From Chthoniobacteraceae bacterium (GTDB lineage Bacteria; Verrucomicrobiota; Verrucomicrobiia; Chthoniobacterales; Chthoniobacteraceae), in contig CANIWM010000036.1 in the NCBI GenBank assembly GCA_947471505.1, positions 1-55,171 of the forward strand: a stretch of 55,171 nt of DNA. Direction: 5' to 3'. Shown here piece by piece: positions 1-55,171 of the stretch. The number at the start of each line of letters is the position of its first letter. Position 1 is the stretch's first letter. The position numbers were made by a program, and so were the translations under genes. Under the pieces are notes generated by a model. It was not told where the DNA came from and ran no database searches. It was given only the letters and a program-made list of their open reading frames with translations.

Positions 1-789
1 CAGATCAAGGAACTGGAGGATTTCTTCGGAGTGGAGCTGACCCGTCGCCACGGCAAAGGGCTGGTCTTGACCGAGAATGGAAAAGAGTTGGTGGAAATCG
101 CCCGCGAGTCCATTGGCAGACTGCACGACTTCCAACTGAGGACGCAGAATCAGCCTGTGACTTTCTCCATCGGTAGTGGCGACAGTCTGGTGCAGTGGCT
201 CATTCTTCCGCGGCTAGCCACCCTGCAAAAGCGACTGCCCAATATAAACCTCCGGCTGCAAAACTTGCGGAGTGTTGAAATCGCGAATCGCCTACAGGAG
301 CTGAGTCTGGACTTCGGAATCGTCAGGCATGACGCGCTGCCCGAGTCGCTGGCGGCGTTCCAAATCGGGAAAATGGGGCACGCGCTCTTCTGCCCAAAGC
401 GGCTGCTCAAAAACACAAAACCACCGAGCCCGCGTCAGATACTTGAGACGACGCCTTTAGTCATGCAGACCAGCGATGGCGTATTCATGCGTCAGTTTCG
501 AGATTGGGAGGCGAAGAACCGGCTTACGATCTCCAAAATCCTCGAATGCGACTCTTTCCCTCAAGCGTGCGCAGCCCTGAAATCCGGCGAATATGCTGCG
601 ATTCTCCCGACGATTGCGCGGTGCGACTTACCGCAAGACACGTATCTGGAAGTCGCTTTGCCATTTCTGAACAAGCGCCCCCGCCAGCTCTGCGTCGCGT
701 GGAATCCAAGGACGCTGCGCCTCCGAACTGAAGCCGCCGACGTTTGCGATGCGCTCAAAGCGGTCCTCAAGCTCGATGTGATTTTTTAA
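1..789 (+). CDS. LysR-family transcriptional regulator, 5' end outside the window
   Basis: The open frame runs in from base 1 and ends at the TAA at 787-789, giving 262 visible residues. The first residues (QIKELEDFFGVEL, then RRHGKGLVLTENG) are the second half of a LysR winged-helix domain, including the stretch before the linker helix. The remaining ~220 residues fit the LysR ligand-binding domain (type 2 periplasmic-binding fold). A GTG at 31 could be mistaken for a start, but it lies inside the HTH domain, so the gene truly begins upstream of the window. LysR proteins usually control a neighbouring divergent gene; that partner would be off the left edge. The next gene is convergent, so no target can be proposed. 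Confidence 0.9.
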   Translation, partial: QIKELEDFFGVELTRRHGKGLVLTENGKELVEIARESIGRLHDFQLRTQNQPVTFSIGSGDSLVQWLILPRLATLQKRLPNINLRLQNLRSVEIANRLQELSLDFGIVRHDALPESLAAFQIGKMGHALFCPKRLLKNTKPPSPRQILETTPLVMQTSDGVFMRQFRDWEAKNRLTISKILECDSFPQACAALKSGEYAAILPTIARCDLPQDTYLEVALPFLNKRPRQLCVAWNPRTLRLRTEAADVCDALKAVLKLDVIF

Positions 790-913
790 ACGGGAAGGAT
801 TGGAGTTGGGAGAAGGGGACAGGAATGTTGAGATGCTGCATCGTCCATTGAGGTTCGTCTCTATTGCCCGAGAATTGGGGACGCATCGCGAGCCATCCGT
901 CATTCGCCATTCC

Positions 914-1567
914 TTACGAAGTACAGTCCGCCGAGCGCGCGGCATCCACAAACGCCCTCATCTTCGCCACGTCCTTGCGGGCAGGCTCAGACTCCACGCC
1001 GCTCGACACATCCACTACTGCCGGGCGCACGACGCGCACTGCCTCCGCCACATTATCCGGACGCAGACCACCCGCGAGCCAGACGGTGAGTGCCGGGTTC
1101 GCTTCGCGAAAGGTGCGGGCGAGCGCCAAATCCACCCGTGCCCCTGTGCCGCCGTAGGCCCCAGGAACGTGAGCATCGAGTAGGACATGGCGGGTGGAAA
1201 ACGCGTCGGCCCCGCTGGAGACTGCGGGGCTGTCCGCACGGAGAGCCTTGATGATCGGCTTGCTAAATGCCGCGATCTGCGCGCACTCCACCGCGTCCTC
1301 GTCGCCGTGAAGTTGTAGTGCATCGATGAATGGGAGCGCAGCGATCCGCGCGGCGAAATCGAGCGTGGCGTTGACGAGCAGCGCGACTCGGATGATGGGC
1401 AGTCGCTCGATCCACGCGGCGTTCGTTTCCAAATCAAGATACCGCTTCGTGCCAGTCCACGTATTGAATCCGAGCACGTCCGCGCCCGCGTCGATCGCGG
1501 CGAGGGCGTCGTCCTCGCGGATGATTCCGCAGACCTTCACCGCTGTGCGTCCTGCCGGCAGATTCAT
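914..1567 (-). CDS. trpF: Phosphoribosylanthranilate isomerase
   Basis: This 217-aa protein is the single-domain (beta/alpha)8 enzyme that converts N-(5-phosphoribosyl)anthranilate to CdRP in tryptophan synthesis in the cytoplasm. Visible family motifs are KVCG (11-14, with the catalytic Cys13), LQLHGDE (84-90), the catalytic Asp131 in LLDA, GGTG (139-142), LAGGLRPDNV (164-173) and the phosphate-binding DVSSGVE (186-192). Length matches the family. No other trp gene is in the window. Its ATG overlaps the stop of the upstream holin-like gene by four bases, so the two are probably translationally coupled. Confidence 0.95.
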   Translation of the reverse strand: MNLPAGRTAVKVCGIIREDDALAAIDAGADVLGFNTWTGTKRYLDLETNAAWIERLPIIRVALLVNATLDFAARIAALPFIDALQLHGDEDAVECAQIAAFSKPIIKALRADSPAVSSGADAFSTRHVLLDAHVPGAYGGTGARVDLALARTFREANPALTVWLAGGLRPDNVAEAVRVVRPAVVDVSSGVESEPARKDVAKMRAFVDAARSADCTS

Positions 1568-2019
1568 CGAATTTCGCGCACCTTCGCTTGTTTCATCCCG
1601 TCGCTCGCCTGTTCTGATTCGCCGCCCACCACCGCATCACGCTCGCGTCGTGCGGACGTCGCGCCAAACTTCGCCTTCAGCGATGAGTGGAAGAGAAAGC
1701 CCGTGATCCCAGTGATGATAGAGCCGCCCAGCGCGGTCGAATACTTCGCCACATGGAAGCCCGGCACGATGAAGCCGATCGTCTTGAAAATGAACACGTT
1801 CGCCGCGAGGTAGAACAGCACAAGCATCGGCAACGGCACCCGGCGAATCGCCAGCACCGAAGTCACTAACAGCGCAGGTCGGACGATGACTTGCGCCACC
1901 GCGAGCAGCGTCCCAACTGCCACCACCGGCAGCAACCCGGAGCAGCGGATGTCCGTTAGCCATACGGCCACAGTCACCCCAGCCGACATGGCCAACACGC
2001 GAAGAATAAACGATTTCAC
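1564..2019 (-). CDS. Phage-holin-like four-helix membrane protein (PF04020 type)
   Basis: The protein has about four hydrophobic segments, with the core VAVGTLLAVAQVIVRPALLV followed by a FYLAANVFIFKTIGF segment. This is the layout of the small 'phage holin family 4' proteins (YvlD-like) that are common in bacterial chromosomes and have no proven lytic role. A charged, presumably cytoplasmic tail of ~30 residues follows. I use the GTG at 2019; a TTG at 2055 would add 12 polar residues that do not look like part of the family. It overlaps trpF by 4 bp. Function unknown. Confidence 0.7.
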   Translation of the reverse strand: MKSFILRVLAMSAGVTVAVWLTDIRCSGLLPVVAVGTLLAVAQVIVRPALLVTSVLAIRRVPLPMLVLFYLAANVFIFKTIGFIVPGFHVAKYSTALGGSIITGITGFLFHSSLKAKFGATSARRERDAVVGGESEQASDGMKQAKVREIR

Positions 2020-2114
2020 AGTCCATCTATTTAGCGCGTCGCGGCCAACTTCCAAGCGCGAGCGTAAGTATTCTGAGCTTTGACGTTCCCTCCTTCCCGG
2101 TCTATACAGCGCCC

Positions 2115-3464
2115 ATGCACATCACGAACCCATCGCTCGTATTGCCACGCCGCACTTTTCTCCGAGGACTCGGAGCTTGTATTGCGCTGCCATTCCTAGA
2201 CGCCATGACGCCCGCCCGCGCCGCACTCGGCGGAGCCCCGAAACGCATGGCCTTCATCTACCTGCCCAACGGCATGGACATGGAAAACTGGACGCCGAAG
2301 AAGGCAGGCGCAGGCTACGACATGCCCGCCACGCTGGAGCCACTGAAGGCGCACCAAGCGCAACTCAGCGTCCTCTCCGGCCTCGCCCATGTGAACGCTC
2401 GCGCTGGTGCCGATGGGGCAGGGGACCACGCTCGGGCCAACGCCACATTCCTCACCGGCGTCCGTGCACGGAAGACGGCGGGCGCGGATATTCACATCGG
2501 CGTTTCGGTGGACCAAGTCGCCGCCCAAGCCATCGGGCGCGAGACGCGGCTGCCCTCGCTGGAGCTGACGTGCGATAACGCCAGCCGCAACGCCGGCGCG
2601 TGCGACAGCGGCTACGCGTGCGCTTACCAAAACAACATCTCGTGGCGAAATGAAAACTCCCCCATGCCCCCACTCGCCGACCCGCGCCTCGTCTTCGAGC
2701 GCCTCTTCGGCTCCGCGCCCGACCCCGATCTCGCTGCGGGCAAAGCACTCCGCGAGTCCTGCCGAGGCAGCATCCTCGACCTCGTCCGCGAGGACGCCAA
2801 AGCCCTCCAGCGCAGTCTCGGTGCCAGCGACCGGCGTAAGGTGGACGAATACCTCGCCGCCCTCCGCGAGACAGAAGTGGGCATCGCCCAAGCCGAGAAA
2901 TTCAAGGCCCAAATGCCCAAGCTCACCGCCATGGAAAAGCCCGAGGGCATCCCCGGCGACTTCACCGCACACGTCACCCTCATGTATGAGCTACTCGCCC
3001 ACGCCATCGCCACCGACTCCACGCGCGTCGCCACCTTCAGCGTCCTCCGCGAAGGCAGCAACCGCAGCTACGGCTGGCTCGGCGTGAACGACGGCCACCA
3101 CGAACTCTCCCACCACGGCGGCAGCCCCGAGAAGAAGGCCAAAATCGCCAAGATCAACCGCTGGCACATCGAGCGCTTCAACGAGTTCCTCACCAAACTG
3201 AAGACCTTCCGCGAAGGCGCAGGCACCGTGCTGGATAACTCCATGATCGTCCTCGGCAGCGCCATCGCCGACGGCGACCGCCACGCACACCACGACCTCC
3301 CCGTCCTCCTCGCAGGCGGCGGCGGCGGCTCGCTCAAGCCCGGTCGCCACATCCAGTTCGCAAAGGAAACCCCCATGTCGAATCTCTTCCTCACCATGCT
3401 CGGCAACATGGGCGTCAAAGCCGACAAACACGGCGACAGCACCGGCAAGCTCGAAGGCGTGTAG
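2115..3464 (+). CDS. Exported DUF1552 protein with Tat signal
   Basis: A 449-aa protein with an N-terminal twin-arginine motif (RRTFLRGLG, residues 12-20) and a hydrophobic stretch ending at an ARAA-type cleavage site near residue 37, so it is exported folded. The remainder matches DUF1552 proteins of Planctomycetes and Verrucomicrobia: YLPNGMDMENWTP near residue 50, and LEL(T)CDN and YACAYQNNISW in the middle. In most genomes this family sits next to a large DUF1587/1592/1588/1585 cytochrome-type protein. No such partner is present here: the next gene is convergent and unrelated. Biochemical function is not established. Confidence 0.88.
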   Translation: MHITNPSLVLPRRTFLRGLGACIALPFLDAMTPARAALGGAPKRMAFIYLPNGMDMENWTPKKAGAGYDMPATLEPLKAHQAQLSVLSGLAHVNARAGADGAGDHARANATFLTGVRARKTAGADIHIGVSVDQVAAQAIGRETRLPSLELTCDNASRNAGACDSGYACAYQNNISWRNENSPMPPLADPRLVFERLFGSAPDPDLAAGKALRESCRGSILDLVREDAKALQRSLGASDRRKVDEYLAALRETEVGIAQAEKFKAQMPKLTAMEKPEGIPGDFTAHVTLMYELLAHAIATDSTRVATFSVLREGSNRSYGWLGVNDGHHELSHHGGSPEKKAKIAKINRWHIERFNEFLTKLKTFREGAGTVLDNSMIVLGSAIADGDRHAHHDLPVLLAGGGGGSLKPGRHIQFAKETPMSNLFLTMLGNMGVKADKHGDSTGKLEGV

Positions 3465-3556
3465 TTGGATGTAATCTGCCTTACACAAAATGAGGCTGCT
3501 GAAAGGGTTCAAATCAGCAATCAATTCCTCCGACCAAAGAGGACACGCGGTCGCGG

Positions 3557-4408
3557 TTATTTCCGCGTGTCTTCTTTGAAGTGGAACGGCTTTCCGCCGG
3601 TGATTGCGTCGCTCGTGATGCTGGGGCACCAGTGCTTTTCAACGTGGGCGATGATGAGGTCGTGGCCGGTGAAGTGGTCCACTCCGGGAGGTCTCTCGGG
3701 GTTGTACATGGAGTCGGTCATGTCGCGCATGAAGACGACGTTTTTGCCGAGATAGACTTGCTGGCGGATGGCGAAGGGGCGACCGAGGACGCACATGTTG
3801 AGATGCACGCCGCAGAGGATGACGTTGTCGATTCCGCGTGCGGTGAGGAGGTTCCAGGTCTCCTGTCCGTCGTCGGTGAGGGCGTCGCCGGGGGCGAGTT
3901 CGATGATGGGGTGCTGGCGTTTCCACGGGGGGATGATTTCGCATTTCCGGTCGGTGCAGGAGCAGCCCATGTCGCTATCATCGACGGGGAGGACGGCTTC
4001 GTGTTTCGGGTCCGTCCAGCACCACGAGGTGCCCCATCGCGGTGTGTTGGCAAGCGGGACGGGCGTCTTTGCAAACGGCGCGGATTGGGCGAGTTTGCGC
4101 TGCGGCGTGCCGTTGTAAAAGTCGGTGACGCTGCTGGGTGCGTGGATGATGAAGATACCGTTCTTGCGGGCGGTTTTCAGCATTTCGTTCATCGGGACTG
4201 CGAGCTCGGTGACGCGCCGTGCGGCGCTGCGGCACCAGTGGTCGTCCCACATGTCGCAGACGATGATGGCGGTTTTTTCCGGCACCCACTCGGCGGGCTT
4301 TTCCGAGATAGCACCGTCGGTTTTTGCGCGGGAGCGCAGGGTGAGCGGGAGCGCCGGGTCGGCGAAGAGTGAAGTGGTCATGGCAAGGAAGATCAGCAGT
4401 GTGCGCAT
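3557..4408 (-). CDS. Exported isochorismatase-like cysteine hydrolase
   Basis: A 283-aa protein starting at the ATG at 4408, which gives a good signal peptide (RTLLIFLAMTTSLFA, cut near residue 16). An upstream in-frame start would add 36 residues ahead of it. The body is the isochorismatase/nicotinamidase fold: IIVCDMWDDHW supplies the catalytic Asp52, and GVHLNMCVLGR supplies the nucleophilic Cys206. A cysteine-rich insert (DMGCSCTDRKC, 147-156) between them may be structural. An exported member is unusual for metabolic isochorismatases and suggests hydrolysis of an extracytoplasmic amide. Substrate unknown. It is divergent from the hydrolase at 4559. Confidence 0.82.
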   Translation of the reverse strand: MRTLLIFLAMTTSLFADPALPLTLRSRAKTDGAISEKPAEWVPEKTAIIVCDMWDDHWCRSAARRVTELAVPMNEMLKTARKNGIFIIHAPSSVTDFYNGTPQRKLAQSAPFAKTPVPLANTPRWGTSWCWTDPKHEAVLPVDDSDMGCSCTDRKCEIIPPWKRQHPIIELAPGDALTDDGQETWNLLTARGIDNVILCGVHLNMCVLGRPFAIRQQVYLGKNVVFMRDMTDSMYNPERPPGVDHFTGHDLIIAHVEKHWCPSITSDAITGGKPFHFKEDTRK

Positions 4409-4558
4409 GGTGCGGTGATAGCAGAGCGGCGGACGGAGGCAATCTCTCTCAGCAGAGACGGATGATTGTGAATGTGCGGTCGGTGCGGGAGCGGGCAATG
4501 ACGCGGTCATCGACACCCGCGTTGCAGTTTCGATCAGACGTAGTAGAACGGTCGCGCC

Positions 4559-6748
4559 ATGACTCGACTCAGAACCGCGCTGCTCATCCTCTTCGCCTCA
4601 CTCACACTGCACGCACAGGTCCTTCCGGGCACCGCGCCGCTGGAGCCGAATCCTGATTTCTCGGCGGCGATGGTCGCCGGTATCGACCGCTTTGCGCTGC
4701 GCCGCATCGAGTCGTCGAAGCTCACCCGGAAGCCAAACCGCGATACCCTCAAGGCCATCCTCGGTGTCGTGGACCAGCGGCTTCCCATCACATCGCTGGA
4801 GCTCATCGGCGATACCAACACGCCAGCGTTGGTGCATGAAACCGACCGCGCCCGTGTATTTCGCGTGCGCTGGCCGGTGTTCCCCGGCGTCCACGGCGAG
4901 GGACTCTACGTGCAACCGAAAGCCGCGCCGTTTGCCAGAGTCATCTACATCCCCGATGCCAGCAGCAGTCCGGAAAAGCTCGTTGATGAAATGCTGCTCA
5001 CCGCTGGCTGCGAGATCGTCATCCCCATGCTCATCAGTCGCGATTCCGAGTTCAGCACCAACGAGCAATTCAGCATCCGAACGAACATCCCCCATCGCGA
5101 ATGGATCTACCGCCAGTCGTTCGAGCTGGGCCGTCACATCATCGGCTACGAAATCCAAAAGGCCCTGTCTCTCGTCGATGGGTTCAAAGCACAAGCTGAC
5201 CAACTCCCCGTCCTCATCGCCGGCGTAGGCGAAGGCGGAATGATCGCGATGCTCTCGGCTGCCATCGACGAACGCATCGATGCAGCCTACGTTCTCGGAC
5301 ACTTCGGCCCGCGCGAGTCCGTGTGGGAGGAACCCATTTATCGCAATGTCTTCGGCCTGCTCCGGGATTTCGGCGATGCCGAAGTCGCATCGCTCATAGC
5401 GCCCCGACCACTCGCCATCCAGCACCTCATGTTTCCCGAACTCTCCGGCCCACCCGCCGCGAAACCGGGGGAGCGCGCAATCGCCGCTCCGGGCAAGCTC
5501 ACCGCTCCGACCCTCGATGCAGCCAAAGCCGAAGTCGAACGCGCAAAAGCCCTCGCACCCGGCACCTGGATTCAGCTCCACACACAAGATCACGGCATCA
5601 GGGAAGTCGTCGCGCAAGTCTTCAAGAGCCCCACCGCCGACCGAATCCTCGGCGCAGTCGAAAACACCGGCAAGCCCGTCGTTTTAGAGCCCGACAACAC
5701 CCGCCAGAAGCGACAACTCCGCGAACTGGAATCCTTCACACAACGCCTTCTCGTCAGCACCGAAGCCGAACGCGATGCGCAGTTCTGGAAACGGGTTCCC
5801 ATCAAATCCGTCGCCGAGTTTGAGCAACACACCGTCGCCGAACGCGAGCGCTTTTGGAACGAAGTCATCGGTCGCCTTCCCAACCCCGACGCGCCCATGA
5901 ACCCGAAGAGCCGCTTCGTTCGCGAGACCGACACTGCCACAATCTACGAAGTCACCCTCGACGTCTGGCAGGATGTCTTCGTATGGGGCTGGCTGTGCCT
6001 GCCAAAAGACCTCAAGCCCGGCGAAAAGCGCCCGGTCATCGTCTGCCAGCACGGCCTCGAAGGAATCCCCGAAGACGTCTTCAACCCTGACCCAAAGTCC
6101 CCCGCATTTGCCCCCTACCAAGCCTTCGCGCTCCGACTCGCGGAGCAAGGATTCATAACCTTTGCGCCCCACAATCCCTATCGCGGCAGAGACGCATTTC
6201 GCACCCTGCAAAGAAAGCTCAACCCGCTCGGGCTCACACTCTACAGCGTCATCAACGGACAGCACCAACGCATCATCGAGTGGCTGAAAATGCAGCCCTT
6301 TACCCAGCCCGACAAGATCGCCTTCTACGGCCTCAGCTACGGCGGGAAATCCGCAATGCGCACACCCGCAGTCCTCACCGATTACTGCCTCAGCATTTGC
6401 AGCGGAGACTTTAACGAATGGGTGCGCAAGTGCGTCAGTACCGACATGCCCATGAACTACACCACCACCGGCGAATACGAAATCTGGGAGTGGAACATGG
6501 GTCGCACATTCAACTACGCCGAAATGGCCGCTCTCATCGCCCCACGTCCATTCATGGTTGAGCGCGGTCACGACGACGGCGTCGGCACCGACGAATGGGT
6601 CAACTACGAATACGCCAAAGTCCGCCGCCTCTACGACAAGCTAGGCCTGGCCGACCGCACCACCATCGAGCACTTCAACGGCCCTCACATGATCCACGGA
6701 GTCGGGACCTTCGAGTTCCTCAAGGATAAGCTCGGCTGGAAGCGGTAG
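4559..6748 (+). CDS. Exported tandem alpha/beta hydrolase (first copy degenerate)
   Basis: A 729-aa protein with a signal peptide (LRTALLILFASLTLHA). Two alpha/beta hydrolase units follow each other. The C-terminal unit (~450-729) is complete: a VIVCQHG oxyanion strand, nucleophile Ser593 in GLSYGG, acid in GHDDGVG and base in NGPHMIHG. It resembles acetyl-xylan-esterase/dienelactone-hydrolase-type family proteins. The N-terminal unit (~90-400) keeps the scaffold (VRWPVFPGVHGEGLYVQP; SLIAPRPLAIQH parallels ALIAPRPFMVERGH in the second unit). Where the nucleophile elbow should be it has GVGEGG (about 222-227), with no serine. The likely role is de-esterification of plant polysaccharide or a related ester outside the cytoplasm, by the C-terminal domain only. 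Confidence 0.82.
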   Translation: MTRLRTALLILFASLTLHAQVLPGTAPLEPNPDFSAAMVAGIDRFALRRIESSKLTRKPNRDTLKAILGVVDQRLPITSLELIGDTNTPALVHETDRARVFRVRWPVFPGVHGEGLYVQPKAAPFARVIYIPDASSSPEKLVDEMLLTAGCEIVIPMLISRDSEFSTNEQFSIRTNIPHREWIYRQSFELGRHIIGYEIQKALSLVDGFKAQADQLPVLIAGVGEGGMIAMLSAAIDERIDAAYVLGHFGPRESVWEEPIYRNVFGLLRDFGDAEVASLIAPRPLAIQHLMFPELSGPPAAKPGERAIAAPGKLTAPTLDAAKAEVERAKALAPGTWIQLHTQDHGIREVVAQVFKSPTADRILGAVENTGKPVVLEPDNTRQKRQLRELESFTQRLLVSTEAERDAQFWKRVPIKSVAEFEQHTVAERERFWNEVIGRLPNPDAPMNPKSRFVRETDTATIYEVTLDVWQDVFVWGWLCLPKDLKPGEKRPVIVCQHGLEGIPEDVFNPDPKSPAFAPYQAFALRLAEQGFITFAPHNPYRGRDAFRTLQRKLNPLGLTLYSVINGQHQRIIEWLKMQPFTQPDKIAFYGLSYGGKSAMRTPAVLTDYCLSICSGDFNEWVRKCVSTDMPMNYTTTGEYEIWEWNMGRTFNYAEMAALIAPRPFMVERGHDDGVGTDEWVNYEYAKVRRLYDKLGLADRTTIEHFNGPHMIHGVGTFEFLKDKLGWKR

Positions 6749-6811
6749 TGGAAATCCGGGCATCTTCGCTTGCGTGAGGCCCGCCGTTGGAACTAGTGCT
6801 TGGCAAGACGT

Positions 6812-7696
6812 ATGAAACTCTTCGCCTTCCTGACTATCCTTGCCACCGCCGCTTTCGCCGAAATGCCCAAGCCCGACCATGTGCTCAAGCTCTGGGAGAA
6901 GCCGCCCGGCGACTTCACCGTGCCGGGCCCCGAGGCATTCACTCCTTCGAATCCGAAGGACAAACTCCCTATCGCGCGGCTCACCAATATCGCCGACCCG
7001 CGGCTTGAGCTTTATGTGCCTGCTGCGGATAAAAGGAACGGTGCGGCGGTAGTCATCGTTCCCGGCGGCGGGTTCGGGATTCTCGCGAGCGAACACGAAG
7101 GCAGCGAGCTCGCCGTATGGTTCCGCGATCGTGGCGTCGTGGCGGGCGTCCTCCAGCACCGCTGCCCGACGAACAAGCTCGCAAATCCGTGGGAGTTTCC
7201 CGCGTGGGATACGCAGCGCGCAATGAGCACGCTCCGAGCGAAAGCGGCCGACTTCGGCGTGAAGTCCGATCGCATTGGGTTGTTCGGCTTCTCCGCCGGC
7301 GGACAGGTCGCGCTCATCGCCGCGACCAACGAACGCCTTTATCCCGCCGCGGATGAAACGGACAAAGCGAGTCTTCGGCCCGACTTCCTGATGCTCTGCT
7401 ACGCGTGGAAGATTCTCGCCGACAACTCGACCACCGAGCTGCGCTCGCAAATCAAAATCACCGAGCAAACGCCGCCTACGTTCTTGGCTCAGGCGTATGA
7501 TGATCCGGGCTCGCTTGCGGAGGGCAGCACGCTTGCATTTCTCGCATTGCGGAAGGCGAAGGTGTCTGCGGAGCTGCATATCTACAGCACCGGCGGCCAC
7601 GGGTTCGGACTTCGCCCAAATGAAACGCAGGCGCCGGGCGACTGGACCGGACGCCTCGATTTGTGGCTCAAAGCGCGCGGCCTCATCGCGAAGTAG
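6812..7696 (+). CDS. Exported alpha/beta hydrolase (BD-FAE/xylan esterase-like)
   Basis: A 294-aa protein. I start at the ATG at 6812, which begins the signal peptide (KLFAFLTILATAAFA); a TTG at 6800 is a weaker alternative. It has the HGGG-like VIVPGGGFGIL loop, nucleophile Ser161 in GFSAGGQ, a candidate acid in AYDDPGS and the base in GGHGFG. This pattern fits the esterase/lipase family that contains bifunctional feruloyl and acetyl-xylan esterases. It follows the tandem hydrolase at 4559-6748 on the same strand with a ~60-bp gap, so the two may be co-transcribed and act on the same exported substrate. Confidence 0.85.
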   Translation: MKLFAFLTILATAAFAEMPKPDHVLKLWEKPPGDFTVPGPEAFTPSNPKDKLPIARLTNIADPRLELYVPAADKRNGAAVVIVPGGGFGILASEHEGSELAVWFRDRGVVAGVLQHRCPTNKLANPWEFPAWDTQRAMSTLRAKAADFGVKSDRIGLFGFSAGGQVALIAATNERLYPAADETDKASLRPDFLMLCYAWKILADNSTTELRSQIKITEQTPPTFLAQAYDDPGSLAEGSTLAFLALRKAKVSAELHIYSTGGHGFGLRPNETQAPGDWTGRLDLWLKARGLIAK

Positions 7697-7727
7697 GGCG
7701 CAAGTTTAGCCGCGTAAAAGGGCGGAG

Positions 7728-8438
7728 TTACCGCGGGCGGACGATCATCTCTTCGATGATGACTCGGGAGGGGAGGTTGATGCACAGCAGGACGCACTCG
7801 GCGATGTCTTCGGGGCGCATCATTTTTTCCCGCGCGCTCGGGTCGGGGACGACGGGACGCTTATTGAGAAGCGGCGTGTCGATGTCACCGGGGAACACCG
7901 CGCAGGCTCGCACCCCCCGCCCACGCTCTTCGGCGTTGATGCTTTGGGTGAGCCCGGCGAGACCAAACTTGGACATAACGTATGCGGGCCCCGCCTTGGG
8001 CGAGGCTTGCTTGCCGGCGTCGCTGACGACGTTGACGATGGTGCCGCTGCCGCGCGTGCGCATCCCGGGGAGGAAGGCTTGCACGCAGTAATATGCGCCG
8101 TTGAGGTTGGCGTTCATCATGTCGTGGTAGTCGGGTAGGGAGAGGACTTCGAGGGCGCGCTTAGGGGCATTCGTTCCGGCGGAGTTGACGAGCACTTCCA
8201 CTTCTCCGAACTCAGCGAGGATGCGTGCGCCTGTCGCTTCGACCGAGGTGGAGTCCCCGATGTCGCAAGGGCAGGGGAGCAGCTTTGCTCCGTCGGGACC
8301 AGCGAGGGCCACCGTCTCGGCGAGAGCGCTGGCGCGGCGACCGATGATGGCGACGCGCCACCCTGCTTTCACGAGGGCGAGCGCTGTGGCTTGCCCGACT
8401 CCGCTGCCTGCTCCGGTAACGACTGCATTTTTTGTCAT
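7728..8438 (-). CDS. Short-chain dehydrogenase/reductase (SDR)
   Basis: A 236-aa classical SDR. It has the nucleotide-binding TGAGSGVG (8-15), NSAG (85-88, a variant of NNAG), and catalytic Ser139, Tyr153 and Lys157 (YVMSK). The residues after strand 2 (GRRA, ~33-36) suggest NADP preference; that is an inference. The start is the ATG at 8438; the open frame upstream of it is arginine- and proline-rich and not coding. Lone SDRs cannot be given a substrate from sequence. The gene is convergent with the esterase at 6812 and lies downstream of the CAP protein on the same strand. Confidence 0.9.
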   Translation of the reverse strand: MTKNAVVTGAGSGVGQATALALVKAGWRVAIIGRRASALAETVALAGPDGAKLLPCPCDIGDSTSVEATGARILAEFGEVEVLVNSAGTNAPKRALEVLSLPDYHDMMNANLNGAYYCVQAFLPGMRTRGSGTIVNVVSDAGKQASPKAGPAYVMSKFGLAGLTQSINAEERGRGVRACAVFPGDIDTPLLNKRPVVPDPSAREKMMRPEDIAECVLLCINLPSRVIIEEMIVRPR

Positions 8439-8485
8439 AGCGAGGGTGTGGCGGATGGGGCGCAGTGGCGTCAAGCCGTCGTGGT

Positions 8486-9574
8486 TCAGAACGGGAACTT
8501 TGTGAAGTTGCCGGTCATGAAGGTCCAGGTGTTGGCGAATTTTGCGATGCCTTGGGCGGTGGCCTCGGAGTAGAGGATGAGGCGGTGGCCGTCGCTGTAC
8601 CACCAGCCGGTGTGGGCGTCGCGGGCAGAGGAACCGCCTGCGTAGATGCATTCGCCGGCACCACTGCCTTCAAACGCGGCGTTTTTCACGCGGTCCCAAG
8701 GGGTCTTGTTGGCGGGGACGGGCGATTCGTGGGCGAAGTATTTGAGGGCGACCATTTCTTCAGAATGCTGGGCGGTGGCGGCGCTGAGCTTTTCGCCGAG
8801 CAGGAGTGGGCGGAGGCCGAGGGTGATGCGGCGGGCGTTGAGGAGTTCGGCGTATTGGACGGCTTCGGGCTTTGCGGATTTCATCTGGGCGTGGGCGGCG
8901 GTGACGAGGCGCCCGCTTTCGCGTAGTGCGAGGAAGGGTTCGAGTTCGATGAGGAATTGCTCTAGGCCGACGGCGGGCCTCTCGGCTTTGGCGAGGTCGC
9001 CGATGGGGAGCAGGGCGAGGTCGGCTTCTTTGCCGTCGGCCCATGCGATGTCGCGGCGAATTTGGGCGAGGAGGGTGATGGATTCGACGAGGGCTGCGGC
9101 GGGGGAGTTGGTCCCGAGTCGGAGGCCGGAGGTGACTTTGCCGAACGCTTTCTCGGCGCGCTGATATGCGCGGTCCATCTCGTCGAACTTCCTTTTGTCT
9201 TTGTGGTGGTCGGTTTGGACGATGGCGCGGGCAGCGTCGCTGGCGGTCTTCCATTCGCGGAAGTCTTGGCGGAGATTTTCGACTGTGGGGTCGCCGGGCT
9301 TTGTGGCGCGGAGGAGGGTGCGAAGTTTGGCGAGGGCGGGTTCGTCGAGTTTGGTGAGCGTTGCTTTTAGTTCGGCGCCAGTGGCGGCTGCTCCATCGGC
9401 ACGGAGGCGGACGGTGGCCGGGGCGCGGCGAGCGGTGTCGGGCTGGGCGAGTTGGGAGAGCATCGGGGCACGCTGCGCGGGCGCGAGGGGACCGCCAAAA
9501 GGATGTTCGGCGAGGAGAACTGTCGTGAGGGTGGTGAAGATGATGAGTCGGAGCATGGGACGCTTCTTACGCAT
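8486..9574 (-). CDS. Exported CAP-domain (SCP/PR1-like) protein
   Basis: About 362 aa with a signal peptide (LRLIIFTTLTTVLLA). The start is either the ATG at 9574, which adds a basic n-region, or the ATG at 9556. A helical, charged middle region (~60-220, rich in Lys, Glu and Ala) has no domain I recognise. The C-terminal ~130 residues are a bacterial CAP domain: LLNARRITLGLRPLLL, LSAATAQHSEEMVALKYFAHESP, a GECIYAG strand and WWYSDGHRLIL, with the His and Glu residues typical of the CAP cavity. Bacterial CAP proteins are extracytoplasmic and of mostly unknown function. Confidence 0.85.
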   Translation of the reverse strand: MRKKRPMLRLIIFTTLTTVLLAEHPFGGPLAPAQRAPMLSQLAQPDTARRAPATVRLRADGAAATGAELKATLTKLDEPALAKLRTLLRATKPGDPTVENLRQDFREWKTASDAARAIVQTDHHKDKRKFDEMDRAYQRAEKAFGKVTSGLRLGTNSPAAALVESITLLAQIRRDIAWADGKEADLALLPIGDLAKAERPAVGLEQFLIELEPFLALRESGRLVTAAHAQMKSAKPEAVQYAELLNARRITLGLRPLLLGEKLSAATAQHSEEMVALKYFAHESPVPANKTPWDRVKNAAFEGSGAGECIYAGGSSARDAHTGWWYSDGHRLILYSEATAQGIAKFANTWTFMTGNFTKFPF

Positions 9575-9607
9575 CAAGACGCTGGGCTCAATCAAGAACG
9601 CTCCGTT

Positions 9608-10693
9608 TTAGCGACTCGGGAAAAGGCGGTCGCGGAGGCGGAGGCATGGGAGTTCGACGAGCCAAGCGCTGAGAACTCCGCAGACGATGGAGAGAGCAAA
9701 GTAGGTGGCGATTTCCAGCGCGCCGCCGAGTTGCTCAGGCCGGAGGAGGAAAGGCATAATCATGAGGCGGGCCGTAAAGTGCCAGAGGTAGATGGAATAG
9801 GAGTAGGTGCCGAGCCAGGCGATAGCGCCCCGCTGGATCGGGGTGGGACTGAAGATCGTGAGAGTGAGGAGGATACCAGCGGACAGCCAGAGCCCGGTGA
9901 GCGCGATGGTGGGGATGGCCCATGCGGTGCCGAGGGTCCAAATCGCCGGCACGCTCGCGAGTGCTATGGAGGTCAGTGCGAGCGGCTTCCGCCATTTCTC
10001 GGTGAAAGTGGCGAGGGCGGGTTGATGGAAGGCGTAGAGCCAGCCAATGAGAACGCCGAAGAGGAGAGAGTCGAAGCGCAGATGCGTCGGCTGGTAGATG
10101 TGGAAGATGGGCGCGGTGCCGTCCCACGCGGTGCATATCCGCATGGTGAGGCAGGCGATCGCGACGAGAAGAAAGACGAAGGGCAGGCGGGCAAAAGGAC
10201 GCTCCTTTTTGCCCCGCAGAGCGTAGAGCAAGAGCGGGAGGATGAGGTAGAAATGTTCCTCGACGGCGAGGGACCAAGAGTGAGGGAAGAGACCCGACCA
10301 GTAGTTCTGCACGAAGAGCGCCTCGCTGAGAGCCCATGCGCTCGGAGTGGAGAGGCCCATACTGGCGCGGTAGATGAGGACGATGCCGAGCATGACGTAA
10401 AAGGCTGGGTAAATCTTCCACGCACGGCGGAGAAGAAAACGCCCGGCATTTAAGCGCCCGTGTTCTTTCCAAGAGCGAAAGAGGAGCCCGCTGACAAGGA
10501 AACCGCTGAGCACAAAAAAGAGGTCCACGCCGATCCAGCCAATCTGCTGCCACGCGCGAAGGCCGAAGCCGATTGCCGACTCGAACTTCATTTTCGGGAG
10601 GTGCGCGCCAAGCACGAGGAGCACGGCCACGCCGCGCAAAGTATCGAGCGAGGCGAGCCGGGTGACTGCGGGCTTTGGAATGGATTCGGACAT
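9608..10693 (-). CDS. Acyltransferase-3 family membrane O-acyltransferase
   Basis: A 361-aa integral membrane protein with about ten hydrophobic helices. The start (ATG at 10693) precedes ASLDTLRGVAVLLVLGAH, the family N-terminus, which carries the conserved His of helix 1. GVDLFFVLSGFLVSGLL and SWSLAVEEHFYLILPLLL are further hallmark segments (the SLAVEEHFY motif). These proteins transfer acyl groups, usually acetyl, to extracytoplasmic sugars. The acetylesterase at 10969-12534 lies upstream on the same strand and could act on the same kind of O-acetylated glycan. Confidence 0.9.
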   Translation of the reverse strand: MSESIPKPAVTRLASLDTLRGVAVLLVLGAHLPKMKFESAIGFGLRAWQQIGWIGVDLFFVLSGFLVSGLLFRSWKEHGRLNAGRFLLRRAWKIYPAFYVMLGIVLIYRASMGLSTPSAWALSEALFVQNYWSGLFPHSWSLAVEEHFYLILPLLLYALRGKKERPFARLPFVFLLVAIACLTMRICTAWDGTAPIFHIYQPTHLRFDSLLFGVLIGWLYAFHQPALATFTEKWRKPLALTSIALASVPAIWTLGTAWAIPTIALTGLWLSAGILLTLTIFSPTPIQRGAIAWLGTYSYSIYLWHFTARLMIMPFLLRPEQLGGALEIATYFALSIVCGVLSAWLVELPCLRLRDRLFPSR

Positions 10694-10727
10694 GGGCTTG
10701 GCCGTCCCCGTATGCAAGTTCGGTGCC

Positions 10728-10967
10728 TTAAAGCCCGCGCGCTTCCAGCCAGTCGAGCGCTTTTGCGTAGCTGGCGCGCTGGAGGTAGTGGGCGAAGTCG
10801 CCTTCGAGGGGCCTCGGCAGGGCGGCGGCGTGGGTGGTGATTTGCTCGGAGGCGGCTTTGAGTTTCTCCAAATGCGCTGCGGGATCGCGCTCGTACAGGG
10901 CGCGGTCGGCGATGATGGCGATGCGCTCGCGGAGGGCTGCGGCGAGGTGGGTAAAGGCGGCGTCCAT
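10728..10967 (-). CDS. Small conserved-looking hypothetical protein (79 aa)
   Basis: A predicted all-helical soluble protein rich in Ala, Leu, Arg and Glu (MDAAFTHLAAALRERIAIIA; C-terminus AKALDWLEARGL). Its ATG lies one base after the stop of the sialate O-acetylesterase on the same strand, a spacing that supports real translation by coupling. No signal peptide, membrane segment or known motif is visible. I do not recognise the family and assign no function. Confidence 0.55.
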   Translation of the reverse strand: MDAAFTHLAAALRERIAIIADRALYERDPAAHLEKLKAASEQITTHAAALPRPLEGDFAHYLQRASYAKALDWLEARGL

Positions 10968-10968
10968 G

Positions 10969-12534
10969 TTACTTCGCGGCGCTGCCTTCGGGTGGGTTTT
11001 GCTCCCACTTGTCCGTGCGGAATGGGCTGGCGGGGAGATTCGCGGAGTTCACGAGATTGCAGTTCGGGTTGTCAGCCCAGCCGTAGCGGACGGCGACGGG
11101 CTTGGCCACGTTCGGGCTGGAGACGACGACGTGGTCGCCCTCCAACGAGACTTCGGCCCACTGGAATTTTTTGTCCTCACCGGCGACGGCGAATCCTTTG
11201 ATCGCCCCGCCGTCCTGCGCCTTGAGTCCTTCGGCGTGGCTGAAATTGAGGCGGATTTTCCCATCCTCGACTTGCATCCCGCCGTAGATGGGGCCGCTGT
11301 ATTCTGTTTCCTCGAAGTAAGTGCCAGCCAGCGCGGCGAGGGCGAGGCGTTTGCCGACATCCTGTTTGTTTTTCGGGTGGATGTCGTTGGCTTCGCCGAG
11401 GTCGATGATGACGGCCATCTCGGTGCGCGGGACTTCCAGCGTGGAGAGCTGTGCTTCGCGAATCTGCGCCCAATAGCTGTCGGTGGGCTCTTCACGTTTC
11501 GGAAAGTAATTGGCGAGTTGCACGAAGATGAAGCTGAACTCGCTCTCCTCACGCGGGATGTTCTGCGCACGGGCAAACTCGAAGCGCCACGAGAGGATCA
11601 TCGTCGCGAACAGCGGTGCGTAGAGCGGCATGTTTCCACGGTTGTTGAGCCCCGCGTTGCTCTCGCCCTGATACCACAGCGCGCCGCGAATCGTGTAGGG
11701 CGTGAGCGGTGCGATCATTCCATTATAGAGGCCCATCGGAGCTGCGAAGAGGTCGTTCGGACCATCGGGCGCGCGGGGGGCGCGCGGGGCGGGCTGACCT
11801 TCGGCTTTGGCTTTCTCGGCGGCTTCCTTGTGTGCTTTGAGCAGTTCGTCGTAGGCGAGTTTTGCCTGCAGGTAATCGGCCTGTTTCTTCTTCCAATGCT
11901 CGCCGAATGCGGGATTGGAATTCATCCCGCTGGCGGGAATCCAAGTCTCCACGGGCGTGCCGCCCCACGAGCTGTGGATGAGGCCGAGCGGCACTTTGAG
12001 CTTCTTGTGGACTTCACGGCTGAAGTAGTAGCCGACGGCGCTAAAGAGCGGCGCATTCTCTGGCGTGGCCACGGCCCATTTGCCGGTGACATCGTCGAGC
12101 GGAGTCGCGCTCGCTTTTTTCGCGACGGTGAAAACGCGCAGCTCGGGGAAATTGCACGCTGCCACTTCGGCTTCGGCGTCTTTTGCATTTTTGACGATCC
12201 ACTCCATGTTGCTCTGCCCGCTGGCCAGCCATACTTCGCCGACTGCGACGTTCTTCACGGTGAGCGTGTTCTTTCCCGCAACCGTCATGTCGCCAGCGAG
12301 GCCGGGTTTGAGCCCTTCGAGCTTCGTGGACCAGCGGCCTTTTTCATCCGCCGTCGCAGAGACGCTCGTGTCGCGGAGTTTGACGGTGACTTTCTCGCCC
12401 GCTTCCGCCCAACCCCAGACGTTTGCCTTGGTGTCTTGGAGCAGGACCATGTTGTCGCTGACGATTGCCGGAAGGCGCACATCTGCGAGCGCGGAGATGG
12501 AAGTTGCGAGAATGAGGACGGGTAGAATTTTCAT
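10969..12534 (-). CDS. Exported sialate O-acetylesterase (SASA/SGNH family)
   Basis: A 521-aa protein with a signal peptide (KILPVLILATSISA). It follows the typical order for this family: an N-terminal beta domain (~20-95, LPAIVSDNMVLLQ ... VWGWAEAGE), then the SGNH hydrolase with block I GQSNMEW (catalytic Ser108), block II HSSWGGTP, block III GALWYQGESN and block V NDIHP (Asp and His). A Lys/Ala/Glu-rich charged insert of ~30 residues with APRAPRAP lies around residue 235. The enzyme removes O-acetyl groups from sugars. In Verrucomicrobia the homologues are more likely to act on acetylated plant or algal glycans than on sialic acid; that is an inference. Confidence 0.93.
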   Translation of the reverse strand: MKILPVLILATSISALADVRLPAIVSDNMVLLQDTKANVWGWAEAGEKVTVKLRDTSVSATADEKGRWSTKLEGLKPGLAGDMTVAGKNTLTVKNVAVGEVWLASGQSNMEWIVKNAKDAEAEVAACNFPELRVFTVAKKASATPLDDVTGKWAVATPENAPLFSAVGYYFSREVHKKLKVPLGLIHSSWGGTPVETWIPASGMNSNPAFGEHWKKKQADYLQAKLAYDELLKAHKEAAEKAKAEGQPAPRAPRAPDGPNDLFAAPMGLYNGMIAPLTPYTIRGALWYQGESNAGLNNRGNMPLYAPLFATMILSWRFEFARAQNIPREESEFSFIFVQLANYFPKREEPTDSYWAQIREAQLSTLEVPRTEMAVIIDLGEANDIHPKNKQDVGKRLALAALAGTYFEETEYSGPIYGGMQVEDGKIRLNFSHAEGLKAQDGGAIKGFAVAGEDKKFQWAEVSLEGDHVVVSSPNVAKPVAVRYGWADNPNCNLVNSANLPASPFRTDKWEQNPPEGSAAK

Positions 12535-12596
12535 GCGCGGGAGGATGCGAACGCCGCGCCGGGTGTCCAGCGCGCTTTTTTCGTGGGTGATCTAAT

Positions 12597-12613
12597 ATGC
12601 CAATGGCTTGCAT
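12597..12613. promoter_or_regulatory. Operator-like inverted repeat upstream of the zinc ABC operon
   Basis: ATGCCAATGGCTTGCAT has two overlapping dyads: outer ATGC/GCAT and inner GCCA-A-TGGC. It sits about 30 bp before the znuA start in an AT-richer pocket. Metal uptake operons are normally governed by a Zur- or MntR-type repressor, but the match to any specific consensus is poor, so this is only a candidate. Confidence 0.2.
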
Positions 12614-12643
12614 TTGCTGCCGGGCCTGTATTTGGTCAATGGC

Positions 12644-13531
12644 ATGACTCGTTCTGCTTTTATTTCTGCCCTTCTCTTGCTGGTGGGGCCGCTTAGCGCG
12701 TTTGCTGCCGAGCAAAAAATCCGCGTCTCCTCGTTCTCCACGATTCTCACCGAAGTCGCCCAGCAAGTCGGCGGGGAGCGCGTGGAAGTCACGGCGCATG
12801 TGAAGCCCGGCGTGGACCCGCATGACTTCGAGCCGAAGCCGAGCGACATGCGCGCGGTGGCTGCGGCGGACCTCGTCCTGCTTTCCGCAAAACACATGGA
12901 GGGCTACCTCGCGCGGCTCAAGGAAGCAACGGGCGCGAAAGGCAATGTGCTGGAGGTCGGCAACGCGCTGCCTTCGCTAAAACTCACCGTGCAGCACGGC
13001 GACCACAGCCACGACGGCGAGGACCCGCACTGGTGGCACAGCGTCCGCAATATCGCCCGAGCCACGAAGCTCGTGCGCGATGAACTCATCCGCTTGAGCC
13101 CGGCGGACAAAGCCGCCTTTACCACTGCGACCTCGGCGTATCTCGGGAAGCTGGAGGCTCTCGATAAGTGGGTAAAAACGAAAGTCGCAGAGCTACCTCG
13201 CGATAAACGCAAGCTCGTGACGAATCACGATGCGTTCGGCTATTTTGCTAAAGAGTATGGGTTCACCGTGATGCCGATTGATGGCGTCTCGAAGAATGCC
13301 CAGCCGGGCTCGAAGGCGGTGGTCGAGATGATCGCCGCGATCAAGGATGCTGGCGTGAAGGCGGTATTCTCCGAGGATGTTGCTAATCCGAAAGTCATCC
13401 AGGAAATCACCAAGGAAACCGGCGCGAAGTTTGGCGGCGAGCTGCTTTCCGACGGACTCGGGCGCGACGGCGCGACGGTGGAAGAGATGTTCAAACACAA
13501 CGTCACGACCATCGTGGACGCTCTCAAGTAA
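12644..13531 (+). CDS. znuA: Metal (probably zinc) ABC transporter, substrate-binding protein
   Basis: A 295-aa cluster A-I solute-binding protein with a signal peptide (FISALLLLVGPLSAFA). I use the ATG at 12644; an upstream TTG at 12608 would bury the signal peptide. Visible metal ligands are His in VDPHDFEPKPSD, His in DPHWWHSV, His in NHDAFGYFAKEYG and Glu/Asp in FSEDVANPK. A His at the third site (rather than Glu) fits zinc-type members. The His/Asp loop (HGDHSHDGEDPH) is short compared with E. coli ZnuA. Its TAA shares a base with the next ATG, so this is the first gene of a tight operon. Confidence 0.9.
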   Translation: MTRSAFISALLLLVGPLSAFAAEQKIRVSSFSTILTEVAQQVGGERVEVTAHVKPGVDPHDFEPKPSDMRAVAAADLVLLSAKHMEGYLARLKEATGAKGNVLEVGNALPSLKLTVQHGDHSHDGEDPHWWHSVRNIARATKLVRDELIRLSPADKAAFTTATSAYLGKLEALDKWVKTKVAELPRDKRKLVTNHDAFGYFAKEYGFTVMPIDGVSKNAQPGSKAVVEMIAAIKDAGVKAVFSEDVANPKVIQEITKETGAKFGGELLSDGLGRDGATVEEMFKHNVTTIVDALK

Positions 13532-13944
13532 TGCGTGGCTCGCCTGTCTTCCGCGCCTTGCTGGCGTTTGTCGCGCTCCTCACGCTTGCGCCGTTGCTGG
13601 CGCGCGTCACGGCTCCGCGCTTGCAAGCGGCGTTCGTTGCGCCGCCGGAAGTTGCTGCGCGGAAAGTGCAACTCGTGCTCGCTTTCACCGCAGCGCCGAA
13701 GCGCGTGACCATCCTTCACCTCGGGCGCGAAGTGTGGGCAAAGGCGGACCCGTCCACGGAGGAGGAACTGTCGCTCGACGTGCCGTGGCCCGCGCAGGGC
13801 GGAGAGCTGACGTTTCGCGTGGACTGGCCGGAAGGCGCATCGCTCGCCGCGATGCGTGCGCGGCTCACAGACCCGCAGAGCGTCGAGATCGAACGCTCGC
13901 TGTGGAGCGCTGGGCCGACGACAGACGTGCTGAACTTCCCATGA
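13531..13944 (+). CDS. Small membrane-anchored protein inside the zinc ABC operon
   Basis: A 137-aa protein with one N-terminal hydrophobic helix (FRALLAFVALLTLAPLLA) and a predicted beta-rich extracytoplasmic domain (VQLVLAFTAAPKRVTILHLG). It overlaps znuA by 1 bp and the ATPase gene by 4 bp, which makes its translation in the operon very likely. It contains few His or Cys residues and no recognised metal-binding motif. I do not recognise the family; a role in metal delivery or transporter assembly is a guess from position only. Confidence 0.7.
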   Translation: MRGSPVFRALLAFVALLTLAPLLARVTAPRLQAAFVAPPEVAARKVQLVLAFTAAPKRVTILHLGREVWAKADPSTEEELSLDVPWPAQGGELTFRVDWPEGASLAAMRARLTDPQSVEIERSLWSAGPTTDVLNFP

Positions 13945-14678
13945 GCAATTCCCACGACCACGCGCTCAAAATCTCCGACCTCACCGTGAGCTACGCCCGC
14001 GTCCCGGCGCTGCATCACATCTCGTTTGAGGTCCGCTGCGGGCAGTGCATCGCGCTCCTCGGGCCGAACGGGGCAGGGAAGACCACGCTCCTCAAGACCC
14101 TCGCCGGCCTCGTCAAACGCGAGAGCGGCACCATCCACTTTCACGGGCGCGAAGTCGTGGGCGCGACGCCCGACATCGCGTATCTCCCGCAGCGTGGGCA
14201 GATTGATTGGGACTTCCCCACGACCGTGCGCGGGCTCGTAGAAATGGGCCGCTATCTCCGGCTCGGCTGGTATCGGAAATACGGCGCTGCCGATGACCTC
14301 GCCGTGAATCTCGCCATGGAAGCCATGGACCTCAACGATCTGCAAAACCGCCAAATCAGCGCCCTCAGCGGCGGGCAGCAACAGCGCGCATTCCTCGCAC
14401 GTGCGCTGGCGCAAGAGGCCCATGTGCTCTTGCTCGACGAGCCATTCACCGGACTCGACAAGCCCAACCAAGACAACCTCAAAGCCACCCTCAAGCGACT
14501 GAGAGGGCAGGGGAAGATGCTCATGGTCTCCCACCACGACCTGCCCAGCGTGCGCGAGATTTTCGACCAAGTCCTCCTGCTCAACGGCGAGCTGATCGGC
14601 GCAGGCAAAACGGCGGAAGTTTTCACGGGAGAAAACGTCCAGCGCACTTACCAAACCCAGGTTTTCTCCGGCGTATGA
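13941..14678 (+). CDS. znuC: Metal ABC transporter, ATP-binding protein
   Basis: A 245-aa ABC ATPase. Walker A is LLGPNGAGKTTLLKTLAG, the Q-loop is LPQRG, the signature is LSGGQQQRAFLARAL, Walker B is VLLLDEPFTGLD and the switch His is in MVSHHDL. The FPTTVRGLVEMGRY stretch after the Q-loop is typical of the zinc/manganese subfamily. It would energise import through the adjoining permease. The ATG at 13941 overlaps the upstream stop (ATGA). A longer open frame extends upstream, but that part is antiparallel to no domain and covers the previous gene. Confidence 0.93.
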   Translation: MSNSHDHALKISDLTVSYARVPALHHISFEVRCGQCIALLGPNGAGKTTLLKTLAGLVKRESGTIHFHGREVVGATPDIAYLPQRGQIDWDFPTTVRGLVEMGRYLRLGWYRKYGAADDLAVNLAMEAMDLNDLQNRQISALSGGQQQRAFLARALAQEAHVLLLDEPFTGLDKPNQDNLKATLKRLRGQGKMLMVSHHDLPSVREIFDQVLLLNGELIGAGKTAEVFTGENVQRTYQTQVFSGV

Positions 14679-15565
14679 TCCACGAAATGCTCCAGCACGA
14701 CTTCATGCGCCGCGCACTCGTCGGCGGGCTCATCATCGGCTTCACGAACGGCTTCCTCGGCTCCTTCATCATCATGCGGCGTATGGCGCTCATGGCCGAC
14801 GCGCTCTCGCACAGTATGCTCCCCGGCCTCGCCATCGGGCTCATGGTCGCTGGGCTCAATGCGGGCAGTCTTTTCATCGGCGGCATCACTGCGGCGTTCT
14901 TCGTCGCCATCGGCTCCATGCTCATCTCGCGCTGCTCGCGGCTGAAAGAGGACACGTCGCTCGCCATCCTCTACACGTTCGCATTCAGCATCGGCGCGGT
15001 GCTGCTGCAATTCACCCCCACGCCCGTGGACCTGAACCACTACCTTTTCGGCAACATCCTCGGGATGGGAAATGTGGACCTTTGGATCACCTGGAGCGTC
15101 GCCCTGCTCGTCATCCCCGGCCTCCTCCTGCTCCAGCGCCCGCTGCTGCTCACGCTGTTCGATCCCGCCGTCGCGCGCAGTCAGGGCGTCGCCGTCGGCG
15201 CGATGCACATCGTCATCATCGTGGCCAGCGTGCTCACCATGATCAGTAGCGCGCAATCCGTCGGCGTCATCCTCATGCTCGGCCTGCTCGTCGGCCCCGC
15301 AGCCACGATGTATCTGCTCACCGACCGCTTCCCCGTGATGATGTGGGGCGGCGCGATCCTCGGCTGCATCGGCACGCTCGGCGGGCTCGTGCTCTCCTAC
15401 CGCTTCGAGCGAATCCCGAGCGGCGCAGCGATTGTGATCGTGCTCTTCAGCGCCTTCTTCACCGCATTCGTCTTCGGCCCGCGCTACGGCCTAGTGGCAA
15501 AGCTGCGCAAGTCCCGCCACCTGCACGAAGAGTCGCTAGAGCGCTGGCGTCCGCCTGCGGAGTAG
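14675..15565 (+). CDS. znuB: Metal ABC transporter, permease (ABC-3 family)
   Basis: A 296-aa membrane protein with about eight helices. Family marks are GSFIIMRRMALMADALSHSM and LPGLAIG near the N-terminus and VGVILMLGLLVGPAATMYLL in the second half. The start overlaps the ATPase gene by 4 bp and completes the uptake operon 12644-15565. Zinc rather than manganese is inferred from the binding protein's ligands. Confidence 0.92.
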   Translation: MIHEMLQHDFMRRALVGGLIIGFTNGFLGSFIIMRRMALMADALSHSMLPGLAIGLMVAGLNAGSLFIGGITAAFFVAIGSMLISRCSRLKEDTSLAILYTFAFSIGAVLLQFTPTPVDLNHYLFGNILGMGNVDLWITWSVALLVIPGLLLLQRPLLLTLFDPAVARSQGVAVGAMHIVIIVASVLTMISSAQSVGVILMLGLLVGPAATMYLLTDRFPVMMWGGAILGCIGTLGGLVLSYRFERIPSGAAIVIVLFSAFFTAFVFGPRYGLVAKLRKSRHLHEESLERWRPPAE

Positions 15566-15760
15566 TTGAGAGTTGATGGTTGAGAGCTGAGAGTTTGTCA
15601 GCCGCTTCGCGGAAAGAAACCGCTTGCCCGCCTCCCCAACTTCGGAGACACCCCGCTCATCCTAGAAATCGGATATGCCAACAACCCACACACATTTGAG
15701 GCTTTCGTCCCAGCGCACCCGCGCTGGCTTTCACCCGAACATCGCCGTCCTTTCGCAACC

Positions 15761-16177
15761 ATGAAAACAACACTCCTTCTCGCCCTCCTTGCCTGCGCAC
15801 TTCTCCTTCCATTCCGAGCCGCAGCCGAGCCTGCGGGAACGACAATGAGACAGACTCAAAGTAGCTTTAAAGCTCAGCAAAGTATAATCGGCGAAAAGAA
15901 AAAAGAAACCATTGTTGTTTCTATAAAACTGCAAAATACCCAAAATACGCCAGTAGTGGGAGCGTTTGTCGCTATTGATTATAACTCTGGCCCTCGATTT
16001 CGTGGTGAGCCGACCGATAATGCGGGCACGACCAAAATTGAACTGCCAAACCCGCACTATTCAGTAATTGTGGTTAAACATGAGGGAAAGATCTGGCATT
16101 TCCAAGGGCACAAGTTCGGATTAAAGCGAGATTTGGAACTGACTCTTGATGATGAGCATTTGTTTCCTAGTAAGTAA
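15761..16177 (+). CDS. Small exported hypothetical protein (138 aa)
   Basis: The signal peptide is clear (LLLALLACALLLPFRAAA). The mature part is basic and beta-rich: VVSIKLQNTQNTPVVGAFVA, then FRGEPTDNAGTTKIELP. This resembles carboxypeptidase-regulatory-like or Ig-type domains, where a 'T(D/N)xxG' turn joins strands; the match is loose. Base composition falls sharply towards AT after the signal peptide, unlike the flanking operons. The segment around ATGAGACAG (15844) recurs at 16785 next to another remnant. Function unknown. Confidence 0.65.
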   Translation: MKTTLLLALLACALLLPFRAAAEPAGTTMRQTQSSFKAQQSIIGEKKKETIVVSIKLQNTQNTPVVGAFVAIDYNSGPRFRGEPTDNAGTTKIELPNPHYSVIVVKHEGKIWHFQGHKFGLKRDLELTLDDEHLFPSK

Positions 16178-16274
16178 CTTATTGCAGTGAAATACGACGG
16201 AGCCAGCGGAGTGGGACTCACCCACGTGGGTGACAAAGGGAAAGACCCACAGTGTACACAAAGTAGCTTATAAA

Positions 16275-16727
16275 ATGAACATTAAACGCATCTCTATTGT
16301 AGTGGCATTTTTGTTGAATGCTTGCTCAAGTAACTCGATCCGCTTAGGTCCTTCCGCTCCTACACAAGAGGAGGGGCTCTTCCGGTTGGCATACATTCGG
16401 AATAAGGCTCTTGTCGGGTCTTACATCCCAATACCACCCAATCAAGATAGGCTCATTTCCAATATCTCTGGGAAATTGATTGCTGCAAAAGAACTTCAAG
16501 ACGCGAGAAATGAAGCAAAGATTTTCGAAAATCGAAAAAATGGAATACCCGCGCCCGATGGATGTGTTTTAGGGCCACCTGAGGAATATGAATTGCAAAT
16601 AAAATCGGGACATAGTTGGCAGTACGTAGCGATGGTCGATCGGAATGGTGAATTCCTCGTACCGGTGAAGGATAAGGTTGTTTCGGACAAATTGCGGAAA
16701 CTCATTTCGAAATGGCGGGAATCCTAA
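16275..16727 (+). CDS. Small putative lipoprotein (150 aa)
   Basis: The ATG at 16275 starts a lipoprotein signal (KRISIVVAFLLNAC) with a lipobox-like LLNAC and Cys at about residue 16. The mature protein is charged and soluble, with EEYELQIKSGHSWQYVAMVD in the C-terminal half. No known domain is recognised. The gene shares the AT-richer composition of its two neighbours and overlaps the next open frame by 16 bp. Confidence 0.6.
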   Translation: MNIKRISIVVAFLLNACSSNSIRLGPSAPTQEEGLFRLAYIRNKALVGSYIPIPPNQDRLISNISGKLIAAKELQDARNEAKIFENRKNGIPAPDGCVLGPPEEYELQIKSGHSWQYVAMVDRNGEFLVPVKDKVVSDKLRKLISKWRES

Positions 16728-16819
16728 TGATACTCCGCTTGCCTCGTCGCGCTGCCCGAGAAAAGGAAGCAAACGGCCACGAAAATGAGACAGGCTCAAA
16801 GCAGCTCATTAATTTAGTT

Positions 16820-17119
16820 ATGTATTATCAATTCACGAGCAATGTTGCGATGGATATGCCCTTGGACGACCGACTTTATGCCGAGGCGTTTATCGCGGCA
16901 TTTATTAGATGCAAAATTACGGAAAACATCCTTGTAGAGCGGGACGTTTTTTTCGAGCAGTTGCGTGACTGCTGGTCAGAAGGTTTCGAACAGCACGGGT
17001 TGAATGAGGCGGCACTAAATGCTATTGCAACCTTCGATGGTGACCTGATTTTCAATTTCTATTTAAATTGGCACGGGAAAACAAAGGAAACCCCTGGATT
17101 TTATGATTGGAGGATCTAG
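16820..17119 (+). CDS. Hypothetical protein, acidic, ~99 aa
   Basis: I place the start at the ATG at 16820 (MYYQFTSNVAMDMPLDD). The longer frame from 16712 would translate a stretch that, in another frame, looks like a decayed signal-peptide leader (see findings). The protein is acidic and aromatic-rich (FIAAFIRCKITENILVERD; TFDGDLIFNFYLNWHG) with no membrane helix. Not recognised; small immunity or adaptor proteins look like this, but nothing proves it. Confidence 0.45.
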   Translation: MYYQFTSNVAMDMPLDDRLYAEAFIAAFIRCKITENILVERDVFFEQLRDCWSEGFEQHGLNEAALNAIATFDGDLIFNFYLNWHGKTKETPGFYDWRI

Positions 17120-17126
17120 TGCTTTT

Positions 17127-17250
17127 CGGGGCAAAGTCCCCGTGCCTCCCGGCGCCTCGGTGGAGCTGCCGCATGTGAGCGCGGAGGATGCGGAGTTGGT
17201 GCGGCATCGGGGGCTTTTGGATGCGGTGTGCGCGCTGGAGTTTCCTTATT
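17127..17250 (+). pseudogene. Possible gene-end fragment without identity
   Basis: In the frame of the ATG at 17103, bases ~17127-17250 read VPVPPGASVELPHVSAEDAE and continue LVRHRGLLDAVCALEFP, with third positions almost all G or C. The stretch looks like real coding sequence. It has no start of its own and runs straight into the hairpin element at 17253. It is probably a stub of a gene cut by that element; I cannot name the gene. Confidence 0.3.
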
Positions 17251-17252
17251 GT

Positions 17253-17323
17253 AGAGGGGGCGTCCCGCCCCCGTGGGCGCGCCGCGTCGCAGGAGCGACG
17301 CTCGGGGCCGGGACGGCCCCCCT
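17253..17323. repeat. GC-rich cruciform (REP-like) element
   Basis: The outer arms AGAGGGGGCGTCCCGCCCCC and CGGGGCCGGGACGGCCCCCC pair with few mismatches. An inner perfect hairpin GCGTCG-CAGGAG-CGACGC occupies 17284-17301. The nested layout is that of REP/palindromic units scattered in intergenic DNA. It sits between the AT-rich island and the repeat array. Confidence 0.6.
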
Positions 17324-17398
17324 CCTTGGTCGTGAGGAAACGGGCCAACAGGTTCAAACTATATAGTTTTGCGTCTCCTGAACGCTCTGATTCCGGGT

Positions 17399-17612
17399 GT
17401 CTTTATAGAAAGTCGTCGTCGGGACGCGGCTGGGGCGGTTGTCTTTATAGATTTTTGCAATCCAGCGTCGGGGAGGCGTCTTTTTATAGAGAAAAACGGG
17501 AGGGGGCCGTCGTGGAGGCGTCTTTCTATAGAGTGGGCGGCGTTCCAGCGTTCTGGAGGCGTCTTTCTATAGAGTCAGTTGGAATCCAGCGCCGGGGAAC
17601 GGTCTTTTTATG
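17399..17612. repeat. Array of six ~41-bp degenerate tandem repeats
   Basis: Six copies of the core GTCTTT(C/T)TATAGA begin at 17399, 17441, 17478, 17520, 17561 and 17602. Spacings are 42, 37, 42, 41 and 41 bp. The second half of each unit is a looser CCAGCG..GGGGAGGC. The cores are far better kept than the spacers, and the spacing is close to four helical turns, so all cores would face the same side of the DNA. The region from 17324 to 17709 has no convincing gene otherwise: a 67-aa frame over part of the array breaks frame at the fifth repeat. Confidence 0.7.
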
Positions 17613-17709
17613 AAGATTTCCGGCTTCAAAACGACCTTGCAACGAGTCGCGATATAGCTACTTTTCGACACCGTCCTCCCCGGACATCAACAACCAACCA
17701 AACCAACCC

Positions 17710-18681
17710 ATGAGCGATAACAAAATCCAAGCCGCCATCTTGCATGGCGACCTCATTGCAAGCGTGGATGACGCGCTTGCTCCCTACAACCGCCGCAAGC
17801 TGCTCCCGTGGCAGCGCGATGAGCTGACGGCGGCAACCAACTCGGCACGCGCGGCCAACAGCGCTCTGCAACTCGCGGCGGGCGAGCAGGTGGGCGCAAG
17901 CGGGCGGGTGAAGACGGGGGAGGAACGCCTGAGCAGCTTCGTCCGCACAGTGCATAGCCATCTATTTGGTATCCCGCTGGCGGACCCCGGTGTGCCGCCG
18001 GATGCAGATACGACGGACGCGGATGAACGCAACGATGCGCTGGCGAGCCTCGGCTTTGACCAAGGCGAACTAGGCGACCTTTCGGACCGCACGAATCTTT
18101 TGCGCATCGCCGACGCAATCATCGCCAATAACGCTGCGCTGCGCCCGCTGCTGCGCGTGTCGGCGGCGACGATTTCGCGCATGGTGATTTGGCGCTCGGG
18201 CTTGGTGACGAATGTGAACATCGCCAACGGCGGTGCGCGTCAGCCGCTCACAAAAATAAAGGACGATGCGCTGGACGTGCTCGAAAATGTGCTCGCCCGC
18301 TTGCGTCTCTACATCGCCGCAGTGAGCCCGCACGGCGAATACGACCCCGCACTCGCGCTTTACGACTTCCAAGTCAAACGCCAATGGGGCGAAGCGCAAC
18401 CGCAACCAAAGCCAGGCCCAATCGGCACAATGACGTTCGACGGCACTACACGCACAGGCACTGTGGATGCACTGCCGGAGCACGCGAGTAGCGTGGTAGG
18501 CTGGCGTCAAATCCTCGGCGGGGAGCCGGAACTGGCGGGGCAAAGTGACACGGGAAGTGTGAACTTTGCAGAAGTGGGGCCGTTTATCCCGAACGGCGAT
18601 TACATGCTGTGGATGACGGGGAAAAACGGCGCAGGCTACGGCCCGGCGAGTAACAAGGTGAGCTGGAAGGCCCCGCTGTAA
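17710..18681 (+). CDS. Hypothetical protein, 323 aa, C-terminal fibronectin-III-like region
   Basis: The N-terminal ~230 residues are mostly helical and Ala/Asp/Arg-rich with no signal peptide (IASVDDALAPYNRRKLLPWQ near the start; LRIADAIIANNAALRPLL in the middle). After a proline-rich linker (QPQPKPGPIG), the last ~85 residues are predicted beta strands ending NKVSWKAPL, like a fibronectin-III-type fold. No Shine-Dalgarno is visible: the leader before the ATG is CAACCAACCAAACCAACCC. The 41-bp repeat array lies immediately upstream. I do not recognise a function. Confidence 0.7.
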   Translation: MSDNKIQAAILHGDLIASVDDALAPYNRRKLLPWQRDELTAATNSARAANSALQLAAGEQVGASGRVKTGEERLSSFVRTVHSHLFGIPLADPGVPPDADTTDADERNDALASLGFDQGELGDLSDRTNLLRIADAIIANNAALRPLLRVSAATISRMVIWRSGLVTNVNIANGGARQPLTKIKDDALDVLENVLARLRLYIAAVSPHGEYDPALALYDFQVKRQWGEAQPQPKPGPIGTMTFDGTTRTGTVDALPEHASSVVGWRQILGGEPELAGQSDTGSVNFAEVGPFIPNGDYMLWMTGKNGAGYGPASNKVSWKAPL

Positions 18682-18693
18682 ATGGAAACAGGA

Positions 18694-18799
18694 GCCCGCG
18701 AAAGTTTCGTTGGGAGTTCCGCCTTTTAGGCGGCTGTGCCCGTGTTCGACACGGGCAGGGGACCGCCTAAAGGCGGAACTCCAAACGACTTTCGCGGGC
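18694..18799. repeat. Long imperfect palindrome between convergent genes
   Basis: Left arm 18694-18733 (GCCCGCGAAAG ... TTTTAGGCGG) pairs with right arm 18763-18799 (CCGCCTAAAGGCGG ... CTTTCGCGGGC). The loop holds its own hairpin TGCCCGTG-TTCGA-CACGGGCA (18737-18757). It could serve as a two-way transcription stop for the convergent genes at 18681 and 18889, or be a REP/MITE-like element. A smaller relative with CCTAAAAG/CTTTTAGG arms lies at 23573-23605. Confidence 0.65.
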
Positions 18800-18888
18800 G
18801 ACGTTTCTATTTCCACATCTACGCACTGCGGCAGGCTGGCGGCCTTTCGTGGCAACACGGGGGGGTGGGAAAGCCTCCCTCTTTTCCG

Positions 18889-21800
18889 CTACGGCCCGAC
18901 GAGTAGGCGGTAGAAGCGGGCGGCGCTGGTGGCTCCGCCGAGGTCGGTGAAGGTGAGCGTGGTGCCGTTGCCGTTTTGCTGCCCGCCGATGGGGAGCCAT
19001 GTGCCGCCGAGGGCGGTGGTGTATTGGAGCTGGTAGGTGTGGCCGGTGTGGCCGAGGGCGGTGCAGGTGAAGTTGGCACCTGCTTTTGCGGCGGTGAGGA
19101 TGCGGCGGTCGGTATTGAGGATGACGGTGCCGTTGTTGGTGAAGTTTGGCGGTAGGTTGCTGGCGGAGGTGAGGAGGTCGAGGATGCCGTTGTTTTCGAA
19201 GGCTCCGGTGACGTCGAGCAGGCCGCTGGCGGTGAGGCGTAGGGTGCCGTTGTTCACGGTTTCGCCAGCGAGATGGAGCGAGCCGCTGATGGTGGTGCTG
19301 CCGTTGTTGACGAAGGTGCCGCTGATGCTGAAGTCGTCGCCGAGCAAGGTGAAGTTGCCGTCGTTGTTGAGGTCGCCTGTGATGCTGCTGCCGCCGAGGA
19401 CGGTGAGGGCTGCGCCGACTGCGATGTTCACGGAGTCTGTGGCGATGGCTCCGTCGTCGAGTTTCAAAGTGGCGCCGGTGGCGACGCTTGCGGTGGCGCA
19501 GGTGATGAGGCCGCTGATGTCGAGGGTGCCTTGCTCGATGGTCGTGCCGCCGTTCCAGGTGCCGTTGTGGATGGCCCATGTGCCTGCGCCGGTCTTGACG
19601 TAGTTGGTGAGGGTGGCGGTGTTTTGCTCGCTGATGGCGCCGAGAAATGTGGCGGTGCCGCCGAGTGGTGTCTTGCCGCCGATGCGGTAGGTGAGCGCGC
19701 GCCCGCCGGTGACGCCGCCGCGCAGGTAGGAGTTGGAGGGGCCGTTGAGTTCGCCGATTTCGATGGTGGTGCCGGTGCCGGTGTTGCTGATGCCGTTGAA
19801 GTAGAACGAGGTGTTGGCCGCGAGGTTCACGGTGGCGAGCGGGAGGCCGGGCCAGTAGTAGTCGGCATCGATGCGGAAGTCGCCGCCGCCAGCATCGGTG
19901 GTGACGTTGAGGGTGCCGGTGAAGGCGCTCCAGTTTCCCGTGATGTCGGCGCGAACGTAGGTGGTGAAATAGTTGAGTGTGCCGGGCCCGGAGACGTCGC
20001 CGCCGAAGCCGCAGCGTGGGGCGACTTGGAGGGTGGCGTTGCCTGCGACGTAGAGGGGATTGGGCAGCAGCCCTGCGTAGGTCGCGTCGCCGCCGCTATA
20101 CATTTTCAAAGTGCCGCCGTTGAGGGTGACGGTGCCGGTGCCGAGTCCGCTCGCGTTGGCGGTAGCGTTGGCGAGCTGGATGTTTCCGGCGTTGAGCGCG
20201 ATGCCGCCGGTGAATGTATGTGCGCCGTCGATGGTGAGTGTGCCGGTGCCGCTTTTCGCGAGGGAGCCGGTGCCGGCGAGCGTTCCTGTGCCGGTGAGTG
20301 TGTAGCCGAGGGCGGTGTTCACATTGACGACGCGCGGGGCGAGGCTGCCGGTGAGGGTGACGGTGCGGTTTGCGCTCGTGTCGTCGAGGGTGACGCTGTC
20401 GAAGGCGTAGAATGTGGAGCCGGTGAAGTTGGCCGTCGTATTGAGGTCCCACGTGGCGGCGTTGAGGGTGCCGGTCCAGACGAGGTTCGCGGTGTTGCCG
20501 GTGACGACGAGCTGGATGTAGCCGCCCGCCGCGCCGCTCGCCGTGCGGGTGAGGGCGAAGGTCTGGCGCGTGCCAGCGGGGGCGTCGGTGGTGAGGTTCA
20601 TGGCCATCCCGCTGCCGATGTTGAGCGGGATGCCAGCGGCGCATTCGATGAGTCTGTAGCTGCCCGCGCTGAGCACGCCGTCGGCAAAGGCGATGTCGAA
20701 ATTGTTCGTGCCGCTCACCATCCCCGCGCCGCCGGTGATGCTGAGTTTGTCGTTCACTCCGCCGGGCGTCGCGGAGAGCTGCATAGAGAAGTCTGTGCTC
20801 GTAGCGGTGAAGCCGCCCGACGCCGTGAGCGTGCCGATTTGCCCCGTGCCCGCGCCGGGGGAAACCTTCGCGCCGGTCTGCGTGGTGACTGCGCCGGAGT
20901 AGGTGCCCGCACCGCGCAGCGTGGCACCGCTGGCGACGGTGGTCGCGGAGGAAAGCGAGCCATTTACCGCGAGCGCGCCTGTGCTCACCGTGGTCGCGCC
21001 GGTGTAGGTATTTGCACCGCCGAGTGTGAGCGTGCCTGCACCGGTCTTCGTCAGCGTGGCACTGCCGGTGATGGTGCCCGCGAAGCTCGTGTCTGTGCCC
21101 TTTGCGCCGATGATGTAGTTCGCCGTGCCTGCATCGCCGCCTGCTAAATTCGCGCCAGAACTTGTGCCTGAGAGTGCTCCGATATTGAGCGTGTTGCCGC
21201 CGCTGTTTGTGTGTGGCTGGAGACTCACCGAGCCGCCGATGTCCACGCTCGCGCCGTCAAAGCCGTCGAACGTGCCGCCGTTGAAAATCAGCCGCACGCC
21301 CGCTCCGCCCGCGCCGCCATTTGTGAAGTTGAGGTTGCCGGTGAAGGCGGCCATCGGGCCTTTGAGGTCGGCGCGATTCACGGTGGTTTGCACGTTGTAG
21401 TTTGCCGTGCCCGCGCCGGTCAGTGCGCCGGAGTAGGCGAAGCGGTTGCCGGTGTTAAACGTCACGCTGTTGCCCGCTGGGACATCGAACGGGATGGCGA
21501 CGCCGCCGGACGTTCCCGTGGGATAGAGGTTGGTCAGCGCGGTGCCGTCGAGCATCGTAAGCACGCCACCCGCGAGCGCGCCGCCCGTGCCGATGGCGAG
21601 CACGCCTTCATCGAGCGAGCCGCCGCCCACATACGTCTGGCTGGTTGTGAGTGCTAAAGTTCCAGGGCCGCGTTTGGTGAGCGTGCCGGTTGCGGAGACG
21701 GTGCCGGTGCCGCCGAGTGTGTAGTTGCCCGTCGCGCTGACTTCTACCGTCTGCGGGGCCAGCGTGCCGGTGACGCCGACGGCTGGTTGCGCGATTCCAG

Positions 21801-23559
21801 TTTGGTCGAACGTCACGCGGTCGCCTGCGGAGAACGCGACGTTGGTGTTGTTCGAGGGGCGCAGCCAGTTCAGCGCGACGGTGTCCCACACGGCGCCCGC
21901 GCCATTCCAGATGAGGTCGCGCGGCAGGCCGGTGTTCGTCACGACGAGCGCGCACGTTTGCGTCCACGAATGCCCGGCGCTGTCCGTCACCGTGAAATCG
22001 AACCGCGCGCGGCCTGTGTAGTTCAGCGTGGGCGTGAAGGTCGCGATGCTGCCCGCGATGCTCACCGTCCCGCCCACCGCATTGCTGGAGACGAAGACCG
22101 GCGATGCCGAGAAGCCGCTCGTGAACTTCGCCATGTTCACCGCGATGCTCGTCGGCGAGCCCGCGATGTTCTTCGCCACGGTGCCGTGCGGGATGCTCTT
22201 GTAGTGGAGGTATTCCTCCAGTCGCGTGTAGCCCGCCACCGTGTTCGTGGGAAAAAACGTCGTCCCTGTGATGAACCCGCCGCTATTTGTCAGAGCCGTA
22301 TTGTGGTCCTGCGTCGCCACCGTCCAACCCAGCGCCGTTTCGTAGAAATCGGGCATCCCGTCTTTATCCGTATCCACCGGAGCGGCTGTGCTGTTCAGCG
22401 TTCCAAAGCCGCCATTCGTCAGCCCAAGCGCAGTTTCTGTCGTGATGTGCTGGCGCGTTTGCGTGACGAGATTGCTCACCATCTTCGCATCCACCTCGTC
22501 GCGAATCGCGCCGGGGTAACTCACGTCGAGCCGGAGCGCGCCTGCCTTGGAGACGATCTTTTTGAAGGCCACCGTGGGGTCATCCAGCGTCACCGGAACC
22601 CCCGTGCTCGCCACCGGAGCGCCGAGCGTCGTGTAGCTGCCGCTCACGATGCCGTAGCCTTTATCCGTGCCGTTGAGGATGCCGTCGCCATTCGAGTCGT
22701 GGCGGCAGTTGTTCAGGTAAAGCGAGAAATTGGGCACGCCATTGCGGTCGAGGCTCGCTTTCTCCAGAGCCTTCGTGCGGATGTTCCCAGCGGGCGCGAG
22801 GAAATAGCAGTTTTGCACATTCGCCTTCCATGCAGCGGGCGTGTCCGAGTCGCCCATGATGAATCCGATGTCCCAATCATACGTCACATTGTTCACCCAC
22901 TCGAGCAGGCCATTGGGCCGCGCCTTTGGGTTGCGCGTGTGGTTGTGCGACCACAGCGAATGGTGCGCTGTCGCGTGATTCTGGTCCCACAGCCCGCCGC
23001 AGGAATGCGACTCCAAGCCCCAGCCATTCAACGCCCACTGCATCGTCAGGTTTTCCGGCGGGCTGTTGAAAGAGGAGATGTTCTCGTCCGTGGAGAACTG
23101 GATGGAGATTTGGTCGAGGATGGCGTTCAGCGTCCCGCTCGAAAGGTCGATGCAGTCACCGCCCGCCGCCTTTTTCCCATATCGGAAGCGCGCGTGCCGA
23201 ATCACGATGTCGTCGCCCGAGATGATGAACGTGCCGTCCTTGAACCCGATGCCATCGCCGGGTGCTGTCTGCCCGGCGATGGTGACCTTGGATTTTGAAA
23301 GCTCGGTCTTGTTCACGTGAATGTGCCCGCTCACCGCGAAAACGATCGTGCGCCCCAGCGTCGGCACCGTCGCAATCGCATCCGCAAACGACCCCGCGCC
23401 GGAGGTGTTCAGATTCGTGACGATATACACGTCCCCGCCGCGCCCGCCCTTCGCATACCCGCCAAAGCCCTCCGCGCCGGGGAACGCCGGGATCGTCTGC
23501 GCATAAGCCGCGACGGAGAGAAGGGACGAAAGTGAAAGGAGACGGGTGAGTGACTGCAC
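18889..23559 (-). CDS. Giant exported pectate-lyase-like protein with autotransporter-associated beta-strand repeats
   Basis: A 1556-aa protein with a signal peptide (LLSLSSLLSVAAYA). Residues ~22-440 are a family-1-type pectate lyase right-handed beta-helix: AFPGAEGFGGYAKGGRGG at the start, then DDIVIRHARFRYG and the DTDKDGMPDFYETALG calcium-type motif near the end. A cadherin/Ig-like domain follows (TFTPTLNYTGRARFDFTVTD, ~520). Then come at least four autotransporter-associated beta-strand repeats, recognisable as LTK(T/R)GxGTLxL..TYxGxTxxxxGxL. The last ~60 residues (HTYQLQYTTALGGTWLPIGG) are a C-terminal strand domain. No autotransporter barrel and no PEP-CTERM tail are present, so surface retention is unexplained. 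Probable role: binding and cleaving pectic polysaccharide at the cell surface. Confidence 0.85.
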   Translation of the reverse strand: MQSLTRLLSLSSLLSVAAYAQTIPAFPGAEGFGGYAKGGRGGDVYIVTNLNTSGAGSFADAIATVPTLGRTIVFAVSGHIHVNKTELSKSKVTIAGQTAPGDGIGFKDGTFIISGDDIVIRHARFRYGKKAAGGDCIDLSSGTLNAILDQISIQFSTDENISSFNSPPENLTMQWALNGWGLESHSCGGLWDQNHATAHHSLWSHNHTRNPKARPNGLLEWVNNVTYDWDIGFIMGDSDTPAAWKANVQNCYFLAPAGNIRTKALEKASLDRNGVPNFSLYLNNCRHDSNGDGILNGTDKGYGIVSGSYTTLGAPVASTGVPVTLDDPTVAFKKIVSKAGALRLDVSYPGAIRDEVDAKMVSNLVTQTRQHITTETALGLTNGGFGTLNSTAAPVDTDKDGMPDFYETALGWTVATQDHNTALTNSGGFITGTTFFPTNTVAGYTRLEEYLHYKSIPHGTVAKNIAGSPTSIAVNMAKFTSGFSASPVFVSSNAVGGTVSIAGSIATFTPTLNYTGRARFDFTVTDSAGHSWTQTCALVVTNTGLPRDLIWNGAGAVWDTVALNWLRPSNNTNVAFSAGDRVTFDQTGIAQPAVGVTGTLAPQTVEVSATGNYTLGGTGTVSATGTLTKRGPGTLALTTSQTYVGGGSLDEGVLAIGTGGALAGGVLTMLDGTALTNLYPTGTSGGVAIPFDVPAGNSVTFNTGNRFAYSGALTGAGTANYNVQTTVNRADLKGPMAAFTGNLNFTNGGAGGAGVRLIFNGGTFDGFDGASVDIGGSVSLQPHTNSGGNTLNIGALSGTSSGANLAGGDAGTANYIIGAKGTDTSFAGTITGSATLTKTGAGTLTLGGANTYTGATTVSTGALAVNGSLSSATTVASGATLRGAGTYSGAVTTQTGAKVSPGAGTGQIGTLTASGGFTATSTDFSMQLSATPGGVNDKLSITGGAGMVSGTNNFDIAFADGVLSAGSYRLIECAAGIPLNIGSGMAMNLTTDAPAGTRQTFALTRTASGAAGGYIQLVVTGNTANLVWTGTLNAATWDLNTTANFTGSTFYAFDSVTLDDTSANRTVTLTGSLAPRVVNVNTALGYTLTGTGTLAGTGSLAKSGTGTLTIDGAHTFTGGIALNAGNIQLANATANASGLGTGTVTLNGGTLKMYSGGDATYAGLLPNPLYVAGNATLQVAPRCGFGGDVSGPGTLNYFTTYVRADITGNWSAFTGTLNVTTDAGGGDFRIDADYYWPGLPLATVNLAANTSFYFNGISNTGTGTTIEIGELNGPSNSYLRGGVTGGRALTYRIGGKTPLGGTATFLGAISEQNTATLTNYVKTGAGTWAIHNGTWNGGTTIEQGTLDISGLITCATASVATGATLKLDDGAIATDSVNIAVGAALTVLGGSSITGDLNNDGNFTLLGDDFSISGTFVNNGSTTISGSLHLAGETVNNGTLRLTASGLLDVTGAFENNGILDLLTSASNLPPNFTNNGTVILNTDRRILTAAKAGANFTCTALGHTGHTYQLQYTTALGGTWLPIGGQQNGNGTTLTFTDLGGATSAARFYRLLVGP

Positions 23560-23572
23560 GGGTGACTCTTCC

Positions 23573-23605
23573 CCTAAAAGCCGCCGTTGCGCACGGACTT
23601 TTAGG
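23573..23605. repeat. Short palindrome related to the 18694-18799 element
   Basis: CCTAAAAG (23573-23580) and CTTTTAGG (23598-23605) are perfect inverted arms, and the run TTTTAGGCGG matches the left arm of the long palindrome at the other end of the giant lyase gene. It lies just upstream of the start of that gene, in its probable leader or promoter region. Confidence 0.4.
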
Positions 23606-23628
23606 CGGTCCCGATTCTTCCCGGTGAG

Positions 23629-23916
23629 TCAGACGAATAACCAAGCAAGGGTGGTGGCTGCGAGGCAGACGAGAAGGTATGCCCTCATGCCCGGCTGCTT
23701 TAGGCTCCGCCGGAATCCGAGCCACGGTATGAAGATCGTAACGGCGACTGACGATAACCCGCAGGCTGCCCACGAAAGCGAAGCGTTTTCACCCTGCATG
23801 GGCCGAGACAGTCCGATCACCACATGGGCCGCGGCCGGGAGCAAGTTGTAGGTGATTGCGGCGGAAAACAGTGGGATGCCAATGAGCTTCCAGAGGTCGG
23901 CTTTCTTGCCGTTCAT
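23629..23916 (-). CDS. Small three-helix membrane protein, copy 1 (95 aa)
   Basis: Three hydrophobic segments: IGIPLFSAAITYNLLPAAAH, then CGLSSVAVTIFIPWLGF and YLLVCLAATTLAW. It is a close paralogue of the 109-aa protein at 24433-24762 (same MxGKKADLWKLIGIPLFSAA start) but ends earlier, at WLFV. It begins 5 bp after the stop of the lipoprotein gene. That is exactly the spacing copy 2 has to the FAD oxidoreductase gene, because the whole segment is duplicated. Function unknown. Confidence 0.6.
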   Translation of the reverse strand: MNGKKADLWKLIGIPLFSAAITYNLLPAAAHVVIGLSRPMQGENASLSWAACGLSSVAVTIFIPWLGFRRSLKQPGMRAYLLVCLAATTLAWLFV

Positions 23917-23921
23917 GTCGT

Positions 23922-24422
23922 CTATTTGACGGGTGCGAGTTGCACGGCGTCGGCGTGGATGTTTGATGCGGTGGGGTTGGCGCGTTGAAGTGTGAAGTCG
24001 CCATAGAACATCATGCAGCGCGAATCGTGAACGTGGTCGATGTGGATTGAGAGCGCGTAACCAAGTGGAGAACGACGGAAGGTGCCAGAGCCTCGGTTGG
24101 AGAAAGAGTCCTCGTAGGCGAAGCGGAGGACACCGTCAGAGCCGATGTGACCAACGCCGCTGCCGTCGGGAGCTGCGCCATGAGCATCGGGGTGAGTGGC
24201 AAGAAAATCCAAGACGTGATCGTCGCCGTTGCGCGACACCGTAACAGAGATACACACATCGCTAGGCGCGAGACCGCCATTGAACTCGTAACTGCCGATG
24301 AGGGTGTCGGTGGTCTGGATTACAGGTTTGGCTGTAGTTGGATGGCTGTGCTGCTTTGTGTCTGCGCACGCAGACAAGAGAAGTAGTGCCACAGATGCAG
24401 TTTTAGAGAGGCCGTGTTTCAT
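23922..24422 (-). CDS. Putative lipoprotein with a borrowed C-terminus (166 aa)
   Basis: The ATG at 24422 gives a lipoprotein signal with lipobox LLSAC (SVALLLLSAC). The mature domain is a small beta-rich fold (LIGSYEFNGGLAPSDVCISV; GTFRRSPLGYALSIHIDHVH). The last 13 residues, NIHADAVQLAPVK, are the same as the end of the FAD oxidoreductase two genes upstream (NIHADAVQLVPIK), apart from two conservative changes. The surrounding DNA is part of a duplicated block, so the ending was acquired by that duplication. The original stop of this gene is not visible. Function unknown. Confidence 0.65.
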   Translation of the reverse strand: MKHGLSKTASVALLLLSACADTKQHSHPTTAKPVIQTTDTLIGSYEFNGGLAPSDVCISVTVSRNGDDHVLDFLATHPDAHGAAPDGSGVGHIGSDGVLRFAYEDSFSNRGSGTFRRSPLGYALSIHIDHVHDSRCMMFYGDFTLQRANPTASNIHADAVQLAPVK

Positions 24423-24432
24423 AGATTCTGAG

Positions 24433-24762
24433 TCATAATCCTCGTCTGTATGCCTTCCACAATAGGCTGTCGAAGCCGGTGAAATACCAAGCAAGGGTGG
24501 CGGCTGCGAGGCAGACGAGAAGGTAAGCGCTCATGCCTGGCTGCTTTAGGCTCCGCCGGAATCCGAGCCACGGCATGAAGATCGTAACGGCGACTGACGA
24601 TAGCACGCAGTCTGCCCACGAAAGCGAAGCGTTTTTACCCCGCGTGGCCCGGGACATTACGCTCACCACGTTGGCTGCGACCATGAGCAGGTTGTAGGTG
24701 ATCGCGGCGGAAAACAGGGGGATGCCAATGAGCTTCCAGAGGTCGGCTTTCTTGCCGCTCAT
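24433..24762 (-). CDS. Small three-helix membrane protein, copy 2 (109 aa)
   Basis: Same architecture and start as the copy at 23629-23916, with a longer C-terminal tail (FTGFDSLLWKAYRRGL). It follows the FAD oxidoreductase stop by 5 bp, so it was probably the original position, co-expressed with that gene. No family recognised. Confidence 0.6.
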   Translation of the reverse strand: MSGKKADLWKLIGIPLFSAAITYNLLMVAANVVSVMSRATRGKNASLSWADCVLSSVAVTIFMPWLGFRRSLKQPGMSAYLLVCLAAATLAWYFTGFDSLLWKAYRRGL

Positions 24763-24767
24763 GTCGC

Positions 24768-27041
24768 CTATTTGATGGGGACGAGCTGCACGGCGTCGGC
24801 GTGGATGTTGCCGTCGGCGGGGCCGTCGCCGATGAGGACGACGGCGGGCTTGCTGGGCTCGAAGCGGAACTTGCCGAGGCTGATGAAACCTTTGTCGGGG
24901 GCGGCGATGCGTTGGTTCACGGCGATGGTCTTTTTGCCTTCAGCGCTTTCGATGGTGACGGGGGTGTTGGTGGCGCGGTTTTCGTGGGGGACGTAGCCGA
25001 TGCGGACTTCGTAGAGGCCGGGTTGTTTTACGGCGAACTCGTAGCGGGCGGCTCCACTTTCTTTTCCGCCTCGGTAGTGGTAGCCGGTGCCGTAGTAGCC
25101 TGCGAGGCTGTGGCCCTCGGTCCATTTCCCGGTGAGTTTGGCTTTGGCGTCGTCGAGGGCGAGGCCGGGGAGGGTGTTGAGCGCGAGGCCGGCTGGGCCT
25201 TCTTCTCCGGCTGGTTTCTCGGCGGTCAGGGCGACGTAGTTTGCTGGGAGAGTGATGGGGTCTTGGACGGTTTTGCGGCGGGCGGCTCCGGGCTGGTTGA
25301 GCAGTCCTTGGAGTTCGGGGAAGTAGCGCTCGTACACTTCGCGCGGCGTGCATTGGTTCTTGATGGCGATGCTGGTGGCTTTGCCGACGACTTCGCCGAT
25401 CATGCCGCCGGTCTTCATGACGCGGACGGTGCCGAGGGCTTCGTGGGTGACGCTGACGTTGCGCCCGGCCATGAAGAGGTTGTCCACGTTGCGGGAGTAG
25501 AAGCAGCGATAGGGGACGGGGTAGCCGTGCTTGCGGTCCACGGATTTGTCGAAGACGGCCTTGGAGATGAAGGGGTCTTTCTCAGCGATGCCCTTGGCGT
25601 ATTGCTCTTTGGGGTAATGAAGGTCGATGTCCCAAGTGGTGGGGACGGTGCCGTCGGGGAAGGCTTTCTTTTCTGCGATGTCTTCGCGGGTGAGGATGAC
25701 GTCGCCGAGGAGCTGGCGGCTCTCGCGGGGGCCGCCGATGTAGGCGACCCATTCGAGTTTGGCGTTGGGGTGTTCGGCTTTGCCGCCGCGATTTTTCATG
25801 GCGTTCCATGCGCCGTAGATGGCGCGGAAGTTTGAGTCGCGCATGTCTTCGAGGCCGAGGATGGGGTGTTTATTAAAGCCGCTCTCCCAGAACCATTGAG
25901 CGTGGAACCGCTGGGGATAAGGGAAGTCGTCCATGTCGAGCGAGAGCGCCCAGGGCTGTTCGGCGAAGGGCGCGGGGGAGCCGGTTTCTTTCCAGCGCCA
26001 CATGTTCGACATGCCGAGGTGCTCGGTTTCCTTGATGGTGTGGTCGGCCCCGGCGAGGTAGCCGACGGCGGCGTGGCCGGTCGCGTCGCAGAAGAACTTG
26101 CCGGTAAATCGGGTGTGCGCGCCGGTGATGGTGTTGAGTGCGGTGACTGCGGTGAGGCTGGCGTCTTTCTTTTCTACGCCGGTGACGTGCTCATTAAAGA
26201 ACAGCGCGATGTTCGGCTCGGCGCGGACGAGCTTTTCCTTCTTGTCGTCGCCAAACTCTTCGTAGGTTCCGGGCGAGAGCTTGGCGGTGTCCTGGAACTC
26301 CTCGACGATTTCGCCGAGCTGAGGATACAGGCCGCGCCGGATGCCGCCCATGGCCCACACGCGCACCTCGCTGGAGCCGTTGCCGCCGAGGACGGCGCGG
26401 TCTTGGATGAGCGCGACTTTGCAGCCCAGGCGCGCTGCGGAAATCGCGGCCCCGGTGCCGCCGTAGCCGCCGCCGACGACGACGAGATCGTAGTTGCCGC
26501 CGTCGGTCGGTTTGGGCGGGAGCCCTGCGAGCTTGAGCCTCCACGGGGCGTTCATGTCGTTCGCGTCTTTCATGTTCGGCGGGGTGAAAGTGGGATCGTT
26601 GCTGAAAAGGATCGCGTCGCACCGTCCCTCGAAACCGGTGAGGTCGTGGAGCGCGAGTGCGGTGGTGGCTTTGGTAACCTCTACCGTGCCGCCGTCCTGC
26701 CAATCCCAGCTCGCGCCTTTGGTGCCGAAGGTCTCGGCGAGCGGCTTGCCATCCACGAGGAGCTGGAATTTTCCCGGCGTGCCGGGCGCATTCCAGCGGG
26801 CGACCCAGTCCATCGTCCGCACCCAGACGCGCCATTTGCCGGGCTTGAGCGCGACACTGCTGGTGGCGTCCTTCACCGGCTCGCCGAGCCCGTGCGCGAG
26901 CAGATAGGGAGAGCCCATACTCTCGATAAATTGCGTGTCGAGTGACCAGCCGCCGGGTGATTTGAAAGACTCGGCTTCGACGAGAATCGTCTCGGCGTGG
27001 ACGGCGGCGGTGGCGGCAAGAAGCAGGATTGGTTTGAACAT
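24768..27041 (-). CDS. Exported FAD-dependent oxidoreductase (FAD_oxidored type) with carbohydrate-binding-like flanks
   Basis: A 757-aa protein with a signal peptide (FKPILLLAATAAVHA). The N-terminal ~160 residues are a beta-sandwich (ILVEAESFKSPGGWSLDTQ) of the kind that binds glycans. The FAD-binding GGGYGGTGAAISAARLG begins near residue 188, followed by GGNGSSEVRVW; a VDNLFMAGRNVSVTHEALG segment sits in the FAD-binding C-terminal half. The last ~130 residues form another beta domain of the golvesin/xanthan-lyase-like type (YHYRGGKESGAARYEFAV). Such proteins are frequent in polysaccharide-utilising Planctomycetes and Verrucomicrobia, but the substrate is unknown. It is divergent from guaA. 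Confidence 0.85.
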   Translation of the reverse strand: MFKPILLLAATAAVHAETILVEAESFKSPGGWSLDTQFIESMGSPYLLAHGLGEPVKDATSSVALKPGKWRVWVRTMDWVARWNAPGTPGKFQLLVDGKPLAETFGTKGASWDWQDGGTVEVTKATTALALHDLTGFEGRCDAILFSNDPTFTPPNMKDANDMNAPWRLKLAGLPPKPTDGGNYDLVVVGGGYGGTGAAISAARLGCKVALIQDRAVLGGNGSSEVRVWAMGGIRRGLYPQLGEIVEEFQDTAKLSPGTYEEFGDDKKEKLVRAEPNIALFFNEHVTGVEKKDASLTAVTALNTITGAHTRFTGKFFCDATGHAAVGYLAGADHTIKETEHLGMSNMWRWKETGSPAPFAEQPWALSLDMDDFPYPQRFHAQWFWESGFNKHPILGLEDMRDSNFRAIYGAWNAMKNRGGKAEHPNAKLEWVAYIGGPRESRQLLGDVILTREDIAEKKAFPDGTVPTTWDIDLHYPKEQYAKGIAEKDPFISKAVFDKSVDRKHGYPVPYRCFYSRNVDNLFMAGRNVSVTHEALGTVRVMKTGGMIGEVVGKATSIAIKNQCTPREVYERYFPELQGLLNQPGAARRKTVQDPITLPANYVALTAEKPAGEEGPAGLALNTLPGLALDDAKAKLTGKWTEGHSLAGYYGTGYHYRGGKESGAARYEFAVKQPGLYEVRIGYVPHENRATNTPVTIESAEGKKTIAVNQRIAAPDKGFISLGKFRFEPSKPAVVLIGDGPADGNIHADAVQLVPIK

Positions 27042-27158
27042 GGTGAATGTAGATTGTCGTGAGAGTTTGCTTTTGTAACGCCGAACTTAGAAGCGCGCTT
27101 TTTTGTTTCCCTTCTCGACAGCCGTTCGCCGGGGCCGTATTCGCACGCGCTCTTTTAT

Positions 27159-28724
<1,566 letters not shown>

Positions 28725-28832
28725 GTCGCGGGGATTCGTCGTTTGGAATGCGCCGTTCGTCCTTCTTTTGAGCGGGTCCATCACGGACGTTGCATACGTA
28801 AGTTGATTTTCCTAGACAGGCGAACCCCTTCT

Positions 28833-28838
28833 TATAAT
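28833..28838 (+). promoter_or_regulatory. -10-like hexamer before the PAS-LuxR gene
   Basis: TATAAT matches the sigma-70 -10 box exactly and lies 20 bp before the ATG at 28853. No good -35 is present at the usual distance (TTGATT is at 28803, too far). If used, transcription would begin near 28845. That excludes the GTG at 28841 as start and leaves the leader almost absent. Confidence 0.35.
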
Positions 28839-28852
28839 ACGTGAAACGCAGA

Positions 28853-29503
28853 ATGAAGGACGTTCCTCAAACAATGCTGGTTTCTGCGAGTTCACAGGAT
28901 TGCGACGATATTAGTGTCGCAGCGAGCCTATCAGCGCTCCCTGCGAACTCACCGGTGGGGGTTTTTCGCACGAATCTCGTGGGGGCGTATACATGGGTAT
29001 ACGATAAATGGTGCGAACTCACCGGTTGCTCGTTTGAAGCTGCGCTAGGGGACGGCTGGCAGAGTGCGATCCATCCCGAGGATTTTAAGCGACTGATGGC
29101 GGAATGGAACGGTCTCCCCGTCTGTGGTGGCATTTTTTGCAGCGAATACCGTTATCTTCGCCCTGATGGTGCGGTTCGCTGGGTGCTCGGGCGTGCCTCG
29201 GAAGAGCGCGACTCAGCCGGTGAAGTCGTGGGCTTTATCGGCGTAGTGGTGGACATCACGGAACTCCGGCAAAAGGCAGCGATTCCGAAGAGTAAGATAT
29301 CGCCTGAATCGGGCAAGGAACCCAGTCGCCGAGAGCTCGAAGTTGCGCGACTGCTCGTCGAGGGCAACACGAACAAACAAGTCGCCAGCAGGCTTGGAAT
29401 CAGCGTCCGCACCGCTGAGGCGCATCGCGCCCGGCTCATGCGCAAGCTTCGGCTGAAGTCCATCGTCGGCCTCGTACGTTATGCGATGGCTCGTGGATTG
29501 TAA
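28853..29503 (+). CDS. PAS-domain LuxR-type transcriptional regulator
   Basis: About 216 aa. A PAS fold with PAC extension (~30-145) is seen in VGVFRTNLVGAYTWVYDKWC, then EYRYLRPDGAVRWVLGRA and GFIGVVVDITELR. The LuxR helix-turn-helix is C-terminal: SRRELEVARLLVEGNTNKQV then SRLGISVRTAEAHRARLMRK. There is no receiver domain, so the signal is probably sensed directly by the PAS domain. GTG 28841, ATG 28853 and ATG 28874 are possible starts; I choose 28853 because of the -10-like box. The PAS core resembles those that bind small ligands or flavin, but no key cysteine or haem residue identifies a cofactor. Confidence 0.85.
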   Translation: MKDVPQTMLVSASSQDCDDISVAASLSALPANSPVGVFRTNLVGAYTWVYDKWCELTGCSFEAALGDGWQSAIHPEDFKRLMAEWNGLPVCGGIFCSEYRYLRPDGAVRWVLGRASEERDSAGEVVGFIGVVVDITELRQKAAIPKSKISPESGKEPSRRELEVARLLVEGNTNKQVASRLGISVRTAEAHRARLMRKLRLKSIVGLVRYAMARGL

Positions 29504-29548
29504 GGCTTAGTGGCTTGATTTCGCCGCGGCATTCGCACACTCAGCGGC

Positions 29549-30337
29549 ATGGAAATCATCATCCAAGAAACTCCGGCCCTCGGCAGCATCATCGCCGCAC
29601 GCATCATCGCGAAGCTCGTGCGGGCTCGGCCAGACTGTGTGCTGGGGCTTGCAACGGGCTCGACGCCTATCGCGACTTACCGGGAATTGGTGAGGCTGCA
29701 TCGTGAGGAGTCGCTCGATTTCTCCAAGGTCACGACCTTTAACCTCGACGAATACGTAGGCCTGCCTCCGTCGCATCCGCAGAGCTACCACGCGTTTATG
29801 GACGAGCATCTTTTCGGGCACATCAACATCGCACGGGAGAACATTCACATTCCGGACGGCATGGCCGAGGACATCCCGGCAGAGTGTGCGCGCTACGAGG
29901 CGGCGATTGTCGCGGCGGGTGGCATCGATCTGCAACTGCTCGGTATCGGGACGGATGGGCACATCGGGTTCAATGAGCCCACATCGTCGCTTGCGTCGCG
30001 GACTCGCATCAAGACGCTGACGGAGCAGACGCGGGCGGACAACGCGCGGTTTTTCGAGGGGGATCTGGGCAAGGTTCCGTTTCACTGCATCACGATGGGC
30101 GTCGGGACCATCATGGATTGTCGGCAGGTGCTGATGCTGGCTTTCGGTGCGAATAAAGCGACGGCGCTTGCGGATGCAGTGGAAGGGCCCATCACGGCGA
30201 TGAACCCCGCCAGCGTGCTCCAAATGCATCCGGTGGCGAAGTGTATCATCGACGAACCCGCGGCGGCGAAGCTGCAGAGGACGGCGTACTACCGATGGGT
30301 TTATGCGAACAAGCCAGAGTGGCAGCGAATCCATTAA
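29549..30337 (+). CDS. nagB: Glucosamine-6-phosphate deaminase
   Basis: A 262-aa enzyme that converts glucosamine-6-phosphate to fructose-6-phosphate and ammonia. Motifs: GLATGSTP phosphate loop, FNLDEYVGL with the catalytic Asp, LGIGTDGHIGFNEP with the catalytic His, and MLAFGANKA near the C-terminus. Length matches the family. It is 15 bp upstream of the multihaem cytochrome gene on the same strand, and a sulfatase follows, which suggests use of sulfated amino-sugar glycans. No nagA is in the window. Confidence 0.95.
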   Translation: MEIIIQETPALGSIIAARIIAKLVRARPDCVLGLATGSTPIATYRELVRLHREESLDFSKVTTFNLDEYVGLPPSHPQSYHAFMDEHLFGHINIARENIHIPDGMAEDIPAECARYEAAIVAAGGIDLQLLGIGTDGHIGFNEPTSSLASRTRIKTLTEQTRADNARFFEGDLGKVPFHCITMGVGTIMDCRQVLMLAFGANKATALADAVEGPITAMNPASVLQMHPVAKCIIDEPAAAKLQRTAYYRWVYANKPEWQRIH

Positions 30338-30352
30338 GACTCTTTAGGAACC

Positions 30353-33049
30353 ATGTCGAAAACCACCACCTTGACCTTTTGCGGAGCGTTGCTCCTGCTC
30401 AGTTTTGTTTCCCTCGCTATTGCGGAGCCGATTGTTGCTGGCGTGAACGCAAGCAAGCTCGAACCAGAACTCAAGGGGTTGGTGCTGATTGAGGAGATGA
30501 ATTGCGTCGCATGCCACGCTGGCGATTCGTCCTTGGCGGCACGCTCGAAAAAGGCGCCGCGACTTGCCGAAATCGGGTCGCGGGCGAATCCGGCTTGGAT
30601 GGAGGCGTTCATCGCCAATCCGCATGGGACCAAGCCGGGCACAACGATGCCGGATTTGCTCGGACAGGTGAGCGCGGATGAAAAGAAACAGACGGCTACG
30701 GCGCTCACGCACTTTTTGCTGTCGCTCAAAAAGAACGACTTTGCGCTGCAGCCGCCGGATACGGTGGCGGCGGCGCAGGGGCGGGTGTTGTTTCATTCGA
30801 GGGGATGCGCTGCGTGTCATTCGCCGAGGGATCAGAAGGGCGTGGAGACGCTTGCGGGTAGCTCCGTTCCGCTCGGTGCATTGGAGAAAAAATACAGCTA
30901 CAAGAGCCTCGTGGAATTTCTGCGTCAGCCGCACGCGAGCCGACCTTCGGGGCGGATGCCGGATATGCGGCTCGGTGGTCAGGATGGGGAACGCATCGCG
31001 CACTATCTTTTGCAAAACACGCGGGTGCCGGGCTCGCTTCGCTACACGCTTTATCGCGGAGAGGTGTGGGAGGGATTGGAGAGTGAAGCGGTGAAAGGTG
31101 AACGGGGCGGGCATGTGAGCGACTTTGCTTTGGAGAGTCTCGGCATGGGCAAGATTCCGCAGCACTCGGCGATCAAATACGAAGGCTGGGTGAACATTGA
31201 GAACGCGGGGCGTCACAGGTTTTTCCTGACGATGAACGGCGGCTCGCTGATCGTGGGCGGGAATCAAATCATCGAGCAACAGCCAAGCGACGGGCGGGGA
31301 GTGAAGCAACTGGAAGGGGCTGCGGAACTCGCTGCCGGCTGGCACTCGATACAGCTCACGTATTTTCATACGGGACGCGAAGCGAAGTTTTCGTTCGAGA
31401 TGGAAGGGCCTCAGTTCAAGCGCGGACCGATTCCTTCGGCGCGCCTGTCGGTTTCCAAAGAACCCATCGCGCCCTTTGAGCCGCTCAAAGTGGACGCCGC
31501 TCTTGCAGCGCGTGGTCGCGAGCAGTTCGGCAAACTCGGCTGCGCGGCCTGTCACGACGATCTCAAGGTCCCCGTCACACCGGGTATCGCCTTCGCAAAA
31601 CTCGACGCCACCCGCGGATGCCTCGGCGAAGCCGCCGGTGCGTGGCCGCGGTTTGATCTCAGCGCGGAACAGCGTGCGCTCATCGCGAAGGCTCTGCCTA
31701 TCGCGGAAAAGCCGCAGCTCGACGACAGTCAGCAAATCGCAAAGACGCTCGCCACTTTTAACTGCATCGCGTGCCACGAACGCACGGGCCTCGGCGGAAT
31801 CGCTCCGGAGCGCAATGCGCTCTTCACCGGCACGCAGCCAGCGCTCGGTGACCAAGGCCGCATCCCGCCGCCGCTTTCCCACGTAGGCGCGAAGTTGAAG
31901 CCCGAGTGGATCGCTGAAGTGCTGCTGCGCGGAAAACGCCAGCGTGATTACGTGGACGCTTCGATGCCGCAATTCGGCGAAACGAACGTTGGGCATCTCG
32001 TCGAATTGTTCGGCAAAGTGGATAAGCTTGAAGCCGCTGTGCTGCCAAAGGTCGCGAACATCCAGGAGTCGAAAGCAGCCGGCTACGAAATGATCGGCAC
32101 CAACGGACTAAGCTGCATCGCGTGCCATGAATTCAACGGACAGAAATCCGGAGAGATGAGCGCGCTCGACATAGGGCACGTCACCGAGCGGCTGCAAAAG
32201 AACTGGTTCGCGCTCTACATGCGCCAGCCGTCGCGCTTTCACCCCACGGTCATCATGCCGAGCTTCTGGCCCGATGGACAGTCCACGCGCCCGGCCATCC
32301 TCGGCGGTGACACTGCGTTGCAAATCGAGGCACTTTGGAGCTACCTTGAGGACGGCATGCGCGCGAAGAAACCGGTCGGCCTTTCCCGGCAGTCCAACGA
32401 ACTCCGCGTAGGCGACACCACCGAGATCTGCCGGGGGCAAAGTCCGGTCGGTTATCGCGGCATCGGTGTCGGCTACCCCGAGCGTATCAATCTCGCGTTC
32501 GACTCCGGCGAAATGGCGCTGCGTCAGCTTTGGAAAGGCGAGTTCGCCAGCGTGGATTTGGGTCACTTCCGTCCGCGCGGAACCGATACGATATCATTCC
32601 CTCCCGGCATCCCGTTCCACCGCATGGCATCGCTGGAGGACAACTGGCCCTACAAAGGAAAAACCAACCACGCCTTCCCGCAGGACCATGGGTACCAGTT
32701 CCGCGGCTACACGCTCGACGGCGCACGCCGGCCGACTTTGCGCTACGAATACGGCGATATCACGGTGGAGGATTTCTTCGAGGACGTGCACGACAAGGAC
32801 GGCACCGCTTACTTCAAGCGCACGCTCCGCTTCGACACGCCCGTCGAGCAATCCCCGTTCTACTTCCGCGCCGCCGCCGGCAAGAAAATCATCGCTTCCG
32901 AGGGCCGCACGTTCACTGCGGACAAACTCCAGGTGCGCATCACCAGTGATCACAAAGGCGTCGTCCGCGAAGGTGAAAATGGCGACGTTCTGATCCCTCT
33001 CTCACTGCCGAAAGGCCGCTCCACACTGACGCTCGAATACCGGTGGTAA
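30353..33049 (+). CDS. Exported pentahaem c-type cytochrome with internal PA14-like domain
   Basis: An 898-aa protein with a signal peptide (TFCGALLLLSFVSLAIA). Five CxxCH haem-attachment motifs are visible: CVACH (~51), CAACH (~152), CAACH (~401), CIACH (~470) and CIACH (~590). Between haems 2 and 3 (~235-370) lies a PA14-like beta domain (YEGWVNIENAGRHRFFLTMN; GWHSIQLTYFHTG). The last ~230 residues are a beta-rich domain with GIGVGYPERINLAFDSGE. This arrangement is seen in Planctomycetes/Verrucomicrobia periplasmic cytochromes of unknown partner. Electron transfer linked to glycan oxidation is only an inference from neighbours. Confidence 0.87.
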   Translation: MSKTTTLTFCGALLLLSFVSLAIAEPIVAGVNASKLEPELKGLVLIEEMNCVACHAGDSSLAARSKKAPRLAEIGSRANPAWMEAFIANPHGTKPGTTMPDLLGQVSADEKKQTATALTHFLLSLKKNDFALQPPDTVAAAQGRVLFHSRGCAACHSPRDQKGVETLAGSSVPLGALEKKYSYKSLVEFLRQPHASRPSGRMPDMRLGGQDGERIAHYLLQNTRVPGSLRYTLYRGEVWEGLESEAVKGERGGHVSDFALESLGMGKIPQHSAIKYEGWVNIENAGRHRFFLTMNGGSLIVGGNQIIEQQPSDGRGVKQLEGAAELAAGWHSIQLTYFHTGREAKFSFEMEGPQFKRGPIPSARLSVSKEPIAPFEPLKVDAALAARGREQFGKLGCAACHDDLKVPVTPGIAFAKLDATRGCLGEAAGAWPRFDLSAEQRALIAKALPIAEKPQLDDSQQIAKTLATFNCIACHERTGLGGIAPERNALFTGTQPALGDQGRIPPPLSHVGAKLKPEWIAEVLLRGKRQRDYVDASMPQFGETNVGHLVELFGKVDKLEAAVLPKVANIQESKAAGYEMIGTNGLSCIACHEFNGQKSGEMSALDIGHVTERLQKNWFALYMRQPSRFHPTVIMPSFWPDGQSTRPAILGGDTALQIEALWSYLEDGMRAKKPVGLSRQSNELRVGDTTEICRGQSPVGYRGIGVGYPERINLAFDSGEMALRQLWKGEFASVDLGHFRPRGTDTISFPPGIPFHRMASLEDNWPYKGKTNHAFPQDHGYQFRGYTLDGARRPTLRYEYGDITVEDFFEDVHDKDGTAYFKRTLRFDTPVEQSPFYFRAAAGKKIIASEGRTFTADKLQVRITSDHKGVVREGENGDVLIPLSLPKGRSTLTLEYRW

Positions 33050-33077
33050 ACAGCTCGCTCAAACAATCGATATAACA

Positions 33078-34991
33078 ATGAAACGCACGCTTTTTTTGAC
33101 TTCCACATTTACGCGCCCGGTCATCGCTCTGGTTGCGCTGGCATTCGCGCCGCTGGCCGCACTTCACGCGGCTGATGCGCCAAACGTAAAACCCAATGTT
33201 CTCTGGCTCGTTTGCGAAGACTCGAATGTGAACTGGTTCGGGTGTTACGGAAATCCGGAAGCGAAGACGCCAAACATCGATGCGTTCGCAAAGCAGGGCT
33301 TCCGCTACACGAACGCCTTTGCGTGCGCGCCGGTCTGCGCTCCTTCGCGAAGCACATGGATCACCGGCATCCATGCAGTTTCCACGGGCACGCAAGCGAT
33401 GCGTAGCCGCTACGGGATCCCTCACGACCTCATCAAATACTACCCCGACTATCTCCGGGCAGGCGGCTATTACGCCGCGAATCATTCCAAGACCGACTAC
33501 AACATTGGTGGTCGTCCTGACACCGCGTGCTGGGACAGCAGCGTCGATGCGGCGTGGACAAAGCGGAAACCGGGACAGCCGTTTTTTCAGGTGATCAATT
33601 TCAACGAGTCGCACGAGAGCAGCGCGCATGGTGATGTCACAAAGACGCGGCATTCTCCTGGCGAGGTGACGCTGAGCAAATACCACCCCGACGAAATGCC
33701 CATCCGCATGACCTATGCGAAGTATTACGACGCTGTGGAGAAAATGGACGGCGCGGTCGGCAAGGCGCTCGCTGCGCTTGAAAATGCAGGGCTCGCCGAC
33801 GACACGATCGTGATTTTCAATTCCGACCACGGTGGCGTGATGCCGCGGAGCAAGCGCTTCCTTTTTGACAGCGGGGTTCACGTGCCGCTCATCGTTCGCA
33901 TCCCGGAGAAGTTCAAGAATCTCTGGCCTGCCGAAAAGCCGGGCAACACCGTCGAGCGGCTCGTTAGCTTGATCGACCTTCCGAAGACGTGGCTGAGTGT
34001 CACCGGCTCGGAAGTGCCGGAGGTCATGCAAGGCCGCATTTTTCTCGGTCCGAAATCCGAGCCGGAGCCGGAGTATGTGTTCAGCTTTCGCGATCGGATG
34101 GACGAACGCTTCGACAGCCAGCGCGCCGTGCGTAACAAGCGCTACGCCTACATCAAAAACTACATGCCCTATGTCCCGTGGGGCCAGCACCTCGATTACC
34201 TGTGGAAGATGGCTGCCACGCGTTCGTGGGAGGACGCGTTCAAGAATCACCGCACCGACGCCGTGACCGGTCGCTTCTTCGGCCTAAAGCCCGCCGAGGA
34301 ACTGTACGACATGCAGGCCGATCCTGATAATGTGGTGAACCTCGCCGACAAGCCGGAGCACAAGCAGACGCTCGAAACAATGCGGGCGAAGTTGCGCGAA
34401 TGGCAGCTCGGCATCCATGACAGCGGTTTGCTCCCCGAGTTCGAGCGGGACCGCCGCGCGCAGGAAAACAAGACGACTGTTTACCAAATGGTGCGCGACC
34501 CGAAGCTCTACGATCTCCCTGCGTATCTCGATGCCGCCGACCTCGCCCTCGCGAAAAATCCCGCGAACAGCGCTCGGTTTATCGAGCTCCTCGCGAGCAA
34601 AGACTCCGGCCTCCGTTATTGGGGCACGATCGGTCTGCTCATGCTGGGCAAAGCCGACGCGCCTGCGCAGACAGCGCTCGAGACCGTGCTCCACGATGAA
34701 TGCGGCGAAGTCAGCGCAATGGCCGCATGGGCTTTGATCCAGTCGGGCAAGCCTGAAAAAGCACAGCAATCGCTCATCGATACTTTGCAGAAGCATCCGC
34801 CAAGTACCCTCGTGGCGCTCAACGTTCTCGACTGGTCCCGCGTGGAAATCACGCCGTACCTCAGCCAATTGGACGCACTCATCAAGAGTCCGAAGAAGGG
34901 AGATGAGTATGAGCAACGAATGCTCGAATTCCTCCGCGAATCCCACGGCCTGAAAAACCCGAAGTCTTCGTCTGCCGAGGAAAAGCAGTAA
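33078..34991 (+). CDS. Exported formylglycine sulfatase with helical-repeat C-terminus
   Basis: A 637-aa protein with a signal peptide (~1-32). The sulfatase domain (~38-460) has metal ligands in VLWLVCEDSN, the formylglycine motif C87-APSR, and DHGGVMPRSK for the metal-binding Asp and His. The last ~150 residues (ALDWS, LGLRYWGTIGLLML-like helices) look like HEAT-type repeats. Sulfatases of this kind cleave sulfate esters from glycans in the periplasm. A maturase (formylglycine-generating enzyme or anSME) is needed and is not in the window. The gene follows the cytochrome by 28 bp, probably as one transcript. Confidence 0.92.
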   Translation: MKRTLFLTSTFTRPVIALVALAFAPLAALHAADAPNVKPNVLWLVCEDSNVNWFGCYGNPEAKTPNIDAFAKQGFRYTNAFACAPVCAPSRSTWITGIHAVSTGTQAMRSRYGIPHDLIKYYPDYLRAGGYYAANHSKTDYNIGGRPDTACWDSSVDAAWTKRKPGQPFFQVINFNESHESSAHGDVTKTRHSPGEVTLSKYHPDEMPIRMTYAKYYDAVEKMDGAVGKALAALENAGLADDTIVIFNSDHGGVMPRSKRFLFDSGVHVPLIVRIPEKFKNLWPAEKPGNTVERLVSLIDLPKTWLSVTGSEVPEVMQGRIFLGPKSEPEPEYVFSFRDRMDERFDSQRAVRNKRYAYIKNYMPYVPWGQHLDYLWKMAATRSWEDAFKNHRTDAVTGRFFGLKPAEELYDMQADPDNVVNLADKPEHKQTLETMRAKLREWQLGIHDSGLLPEFERDRRAQENKTTVYQMVRDPKLYDLPAYLDAADLALAKNPANSARFIELLASKDSGLRYWGTIGLLMLGKADAPAQTALETVLHDECGEVSAMAAWALIQSGKPEKAQQSLIDTLQKHPPSTLVALNVLDWSRVEITPYLSQLDALIKSPKKGDEYEQRMLEFLRESHGLKNPKSSSAEEKQ

Positions 34992-35038
34992 TAGCGAAGG
35001 GCGGGAACAGTCACGCGGGCAGGCTGCCAAGTGTGCGA

Positions 35039-36529
35039 TTACCGCGGAGGAACGCTGCGGCCTTCGGTCTGATACTTCTGCAAAAGGGCCAGCATCGCGG
35101 CCACGCGCTCGGGCTCCGTGGCGGCGCGGTTGTTCTTCTGCTGCGGGTCTTCGCGGAGATTGAAGAGCTCGTTCTGTTCTTCGTGGGCTTTGTAGCCGCG
35201 CTGCTCACGGAACCACTCGGGCTCGCCTCGGGGCGCGGGATTTTCGCGTCCGGTGGGCGCTGCAATCAGCACCCAGTCGCCTTGGCGTAGCGCGGGTTTG
35301 CCGCTGATGCCGACGGTCACGCCGGCCTCGCGCTCGATCTTTCCGCCAAGCAGCAAAGGCAGAATGTTCACGCTGTCTTCCGCTGCGTCGGCGGGGAGGG
35401 GACTCCCGGTTATGGCGGCGTACGTGGCCATGAGGTCGGTGAGGATGACGTATTGGTCGCTCACTTTTCCTGCCGGAACATGACCGGGCCAGCGGGCGAT
35501 GAACGGCACGCGATGCCCGCCTTCCCAAGCGTCGCGCTTGACGCCGCGCAGCGCGCCCATGCTGGCGTGTCCGAACTTCTGGAGTCGGTCAAACGCGCCG
35601 ATGACGACCTCGCCGTCGATCTCCGGGCCGTTGTCGCTGGTGAAAATCACGAGCGTGTTTTCGGCAGCGCCGGAGCGGGCGAGAGCGTCGGTGATTTGTC
35701 CCACGACCCAATCCGTCTGCACGACAAAATCGCCAAAAGCACCCGCGCCGCTTTTGCCGATAAACTCCGGCGCAGGCGCGACTGGGTAATGCGGTGAAGT
35801 GAGCGCGAAATACAGAAAGAACGGTCGCTTTTTCTCCGCGGCTTGTTCGACGGAAGCCACGGCGCGGCGCGTGAGTTCGGGGAGAATATTCGCCGAGCGC
35901 CATCCGGGCATCGCCGGTCCGCGGATGTTGAAGTCTTCTGCGTTGGAGAGGTCGGTGGGAATGCCGAGCGTGCGGTCGTTTTCGATAAAGCAGAACGGCG
36001 AGTAATTTGGAACATCCGTGCCGAAGTAGGTATCGAAGCCGCGGCTGGTCGGACCCTCCGAGATGGCCTGCGTGAAATCGACATTGCTGTGCGGGTCGTC
36101 GCGACTCGCGGGCGGTTTGCCGTCCTTCGTCGGCCACGTCATTCCGAGGTGCCATTTGCCGATCGCGGCAGTGGCGTAGCCTTTCGCGCGAAGCATCGAG
36201 GGAAGCGTGAGACGGCCCTCTTCAATGAGCGGCGCGCCCCACGGCGACAGCACCCCGCACTTCAGTCGCGAGCGCCACGGATAACGCCCCGTGAGCAATC
36301 CGTAGCGCGTCGGCGTGCAGACGGCGGACGGCGAATGCGCATCGGTAAACCGCGCGCCTTCCTGCGCAAGCCGGTCGAGATGGGGCGTGGGGATCTTCGA
36401 TTCCGCGTTGTAGCTGCCGAGGTCGCCGTAGCCGAGATCATCGGCGAGGATGATGACGATATTCGGCGTCTCCGCCGCCCGTCCGTTGCCGAGCATGATG
36501 ATGAGAAAAAGGAAAAGCAGACGGTTCAT
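35039..36529 (-). CDS. Exported arylsulfatase A-type sulfatase
   Basis: A 496-aa protein starting at ATG 36529, which heads the signal peptide (RLLFLFLIIMLGNGRAA). NIVIILADDLGYGDLGSY gives the twin-Asp metal site. C71-TPTR is the formylglycine motif (a common CxPxR variant with Thr for Ser). GKWHLG and TSDNGPEID complete the active site. Convergent with the sulfatase at 33078. Substrate not predictable. Confidence 0.93.
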   Translation of the reverse strand: MNRLLFLFLIIMLGNGRAAETPNIVIILADDLGYGDLGSYNAESKIPTPHLDRLAQEGARFTDAHSPSAVCTPTRYGLLTGRYPWRSRLKCGVLSPWGAPLIEEGRLTLPSMLRAKGYATAAIGKWHLGMTWPTKDGKPPASRDDPHSNVDFTQAISEGPTSRGFDTYFGTDVPNYSPFCFIENDRTLGIPTDLSNAEDFNIRGPAMPGWRSANILPELTRRAVASVEQAAEKKRPFFLYFALTSPHYPVAPAPEFIGKSGAGAFGDFVVQTDWVVGQITDALARSGAAENTLVIFTSDNGPEIDGEVVIGAFDRLQKFGHASMGALRGVKRDAWEGGHRVPFIARWPGHVPAGKVSDQYVILTDLMATYAAITGSPLPADAAEDSVNILPLLLGGKIEREAGVTVGISGKPALRQGDWVLIAAPTGRENPAPRGEPEWFREQRGYKAHEEQNELFNLREDPQQKNNRAATEPERVAAMLALLQKYQTEGRSVPPR

Positions 36530-36689
36530 GGATTGGAATAAAGGCACGCCGCAATGTATGGCCCGCCCGAGCAGCGACAAAGCGCGAAATCAACACCGCC
36601 ATGCGTTTGCGGCAGTTAGTTCAGCGCTCAGAGCGGAAAATCGACCGTCTGCCTTGCCATCGCACCGCAGCGGCCTTCGACCCTTCCCC

Positions 36690-36755
36690 ATGCCTCCAAA
36701 AGCGAAGCCCACAAAAGACAACAGCAGTGCCAACCTCGGCTTCGAGGCCAAGCCG
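36690..36755 (+). pseudogene. hsdM: hsdM 5' stub (type I restriction-modification methyltransferase)
   Basis: The ATG at 36690 begins PKAKPTKDNSSANLGFEAK; the SANLGFEA run is the hallmark N-terminus of the HsdM family. Homology ends after ~22 codons, and the next recognisable sequence belongs to hsdS, so almost the whole methyltransferase gene has been deleted. Bases 36530-36689 ahead of it show nothing recognisable. Confidence 0.6.
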
Positions 36756-36772
36756 CGCACGGCGAGCACGCC

Positions 36773-37170
36773 ATGCTTCCCGTCGGCTGGCGGCCCGCCG
36801 CCATCGAAGAAGTCTGCGCCATCAACGCATGGACGCTCGGCAAGAACGATGACTTGCCGACGCTCGAATACGTCGAGATTTCCGAAGTGAGTCGCGGCAA
36901 CATCGCGAACATCGCCACCTACCCATGCGGTGAAGAACCCAGCCGAGGCCGCCGTGCGCCCCGAAATCATCGGAGCCATTCAAGTCGCGCTGCCGAACGA
37001 GCCCAAGATTCTCGAAGCCTTCCACCGCACCTGCGCCCCGCTCTTAGAACAAGCCGAAGCCAACCGCACCCAATCCCGCACCCTCGCCACCCTGCGCGAC
37101 ACGCTGCTGCCGAAGCCGCTGAGCGGGAGTTGCGCGTGGAGAGCCGGAACGCCAAGGAAAAGGCTTGCAG
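36773..37170 (+). pseudogene. hsdS: hsdS remnant (specificity subunit), deleted and frameshifted
   Basis: The N-terminal part is in one frame: LPVGWRPAAIEEVCAINAWT, then LPTLEYVEISEVSRGNIANI, ending GEEPSRGRR near 36950. The C-terminal part, in another frame (~36955-37120), reads ILEAFHRTCAPLLEQAEANR followed by TQSRTLATLRDTLLPKPLSG, the typical end of HsdS coiled-coil 2. The final ELRVESRNAKEKA (to ~37170) is back in the first frame. The target-recognition domains are missing. At least one large deletion and two frameshifts are needed. Confidence 0.75.
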
Positions 37171-37219
37171 TTGGGTGGCACGCTGGCTTTAACCCGAAAA
37201 ACTCTCACCAACAAACACT

Positions 37220-37579
37220 ATGGAAACAAACGAAAATCCCAATCCTACACCCGCAGCCGCACAGGCCCGGAAAAAGAAACCCCGCGCCTCGCGCAACCAA
37301 TCCGAGGAGGGTCGCATGGCGACGGGGTTGTCAAGCTGCGTCCGCTGGCAGATACTGCGGGAGTTGGCAAAAGGACAGGCGCTCCCGATTGCCGAACTGG
37401 ATCATCGCATCAAAGGAGGAAATACGATCTATCACATGCCGATGCTGATCGCTGCGGGATGGGTCGAGAAGAAGTTCAGGATACTCTATGGACTTACCGA
37501 GAATGTCCGGGTGGATGCGGCGGCAGGGCTGCTGGATTTGGGGCCATTGTTGCTGAAGCTCACACCAACGGTGAAATGA
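37220..37579 (+). CDS. Small winged-helix (ArsR-like) regulator within the decayed RM locus
   Basis: A 119-aa basic protein. The tail-like N-terminus (PTPAAAQARKKKPRASRNQ) is followed by a winged-helix core: SCVRWQILRELAKGQALPIA, then a recognition-helix region and a VEKKFRILYGLT wing. It overlaps the hsdR remnant by 4 bp (ATGA). The frame is intact although everything around it is broken. It probably once regulated the RM locus; whether it still binds DNA is unknown. Confidence 0.6.
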   Translation: METNENPNPTPAAAQARKKKPRASRNQSEEGRMATGLSSCVRWQILRELAKGQALPIAELDHRIKGGNTIYHMPMLIAAGWVEKKFRILYGLTENVRVDAAAGLLDLGPLLLKLTPTVK

Positions 37580-38277
37580 GCGCGATGGGGGAGGCGGCGG
37601 TGGAAGCCGCCGCCCTCGAATGGTTCGGAGGGCTGGGCTATGCGGTCGGGCACGGGCCGCATCTCGCGCCCGGTGAACCGGCGGCGGAGCGGGAGTCGTT
37701 TGGCGAGGTGGTGCTGGTGGGGCGCTTGCGCGAGGCCATCCGGCGGCTGAACCCGGCCATTCCCGAGGAGGCGCGCGAGGAAGCGTTGCGCAAGGTGCTG
37801 CGGGTGGGTTTTGGCTCGATGATTCAGACGAATCGTGCTTTTCACCGGATCCTGCGCGATGGCGTGCCGCTCGACTATCCCCGGCCCGATGGCAGCATCG
37901 CGGGCGATCATGTGCGGCTGGTGGATTTCGGCGATGTGCGGGCGAACGATTGGCTGGCGGTGAACCAGTTCACGGTGGTCGAGGGGCAGCACAACCGGCG
38001 GCCGGACATCGTGGTTTTCCTCAACGGCCTGCCACTGGGCCTGATCGAGCTGAAAAATGCGAGCGATGAAGACGCGGACATCTGGGCGGCTTACCGTCAG
38101 CTTCAAACTTACAAAGCGGAGATCGCCTCGCTGCTGCATTACAACGCGGCGCTGGTGGTAAGCGACGGCTTGCAGGCGCGCATGGGTTCCGTGACGGCGA
38201 ACCAGGAGTGGTTCAACCTATCAGACCAGTGTCGAGGAATGACAACCGGCTCGCTGGTCGTCCTCCGCTTTGAGTGA
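37576..38277 (+). pseudogene. hsdR: hsdR 5' fragment (type I restriction endonuclease)
   Basis: The frame starts like HsdR: ALEWFGGLGYAVGHGPHLAP, VNQFTVVEGQHNRRPDIVVF and the nuclease motif GLIELKNASDEDADIWAAY. It stops resembling the family after TANQEWF (about 38213) and ends with an unrelated tail at 38277. Only ~215 of the ~1000 residues are present; the helicase/translocase domains are gone. The breakpoint lies close to the end of the glycan/PKS operon on the other strand. Confidence 0.85.
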
Positions 38278-38289
38278 CACCCGGAGGCT

Positions 38290-39204
38290 TTAGCGGAGGA
38301 AGTTGGCGATCTTTTCTGCGGCGGTGAAGCCGAGGAGTTTGTGGATGAGGCGGTAGGTGCGGGGGGCGGCGGGGCCGGTGATTTGGTAGGGGCCGCGAGT
38401 TTTGCGCTCGGCGCTGTAGGCGGCGGCTTCGGGGAGGTTGTAGCGGGCCCAGGTGCGGGCTTGCTCGAAGAAGACTTGGCCTGCGGCGGCGGTGTGTGCG
38501 GGGGTGAGTTTGTGGTTTTGGCGGAGCCAATCGAGGAGGGTATCAATGAGGCCGGTGCGGACTCGGGCGACGAGGCGGGGGTCTTTGCGGCAGAGGGTTT
38601 CTTCGCTCCAGATGCGGTAGATGGCGGCGGGTGTGGGGGCGAAGGTGAAGCGCTTTTGGGCGAGGATGGCGCGGAGGTAGAGTTCGTGTTCTTGGCAGCA
38701 GGGCTGGTCTTCTTTCCATCCGCCGAGGGCTTCGAGGGTGGTGCGCCTCCAGAGTGCGCCGCCGGTTTGGGGGATGCTCCAGGTGATCCATTGGGTGTAG
38801 ATGTCTTGGGCGGGGGCGGTGTGGCTGAGTTCGCGGGTGGTGTGGGTGCCGGTGGTGGTTTCGATCCAGACGGGGCTGTAGATGACTTCGGCGGCGGGGG
38901 CTTCGCGGAGCTGGGTGGCGATTTTGTGGGGCTCTAGGTAGTCGTCGGCGTCGAGAAATTGGACCCATTCTCCGGTGCCGTGCTGCCATGCCAGGTTGCG
39001 GGCGTGGGTGGCTCCGCGTTTGGGGCCGGTGAGGAGGGTGACGCGGTCGCCGAATTCGCGGATGATGTTGGCGGAGCCGTCGGTGGAGCCGTCATCTACG
39101 ATGATGACTTCGGGCTGGATGTCGGTCTGGCCGAGGGCGCTTTGGATGGCTTGGCGGACCCATGCTGCTGCGTTGTGGCAGGGGATGCAGATGGTGACTT
39201 TCAT
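38290..39204 (-). CDS. Family 2 glycosyltransferase (last gene of the glycan operon)
   Basis: A 304-aa GT-A fold protein: VTICIPCHNAAAWVRQAIQS at the start, nucleotide-sugar site VIIVDDGSTDGS (~34-45), DXD-type FLDADDYLEP (~83-92), and CQEHELYLRAI, which fits the ED-type catalytic motif. No membrane segment. It abuts the asparagine synthase stop codon and ends the twelve-gene minus-strand operon. Donor and acceptor sugars cannot be read from the sequence. Confidence 0.92.
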   Translation of the reverse strand: MKVTICIPCHNAAAWVRQAIQSALGQTDIQPEVIIVDDGSTDGSANIIREFGDRVTLLTGPKRGATHARNLAWQHGTGEWVQFLDADDYLEPHKIATQLREAPAAEVIYSPVWIETTTGTHTTRELSHTAPAQDIYTQWITWSIPQTGGALWRRTTLEALGGWKEDQPCCQEHELYLRAILAQKRFTFAPTPAAIYRIWSEETLCRKDPRLVARVRTGLIDTLLDWLRQNHKLTPAHTAAAGQVFFEQARTWARYNLPEAAAYSAERKTRGPYQITGPAAPRTYRLIHKLLGFTAAEKIANFLR

Positions 39205-41061
39205 CTATTTGGGGAGGGTGCGCCGCCAGGTCTCGTAGAGCCAGAGTGCGAAGAAGGTGTAGTGGCCTTCCCAGCGCCCGGCGAGGTAGTCGTCCCACGC
39301 GGCGCGGAGGAGTGGGCGTTCGAGCTGCTCGCAGACGGCGGAGTTTGTGGCGAAGAGTTCTGCTTCGACGCGCTCGCGGAGTGGGCCTGCGAACCATTTG
39401 CCGAGGGGGACGGGGAAGCCTTTCTTGGGGCGGGTGAGGTCTTCGTTGAGCTTCCGCCCGATGGTTTTGCGGAGGATGTATTTGCCGATGCCGGTGTGGT
39501 GGAGCTTGAGGGAGGAGGGGATGCGGGCGGCGATTTTGGCGATTTCGAGGTCGAGGATGGGGGTGCGGAGTTCGATGCTGGCTCCCATGCTCATTTTGTC
39601 GGCTTTTTGGAGGAGGGATTCGGCGAGCTGCCAATCAATGTCGAGCGTGAGGAGTGCGCTGAGGGCGTCGCGCTGCGGGCGGCAGATGCCGGAGAGTTGG
39701 GCGGCGCGGGTGAAGAGTTGGGTGAGTTGCGCGGGGGTGAGGCCGCGAGGTTTGTGGGTGTCGCCGGGGAGCCCTTCTTGGCGGAGCATGAGGGTCTCGG
39801 TGGCGCGGGTGATCTTGATGCGTTGGCTGAGGCGTTGCCAGCGGGAGCCGGAGAATGCGGAGGCGGGGAAGAGCTTGCCGAGCCAGCGGAGGCGGTCTGT
39901 TTTGCCAAGGGTGTCGAGCATCCCTCCGTAGCGCCCGTAGCCGCCGAAGAGTTCGTCGCTGCCTTCGCCGGAGAGGAGGACTTTGACGTGTTGGCGGGCG
40001 AATTTGCAGATGTTGAAGACGGCGAAGCAGGCGGGGTCGCCGATGGGTTCGTCGAGGTGATGTGCGATTTGGCCGATGCTGGCGGCGAAGTCTTGGGCGT
40101 TGATTTCGAGCGGGTGGTGGTGGGAGCGGATTTCGCGAGCGGTCTCGGCGGCGCCGGTAAGCTCGGAGTCGTCCGAGCCGAAGCCGACGGTGAAGGTCTG
40201 GATGGTGCCGCCGAGGATTTCTTGGGCGTAGGTGACGACGACGCGGCTGTCGAGGCCGCTGCTGAGGAGGACGCCGAGGGGCACGTCGGCGCGGAGGTGG
40301 AGGCGCATACTTTCGTGGAGGGCGGAGTCGAGTGCGTCTATGGCGGCGGGTTCTTCGAGGAGATCGGGCTCTTGGTTGAGGTCGTAGTGCCAGTATTTGA
40401 CGGGCTGGGCGCGCTCGGGTGCATCGAGGGAGACGCGGATGTAGGAGCCAGCGGGGAGTTTATGGATGTGGCGGAAATGGGTGCGCGGGGAGGGGAGTGA
40501 GAGCCATGCAGCGTAGTCGAGGAAGGCCTCTGGGTCGAGGTCGCGGCGGAGCCACGGGACGTCGAAGAGGGCTTTCAGCTCGGAGGCGAAAGCGAAGGCT
40601 CCGTCTTGGCTGGCGTAGTAGAGGGGTTTTTGGCCGAAGTGGTCGCGGGCGATGAGGACGGAGCGGCGTGCGCGGTCGAAGATGGCAAAGCCGAACATGC
40701 CGCGCAGGCGCTCGAACATGCGCTCGCCTGCGTCTTCGTAGAGGTGGACGAGGACTTCGGTGTCGCTGCTCGTTTTGAAGATGTGGCCGCGTGCTTGGAG
40801 TTCGGCGCGGAGTTCGAGGTAGTTGTAGATTTCGCCGTTGAAGACGATGGCGATGGTGTGGTCTTCGTTCCAGATGGGCTGGTCGCCGCCCGCGAGGTCG
40901 ATGATGGAGAGGCGGCGCATCCCGATGGCGACGCCGGGCTCGACGTGGAGCCCTTCGCCGTCGGGGCCGCGATGGGCGATGCGGCTCAGCATCCGGTGGA
41001 GCCGGTCGGCGGCTTCATCTACCGGGGTGGCGCGTTCTATGAATCCTGCAATTCCGCACAT
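39205..41061 (-). CDS. asnB: Asparagine synthase (glutamine-hydrolysing) family amidotransferase
   Basis: A 618-aa protein starting at the ATG at 41061, the only start that exposes the catalytic Cys2 (MCGIAGF). The Ntn glutaminase domain has RRLSIIDLAGGDQP, FNGEIYNYLELR and SSDTEVL. The synthetase domain has the PP-loop LLSSGLDSRVVV, LSGEGSDELFGGY and the C-terminal RPKKGFPVPLGKWF. In surface-glycan clusters such enzymes often amidate a sugar carboxylate or an attached amino acid rather than making free asparagine. Given twelve co-directional glycan genes, that is the likelier role here (inference). Confidence 0.92.
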   Translation of the reverse strand: MCGIAGFIERATPVDEAADRLHRMLSRIAHRGPDGEGLHVEPGVAIGMRRLSIIDLAGGDQPIWNEDHTIAIVFNGEIYNYLELRAELQARGHIFKTSSDTEVLVHLYEDAGERMFERLRGMFGFAIFDRARRSVLIARDHFGQKPLYYASQDGAFAFASELKALFDVPWLRRDLDPEAFLDYAAWLSLPSPRTHFRHIHKLPAGSYIRVSLDAPERAQPVKYWHYDLNQEPDLLEEPAAIDALDSALHESMRLHLRADVPLGVLLSSGLDSRVVVTYAQEILGGTIQTFTVGFGSDDSELTGAAETAREIRSHHHPLEINAQDFAASIGQIAHHLDEPIGDPACFAVFNICKFARQHVKVLLSGEGSDELFGGYGRYGGMLDTLGKTDRLRWLGKLFPASAFSGSRWQRLSQRIKITRATETLMLRQEGLPGDTHKPRGLTPAQLTQLFTRAAQLSGICRPQRDALSALLTLDIDWQLAESLLQKADKMSMGASIELRTPILDLEIAKIAARIPSSLKLHHTGIGKYILRKTIGRKLNEDLTRPKKGFPVPLGKWFAGPLRERVEAELFATNSAVCEQLERPLLRAAWDDYLAGRWEGHYTFFALWLYETWRRTLPK

Positions 41062-41078
41062 GGTGTGTAGGCGAGGCG

Positions 41079-42122
41079 CTATGCGCGCGCTCGGTTGTAG
41101 CCCTCCAAGGTAAGTTTTGCGACGTGGTCCCAGCTCGTATCTGCGCGCCATGCGGCGGCCCCGGCGAAGTCGGGCGGCACGGAGAGTGCGCGCTGGAGTT
41201 GCTGGGCGAAGTCGGAGTCGAGGGTGGTGAATCGGTGGATGATGGGGGAGGGCTCGTCGAGGACGACGGTGTCGAGCCGCTCGGGGAGAATCATGGGGAG
41301 CCCCCAAGAGCGGGCGAGGTTCGCCGCGCCGGAGGTGAAGATTTTCCGGTAGTTAAAGATGGTGCAGTCCACGGCGCAGAGCCAGTCGCGGAGGGCGGCA
41401 TCGGGGAGCCACTCGAAGCGTGCGATGATGTTTTTCGCCCCGCCGATGCGGCTGGTGAGGTGCTCGCGGTATGCGGCGTTGGAGGGCTTGCCGACGATGG
41501 CGAGGGTAGCGTCGGTATTGGCGGTGCGCCACCAGTTGATGACCTCCTCCTGGCCTTTGTAGGGCTCCACCATTCCGAAAATGAGGGCGATTTTCCCCGT
41601 AGGCGGGAGGTTCAGTTTCGCACGAGCGTCGGCTTGGGAAATGGGGTCGCCGAGGGTGACGGAGAGGTCGCCGTGAGGGACGACGGTGATGCGCTCGGGG
41701 CGGATGCCGAAGAGTTCGATCATCCGCGTTTTTGCGAGGATGGAGTGCGCGAAGACGACCCGCGAGCGGCGGTAGGCATCGCGGAGATTGGCGACGGCAA
41801 AGGATTCGTGGCTGCGGTTGTGAGGGGCTAAATTGTGGCCGGTGGTGGCGAGTCGGCAGCGGCGCAGCGCGAAGCGGAGGTCGAGCTGGAAGCGCGCACG
41901 GCGGAACCAATCGTGCCCGTCTCGCCTTGGCGGGTAGTAGGCCTCGGGCCAGTGGAGGTGGAGGATGTCGGCGTTCTTCTCCCGCATGGCGCGGGAGAGT
42001 GGGAGCAGCCGCTTGTAGCCGTAGAGGAAGTGGACGTGGACGCCCTGCCGCTCTAGTGCTTCCGAGAGCAGGCGCTGGTAGGGGACTCCTTCTCGCCAGT
42101 CGGGTGCGAAGACGACATCCAT
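41079..42122 (-). CDS. Glycosyltransferase, GT4-like (GT-B fold)
   Basis: A 347-aa protein starting at ATG 42122. It has an N-terminal domain with ILHLHWPEAYYPP and a C-terminal Rossmann half with ITVVPHGD, IALIFGMVEPYKGQEEVI and a FEWLPDAALRDWLCAVDCTI strand-helix, as in GT4-type retaining enzymes. The usual EX7E glutamates are not clear, so the exact family is uncertain. One base separates its start from the stop of the upstream glycosyltransferase. Confidence 0.82.
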   Translation of the reverse strand: MDVVFAPDWREGVPYQRLLSEALERQGVHVHFLYGYKRLLPLSRAMREKNADILHLHWPEAYYPPRRDGHDWFRRARFQLDLRFALRRCRLATTGHNLAPHNRSHESFAVANLRDAYRRSRVVFAHSILAKTRMIELFGIRPERITVVPHGDLSVTLGDPISQADARAKLNLPPTGKIALIFGMVEPYKGQEEVINWWRTANTDATLAIVGKPSNAAYREHLTSRIGGAKNIIARFEWLPDAALRDWLCAVDCTIFNYRKIFTSGAANLARSWGLPMILPERLDTVVLDEPSPIIHRFTTLDSDFAQQLQRALSVPPDFAGAAAWRADTSWDHVAKLTLEGYNRARA

Positions 42123-42123
42123 G

Positions 42124-43035
42124 CTAAAACTCCTCCTTTGGCAGTAGGATGGGCGCGAGCTTCGCCAGCCCTTCGGAGTAAAAGTAGTCGCGCACCGCAC
42201 CGACGTAGTGGCGCATGATGGCGTCGCTGGATGCCGTTTTTCCGAGGGTGACTTCGTAGGTTTTTGGCAGCAGTCCGCCGTGCCCGTGGCGCGATGCGCA
42301 GAGGGCGATGAGAGTCTGCTCGATGCGCCAAATGTGGCCCTTGGTGATGCTCGTCTCGCCAAGCGCGCGCTCGCAAAACTCAAGGTCTATGGCGGACTTT
42401 TGCAGCAGGCAGCAGCCGCTATTCACACGAGGCCAGAGCTTCACGCCGAGGTCTTCCCATGCGTTCTCGGCGGAGATGATGCTGGCCTCTGCGCAGTCTT
42501 CGTTGAACCAGCAATCGTTGGTCGAGCCGTTCACCCACGCCATGATTTCTCTCGGGTAGCGGTAAAAGAGAATGTCGCTATCGAGGATGATGAGTCGGTC
42601 GGAATCGCAGAAGTGCGGGATGTCGAAAATCTTCTGCGAGAGCGGGTGCTTGGTCCGGTATTCTTGGCAGAAGGGGAACGGGCGCAGGAGCTTTTCCATC
42701 GCAGGGTCGGCGTCGGTGAGGGAGACAAAGCGGCATGTTTTGAACAGCGTGCTGAGGGTCTTGCGGGCGACGGCGGGAAGCGTGCCGTCGTCGTGGATGA
42801 CGACGCGCCATGTCTCTTCGGTGACGGTGAACCAACTGGCCAGCATCCACGCGCAAAGCTCCCAGTCGTTCGCGCCGGTGAGGACGTGGACGGGCACGGG
42901 CATGGGCGATTCGTTCCAATACGGCCAGTTCCAAGTCGCGATGCGTGGCTTGGTATGCCGGTCGTGGTAGCTCGCGGACCAACCGCGCTTGATGTCGCGT
43001 CGGAGGTTCAGCCAAAGGCGTCCAAGTGAAATCAT
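42124..43035 (-). CDS. Putative glycosyltransferase with a DxD-type site
   Basis: A 303-aa protein starting at the ATG at 43035, which overlaps the previous stop by 4 bp. The DRLIILDSDILFYRYPREI stretch (~165-185) matches the DxD region of GT-A enzymes of the GT8/GT24/GT77 type. PVHVLTGANDWELCAWML near residue 50 and TNDCWFNEDC in the middle support this fold. No membrane segment. Family assignment is loose. Confidence 0.7.
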   Translation of the reverse strand: MISLGRLWLNLRRDIKRGWSASYHDRHTKPRIATWNWPYWNESPMPVPVHVLTGANDWELCAWMLASWFTVTEETWRVVIHDDGTLPAVARKTLSTLFKTCRFVSLTDADPAMEKLLRPFPFCQEYRTKHPLSQKIFDIPHFCDSDRLIILDSDILFYRYPREIMAWVNGSTNDCWFNEDCAEASIISAENAWEDLGVKLWPRVNSGCCLLQKSAIDLEFCERALGETSITKGHIWRIEQTLIALCASRHGHGGLLPKTYEVTLGKTASSDAIMRHYVGAVRDYFYSEGLAKLAPILLPKEEF

Positions 43036-43952
43036 TTGTGTGGAGACGGTTTTCTGAATCCGAGCCACTTGGCAAGGCTCGACTGCGTACGAATGCGTAC
43101 GGCAGGGCTGAGGAACCAGTGGGGATTCATCAGGATCGCACGGGTGAAAGTGGGGCGTGTGCCGCTCGGGTCGGCGGTCTCGCCGAGTTGGTAGAGATCG
43201 TAGTCGAGTTGCGCATTCAGGCACCAGCGCGTCCATAGGGTGAGCGGCGCTCCGGCGGCGATGTGCTTCCGCGCGATGCTGCGAATCTCGCTGGCGGCTT
43301 CGGTGGCGGCGTTAGATTTTTGTGCGGAGTGTTTGCGGAATTTTGCGAAGACTTGCGGGATGTGAGCGACGCGCGCACCAGCGATGAAGCAGCGCACCCA
43401 GAAGTCGTAATCGAACGCGAGATGGTAGCCGATGTCGAAGCCGCCCACTTTTTCAAAAAGGGACCGGCGAAAGAAGACCTCCGGCTGCACCCACTGACGC
43501 TTGCCCCACCACACGCGGTAGATGTTCAGGATGTCGCTCACGCTGTCAATTCGCCCGGTGTGGAGTCCGGTGGTGTTACCGTTTCCATCGATCCATTCTA
43601 TCGATCCATAGACGAGATCCACGTCGGGGTGAGTCGCAAAATAATCGAGCACGCAGCGCGCGGTGCCTGGCATGAGGATGTCGTCGCCGTTGATAAAACC
43701 GATGATCTCTCCGCCCATCGCGTGTAGGGCGGTGTTGATCGCGTCGGCCTGTCCACGGTCGAGCGCCGAATGGATGCTGTCGCCGGGCCGCGCGGCGGCT
43801 TGGGCGATGTCGAGGGTCTTGTCGTTCGAGCCACCGTCTTGCAGCCACCAGCGCAGAGCGTCGCCTTCCGCATTGAGCGAATTGAGCGTGGCGCCGAGGT
43901 ATCGCTCGGCGTTGTACACGGGCAAAGCTAGGACGAGCGGGCCGTTGCTCAT
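43032..43952 (-). CDS. Family 2 glycosyltransferase
   Basis: A 306-aa GT-A protein starting at ATG 43952: LVLALPVYNAERYLGATLNS, then WWLQDGGSNDKT in place of the usual VDDGSxD, FINGDDILMPGTA as the DXD-type site, and FDYDFWVRCFIAGARV for the catalytic region. The sequence pattern (QDGGSNDKT) groups it with the GT2 enzymes found in O-antigen clusters. It overlaps both neighbours by 4 bp. Confidence 0.9.
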   Translation of the reverse strand: MSNGPLVLALPVYNAERYLGATLNSLNAEGDALRWWLQDGGSNDKTLDIAQAAARPGDSIHSALDRGQADAINTALHAMGGEIIGFINGDDILMPGTARCVLDYFATHPDVDLVYGSIEWIDGNGNTTGLHTGRIDSVSDILNIYRVWWGKRQWVQPEVFFRRSLFEKVGGFDIGYHLAFDYDFWVRCFIAGARVAHIPQVFAKFRKHSAQKSNAATEAASEIRSIARKHIAAGAPLTLWTRWCLNAQLDYDLYQLGETADPSGTRPTFTRAILMNPHWFLSPAVRIRTQSSLAKWLGFRKPSPHK

Positions 43953-45232
43953 GCGGAATTGGAGGTTGTCCACGCGATGCGCGGGCACACGACGCCGGGC
44001 CACGATTCAGGGAAATGGGAGGACTGATTCCCGGCGCCCGAAACGACGAAGTTGATGAAGTCCGTCATGTGCATGAGGTAGCGGACGCCCGCCAAATCAG
44101 CCTGAACGCCAAGCGAATACATGCGCCGGTTTAGCAACTCACCGGGGATGCGGCAAGTCGTGCGATACGTGCCGATCTCGTGGTGCTCGCGCTGAAAAAT
44201 GTGGTCGGTCGCCTGAAACGCGAGCTCGCCCTCCTGCGTGGTGAGTTGGACGCGGAAACGCAAGTCGCGGAGCGGGCTGTGGACTTGGTAGGTGATTTCT
44301 ACATCGATGGAATTCTGCGCTTCAAAGGTCGTCTGCGGCTCGCCCAGATGGTCGAGCAGGCGGATGCGCTGGATGCGCATTTCGTCGCAGCCGGGCTTCT
44401 CCGGGTGCTGCCGCCAGTCGAGGTCGCCGTCCACGCTGGCGTGGTCTGGGACCGTGGCGGCAAGGTAGCGCGAGATGACTTCGGCGGGCGTGCCCGTGTA
44501 GGCGACGGCTCCGTTTTCGATGAGGATCGCATCGCGGCACAGCGCGCGGATGGCCGACATATTGTGGCTGACGAAGAAGACCGTGCGGCCCTGCCGGTTG
44601 GCGACATCGCCCATTTTGCCGAGGCACTTTTTTTGAAAGCCCGCATCGCCGACTGCGAGCACTTCATCAATGAAAAGAATCTCCGGCTCCAAGTGCGCGG
44701 CGACCGCGAATGCGAGGCGCACAAACATGCCGCTGGAGTAGCGTTTCACAGGCGTGTCGAGGAATTGCCCGACTTCGGCGAACTCGACGATCTCCTCGAA
44801 CTTCGCGGCGATTTCCCAACGCTTCATGCCGAGGATTGCGCCGTTCAGAAAGATGTTCTCGCGGCCTGTGAGTTCGGGGTGAAAGCCCGTGCCAACTTCC
44901 AGCAAAGAAGCGAGCCGCCCGCGTAGAATCGCACGCCCCGACGTGGGCTCGGTGATGCGCGACAGAATCTTGAGCAGCGTAGATTTCCCCGCGCCGTTTC
45001 TGCCGACGATCCCGACGATCTCGCCGGGGTTCACGGAGAACGAAACGTCCTTGAGCCCCCAAAAGGAATTGGGCACCGGACCGCGCCGGTCTGCGGCGAC
45101 GCGGGAGTCCTCTTTGGGCGCGGGCTTGCGCTTGCCGAGCACGCGCTCCATCGAGTCGCGGAGGCTGGTGGCCCCGATGCTTCCGAGGTGGAAAAGTTTG
45201 GATAGGTTTTGGACTTCGACGACGGGCTTCAT
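43949..45232 (-). CDS. wzt: Wzt-like polysaccharide ABC transporter ATPase, copy 2
   Basis: A 427-aa protein starting at ATG 45232. The nucleotide-binding domain (~1-250) has Walker A GIVGRNGAGKSTLLKIL, the signature region YSSGMFVRLAFAVA, Walker B ILFIDEVLAVGD and switch FVSHN. LEVGTGFHPELTGRENIFLN is typical for the O-antigen/teichoic acid exporter class. The C-terminal ~170 residues form a beta-sandwich carbohydrate-binding domain (IDVEITYQVHSPLRDLRFRV) as in Wzt, which recognises a finished chain end. It is a paralogue of 47288-48577, with very similar ATPase cores and different C-terminal domains. Confidence 0.9.
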   Translation of the reverse strand: MKPVVEVQNLSKLFHLGSIGATSLRDSMERVLGKRKPAPKEDSRVAADRRGPVPNSFWGLKDVSFSVNPGEIVGIVGRNGAGKSTLLKILSRITEPTSGRAILRGRLASLLEVGTGFHPELTGRENIFLNGAILGMKRWEIAAKFEEIVEFAEVGQFLDTPVKRYSSGMFVRLAFAVAAHLEPEILFIDEVLAVGDAGFQKKCLGKMGDVANRQGRTVFFVSHNMSAIRALCRDAILIENGAVAYTGTPAEVISRYLAATVPDHASVDGDLDWRQHPEKPGCDEMRIQRIRLLDHLGEPQTTFEAQNSIDVEITYQVHSPLRDLRFRVQLTTQEGELAFQATDHIFQREHHEIGTYRTTCRIPGELLNRRMYSLGVQADLAGVRYLMHMTDFINFVVSGAGNQSSHFPESWPGVVCPRIAWTTSNSA

Positions 45233-46143
45233 GAAAGAGAAATTTGCTGCCGGACGGCTCCAATCCACGGACGGAAGCAGAACAAGCTAGGGTTTGCGGC
45301 GGCTGCTTTGAACAGGCTGGCGAGGCGGGAGAGGCGGGAGGATGTCGCATCGCCGACGACGATTTTGCGGATGGCGAACCACTGGCGCTGGTGGCGCAGT
45401 TCGCGGGCAAGTTCGGTCTGCTCCTCGGCAGGCAGGGAGCGGAGATGTGCCTCGGCGATGAGGATTTCCTCGCCGGTGAATCGGTAGGAGTTTCCATCGC
45501 GGACGGTCTTGCACTCGTCGTGCCAGCGCCAGCGTCCCAGAACTTCGGGCACGCGGTGAAACTCGAAGCCGGAGAACATGGCGCGTGCGTAGTATTCCAT
45601 GTCCATCGAGTAGTGGTAAGCCTCGTCGAACGCGCCGATTTTTTCATACACGCGGCGGCGCATATACGTGACGTTTGAGCAGGAGAAAACGTGCTGCACC
45701 GAGCGTTGCCACGGGGTGAGGTATTCGATTTTCCGCGCGGGCGCTTTGGGCGTCACGGTGTCGCGCGAGCCTTGCGTGTCGAAGATGTCGGTGATGCCGC
45801 CGATCCAGTCCACCGCAGGGTTGGCGAAGATGTCCGCGACGCGCTGAAATGCACCGGGTGTGATGAGGTCGTCGTTGTTCAGGTAGGCCCAGATTTCGCC
45901 AGTGGCGCGGGCGAGTCCTTTGTTGATGGCGTGCGTTTGGCCACGGTCTTTTTCGCTTTCCCAATGGCTGATGCGGTCGCCGTATTTCTTGAGGATGTCC
46001 ACCGTGTTGTCGGTGCTGCCGCCGTCCATTACGATGAGTTCGATGTTTGGGTAATCCTGCTCAATCACAGAGCGGATGGTTTCTTCGATATAGGCTCCTT
46101 GGTTAAACGAAGGAGTGATGATGGAGATGCGCGGTGCGTTCAT
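45229..46143 (-). CDS. Family 2 glycosyltransferase
   Basis: A 304-aa GT-A protein starting at ATG 46143: ISIITPSFNQGAYIEETIRS, then LIVMDGGSTDNTVDILKKYG, a DXD-type AYLNNDDLITPGAF and YYSMDMEY-like catalytic region (HYSMDMEYYARAMF). MDGGSTDNT is the common O-antigen GT2 signature. It overlaps both neighbours by 4 bp, so it is translated in step with the acyltransferase and ATPase genes. Confidence 0.92.
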   Translation of the reverse strand: MNAPRISIITPSFNQGAYIEETIRSVIEQDYPNIELIVMDGGSTDNTVDILKKYGDRISHWESEKDRGQTHAINKGLARATGEIWAYLNNDDLITPGAFQRVADIFANPAVDWIGGITDIFDTQGSRDTVTPKAPARKIEYLTPWQRSVQHVFSCSNVTYMRRRVYEKIGAFDEAYHYSMDMEYYARAMFSGFEFHRVPEVLGRWRWHDECKTVRDGNSYRFTGEEILIAEAHLRSLPAEEQTELARELRHQRQWFAIRKIVVGDATSSRLSRLASLFKAAAANPSLFCFRPWIGAVRQQISLS

Positions 46144-47291
46144 CGGGTAAAAGGGTAAGGCGCACGGAGAGTGCCGCGCTCGATAAAACACCATGACAGT
46201 GTGGCTATGATGAGCGTCACCGCCAACGCGATGGCTCCGCCGATAAAGAAGAGCGGAAAGCCGGAGAGATTCCCCCGCAGCGTGCCGGCAAATGCAGCGT
46301 GCAGCACGAGGTCGTGCCACAAATAGATGCCGTAGGAAATCGTGCCCGCAGCTGCCATCCACTTCGTAGAAAGCGCCCGCGCAAAGAACCCCGAGCGCGC
46401 CACGGAAGCCGCGAGAGTGCCCAGCACGAGCGCGTTCAGCGGCCAACCGAGCGCGGAGGTGTGCCGCCAACCGGCCTCGTCGCCAAAGGTCACAATCGCA
46501 GCCGTCGCCACGATGCACGCGACGCAGGCGATGTCCGCCGAGCGTTCCGAGCAGCGAACGCGGAGCACGGCAAACGCAGCAGCGATGCCGAAGGCGAAGA
46601 GCTTCAAGTAAGAGAACACAGTCCCCACGATGACATCGCCCGTCGCGGAAACAAAGCGGTCCGGGATGAGCGGCTCCGCCATCCGCAGCGCCGAAGTCGC
46701 CGCCACATCCGCGAGCCAGCAGCCGCCGATGAGTGCGAGCAGCGTGACTGCCGCGCCGCATTTCCGAAAGACGCTGGCGACCGCAGCCATGATGAGCGGG
46801 AGGAGCAGATAGAACTGAAACTCGATCCCAATCGTCCATAAATCCCGATGAGGCCCGAGGTAGGCGTAGTCGGCGAAATTGTGGAGAAAGGTCACGTGCA
46901 GCAGGAAGTCGAGCGCCCCGTAAAACGTGTAAGTATCGCCCCGCAGAAGATACACGGCGACGAGCACCGCGAAGTATGCCGGGACGATGCGGCACGCCCG
47001 CCGCCACAAGTATTTGCCCATTTGCGGAGCTGGCTGGCTTTCCAAAATCGCCCGCCAAAACGGCAGCGAAAGCAGCAGACCAGACAGGACAAAAAAGATC
47101 GCCACTCCGATGTCGAACTTGCGCAGGAGGAACTCCAAGTTGAGCATGCCAATCGGGAGCACAAGCGGGGCGGCATCGCTTGGCTGCGCACTCCAGCGGA
47201 GGTGGTAAAAGAAGACCATGAAGCACGCTAGGCCGCGCAGGCCGTCGAGGCCAGGCAGTCGGTTGTCAGTCTTGGCGGCGGGTGTGGTCAT
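46140..47291 (-). CDS. Acyltransferase-3 family membrane protein in the glycan operon
   Basis: A 383-aa polytopic protein. RLPGLDGLRGLACFMVFFYH holds the conserved Arg and His of helix 1. GVAIFFVLSGLLLSLPFW and RDLWTIGIEFQFYLLLPLI follow, and the C-terminal region has GTISYGIYLWHDLVL. It is a second, distinct member of the family found at 9608-10693. It probably O-acetylates (or otherwise acylates) the glycan made by this operon, on either side of export. Overlaps neighbours by 4 bp. Confidence 0.92.
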   Translation of the reverse strand: MTTPAAKTDNRLPGLDGLRGLACFMVFFYHLRWSAQPSDAAPLVLPIGMLNLEFLLRKFDIGVAIFFVLSGLLLSLPFWRAILESQPAPQMGKYLWRRACRIVPAYFAVLVAVYLLRGDTYTFYGALDFLLHVTFLHNFADYAYLGPHRDLWTIGIEFQFYLLLPLIMAAVASVFRKCGAAVTLLALIGGCWLADVAATSALRMAEPLIPDRFVSATGDVIVGTVFSYLKLFAFGIAAAFAVLRVRCSERSADIACVACIVATAAIVTFGDEAGWRHTSALGWPLNALVLGTLAASVARSGFFARALSTKWMAAAGTISYGIYLWHDLVLHAAFAGTLRGNLSGFPLFFIGGAIALAVTLIIATLSWCFIERGTLRAPYPFTR

Positions 47292-48577
47292 GGGTTGAGT
47301 TCGACGGTGGTGGTGACTCGCGGGCAGACGGTGCCCGGCCAGCGTTCGGGGAACTGCGAGAGGTGATTCCCCGCGCCGACAATGCTGAAAGGGAGGTGCT
47401 TGCCGCCAGACACGAGGTAGCGGATGCCGGGCGCGTCGCTGCTTGCGCAGAACGAGTAAGCGCGCCGATTCAAGAGCCCGCCGGGCACGACAAATCGCGT
47501 GCAGTATTCGCCGCGCTCCAGCGTCGGTTTATGCAGCTCGTGGTCGGTCATCGTGAGCACGAGGTCGCCTTCAGTCGTGTAGAGCGACATGAGCATCCGT
47601 GCGCCTCGGAGGGGCTCGGTGACGCGGTAGCGGAGTTCGATGTGGATGGGTTCGTTCGCATCGAAAATCGCGCAGATTTCGTTGCGGGAGTTTCTCAGCG
47701 TGAGCGAAGTGAGGAGGAGTTCATCGGTGCTGTGCCTGTCGGTTTTATAGACGACGCGGCCTGCTTCGCCATCGTTCGTCGGCGCGGTGGCTGCGAGGTA
47801 TTGAGTGATGACCTCTTCGGGCGAGCCGCTCAGTTTCGCGGTGCCGTCTTCGATGAGCACGGCACGCGTGCAGAGTGCGCGGATGGCGGTGAGATTGTGG
47901 CTCACGAAAAAGATCGTGCGTCCACCCTCCGAAGCAACTTCGCCCATCTTGCCGAGACACTTTTGCTGAAAGCCCGCGTCGCCCACAGCGAGCACTTCAT
48001 CAATGAGCAAAATCTCCGGCTCCAAGTGCGCCGCCACCGCAAACGCGAGACGCACGAACATGCCGCTGGAGTAGCGTTTCACGGGAGTATCGAGAAAGCT
48101 GCCGACCTCCGCGAACTCGACGATCTCGTCGAACTTCGCCTGAATCTCCCAGCGTTTCATGCCGAGGATTGCGCCGTTCAGGAAGATGTTCTCGCGGCCT
48201 GTGAGTTCGGGGTGGAATCCCGTGCCGACTTCCAGCAGCGAGGCGATGCGACCTCGGAGCGTGATGCGCCCTTTCGTCGGCTCGGTGATGCGCGAGATGA
48301 GCTTCAGCAGCGTGGATTTCCCCGCACCGTTCTTGCCGATGAGCCCGACGATTTCCCCGCGCTGCACGGAGAAATTCACATCGCGCAGACTCCAGAACGT
48401 CCCCGGAATGTCGCCATTCCGCACCCCGAAATCGTTCGGCACGGCAGGCTGTTTCCGGCCCGGCAACATGGCGCGGAAGGCTTCGGCGAGCGAAGTCGGC
48501 CCGAGCGTACCGACGCGGTAGCGCTTCGAGACGTTCTCGATTTCGACGATGGGGCGGTTGGCGTTTATGGCCGTCAT
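47288..48577 (-). CDS. wzt: Wzt-like polysaccharide ABC transporter ATPase, copy 1
   Basis: A 429-aa protein. Walker A GLIGKNGAGKSTLLKLI, signature region YSSGMFVRLAFAVAAHLEP, Walker B ILLIDEVLAVGD and switch FVSHNLTAIRAL. The C-terminal domain (~255-429) is a Wzt_C-like beta sandwich (EPIHIELRYRVTEPLRGARM). It abuts the permease gene, the usual wzm-wzt order, and so is the more likely original partner of the permease. Its ATPase half is nearly the same as in 43949-45232. Confidence 0.92.
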   Translation of the reverse strand: MTAINANRPIVEIENVSKRYRVGTLGPTSLAEAFRAMLPGRKQPAVPNDFGVRNGDIPGTFWSLRDVNFSVQRGEIVGLIGKNGAGKSTLLKLISRITEPTKGRITLRGRIASLLEVGTGFHPELTGRENIFLNGAILGMKRWEIQAKFDEIVEFAEVGSFLDTPVKRYSSGMFVRLAFAVAAHLEPEILLIDEVLAVGDAGFQQKCLGKMGEVASEGGRTIFFVSHNLTAIRALCTRAVLIEDGTAKLSGSPEEVITQYLAATAPTNDGEAGRVVYKTDRHSTDELLLTSLTLRNSRNEICAIFDANEPIHIELRYRVTEPLRGARMLMSLYTTEGDLVLTMTDHELHKPTLERGEYCTRFVVPGGLLNRRAYSFCASSDAPGIRYLVSGGKHLPFSIVGAGNHLSQFPERWPGTVCPRVTTTVELNP

Positions 48578-49483
48578 TTACACGCTATCCACGACAGTGC
48601 GCTCGGCGCGGTTAAACGCGATGACGCCCAAGACGAGCGCCAGCACGGCGGCCAGCGTGGATGCGCAAAGCATCGCGGGCAACTCGGGGCTCATCTGCCC
48701 GCCTTTCAGCAGAACATCGCGCGTGGCCTCCACGACGGCGGCCATCGGGTTTGCCCAAGCCAGCCAGCCGAAGGTGTGGTTTTCGGTGATCTTTTTCATC
48801 GGGTAGAAAACGGGCGAGGCGAACATCCAGAGCTGGAGCAAGACGGGCGTGAGGTGGGCGAGGTCGCGGTATTTTGCCGTAGAGGCTGCAAGCAAAAGGC
48901 TGATGCCGAGGCTGAAGATTCCGGTGATCACAAACAGCGGAATCGCGAGCAGCGCGCTGAAGCCGATGTGAACATTGGAGCCCGTCGCCGCATACCAAGC
49001 GAAGAACGCGAGGAAGACCACGAGCTGCAATCCGAGTGCGAACAGATTGGAAATCGCCGCCGCCGCCGGGACGACGAGGCGGGGGAAATAGACCTTCCCA
49101 AAAAGGTGCGAGTTTGCCGTGAAGGTCGCCGCGCCGGTGGTGATGTTTTGTGAGAAATAGCTCCACGACAGCAGCGCGCAGAGATTGAAGATCAGCGACG
49201 GGATTCCATCCGTGTCGATGCCGCCGATTTTGTTAAACGCGATGCTCATCACCAGCGCCGTGAGCAGCGGTTGGAGCACGAACCAGATCGGGCCGAGCAC
49301 GGTCTGTTTGTATTTCGCGAGGAAGTCGCGGCGGATGAGGATGGAGAGCAGGTCGCGGTATTCCCACATTTCCCGCCAGTTGATCCGCAGCCAGCCTTTA
49401 CTCGGCTCGATGATGATTTCGTAGTTCCCGGCTGGTTCGGGCTGCGTGCTTGGTTCGGCCATAGTTGATTCAGTCGTGGGCAT
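48578..49483 (-). CDS. wzm: Wzm-like polysaccharide ABC transporter permease
   Basis: A 301-aa ABC-2 type membrane protein. The cytoplasmic N-terminus (EIIIEPSKGWLRINWREMWE) and the amphipathic gate helix (LSILIRRDFLAKYKQTVLGP) are those of O-antigen/teichoic-acid exporters. About six membrane helices follow, with WMFASPVFYPMKKI near the periplasmic side. It would move a lipid-linked glycan across the inner membrane in an ATP-driven step, which explains why no Wzx/Wzy is present. It begins where the phosphopantetheinyl transferase gene ends. Confidence 0.92.
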   Translation of the reverse strand: MPTTESTMAEPSTQPEPAGNYEIIIEPSKGWLRINWREMWEYRDLLSILIRRDFLAKYKQTVLGPIWFVLQPLLTALVMSIAFNKIGGIDTDGIPSLIFNLCALLSWSYFSQNITTGAATFTANSHLFGKVYFPRLVVPAAAAISNLFALGLQLVVFLAFFAWYAATGSNVHIGFSALLAIPLFVITGIFSLGISLLLAASTAKYRDLAHLTPVLLQLWMFASPVFYPMKKITENHTFGWLAWANPMAAVVEATRDVLLKGGQMSPELPAMLCASTLAAVLALVLGVIAFNRAERTVVDSV

Positions 49484-50158
49484 TTACAGACTCCATTCCC
49501 AATAGGCTAGTTCCCAATCTCTGCCCTCGCTCGCGACGGCTCCGGCGTAGCCTTCCGCCGGGGTGAGTGTGCGTACGGTCCAAGCAGAATCGTGGGTCGG
49601 TTCGCCGACAAGGCCGACGCCTTCCGCTTTGAGCCGCGCTTCTTTCTGAGTCCATAGATCGAAGAACCGCGAGGCGCGTTCGTCTTTGGGGGTAGTTCGG
49701 AGTTCCCAGTTTTCCCTCGGCTCGAAGTAGTGGTCGGCGATGGGCTCGAACTCGATGTCCGGCTGCACCCATTCCACATCCACGCCGACTTCGCGCCCCC
49801 GCGAAACGGCGACGATGGCGAGGTCGTGTGAGTGGCTGACGTTGAAGCGAATGTCCATGAACGGATTTACGACGAATGGCTTGCCGTGGCACCCGGTGCC
49901 AAATTCCAGGGCGGACGGCTCCGCTCCGAGGTAGCGCGCCAGAATCATGCGGACAGCGGCGCGGGTGGCGATGAACCGATTGCTGTCTTCGGGAAAATGA
50001 AAGCGCGCCGCGCGCACGAGTTCATCTGGTGAAAGGACGGAGCTGCATCGGGCGAGCTTGGCGGAGCGAGAAATTTTCGCGCGCCAGAGGTGGATCTCCC
50101 GGGCATGGAGGACGGTGCGGCTTGGAGCCGCAGGCCAGTTGGGCTGTGCTTGAATCAT
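49484..50158 (-). CDS. Sfp-type 4'-phosphopantetheinyl transferase
   Basis: A 224-aa two-lobed PPTase. CHGKPFVVN, RFNVSHSHDLAIVAVS, the Mg-binding EVGVDVEWVQP (Asp and Glu) and FFDLWTQKEARLKAEGVGL (W..KEA...K) are all intact, so the enzyme should be active. It attaches the phosphopantetheine arm of CoA to carrier proteins. The gene overlaps the PKS-like gene by 4 bp, which implies a PKS/NRPS-type carrier as substrate. However, I see no carrier domain in that protein or elsewhere in the operon. Confidence 0.93.
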   Translation of the reverse strand: MIQAQPNWPAAPSRTVLHAREIHLWRAKISRSAKLARCSSVLSPDELVRAARFHFPEDSNRFIATRAAVRMILARYLGAEPSALEFGTGCHGKPFVVNPFMDIRFNVSHSHDLAIVAVSRGREVGVDVEWVQPDIEFEPIADHYFEPRENWELRTTPKDERASRFFDLWTQKEARLKAEGVGLVGEPTHDSAWTVRTLTPAEGYAGAVASEGRDWELAYWEWSL

Positions 50159-53100
50159 GGTTTTTGGGCTAGTGAGAGTCGGTCGAGAATCTCGCGAACT
50201 TTAGCAGCAGCGGTGCCAGCGTGTTCGCGAATGTAGGTGATGTGGTCGCCGGGAAGGGTGTGAAGTTCAAGCTCGCCGGGATGCGATTTTTCCCAGCCGA
50301 GCTTACCGCCTTCGCTATGCGTTGTCTCGTCCACCAGGAGCGTAAGCTTTCCTTTGTGGGTTCGCAGCCGGTGCTTATACATCGTGATGGGGTAGTCCTT
50401 TTGCCCACGGGGATGCTGCTCCTGCTCGGGCGCGGGCTCGTATCCTGAGCGATGGTCTGCGCTGCGGCGGCGGGTGCGGGTGGATGCCTTGCCCGTCAGA
50501 TAGCGGACCTTTTTTCCGAGGGTGTAGCCTTTGATGGCGTCCATGTGGTGGCGGAACCGGTCGATGAAAGAGCCAGTTTGCTGCGTTTCTGATTCCTTCA
50601 GAAGTTGCTGGTGCAAGTGGTCGCGGAGATTGTCCCGGCTTGGCGGGCGAGTGTTGAGGAGTGCGAGGAAGTCCACGAGTTCGCCGGCCTCTCGTAGCTG
50701 TCTGGCGATTTCGTAGGCGCAAATGCCGCCGGTGCTTTCGCCGACGATGCGGTAGGGCCCGTGCGGCCAAAGCGCGCGGATTTCATGGATGTAGTCGGCG
50801 GCCATTTCTAGCACCGTCATGTGCGGCGGATCGGCGGTTCCGGCGCCACGTGCCTTGAGTCCATAGATGGGAAGTTCCGGCCCTAGGTGGCGCACAATCT
50901 CTGCGTATTCGCGGAATTCGATCTCGCCGCCCCAGCCGCCGGGGATAAGGAAGAGCGGCGGCAATTGTGTTGAGCCCGTCTGGATTTGAATGAGAAATTT
51001 CCCCAGCGGAGACGCGCTGGTCGGGGCGTCCGCAGGCTCTTCTTTCGCTGAAGGCGCGGGCGATTGCCGGATTGCGAGTGCGGCGGTTGGCTGGGCTTTT
51101 CCGGGTAGGAACTGGATGAGCGCTCGCACACTCTCATCGAACGCCTCCGCGAGGCGGGCGATGTCGTCGTCCGTGTGCCCGACGTTGAGGGTGTTGGGGC
51201 GGGAGTGCCAGACGAACACTCCGCGCATCCGCATGTGGAAAATGAGGAGCGCTGCGTGCGGGAATCCCGCCGGGAGTTGCATCGAGAATTGAGACGATTC
51301 CGCCTTCCAGCATTCGGGGAGATGGGTGTTCATCCGTGCGACGAGCGCGGAGGCTCGCTCGCTGAGGTCGGGTGCTTGCGCGGGCTCGCTGTCGAGCGTG
51401 GCGGATACCCCGCGGATCAGCCCTTGGCCGCGCGTGAAGTCGATGTATTCGTTCCCGTCGATGTCCCACACTCGTTTGCTGTGCGAGCGCTCGGCGACGA
51501 TCGGGTAGGCGAGCGATTGCCACTCGGCGCAGCAGTTTTCAGCGGCGAGGAAATCGCGGTTCTCGGCGGCGAAGCGTTTCGATTCCGCGGTGAGGCGCGT
51601 GTAGCGTGCAGCGAGCGCGTCGAGGTGCTCGCGCTGGAAGGCGGTGAGCGGCGGCGGGAGCGCCGAGCCCTTCGGAGTGGGCCAAAAGCGGCGGCGCTCA
51701 AACGGATACGTCGGCAGCGGGACGCGCGAGCGCGCTTCGCCGCTGTGGAGGGCTTCCCATTGGATGTCGCGACCGGACGACCACAAGTGCGAAAGGCCGA
51801 TATAGATGGTCCGAATATCACTCGCGCTCTCTCGCAGCGAAGTCGCGGCGATCCGCGCGGGGTCCTGCTGGCGGGTGAGTTGCGAGAGCATGTGGCCGGG
51901 CCCGCACTCGATAAAGATCATGTCGGGCTCGTGGAGCAGCGTCTTTATCGCGGAGGAAAAGCGGACGGTTTCCCGTGCGTGCGTGGCCCAGTAGTGGGGG
52001 TCGGTCGTCTGCTTTGCTGTGAGCGATTCGCCGGTGATGCACGAGAACATCGGGATCGCCGGCGCGTTGCAGGCGAGCTGCCGGATGGCCGCTGTCAGCG
52101 GCTCGATCACCGGGTCGCAGAGTTCCGATTGGAAAGCGCGCGACGTCTCCAGGCGCTTGCACGCGACGCCGTTCGCGGCGAGGCGCGCTTCGAGGCTGGC
52201 GACTGCTTCTTCCGTGCCGGAGATCACCGTGGCGCTTGGGCTGTTGAGCGCGGCGATGGAAAGTCGTTGCCCGAGGAGCGGGGTAACCTCCGATTCCGGG
52301 AGGCTCACCGAAATCATACATCCCGGCGGTTGCTCGTGCATGAGGCGAGCGTGCGTGGCGACGAGCATCGCGGCATCTTCCAGCGAGAACACCCCTGCGA
52401 GCGCGGCAGCGGCATACTCCCCGGAGCTGTGCCCCAGCAGCGCGGCGGGCTGGATGCCGAGCGACATCCAGAACCTCGCCAGCGCGAGGCTCACGGCAAA
52501 AATCGCGGGCTCGGAATAGCGCGCCTCGCCCAGCACGCGTGCGGCCTCCTCGCGGTCCTCATCGGCGGGGTGGATGAGCGCGCGCAGGTTCCTTCCGACG
52601 TGCGGCTGGAGGACGGCGCAGACTTCATCCAGCGTATCGCGGAACACCGGCTCGTATTCATAAAGCTCGGCCCCCATCCCGACGAACTGCGCGCCGTGTC
52701 CGGGGAAAAGGAACGCCACTCGTTTCGCTTCCGCTTTCCCGGCGATGGTGCGCTTCGGATCGAGTTCGCGCAGCGCAGCGATGGCGAGTTCGCGCGTCGG
52801 GCAGACGACGGCGCGGCGGTGCTCGAAGTGCCTCCGCCCCGCAACCAGCGTGTGTGCGATGTCCGCGAGGGAAAACTCCGGGCGCGCTTCGATCCAGTCC
52901 GCCAAGTCGCTGGCGCGCTGGGCCAATGTGCTCTCCGATTTTCCCGAGAGGATGAGCAGATTCTCCGCGCGCCCCGTCTCGGCGGCGATTCGCCGGGGCG
53001 GCTCTTCGAGGACGATGTGCGCATTCGTCCCGCCGATGCCAAACGAGCACACTCCAGCGCGGCGCGGCGTCTCGCCCGTGGGCCACTCCATCCGGTGCCC

Positions 53101-54033
53101 GATGTGAAAGAACGGCGTCTCCGTCGTCTGGGAATGCGGACGGTCGAGGCTCGCCGGGATTGTCTCGTAGCGCAGGGCCAGCGCCGTTTTGATCAGCCCG
53201 GCGATGCCTGCCGCTGCGCCGACGTTCCCGAGATTTGTCTTCACCGAGCCCAGCGCGCAGAAGTTTTTCTCCGCTGTGGTGGTGCGGAAAGCGCGAGTGA
53301 GCGCGTCCAGCTCCGCCGCATCCGCCTCGATAAAAGTGACGCTCTCCGCGGAGATGCCCGCGAGCGTGTGCGCGGCGGCGATGACCTCTGCGTGGCTGCT
53401 CGCGCTCGGCGTCGCTCCGTCGTGATTCAGCGTCGCCGCCTGGATCACCGCGTAGATGAAGTCCCCCGTTTCCACAGCATCCGAAAGCCGCTTGAGCGCC
53501 ACGACGCCGACGCCGCCTGCCGCCTGCGGGAAGACAATCGAAGCCCCGCCCGCCAGCGCCATATCGCAGCCGTAGCAGCGGAGGCTCTGCACCGCTTGGC
53601 ACACCGCGGCCAGCGAAGTGGAGCACGCCGTCTGCACCGTCACTGCCGGGCCTCGGAGATTCAGCCGCGCCGCCACACGCGAGGCGAACTCGTCTGCATC
53701 GTTCCCATTTTCCACCGGATAAGTCCTGCGGCTGCACCCGCCGAAGACGCCGATGGCTCCCGCGAATTTCGCCGGGTCGCACGCCGCATCCTCCAGCGCC
53801 GCCCAACATTCTTCGAGGAAGACGCGGTGCTGCGGGTCCATCGCCTCCGCATCGCCCGGCGAGATGCCGAAGAACTCCGCGTCGAACCACTCCGGTTTCT
53901 CCAGCAGCTCGCGCCGCGAATCCTCGCCCGCCAAAAGATTGCGCCAAAAGTCCGCGACACTCCGCGCCCCCGGAAAGCGGCCTGCCAATCCTATCATTGC
54001 GATCCCTTCAAGGGACGGTTGGGCGTGAGTCAT
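50155..54033 (-). CDS. PKS-like megasynthase KS-AT-(aminotransferase remnant)-TE, catalytically degenerate
   Basis: A 1292-aa protein starting at ATG 54033, which heads the KS domain; upstream in-frame sequence belongs to a palindromic element. KS (~8-345) has Cys137 in TACSTS and ends in GTNAHIVLEEPP, but at ~340 residues is clearly shorter than the usual ~425. AT (~435-740) has FPGHGAQ and Ser536 in GHSSGEY. Residues ~800-975 keep only the two ends of a class III aminotransferase (YPIVAERS..RVWDIDGNEYIDF and RGVFVWHSRPNTLNVGHTDD). TE (~1022-1290) has Ser1100 in GESTGG and His1264 in PGDHITY. Missing catalytic elements are listed in the findings. No acyl/peptidyl carrier domain is visible. 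First gene of the twelve-gene operon. An active ancestor would have made an amino-acyl or beta-amino fatty chain. Confidence 0.85.
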   Translation of the reverse strand: MTHAQPSLEGIAMIGLAGRFPGARSVADFWRNLLAGEDSRRELLEKPEWFDAEFFGISPGDAEAMDPQHRVFLEECWAALEDAACDPAKFAGAIGVFGGCSRRTYPVENGNDADEFASRVAARLNLRGPAVTVQTACSTSLAAVCQAVQSLRCYGCDMALAGGASIVFPQAAGGVGVVALKRLSDAVETGDFIYAVIQAATLNHDGATPSASSHAEVIAAAHTLAGISAESVTFIEADAAELDALTRAFRTTTAEKNFCALGSVKTNLGNVGAAAGIAGLIKTALALRYETIPASLDRPHSQTTETPFFHIGHRMEWPTGETPRRAGVCSFGIGGTNAHIVLEEPPRRIAAETGRAENLLILSGKSESTLAQRASDLADWIEARPEFSLADIAHTLVAGRRHFEHRRAVVCPTRELAIAALRELDPKRTIAGKAEAKRVAFLFPGHGAQFVGMGAELYEYEPVFRDTLDEVCAVLQPHVGRNLRALIHPADEDREEAARVLGEARYSEPAIFAVSLALARFWMSLGIQPAALLGHSSGEYAAAALAGVFSLEDAAMLVATHARLMHEQPPGCMISVSLPESEVTPLLGQRLSIAALNSPSATVISGTEEAVASLEARLAANGVACKRLETSRAFQSELCDPVIEPLTAAIRQLACNAPAIPMFSCITGESLTAKQTTDPHYWATHARETVRFSSAIKTLLHEPDMIFIECGPGHMLSQLTRQQDPARIAATSLRESASDIRTIYIGLSHLWSSGRDIQWEALHSGEARSRVPLPTYPFERRRFWPTPKGSALPPPLTAFQREHLDALAARYTRLTAESKRFAAENRDFLAAENCCAEWQSLAYPIVAERSHSKRVWDIDGNEYIDFTRGQGLIRGVSATLDSEPAQAPDLSERASALVARMNTHLPECWKAESSQFSMQLPAGFPHAALLIFHMRMRGVFVWHSRPNTLNVGHTDDDIARLAEAFDESVRALIQFLPGKAQPTAALAIRQSPAPSAKEEPADAPTSASPLGKFLIQIQTGSTQLPPLFLIPGGWGGEIEFREYAEIVRHLGPELPIYGLKARGAGTADPPHMTVLEMAADYIHEIRALWPHGPYRIVGESTGGICAYEIARQLREAGELVDFLALLNTRPPSRDNLRDHLHQQLLKESETQQTGSFIDRFRHHMDAIKGYTLGKKVRYLTGKASTRTRRRSADHRSGYEPAPEQEQHPRGQKDYPITMYKHRLRTHKGKLTLLVDETTHSEGGKLGWEKSHPGELELHTLPGDHITYIREHAGTAAAKVREILDRLSLAQKP

Positions 54034-54118
54034 CTGCCTGCCGGGGAAAGCTGCCTCCGTGCCAAGCGGCGGGGACGCGGTGTGATTAAGAGTGGAATGG
54101 ATTGAGTCGCGACAGCGA

Positions 54119-54259
54119 CAAGGAGCGGCGACATTCCTGTCGCTGTCCTGAAAGCGCGAAGCGCCCAATTTCGAGCACCGTACAGCTACCGAGAGCCGTG
54201 GGAAACTGATTGGGCGCTTCGCGCTGTGGTTACAGCGACAGGAATGTCGCCGCTCCTTG
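54119..54259. repeat. Palindromic element with 51-bp arms
   Basis: Left arm 54119-54169 and right arm 54209-54259 are inverted copies, the same except for one 6-bp block (CCTGAA against AACCAC). The central loop is 39 nt. Extra short hairpins are nested inside (GACAGCGACA/TGTCGCTGTC from 54111). It sits just upstream of the PKS-like gene, in its promoter region, so it may have changed expression of the operon. Confidence 0.75.
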
Positions 54260-54308
54260 TGCGCTTCATACCCTGCGGGACGATGGTTGCCCGCTTCGCC
54301 TTGAGCCC

Positions 54309-54340
54309 AAAAAAGGCCGTCCGGGTGTCCCGGACGGCCT
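54309..54340 (-). terminator. Rho-independent terminator after the PEP-CTERM gene
   Basis: On the minus strand a perfect 12-bp stem (AGGCCGTCCGGG/CCCGGACGGCCT) with a 3-nt loop is followed by six T residues. It is placed ~40 bp after the stop of the LamG/PEP-CTERM frame, so it ends that transcript before the PKS operon. Confidence 0.85.
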
Positions 54341-54377
54341 GTTCTTTGGTCAACCTTTGCGCGGTTTTTCTACCGAC

Positions 54378-55028
54378 CTACGCTCGCCGACGGCGAATGC
54401 CGAGCATCGTCGCGATCCCGCCCAGAAGGAGCGCGGCGCTGCCGGGTTCGGGGACTTGGAGCGCGCTGAGGACGTTTGCCGTGGACTCGCCTGAAGTGAA
54501 AGTCACCACCCGAGCCTCGTCGATTCCGCCGTCGAAATAGACCGCCCCGCCCGGCGCGACCGACATGTGTGGGCCGTCGTTCACGGGAACGCCTCCGTAA
54601 GTGCCTTGCGATGCGCCGTTGATGTAAAACGTGCTAGTTCCCTCGCTGCGAATCAATGCCAGATGCACCCAAGTGTCTGCGGTGAACGAGCCGGTCACGC
54701 CGCTGTCGGGTCCGATCCATCCCACGTTATGCGCCGAGGCAGCCCAGCCATTGGGGGCGAGGTGGAGTTTGAATGAGCCGCTTGAGCCGCCGAGGGTGAA
54801 AATATCGCCCTGGTCGCCAAGGCTCGACGCTTTGGCATAGACGCCAAATGCAAAGTTATCCGTCGCGAGACCGTTAAAGAGGCCGCCGGAGTACCATCCC
54901 TCGTTCCCCGGACCAGCCGTGCTGAGGTAAGCGGTCGAGCCTGGGGCAATCGCCCCACCGCTCACGACCGTGGTGGTTGCCCCACTGATTTCGTTGATGA
55001 AGTTTCTCATGTTGCCGGAGCTATCAAC
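54378..55028 (-). pseudogene. LamG-like PEP-CTERM protein, 5' end cut off by an inverted-repeat element
   Basis: The 210-aa frame from the ATG at 55010 contains most of a concanavalin/LamG-like domain (FTADTWVHLALIRSEGTSTF; GGIDEARVV) and a PEP-CTERM sorting tail: VPEPGSAALLLGG, a hydrophobic helix, then IRRRRA. There is no signal peptide, which PEP-CTERM proteins need. Reading upstream in frame gives VDSSGN before the ATG, which is the usual lead-in of a LamG domain, and then a TAG that lies inside the terminal inverted repeat at 55029. So the true N-terminus is on the other side of that element, outside the window. Confidence 0.75.
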
Positions 55029-55171
55029 CTAAAAACGGCAGTTGAACGGATTTTCAGAGAAAAATGAGCCTTGGACGGGTGAGTGATTTTCAACTGCTCC
55101 GCAGTTGGCAATTTCCAGAGTAAAATACCCTATTTTTCGGCCTCAAAAACGGGGTCAACTGCCGTTTTTAG
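55029..55171. mobile_element. MITE-like element with 17-bp perfect terminal inverted repeats
   Basis: CTAAAAACGGCAGTTGA (55029-55045) and TCAACTGCCGTTTTTAG (55155-55171) are perfect inverted copies. Inside is a second short dyad, CAACTG-CTCC-GCAGTTG, that repeats part of the terminal motif. No coding capacity. The right arm ends at the last base of the window, so the element may extend further. It interrupts the LamG/PEP-CTERM gene. Confidence 0.65.

Follow-up and report, generated by a model that had tools for sequence, protein, structure and literature searches.

The window analysed here is the whole of contig C36, a stretch of 55,171 nucleotides in the 6.07 Mb draft genome (G000) of a Chthoniobacteraceae bacterium. 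Close to its end lies a reduced polyketide synthase (PKS) gene, called mini below, in the following setting.

40857..54077: 13.2 kb block collinear with contig 29 of a second genome, G006, at 92.5% DNA identity
47288..48577, minus strand: Wzt-like ABC ATPase (Pfam and synteny)
48578..49483, minus strand: ABC-2 type membrane protein in the same syntenic block as mini (Pfam and synteny)
49484..50158, minus strand: Sfp-type phosphopantetheinyl transferase (PPTase), its ATG overlapping the mini stop codon (ATGA)
50155..54033, minus strand: mini, 1292 aa
54123..54255: MITE-like inverted repeat directly upstream of mini

The open reading frame that contains mini was listed at 50155-54168, the TTG at 54168 being a mechanical frame start only. 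The most likely start is the ATG at 54033, residue 46 of the listed frame; the G006 orthologue (L021:6814-10695) aligns with mini from this ATG, and the similarity to the G006 DNA block stops near 54077, close upstream of it. The 21-base arm of the MITE-like repeat occurs in 22 exact copies in the G000 genome and in none in the reversed control, with seven facing pairs among the copies whose starts lie 99-116 bases apart. The operon is best read as one for glycan or lipopeptide export. Elsewhere in the same surroundings, two paralogous Wzt-like ABC ATPases share one glycan cluster (43949-45268 and 47288-48577), the first with a dN/dS of 0.026, far under the 0.172 of the second. An asparagine-synthase-like amidotransferase (39205-41307) lies inside the glycosyltransferase cluster and was matched in all five other genomes for which that cluster end was fetched (G001, G003, G006, G007 and G008), and the far end of the glycan cluster holds a lone type I restriction protein with an HSDR_N domain (37165-38277), encoded on the opposite strand.

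By Pfam and alignment, mini reads ketosynthase (KS), acyltransferase (AT), class-III aminotransferase remnant and thioesterase (TE), and none of its parts matches a carrier, aminotransferase, condensation or adenylation domain of Pfam. Full-length synthases of about 2800 aa, with the order KS-AT-ACP-AMT-C-A-PCP-TE (checked by Pfam for G000 and G008), are present in G000 (contig C1), G006 (C11), G001, G008 and G009. Compared with these five, mini is short by 1483-1515 residues, spread over 18 alignment gaps that merge into some 11 separate deletions, all of them in frame. Other synthases of this kind are split or partial: that of G007 (L024) consists of two overlapping frames of 1653 and 786 aa, whose total is below full length; that of G003 (L028) consists of two frames of 1563 and 1370 aa, with a KS-AT outside the genus clade; and contig 655 of G002 (L031) has only a TE-ending frame of 1366 aa.

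What the KS domain has kept and what it has lost is located below by alignment.

53014..54009, minus strand: KS domain, residues 9-340 (Pfam PF00109/PF02801), with six internal in-frame deletions
53623..53625, minus strand: codon of Cys137, within VTVQTACSTS; Cys in both minis and in 57/57 relatives
53513..53516, minus strand: junction of a 29-residue deletion after residue 173 (the GYxYxEG..SPDG..FD..GTxF segment)
53321..53324, minus strand: junction of an 8-residue HGTGTxLG deletion after residue 237
53224..53226, minus strand: codon of Asn270; His in 57/57 relatives

The underlying KS-AT alignment holds 59 sequences, namely mini, its G006 orthologue (L034) and 57 of 78 other loci, the remaining loci having been omitted to limit alignment size and not for their content. 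These relatives were drawn from the best 80 of 407 (79 distinct loci), and other reduced copies may exist beyond them. Within this sample from the best 80, the Cys, both catalytic His and Lys265 are present in all 57 relatives, and both KS His are missing only in mini and its orthologue, each of which retains Cys137 and Lys265. Relative to the five full-length synthases of the genus, six discrete pieces of the KS are gone: 17-27 residues after residue 39, 18 after 109, 29 after 173, 6 after about 208, 8 after 237 and 4 after 298. A preliminary description of this DNA had claimed that Cys137 was intact, that the HGTGT block was absent, that the second His was replaced and that a third conserved segment was missing. 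The alignment bears out each point: VTVQTACSTS is in place, with a numbering that fits the ATG at 54033; the HGTGTxLG gap falls near 53322; Asn270 stands against an invariant His; and the 29-residue gap falls near 53514. To these the present analysis adds the deletions after residues 39, 109, about 208 and 298, as well as the losses of AT catalytic residues, ACP, aminotransferase core and C-A-PCP module described below. The earlier conclusion that the KS cannot elongate likewise stands, since both His and the HGTGT and SPDG-type loops are gone from mini and retained in its relatives. Of what marks an elongating KS, the nucleophilic Cys remains and the HGTGT His and NxGH His do not, and a loss of condensation capacity in mini is strongly supported by the sequence.

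Ketosynthases of the KS0 type, the non-elongating KS domains of trans-AT PKSs, keep the Cys and have lost the HGTGT His, and the mini KS shows this same combination. Acyl binding at Cys137, as had been suggested earlier, is still conceivable because the residue is kept in both copies; the chain could then be passed on or released, and the retention of Lys265 in both copies and the strong constraint on the KS (see below) fit with such a role. The context gives that suggestion no support, however. Mini is not part of an assembly line with a receiving ACP, and Pfam finds no PF00550 carrier in it or in the other scanned proteins of the 13 kb block, while carriers were seen in the NRPS/PKS on contig C1. 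Its AT, moreover, lacks the His and Arg found in malonyl transferases, and the orthologue lacks the Ser as well. Chain holding of this sort is thus a distinctly unlikely role for mini.

The losses extend through the rest of the protein.

51877..52713, minus strand: AT domain, residues 441-719 (Pfam PF00698, E 4.9e-50)
52426..52428, minus strand: AT Ser536 (GHSSGE); Gly in the orthologue, Ser in 57/57 relatives (alignment)
52351..52353, minus strand: AT residue 561, His in both minis, Arg in 57/57 relatives (alignment)
52129..52131, minus strand: AT residue 635, Gln in both minis, His in 57/57 relatives, SHAFHS having become SRAFQS (alignment)
51139..51663, minus strand: class-III aminotransferase remnant, N- and C-terminal pieces (alignment)
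50218..50958, minus strand: TE domain, residues 1026-1272 (Pfam PF00975, E 6.3e-24)

At AT residue 446, the G000 mini has His and the orthologue Gln; as 446 and 536 are altered in one species only, they must have changed after the species split. Mini has neither the Ser-His pair nor the extender-binding Arg that together characterize a malonyl-type cis-AT, and on what is generally known of KS and AT catalysis, both condensation and malonyl loading by mini are excluded. Further along, the ACP ahead of the aminotransferase remnant is gone (about 113-125 residues), followed by about 250 residues of the aminotransferase core and a C-A-PCP stretch of about 1000 residues. Pfam matches the aminotransferase at E 1.5e-43 in the full-length paralogue versus not at all in mini, which has no PLP-binding core of the class-III type.

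An AlphaFold model of mini residues 1-800, built from the 59 sequences, reached a pLDDT of 90.9 and a pTM of 0.90, and the best Foldseek match of the modelled KS-AT was the KS-AT of ClbI (8xju; TM 0.91). In VIA-align, ClbI scored Z 52.8 with an rmsd of 2.2 A over 773 residues, at rank 3 and tied with 4wky and others, the entries above it being two KS chains aligned over fewer residues. Because the alignment consists mostly of intact relatives, the model shows that the shortened sequence fits the fold and not that the protein folds, and it may overstate the fold of the mini KS-AT. In a second model (residues 791-1292), the TE blocks 221-340 and 441-500 had pLDDT values of 62-93 and 69-90, the TE lid region (341-430) had values of 34-53, and the aminotransferase remnant was mostly below 50.

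The Pfam score of the TE, 85.9 bits, compares with a gathering score of 26.4, the nucleophilic Ser of GESTGG (codon at 50734-50736) is in place, and both Ser and His are kept in both minis. The Asp of LLDT, after the nucleophile, is Asn in mini, and in the G006 copy the second Gly of GxSxG is lost to give GxSxR; from these two changes the TE may be dead too. The same Asn occurs, however, in one of the 15 other TE rows (L055), and for this reason the mini TE should not be called dead. The TE alignment comprised the 15 of 32 TE stretches that start inside the hydrolase domain. As an observation on the wider family, six TE rows from the full-length synthases of the genus read GECVGG or GECCGG, with a nucleophilic Cys in place of Ser, and Cys is also found at this position in G028, of the same family.

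Whether these losses amount to decay can be judged from the G006 orthologue, which belongs to a second species, is 89% identical in amino acids and shares the large deletions, apart from which a single 2-residue gap separates the two copies. Mini is known from these two sequences, both in draft assemblies, among the best 80 of 407 relatives. An assembly error was considered as the cause of the deletions and rejected, the second species carrying the same ones. Neither copy contains a stop codon or frame break. By the NG86 method, dN/dS between the two is 0.199 (95% bootstrap 0.159-0.246), with 220 synonymous and 151 non-synonymous changes; 278 of the 371 would be expected to be non-synonymous without constraint (p 2e-44). 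The ratio is 0.16 for the KS, 0.24 for the AT, 0.15 for the aminotransferase remnant and 0.135, the lowest, for the TE, with 0.38 for the KS-AT linker and 0.53 for a second linker. The two checks proposed with the preliminary description therefore favour its account of the KS: the close homologue (G006/L034) has the deletions and no complete HGTGT, and dN/dS, at 0.16 on the KS and 0.20 overall, is not near 1. Constraint on mini is somewhat relaxed, as its ratio is about twice that of the full-length pair of the same two genomes (0.105) and above that of seven of eight neighbours, though within their range of 0.026-0.302. Mini has a dS of 0.27 and the full-length pair one of 0.35, values of similar magnitude that fit vertical descent. 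Selection acting through a long antisense ORF (51175-54105, plus strand) was also considered and rejected, the ratio in its frame, antisense frame 0, being 1.38; antisense frame 1 gives 0.255, but that frame holds 24 and 30 stops.

The distribution of changes along the KS-AT points the same way. Among relatives from the best 80 of 407, 126 columns are conserved in at least 56 of 57; both minis keep 98 of these, 15 are substituted in at least one mini and 13 are deleted, all but one of the latter lying in the HGTGT block or in the SPDG-type segment. The substituted AT columns are 446, 504, 508, 536, 561, 632 and 635; five of them are catalytic-motif positions, with Q at 446, S at 536, R at 561, and H at 632 and 635. 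The two minis differ from each other at 5 of 113 conserved columns (208, 446, 504, 508 and 536) versus 63 of 440 weakly conserved ones. Most conserved, and presumably structural, residues have therefore been held while active-site residues drift.

A neutral pseudogene, decaying with its frame open by chance, is one account of such losses. A full-length paralogue exists at another locus in both mini-bearing genomes, no PKS match was found in the 19 kb fetched around the PPTase of G009, and the mini dN/dS is about double that of the full-length pair. In the tree, too, mini has a stem branch of 0.65 and tips of 0.05 and 0.06, a pattern as expected for fast change and then constraint. Nevertheless, some 11 deletions have all left the frame open with no stop in either copy, mini has neither the frameshift or stop nor the dN/dS near 1 of a pseudogene, and the ratio of 0.199, which arose after the shared deletions were fixed, together with its p value, rejects neutral decay for the time since the species split. 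Decay could hold today in one species, and overall this is the least probable of the readings weighed here.

Constraint might also come from the gene downstream, if the mini frame were open only for coupled translation of the PPTase. The overlap of stop and start is present in both genomes, and no Sfp-type PPTase other than the one after mini was found in G000; this enzyme probably activates the synthase at the other locus. The remaining ACPS-family match of that genome is a 154-aa frame, AcpS-like in appearance. Coupling needs an open frame, however, and not conserved residues, and ratios of 0.135-0.24 in four domains would be left unexplained; a mere translational leader is very improbable. 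The G006 PPTase (L021:10695-11366), the only Sfp-type match in that genome, is interrupted by a TAG in its own frame (codon 193 of 224), and the operon may be decaying there; the PPTase match in G007 is also split over two frames.

Perhaps the TE alone matters, as a C-terminal hydrolase or editing thioesterase working in trans with the KS-AT as a passive carrier. In favour are the lowest dN/dS of any domain, Ser and His kept in both copies, the L055 precedent for Asn, and a core that is modelled with confidence. The KS and the aminotransferase remnant are similarly constrained, however, which a passive carrier fails to explain, and the Asp-to-Asn change and the GxSxR of G006 speak against a working TE. 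We consider this reading rather unlikely.

The synthase lies directly before the PPTase, exporter and glycosyltransferase genes in G001, G003, G007 and G008, a TE-ending frame lies ahead of the PPTase in G002, and in G000 and G006 mini occupies the synthase place before the PPTase. The genome without a PKS match in the 19 kb around its PPTase, G009, is sister to G000/G006 in the full-length-PKS tree, and the role of mini must be dispensable there. In G000, the lone Sfp-type PPTase after mini suggests that the operon probably still serves the relocated full-length synthase. A 12-row tree groups mini with the G001, G007 and G008 synthases, with support of 62/62 only, and grouping with the G000/G006 paralogues and G009 is not rejected (p-AU 0.134); in a 23-row tree mini is sister to both full-length groups. 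Given the long branch, no claim is made on its origin between the two. One could imagine mini as a regulatory decoy that pairs with the KS or docking partners of the full-length paralogue and so tunes the active synthase, considering that the paralogue is present in both mini-bearing genomes and that the KS core is conserved. Identity between the two proteins is only about 49% over residues 212-835 of the listed frame, though, and segments of the KS are missing, so that such a decoy is quite improbable.

Losses common to two species, purifying selection across every retained domain, a KS-AT fold modelled with confidence and the place ahead of the only Sfp-type PPTase found are the observed basis of our interpretation. 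Catalytic parts have been lost and yet the sequence has been selected in two species, from which it follows that the job probably needs shape and not chemistry. The reading we favour, and hold to be somewhat probable, is that mini is a pseudo-synthase, a KS-AT platform carrying a TE-like domain and kept for its shape. On this account, a full-length PKS/NRPS hybrid would once have headed an operon of PPTase, ABC exporter and glycosyltransferases; mini is probably its in-place remnant, the full-length synthase now residing at another locus. In-frame deletions and point changes would have removed what chain extension needs (the KS His, the substrate loops, the AT His and Arg), and the same process would have taken the entire C-A-PCP module along with the ACP and the core of the aminotransferase, leaving the KS-AT body and the C-terminal alpha/beta-hydrolase (TE) domain. 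KS domains normally form homodimers. The KS-AT body might serve as a rigid stand for the TE-like domain, which may still be a Ser-His hydrolase, and/or as a docking site for proteins that partner the export pathway or the relocated synthase. More tentatively, and with considerable doubt, mini may now organise or gate surface-glycan or lipopeptide export, or the relocated synthase, as a catalysis-free scaffold, its stable KS-AT-TE body having arisen through the excision of domains and the loss of active sites. The odds given to a TE-only, acyl-holding, decoy or leader role overlap with those of the favoured reading.

An assembly-line synthase is generally expected to be either functional or in decay; mini has lost its condensing chemistry and stayed selected. 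Two species carry it, and sister genomes have full-length relatives in that position, which offers a natural experiment on the parts of a KS-AT body that are needed only for shape. Domain-based annotation (Pfam) would call mini a KS-AT-TE PKS although condensation is impossible.

Among known systems, the full-length synthase of the genus is the parent architecture, aligning with mini over the KS-AT, the aminotransferase ends and the TE; unlike mini, it has its KS and AT motifs and about 1480-1515 residues more. ClbI, whose KS-AT shares its fold with the mini model, keeps EAHGTGT and NIGH in its sequence, whereas mini is without both His. KS0 domains share the kept Cys and lost HGTGT His, but they sit in trans-AT lines with ACPs, whereas mini has a cis-AT arrangement with a damaged AT, no ACP, several KS deletions and the second His lost as well. 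Pseudoenzymes generally keep their fold and lose catalytic residues under purifying selection, traits that mini shares, its fold being a prediction. In the titles and abstract openings that literature searches listed, no polyketide megasynthase was described as disarmed in its KS, AT, AMT and carriers together. The nearest published precedent found is CalA3, an ACP-less chain-release PKS module of calcimycin; its AT has lost Ser, His and Arg, and a structural part is ascribed to its inactive domains (PMC10006239). Like CalA3, mini has no ACP, and its AT is altered where that of CalA3 is: both copies have lost His and Arg, and the orthologue has lost Ser too. CalA3 also bears on acyl holding at Cys137, as an ACP-less PKS whose KS performs release chemistry: mutation of either His abolished amidation, and the two His mutants gave 3.4- and 4.2-fold more hydrolysis product (PMC10006239). 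The Cys mutant likewise gave more of it, however, so that this product is no proof of Cys catalysis. The CalA3 KS keeps Cys-His-His and is the working enzyme of a module that also has DH and KR domains (PMC10006239), whereas mini has a KS stripped of both His and its substrate loops, with the AMT/NRPS parts excised and the TE kept.
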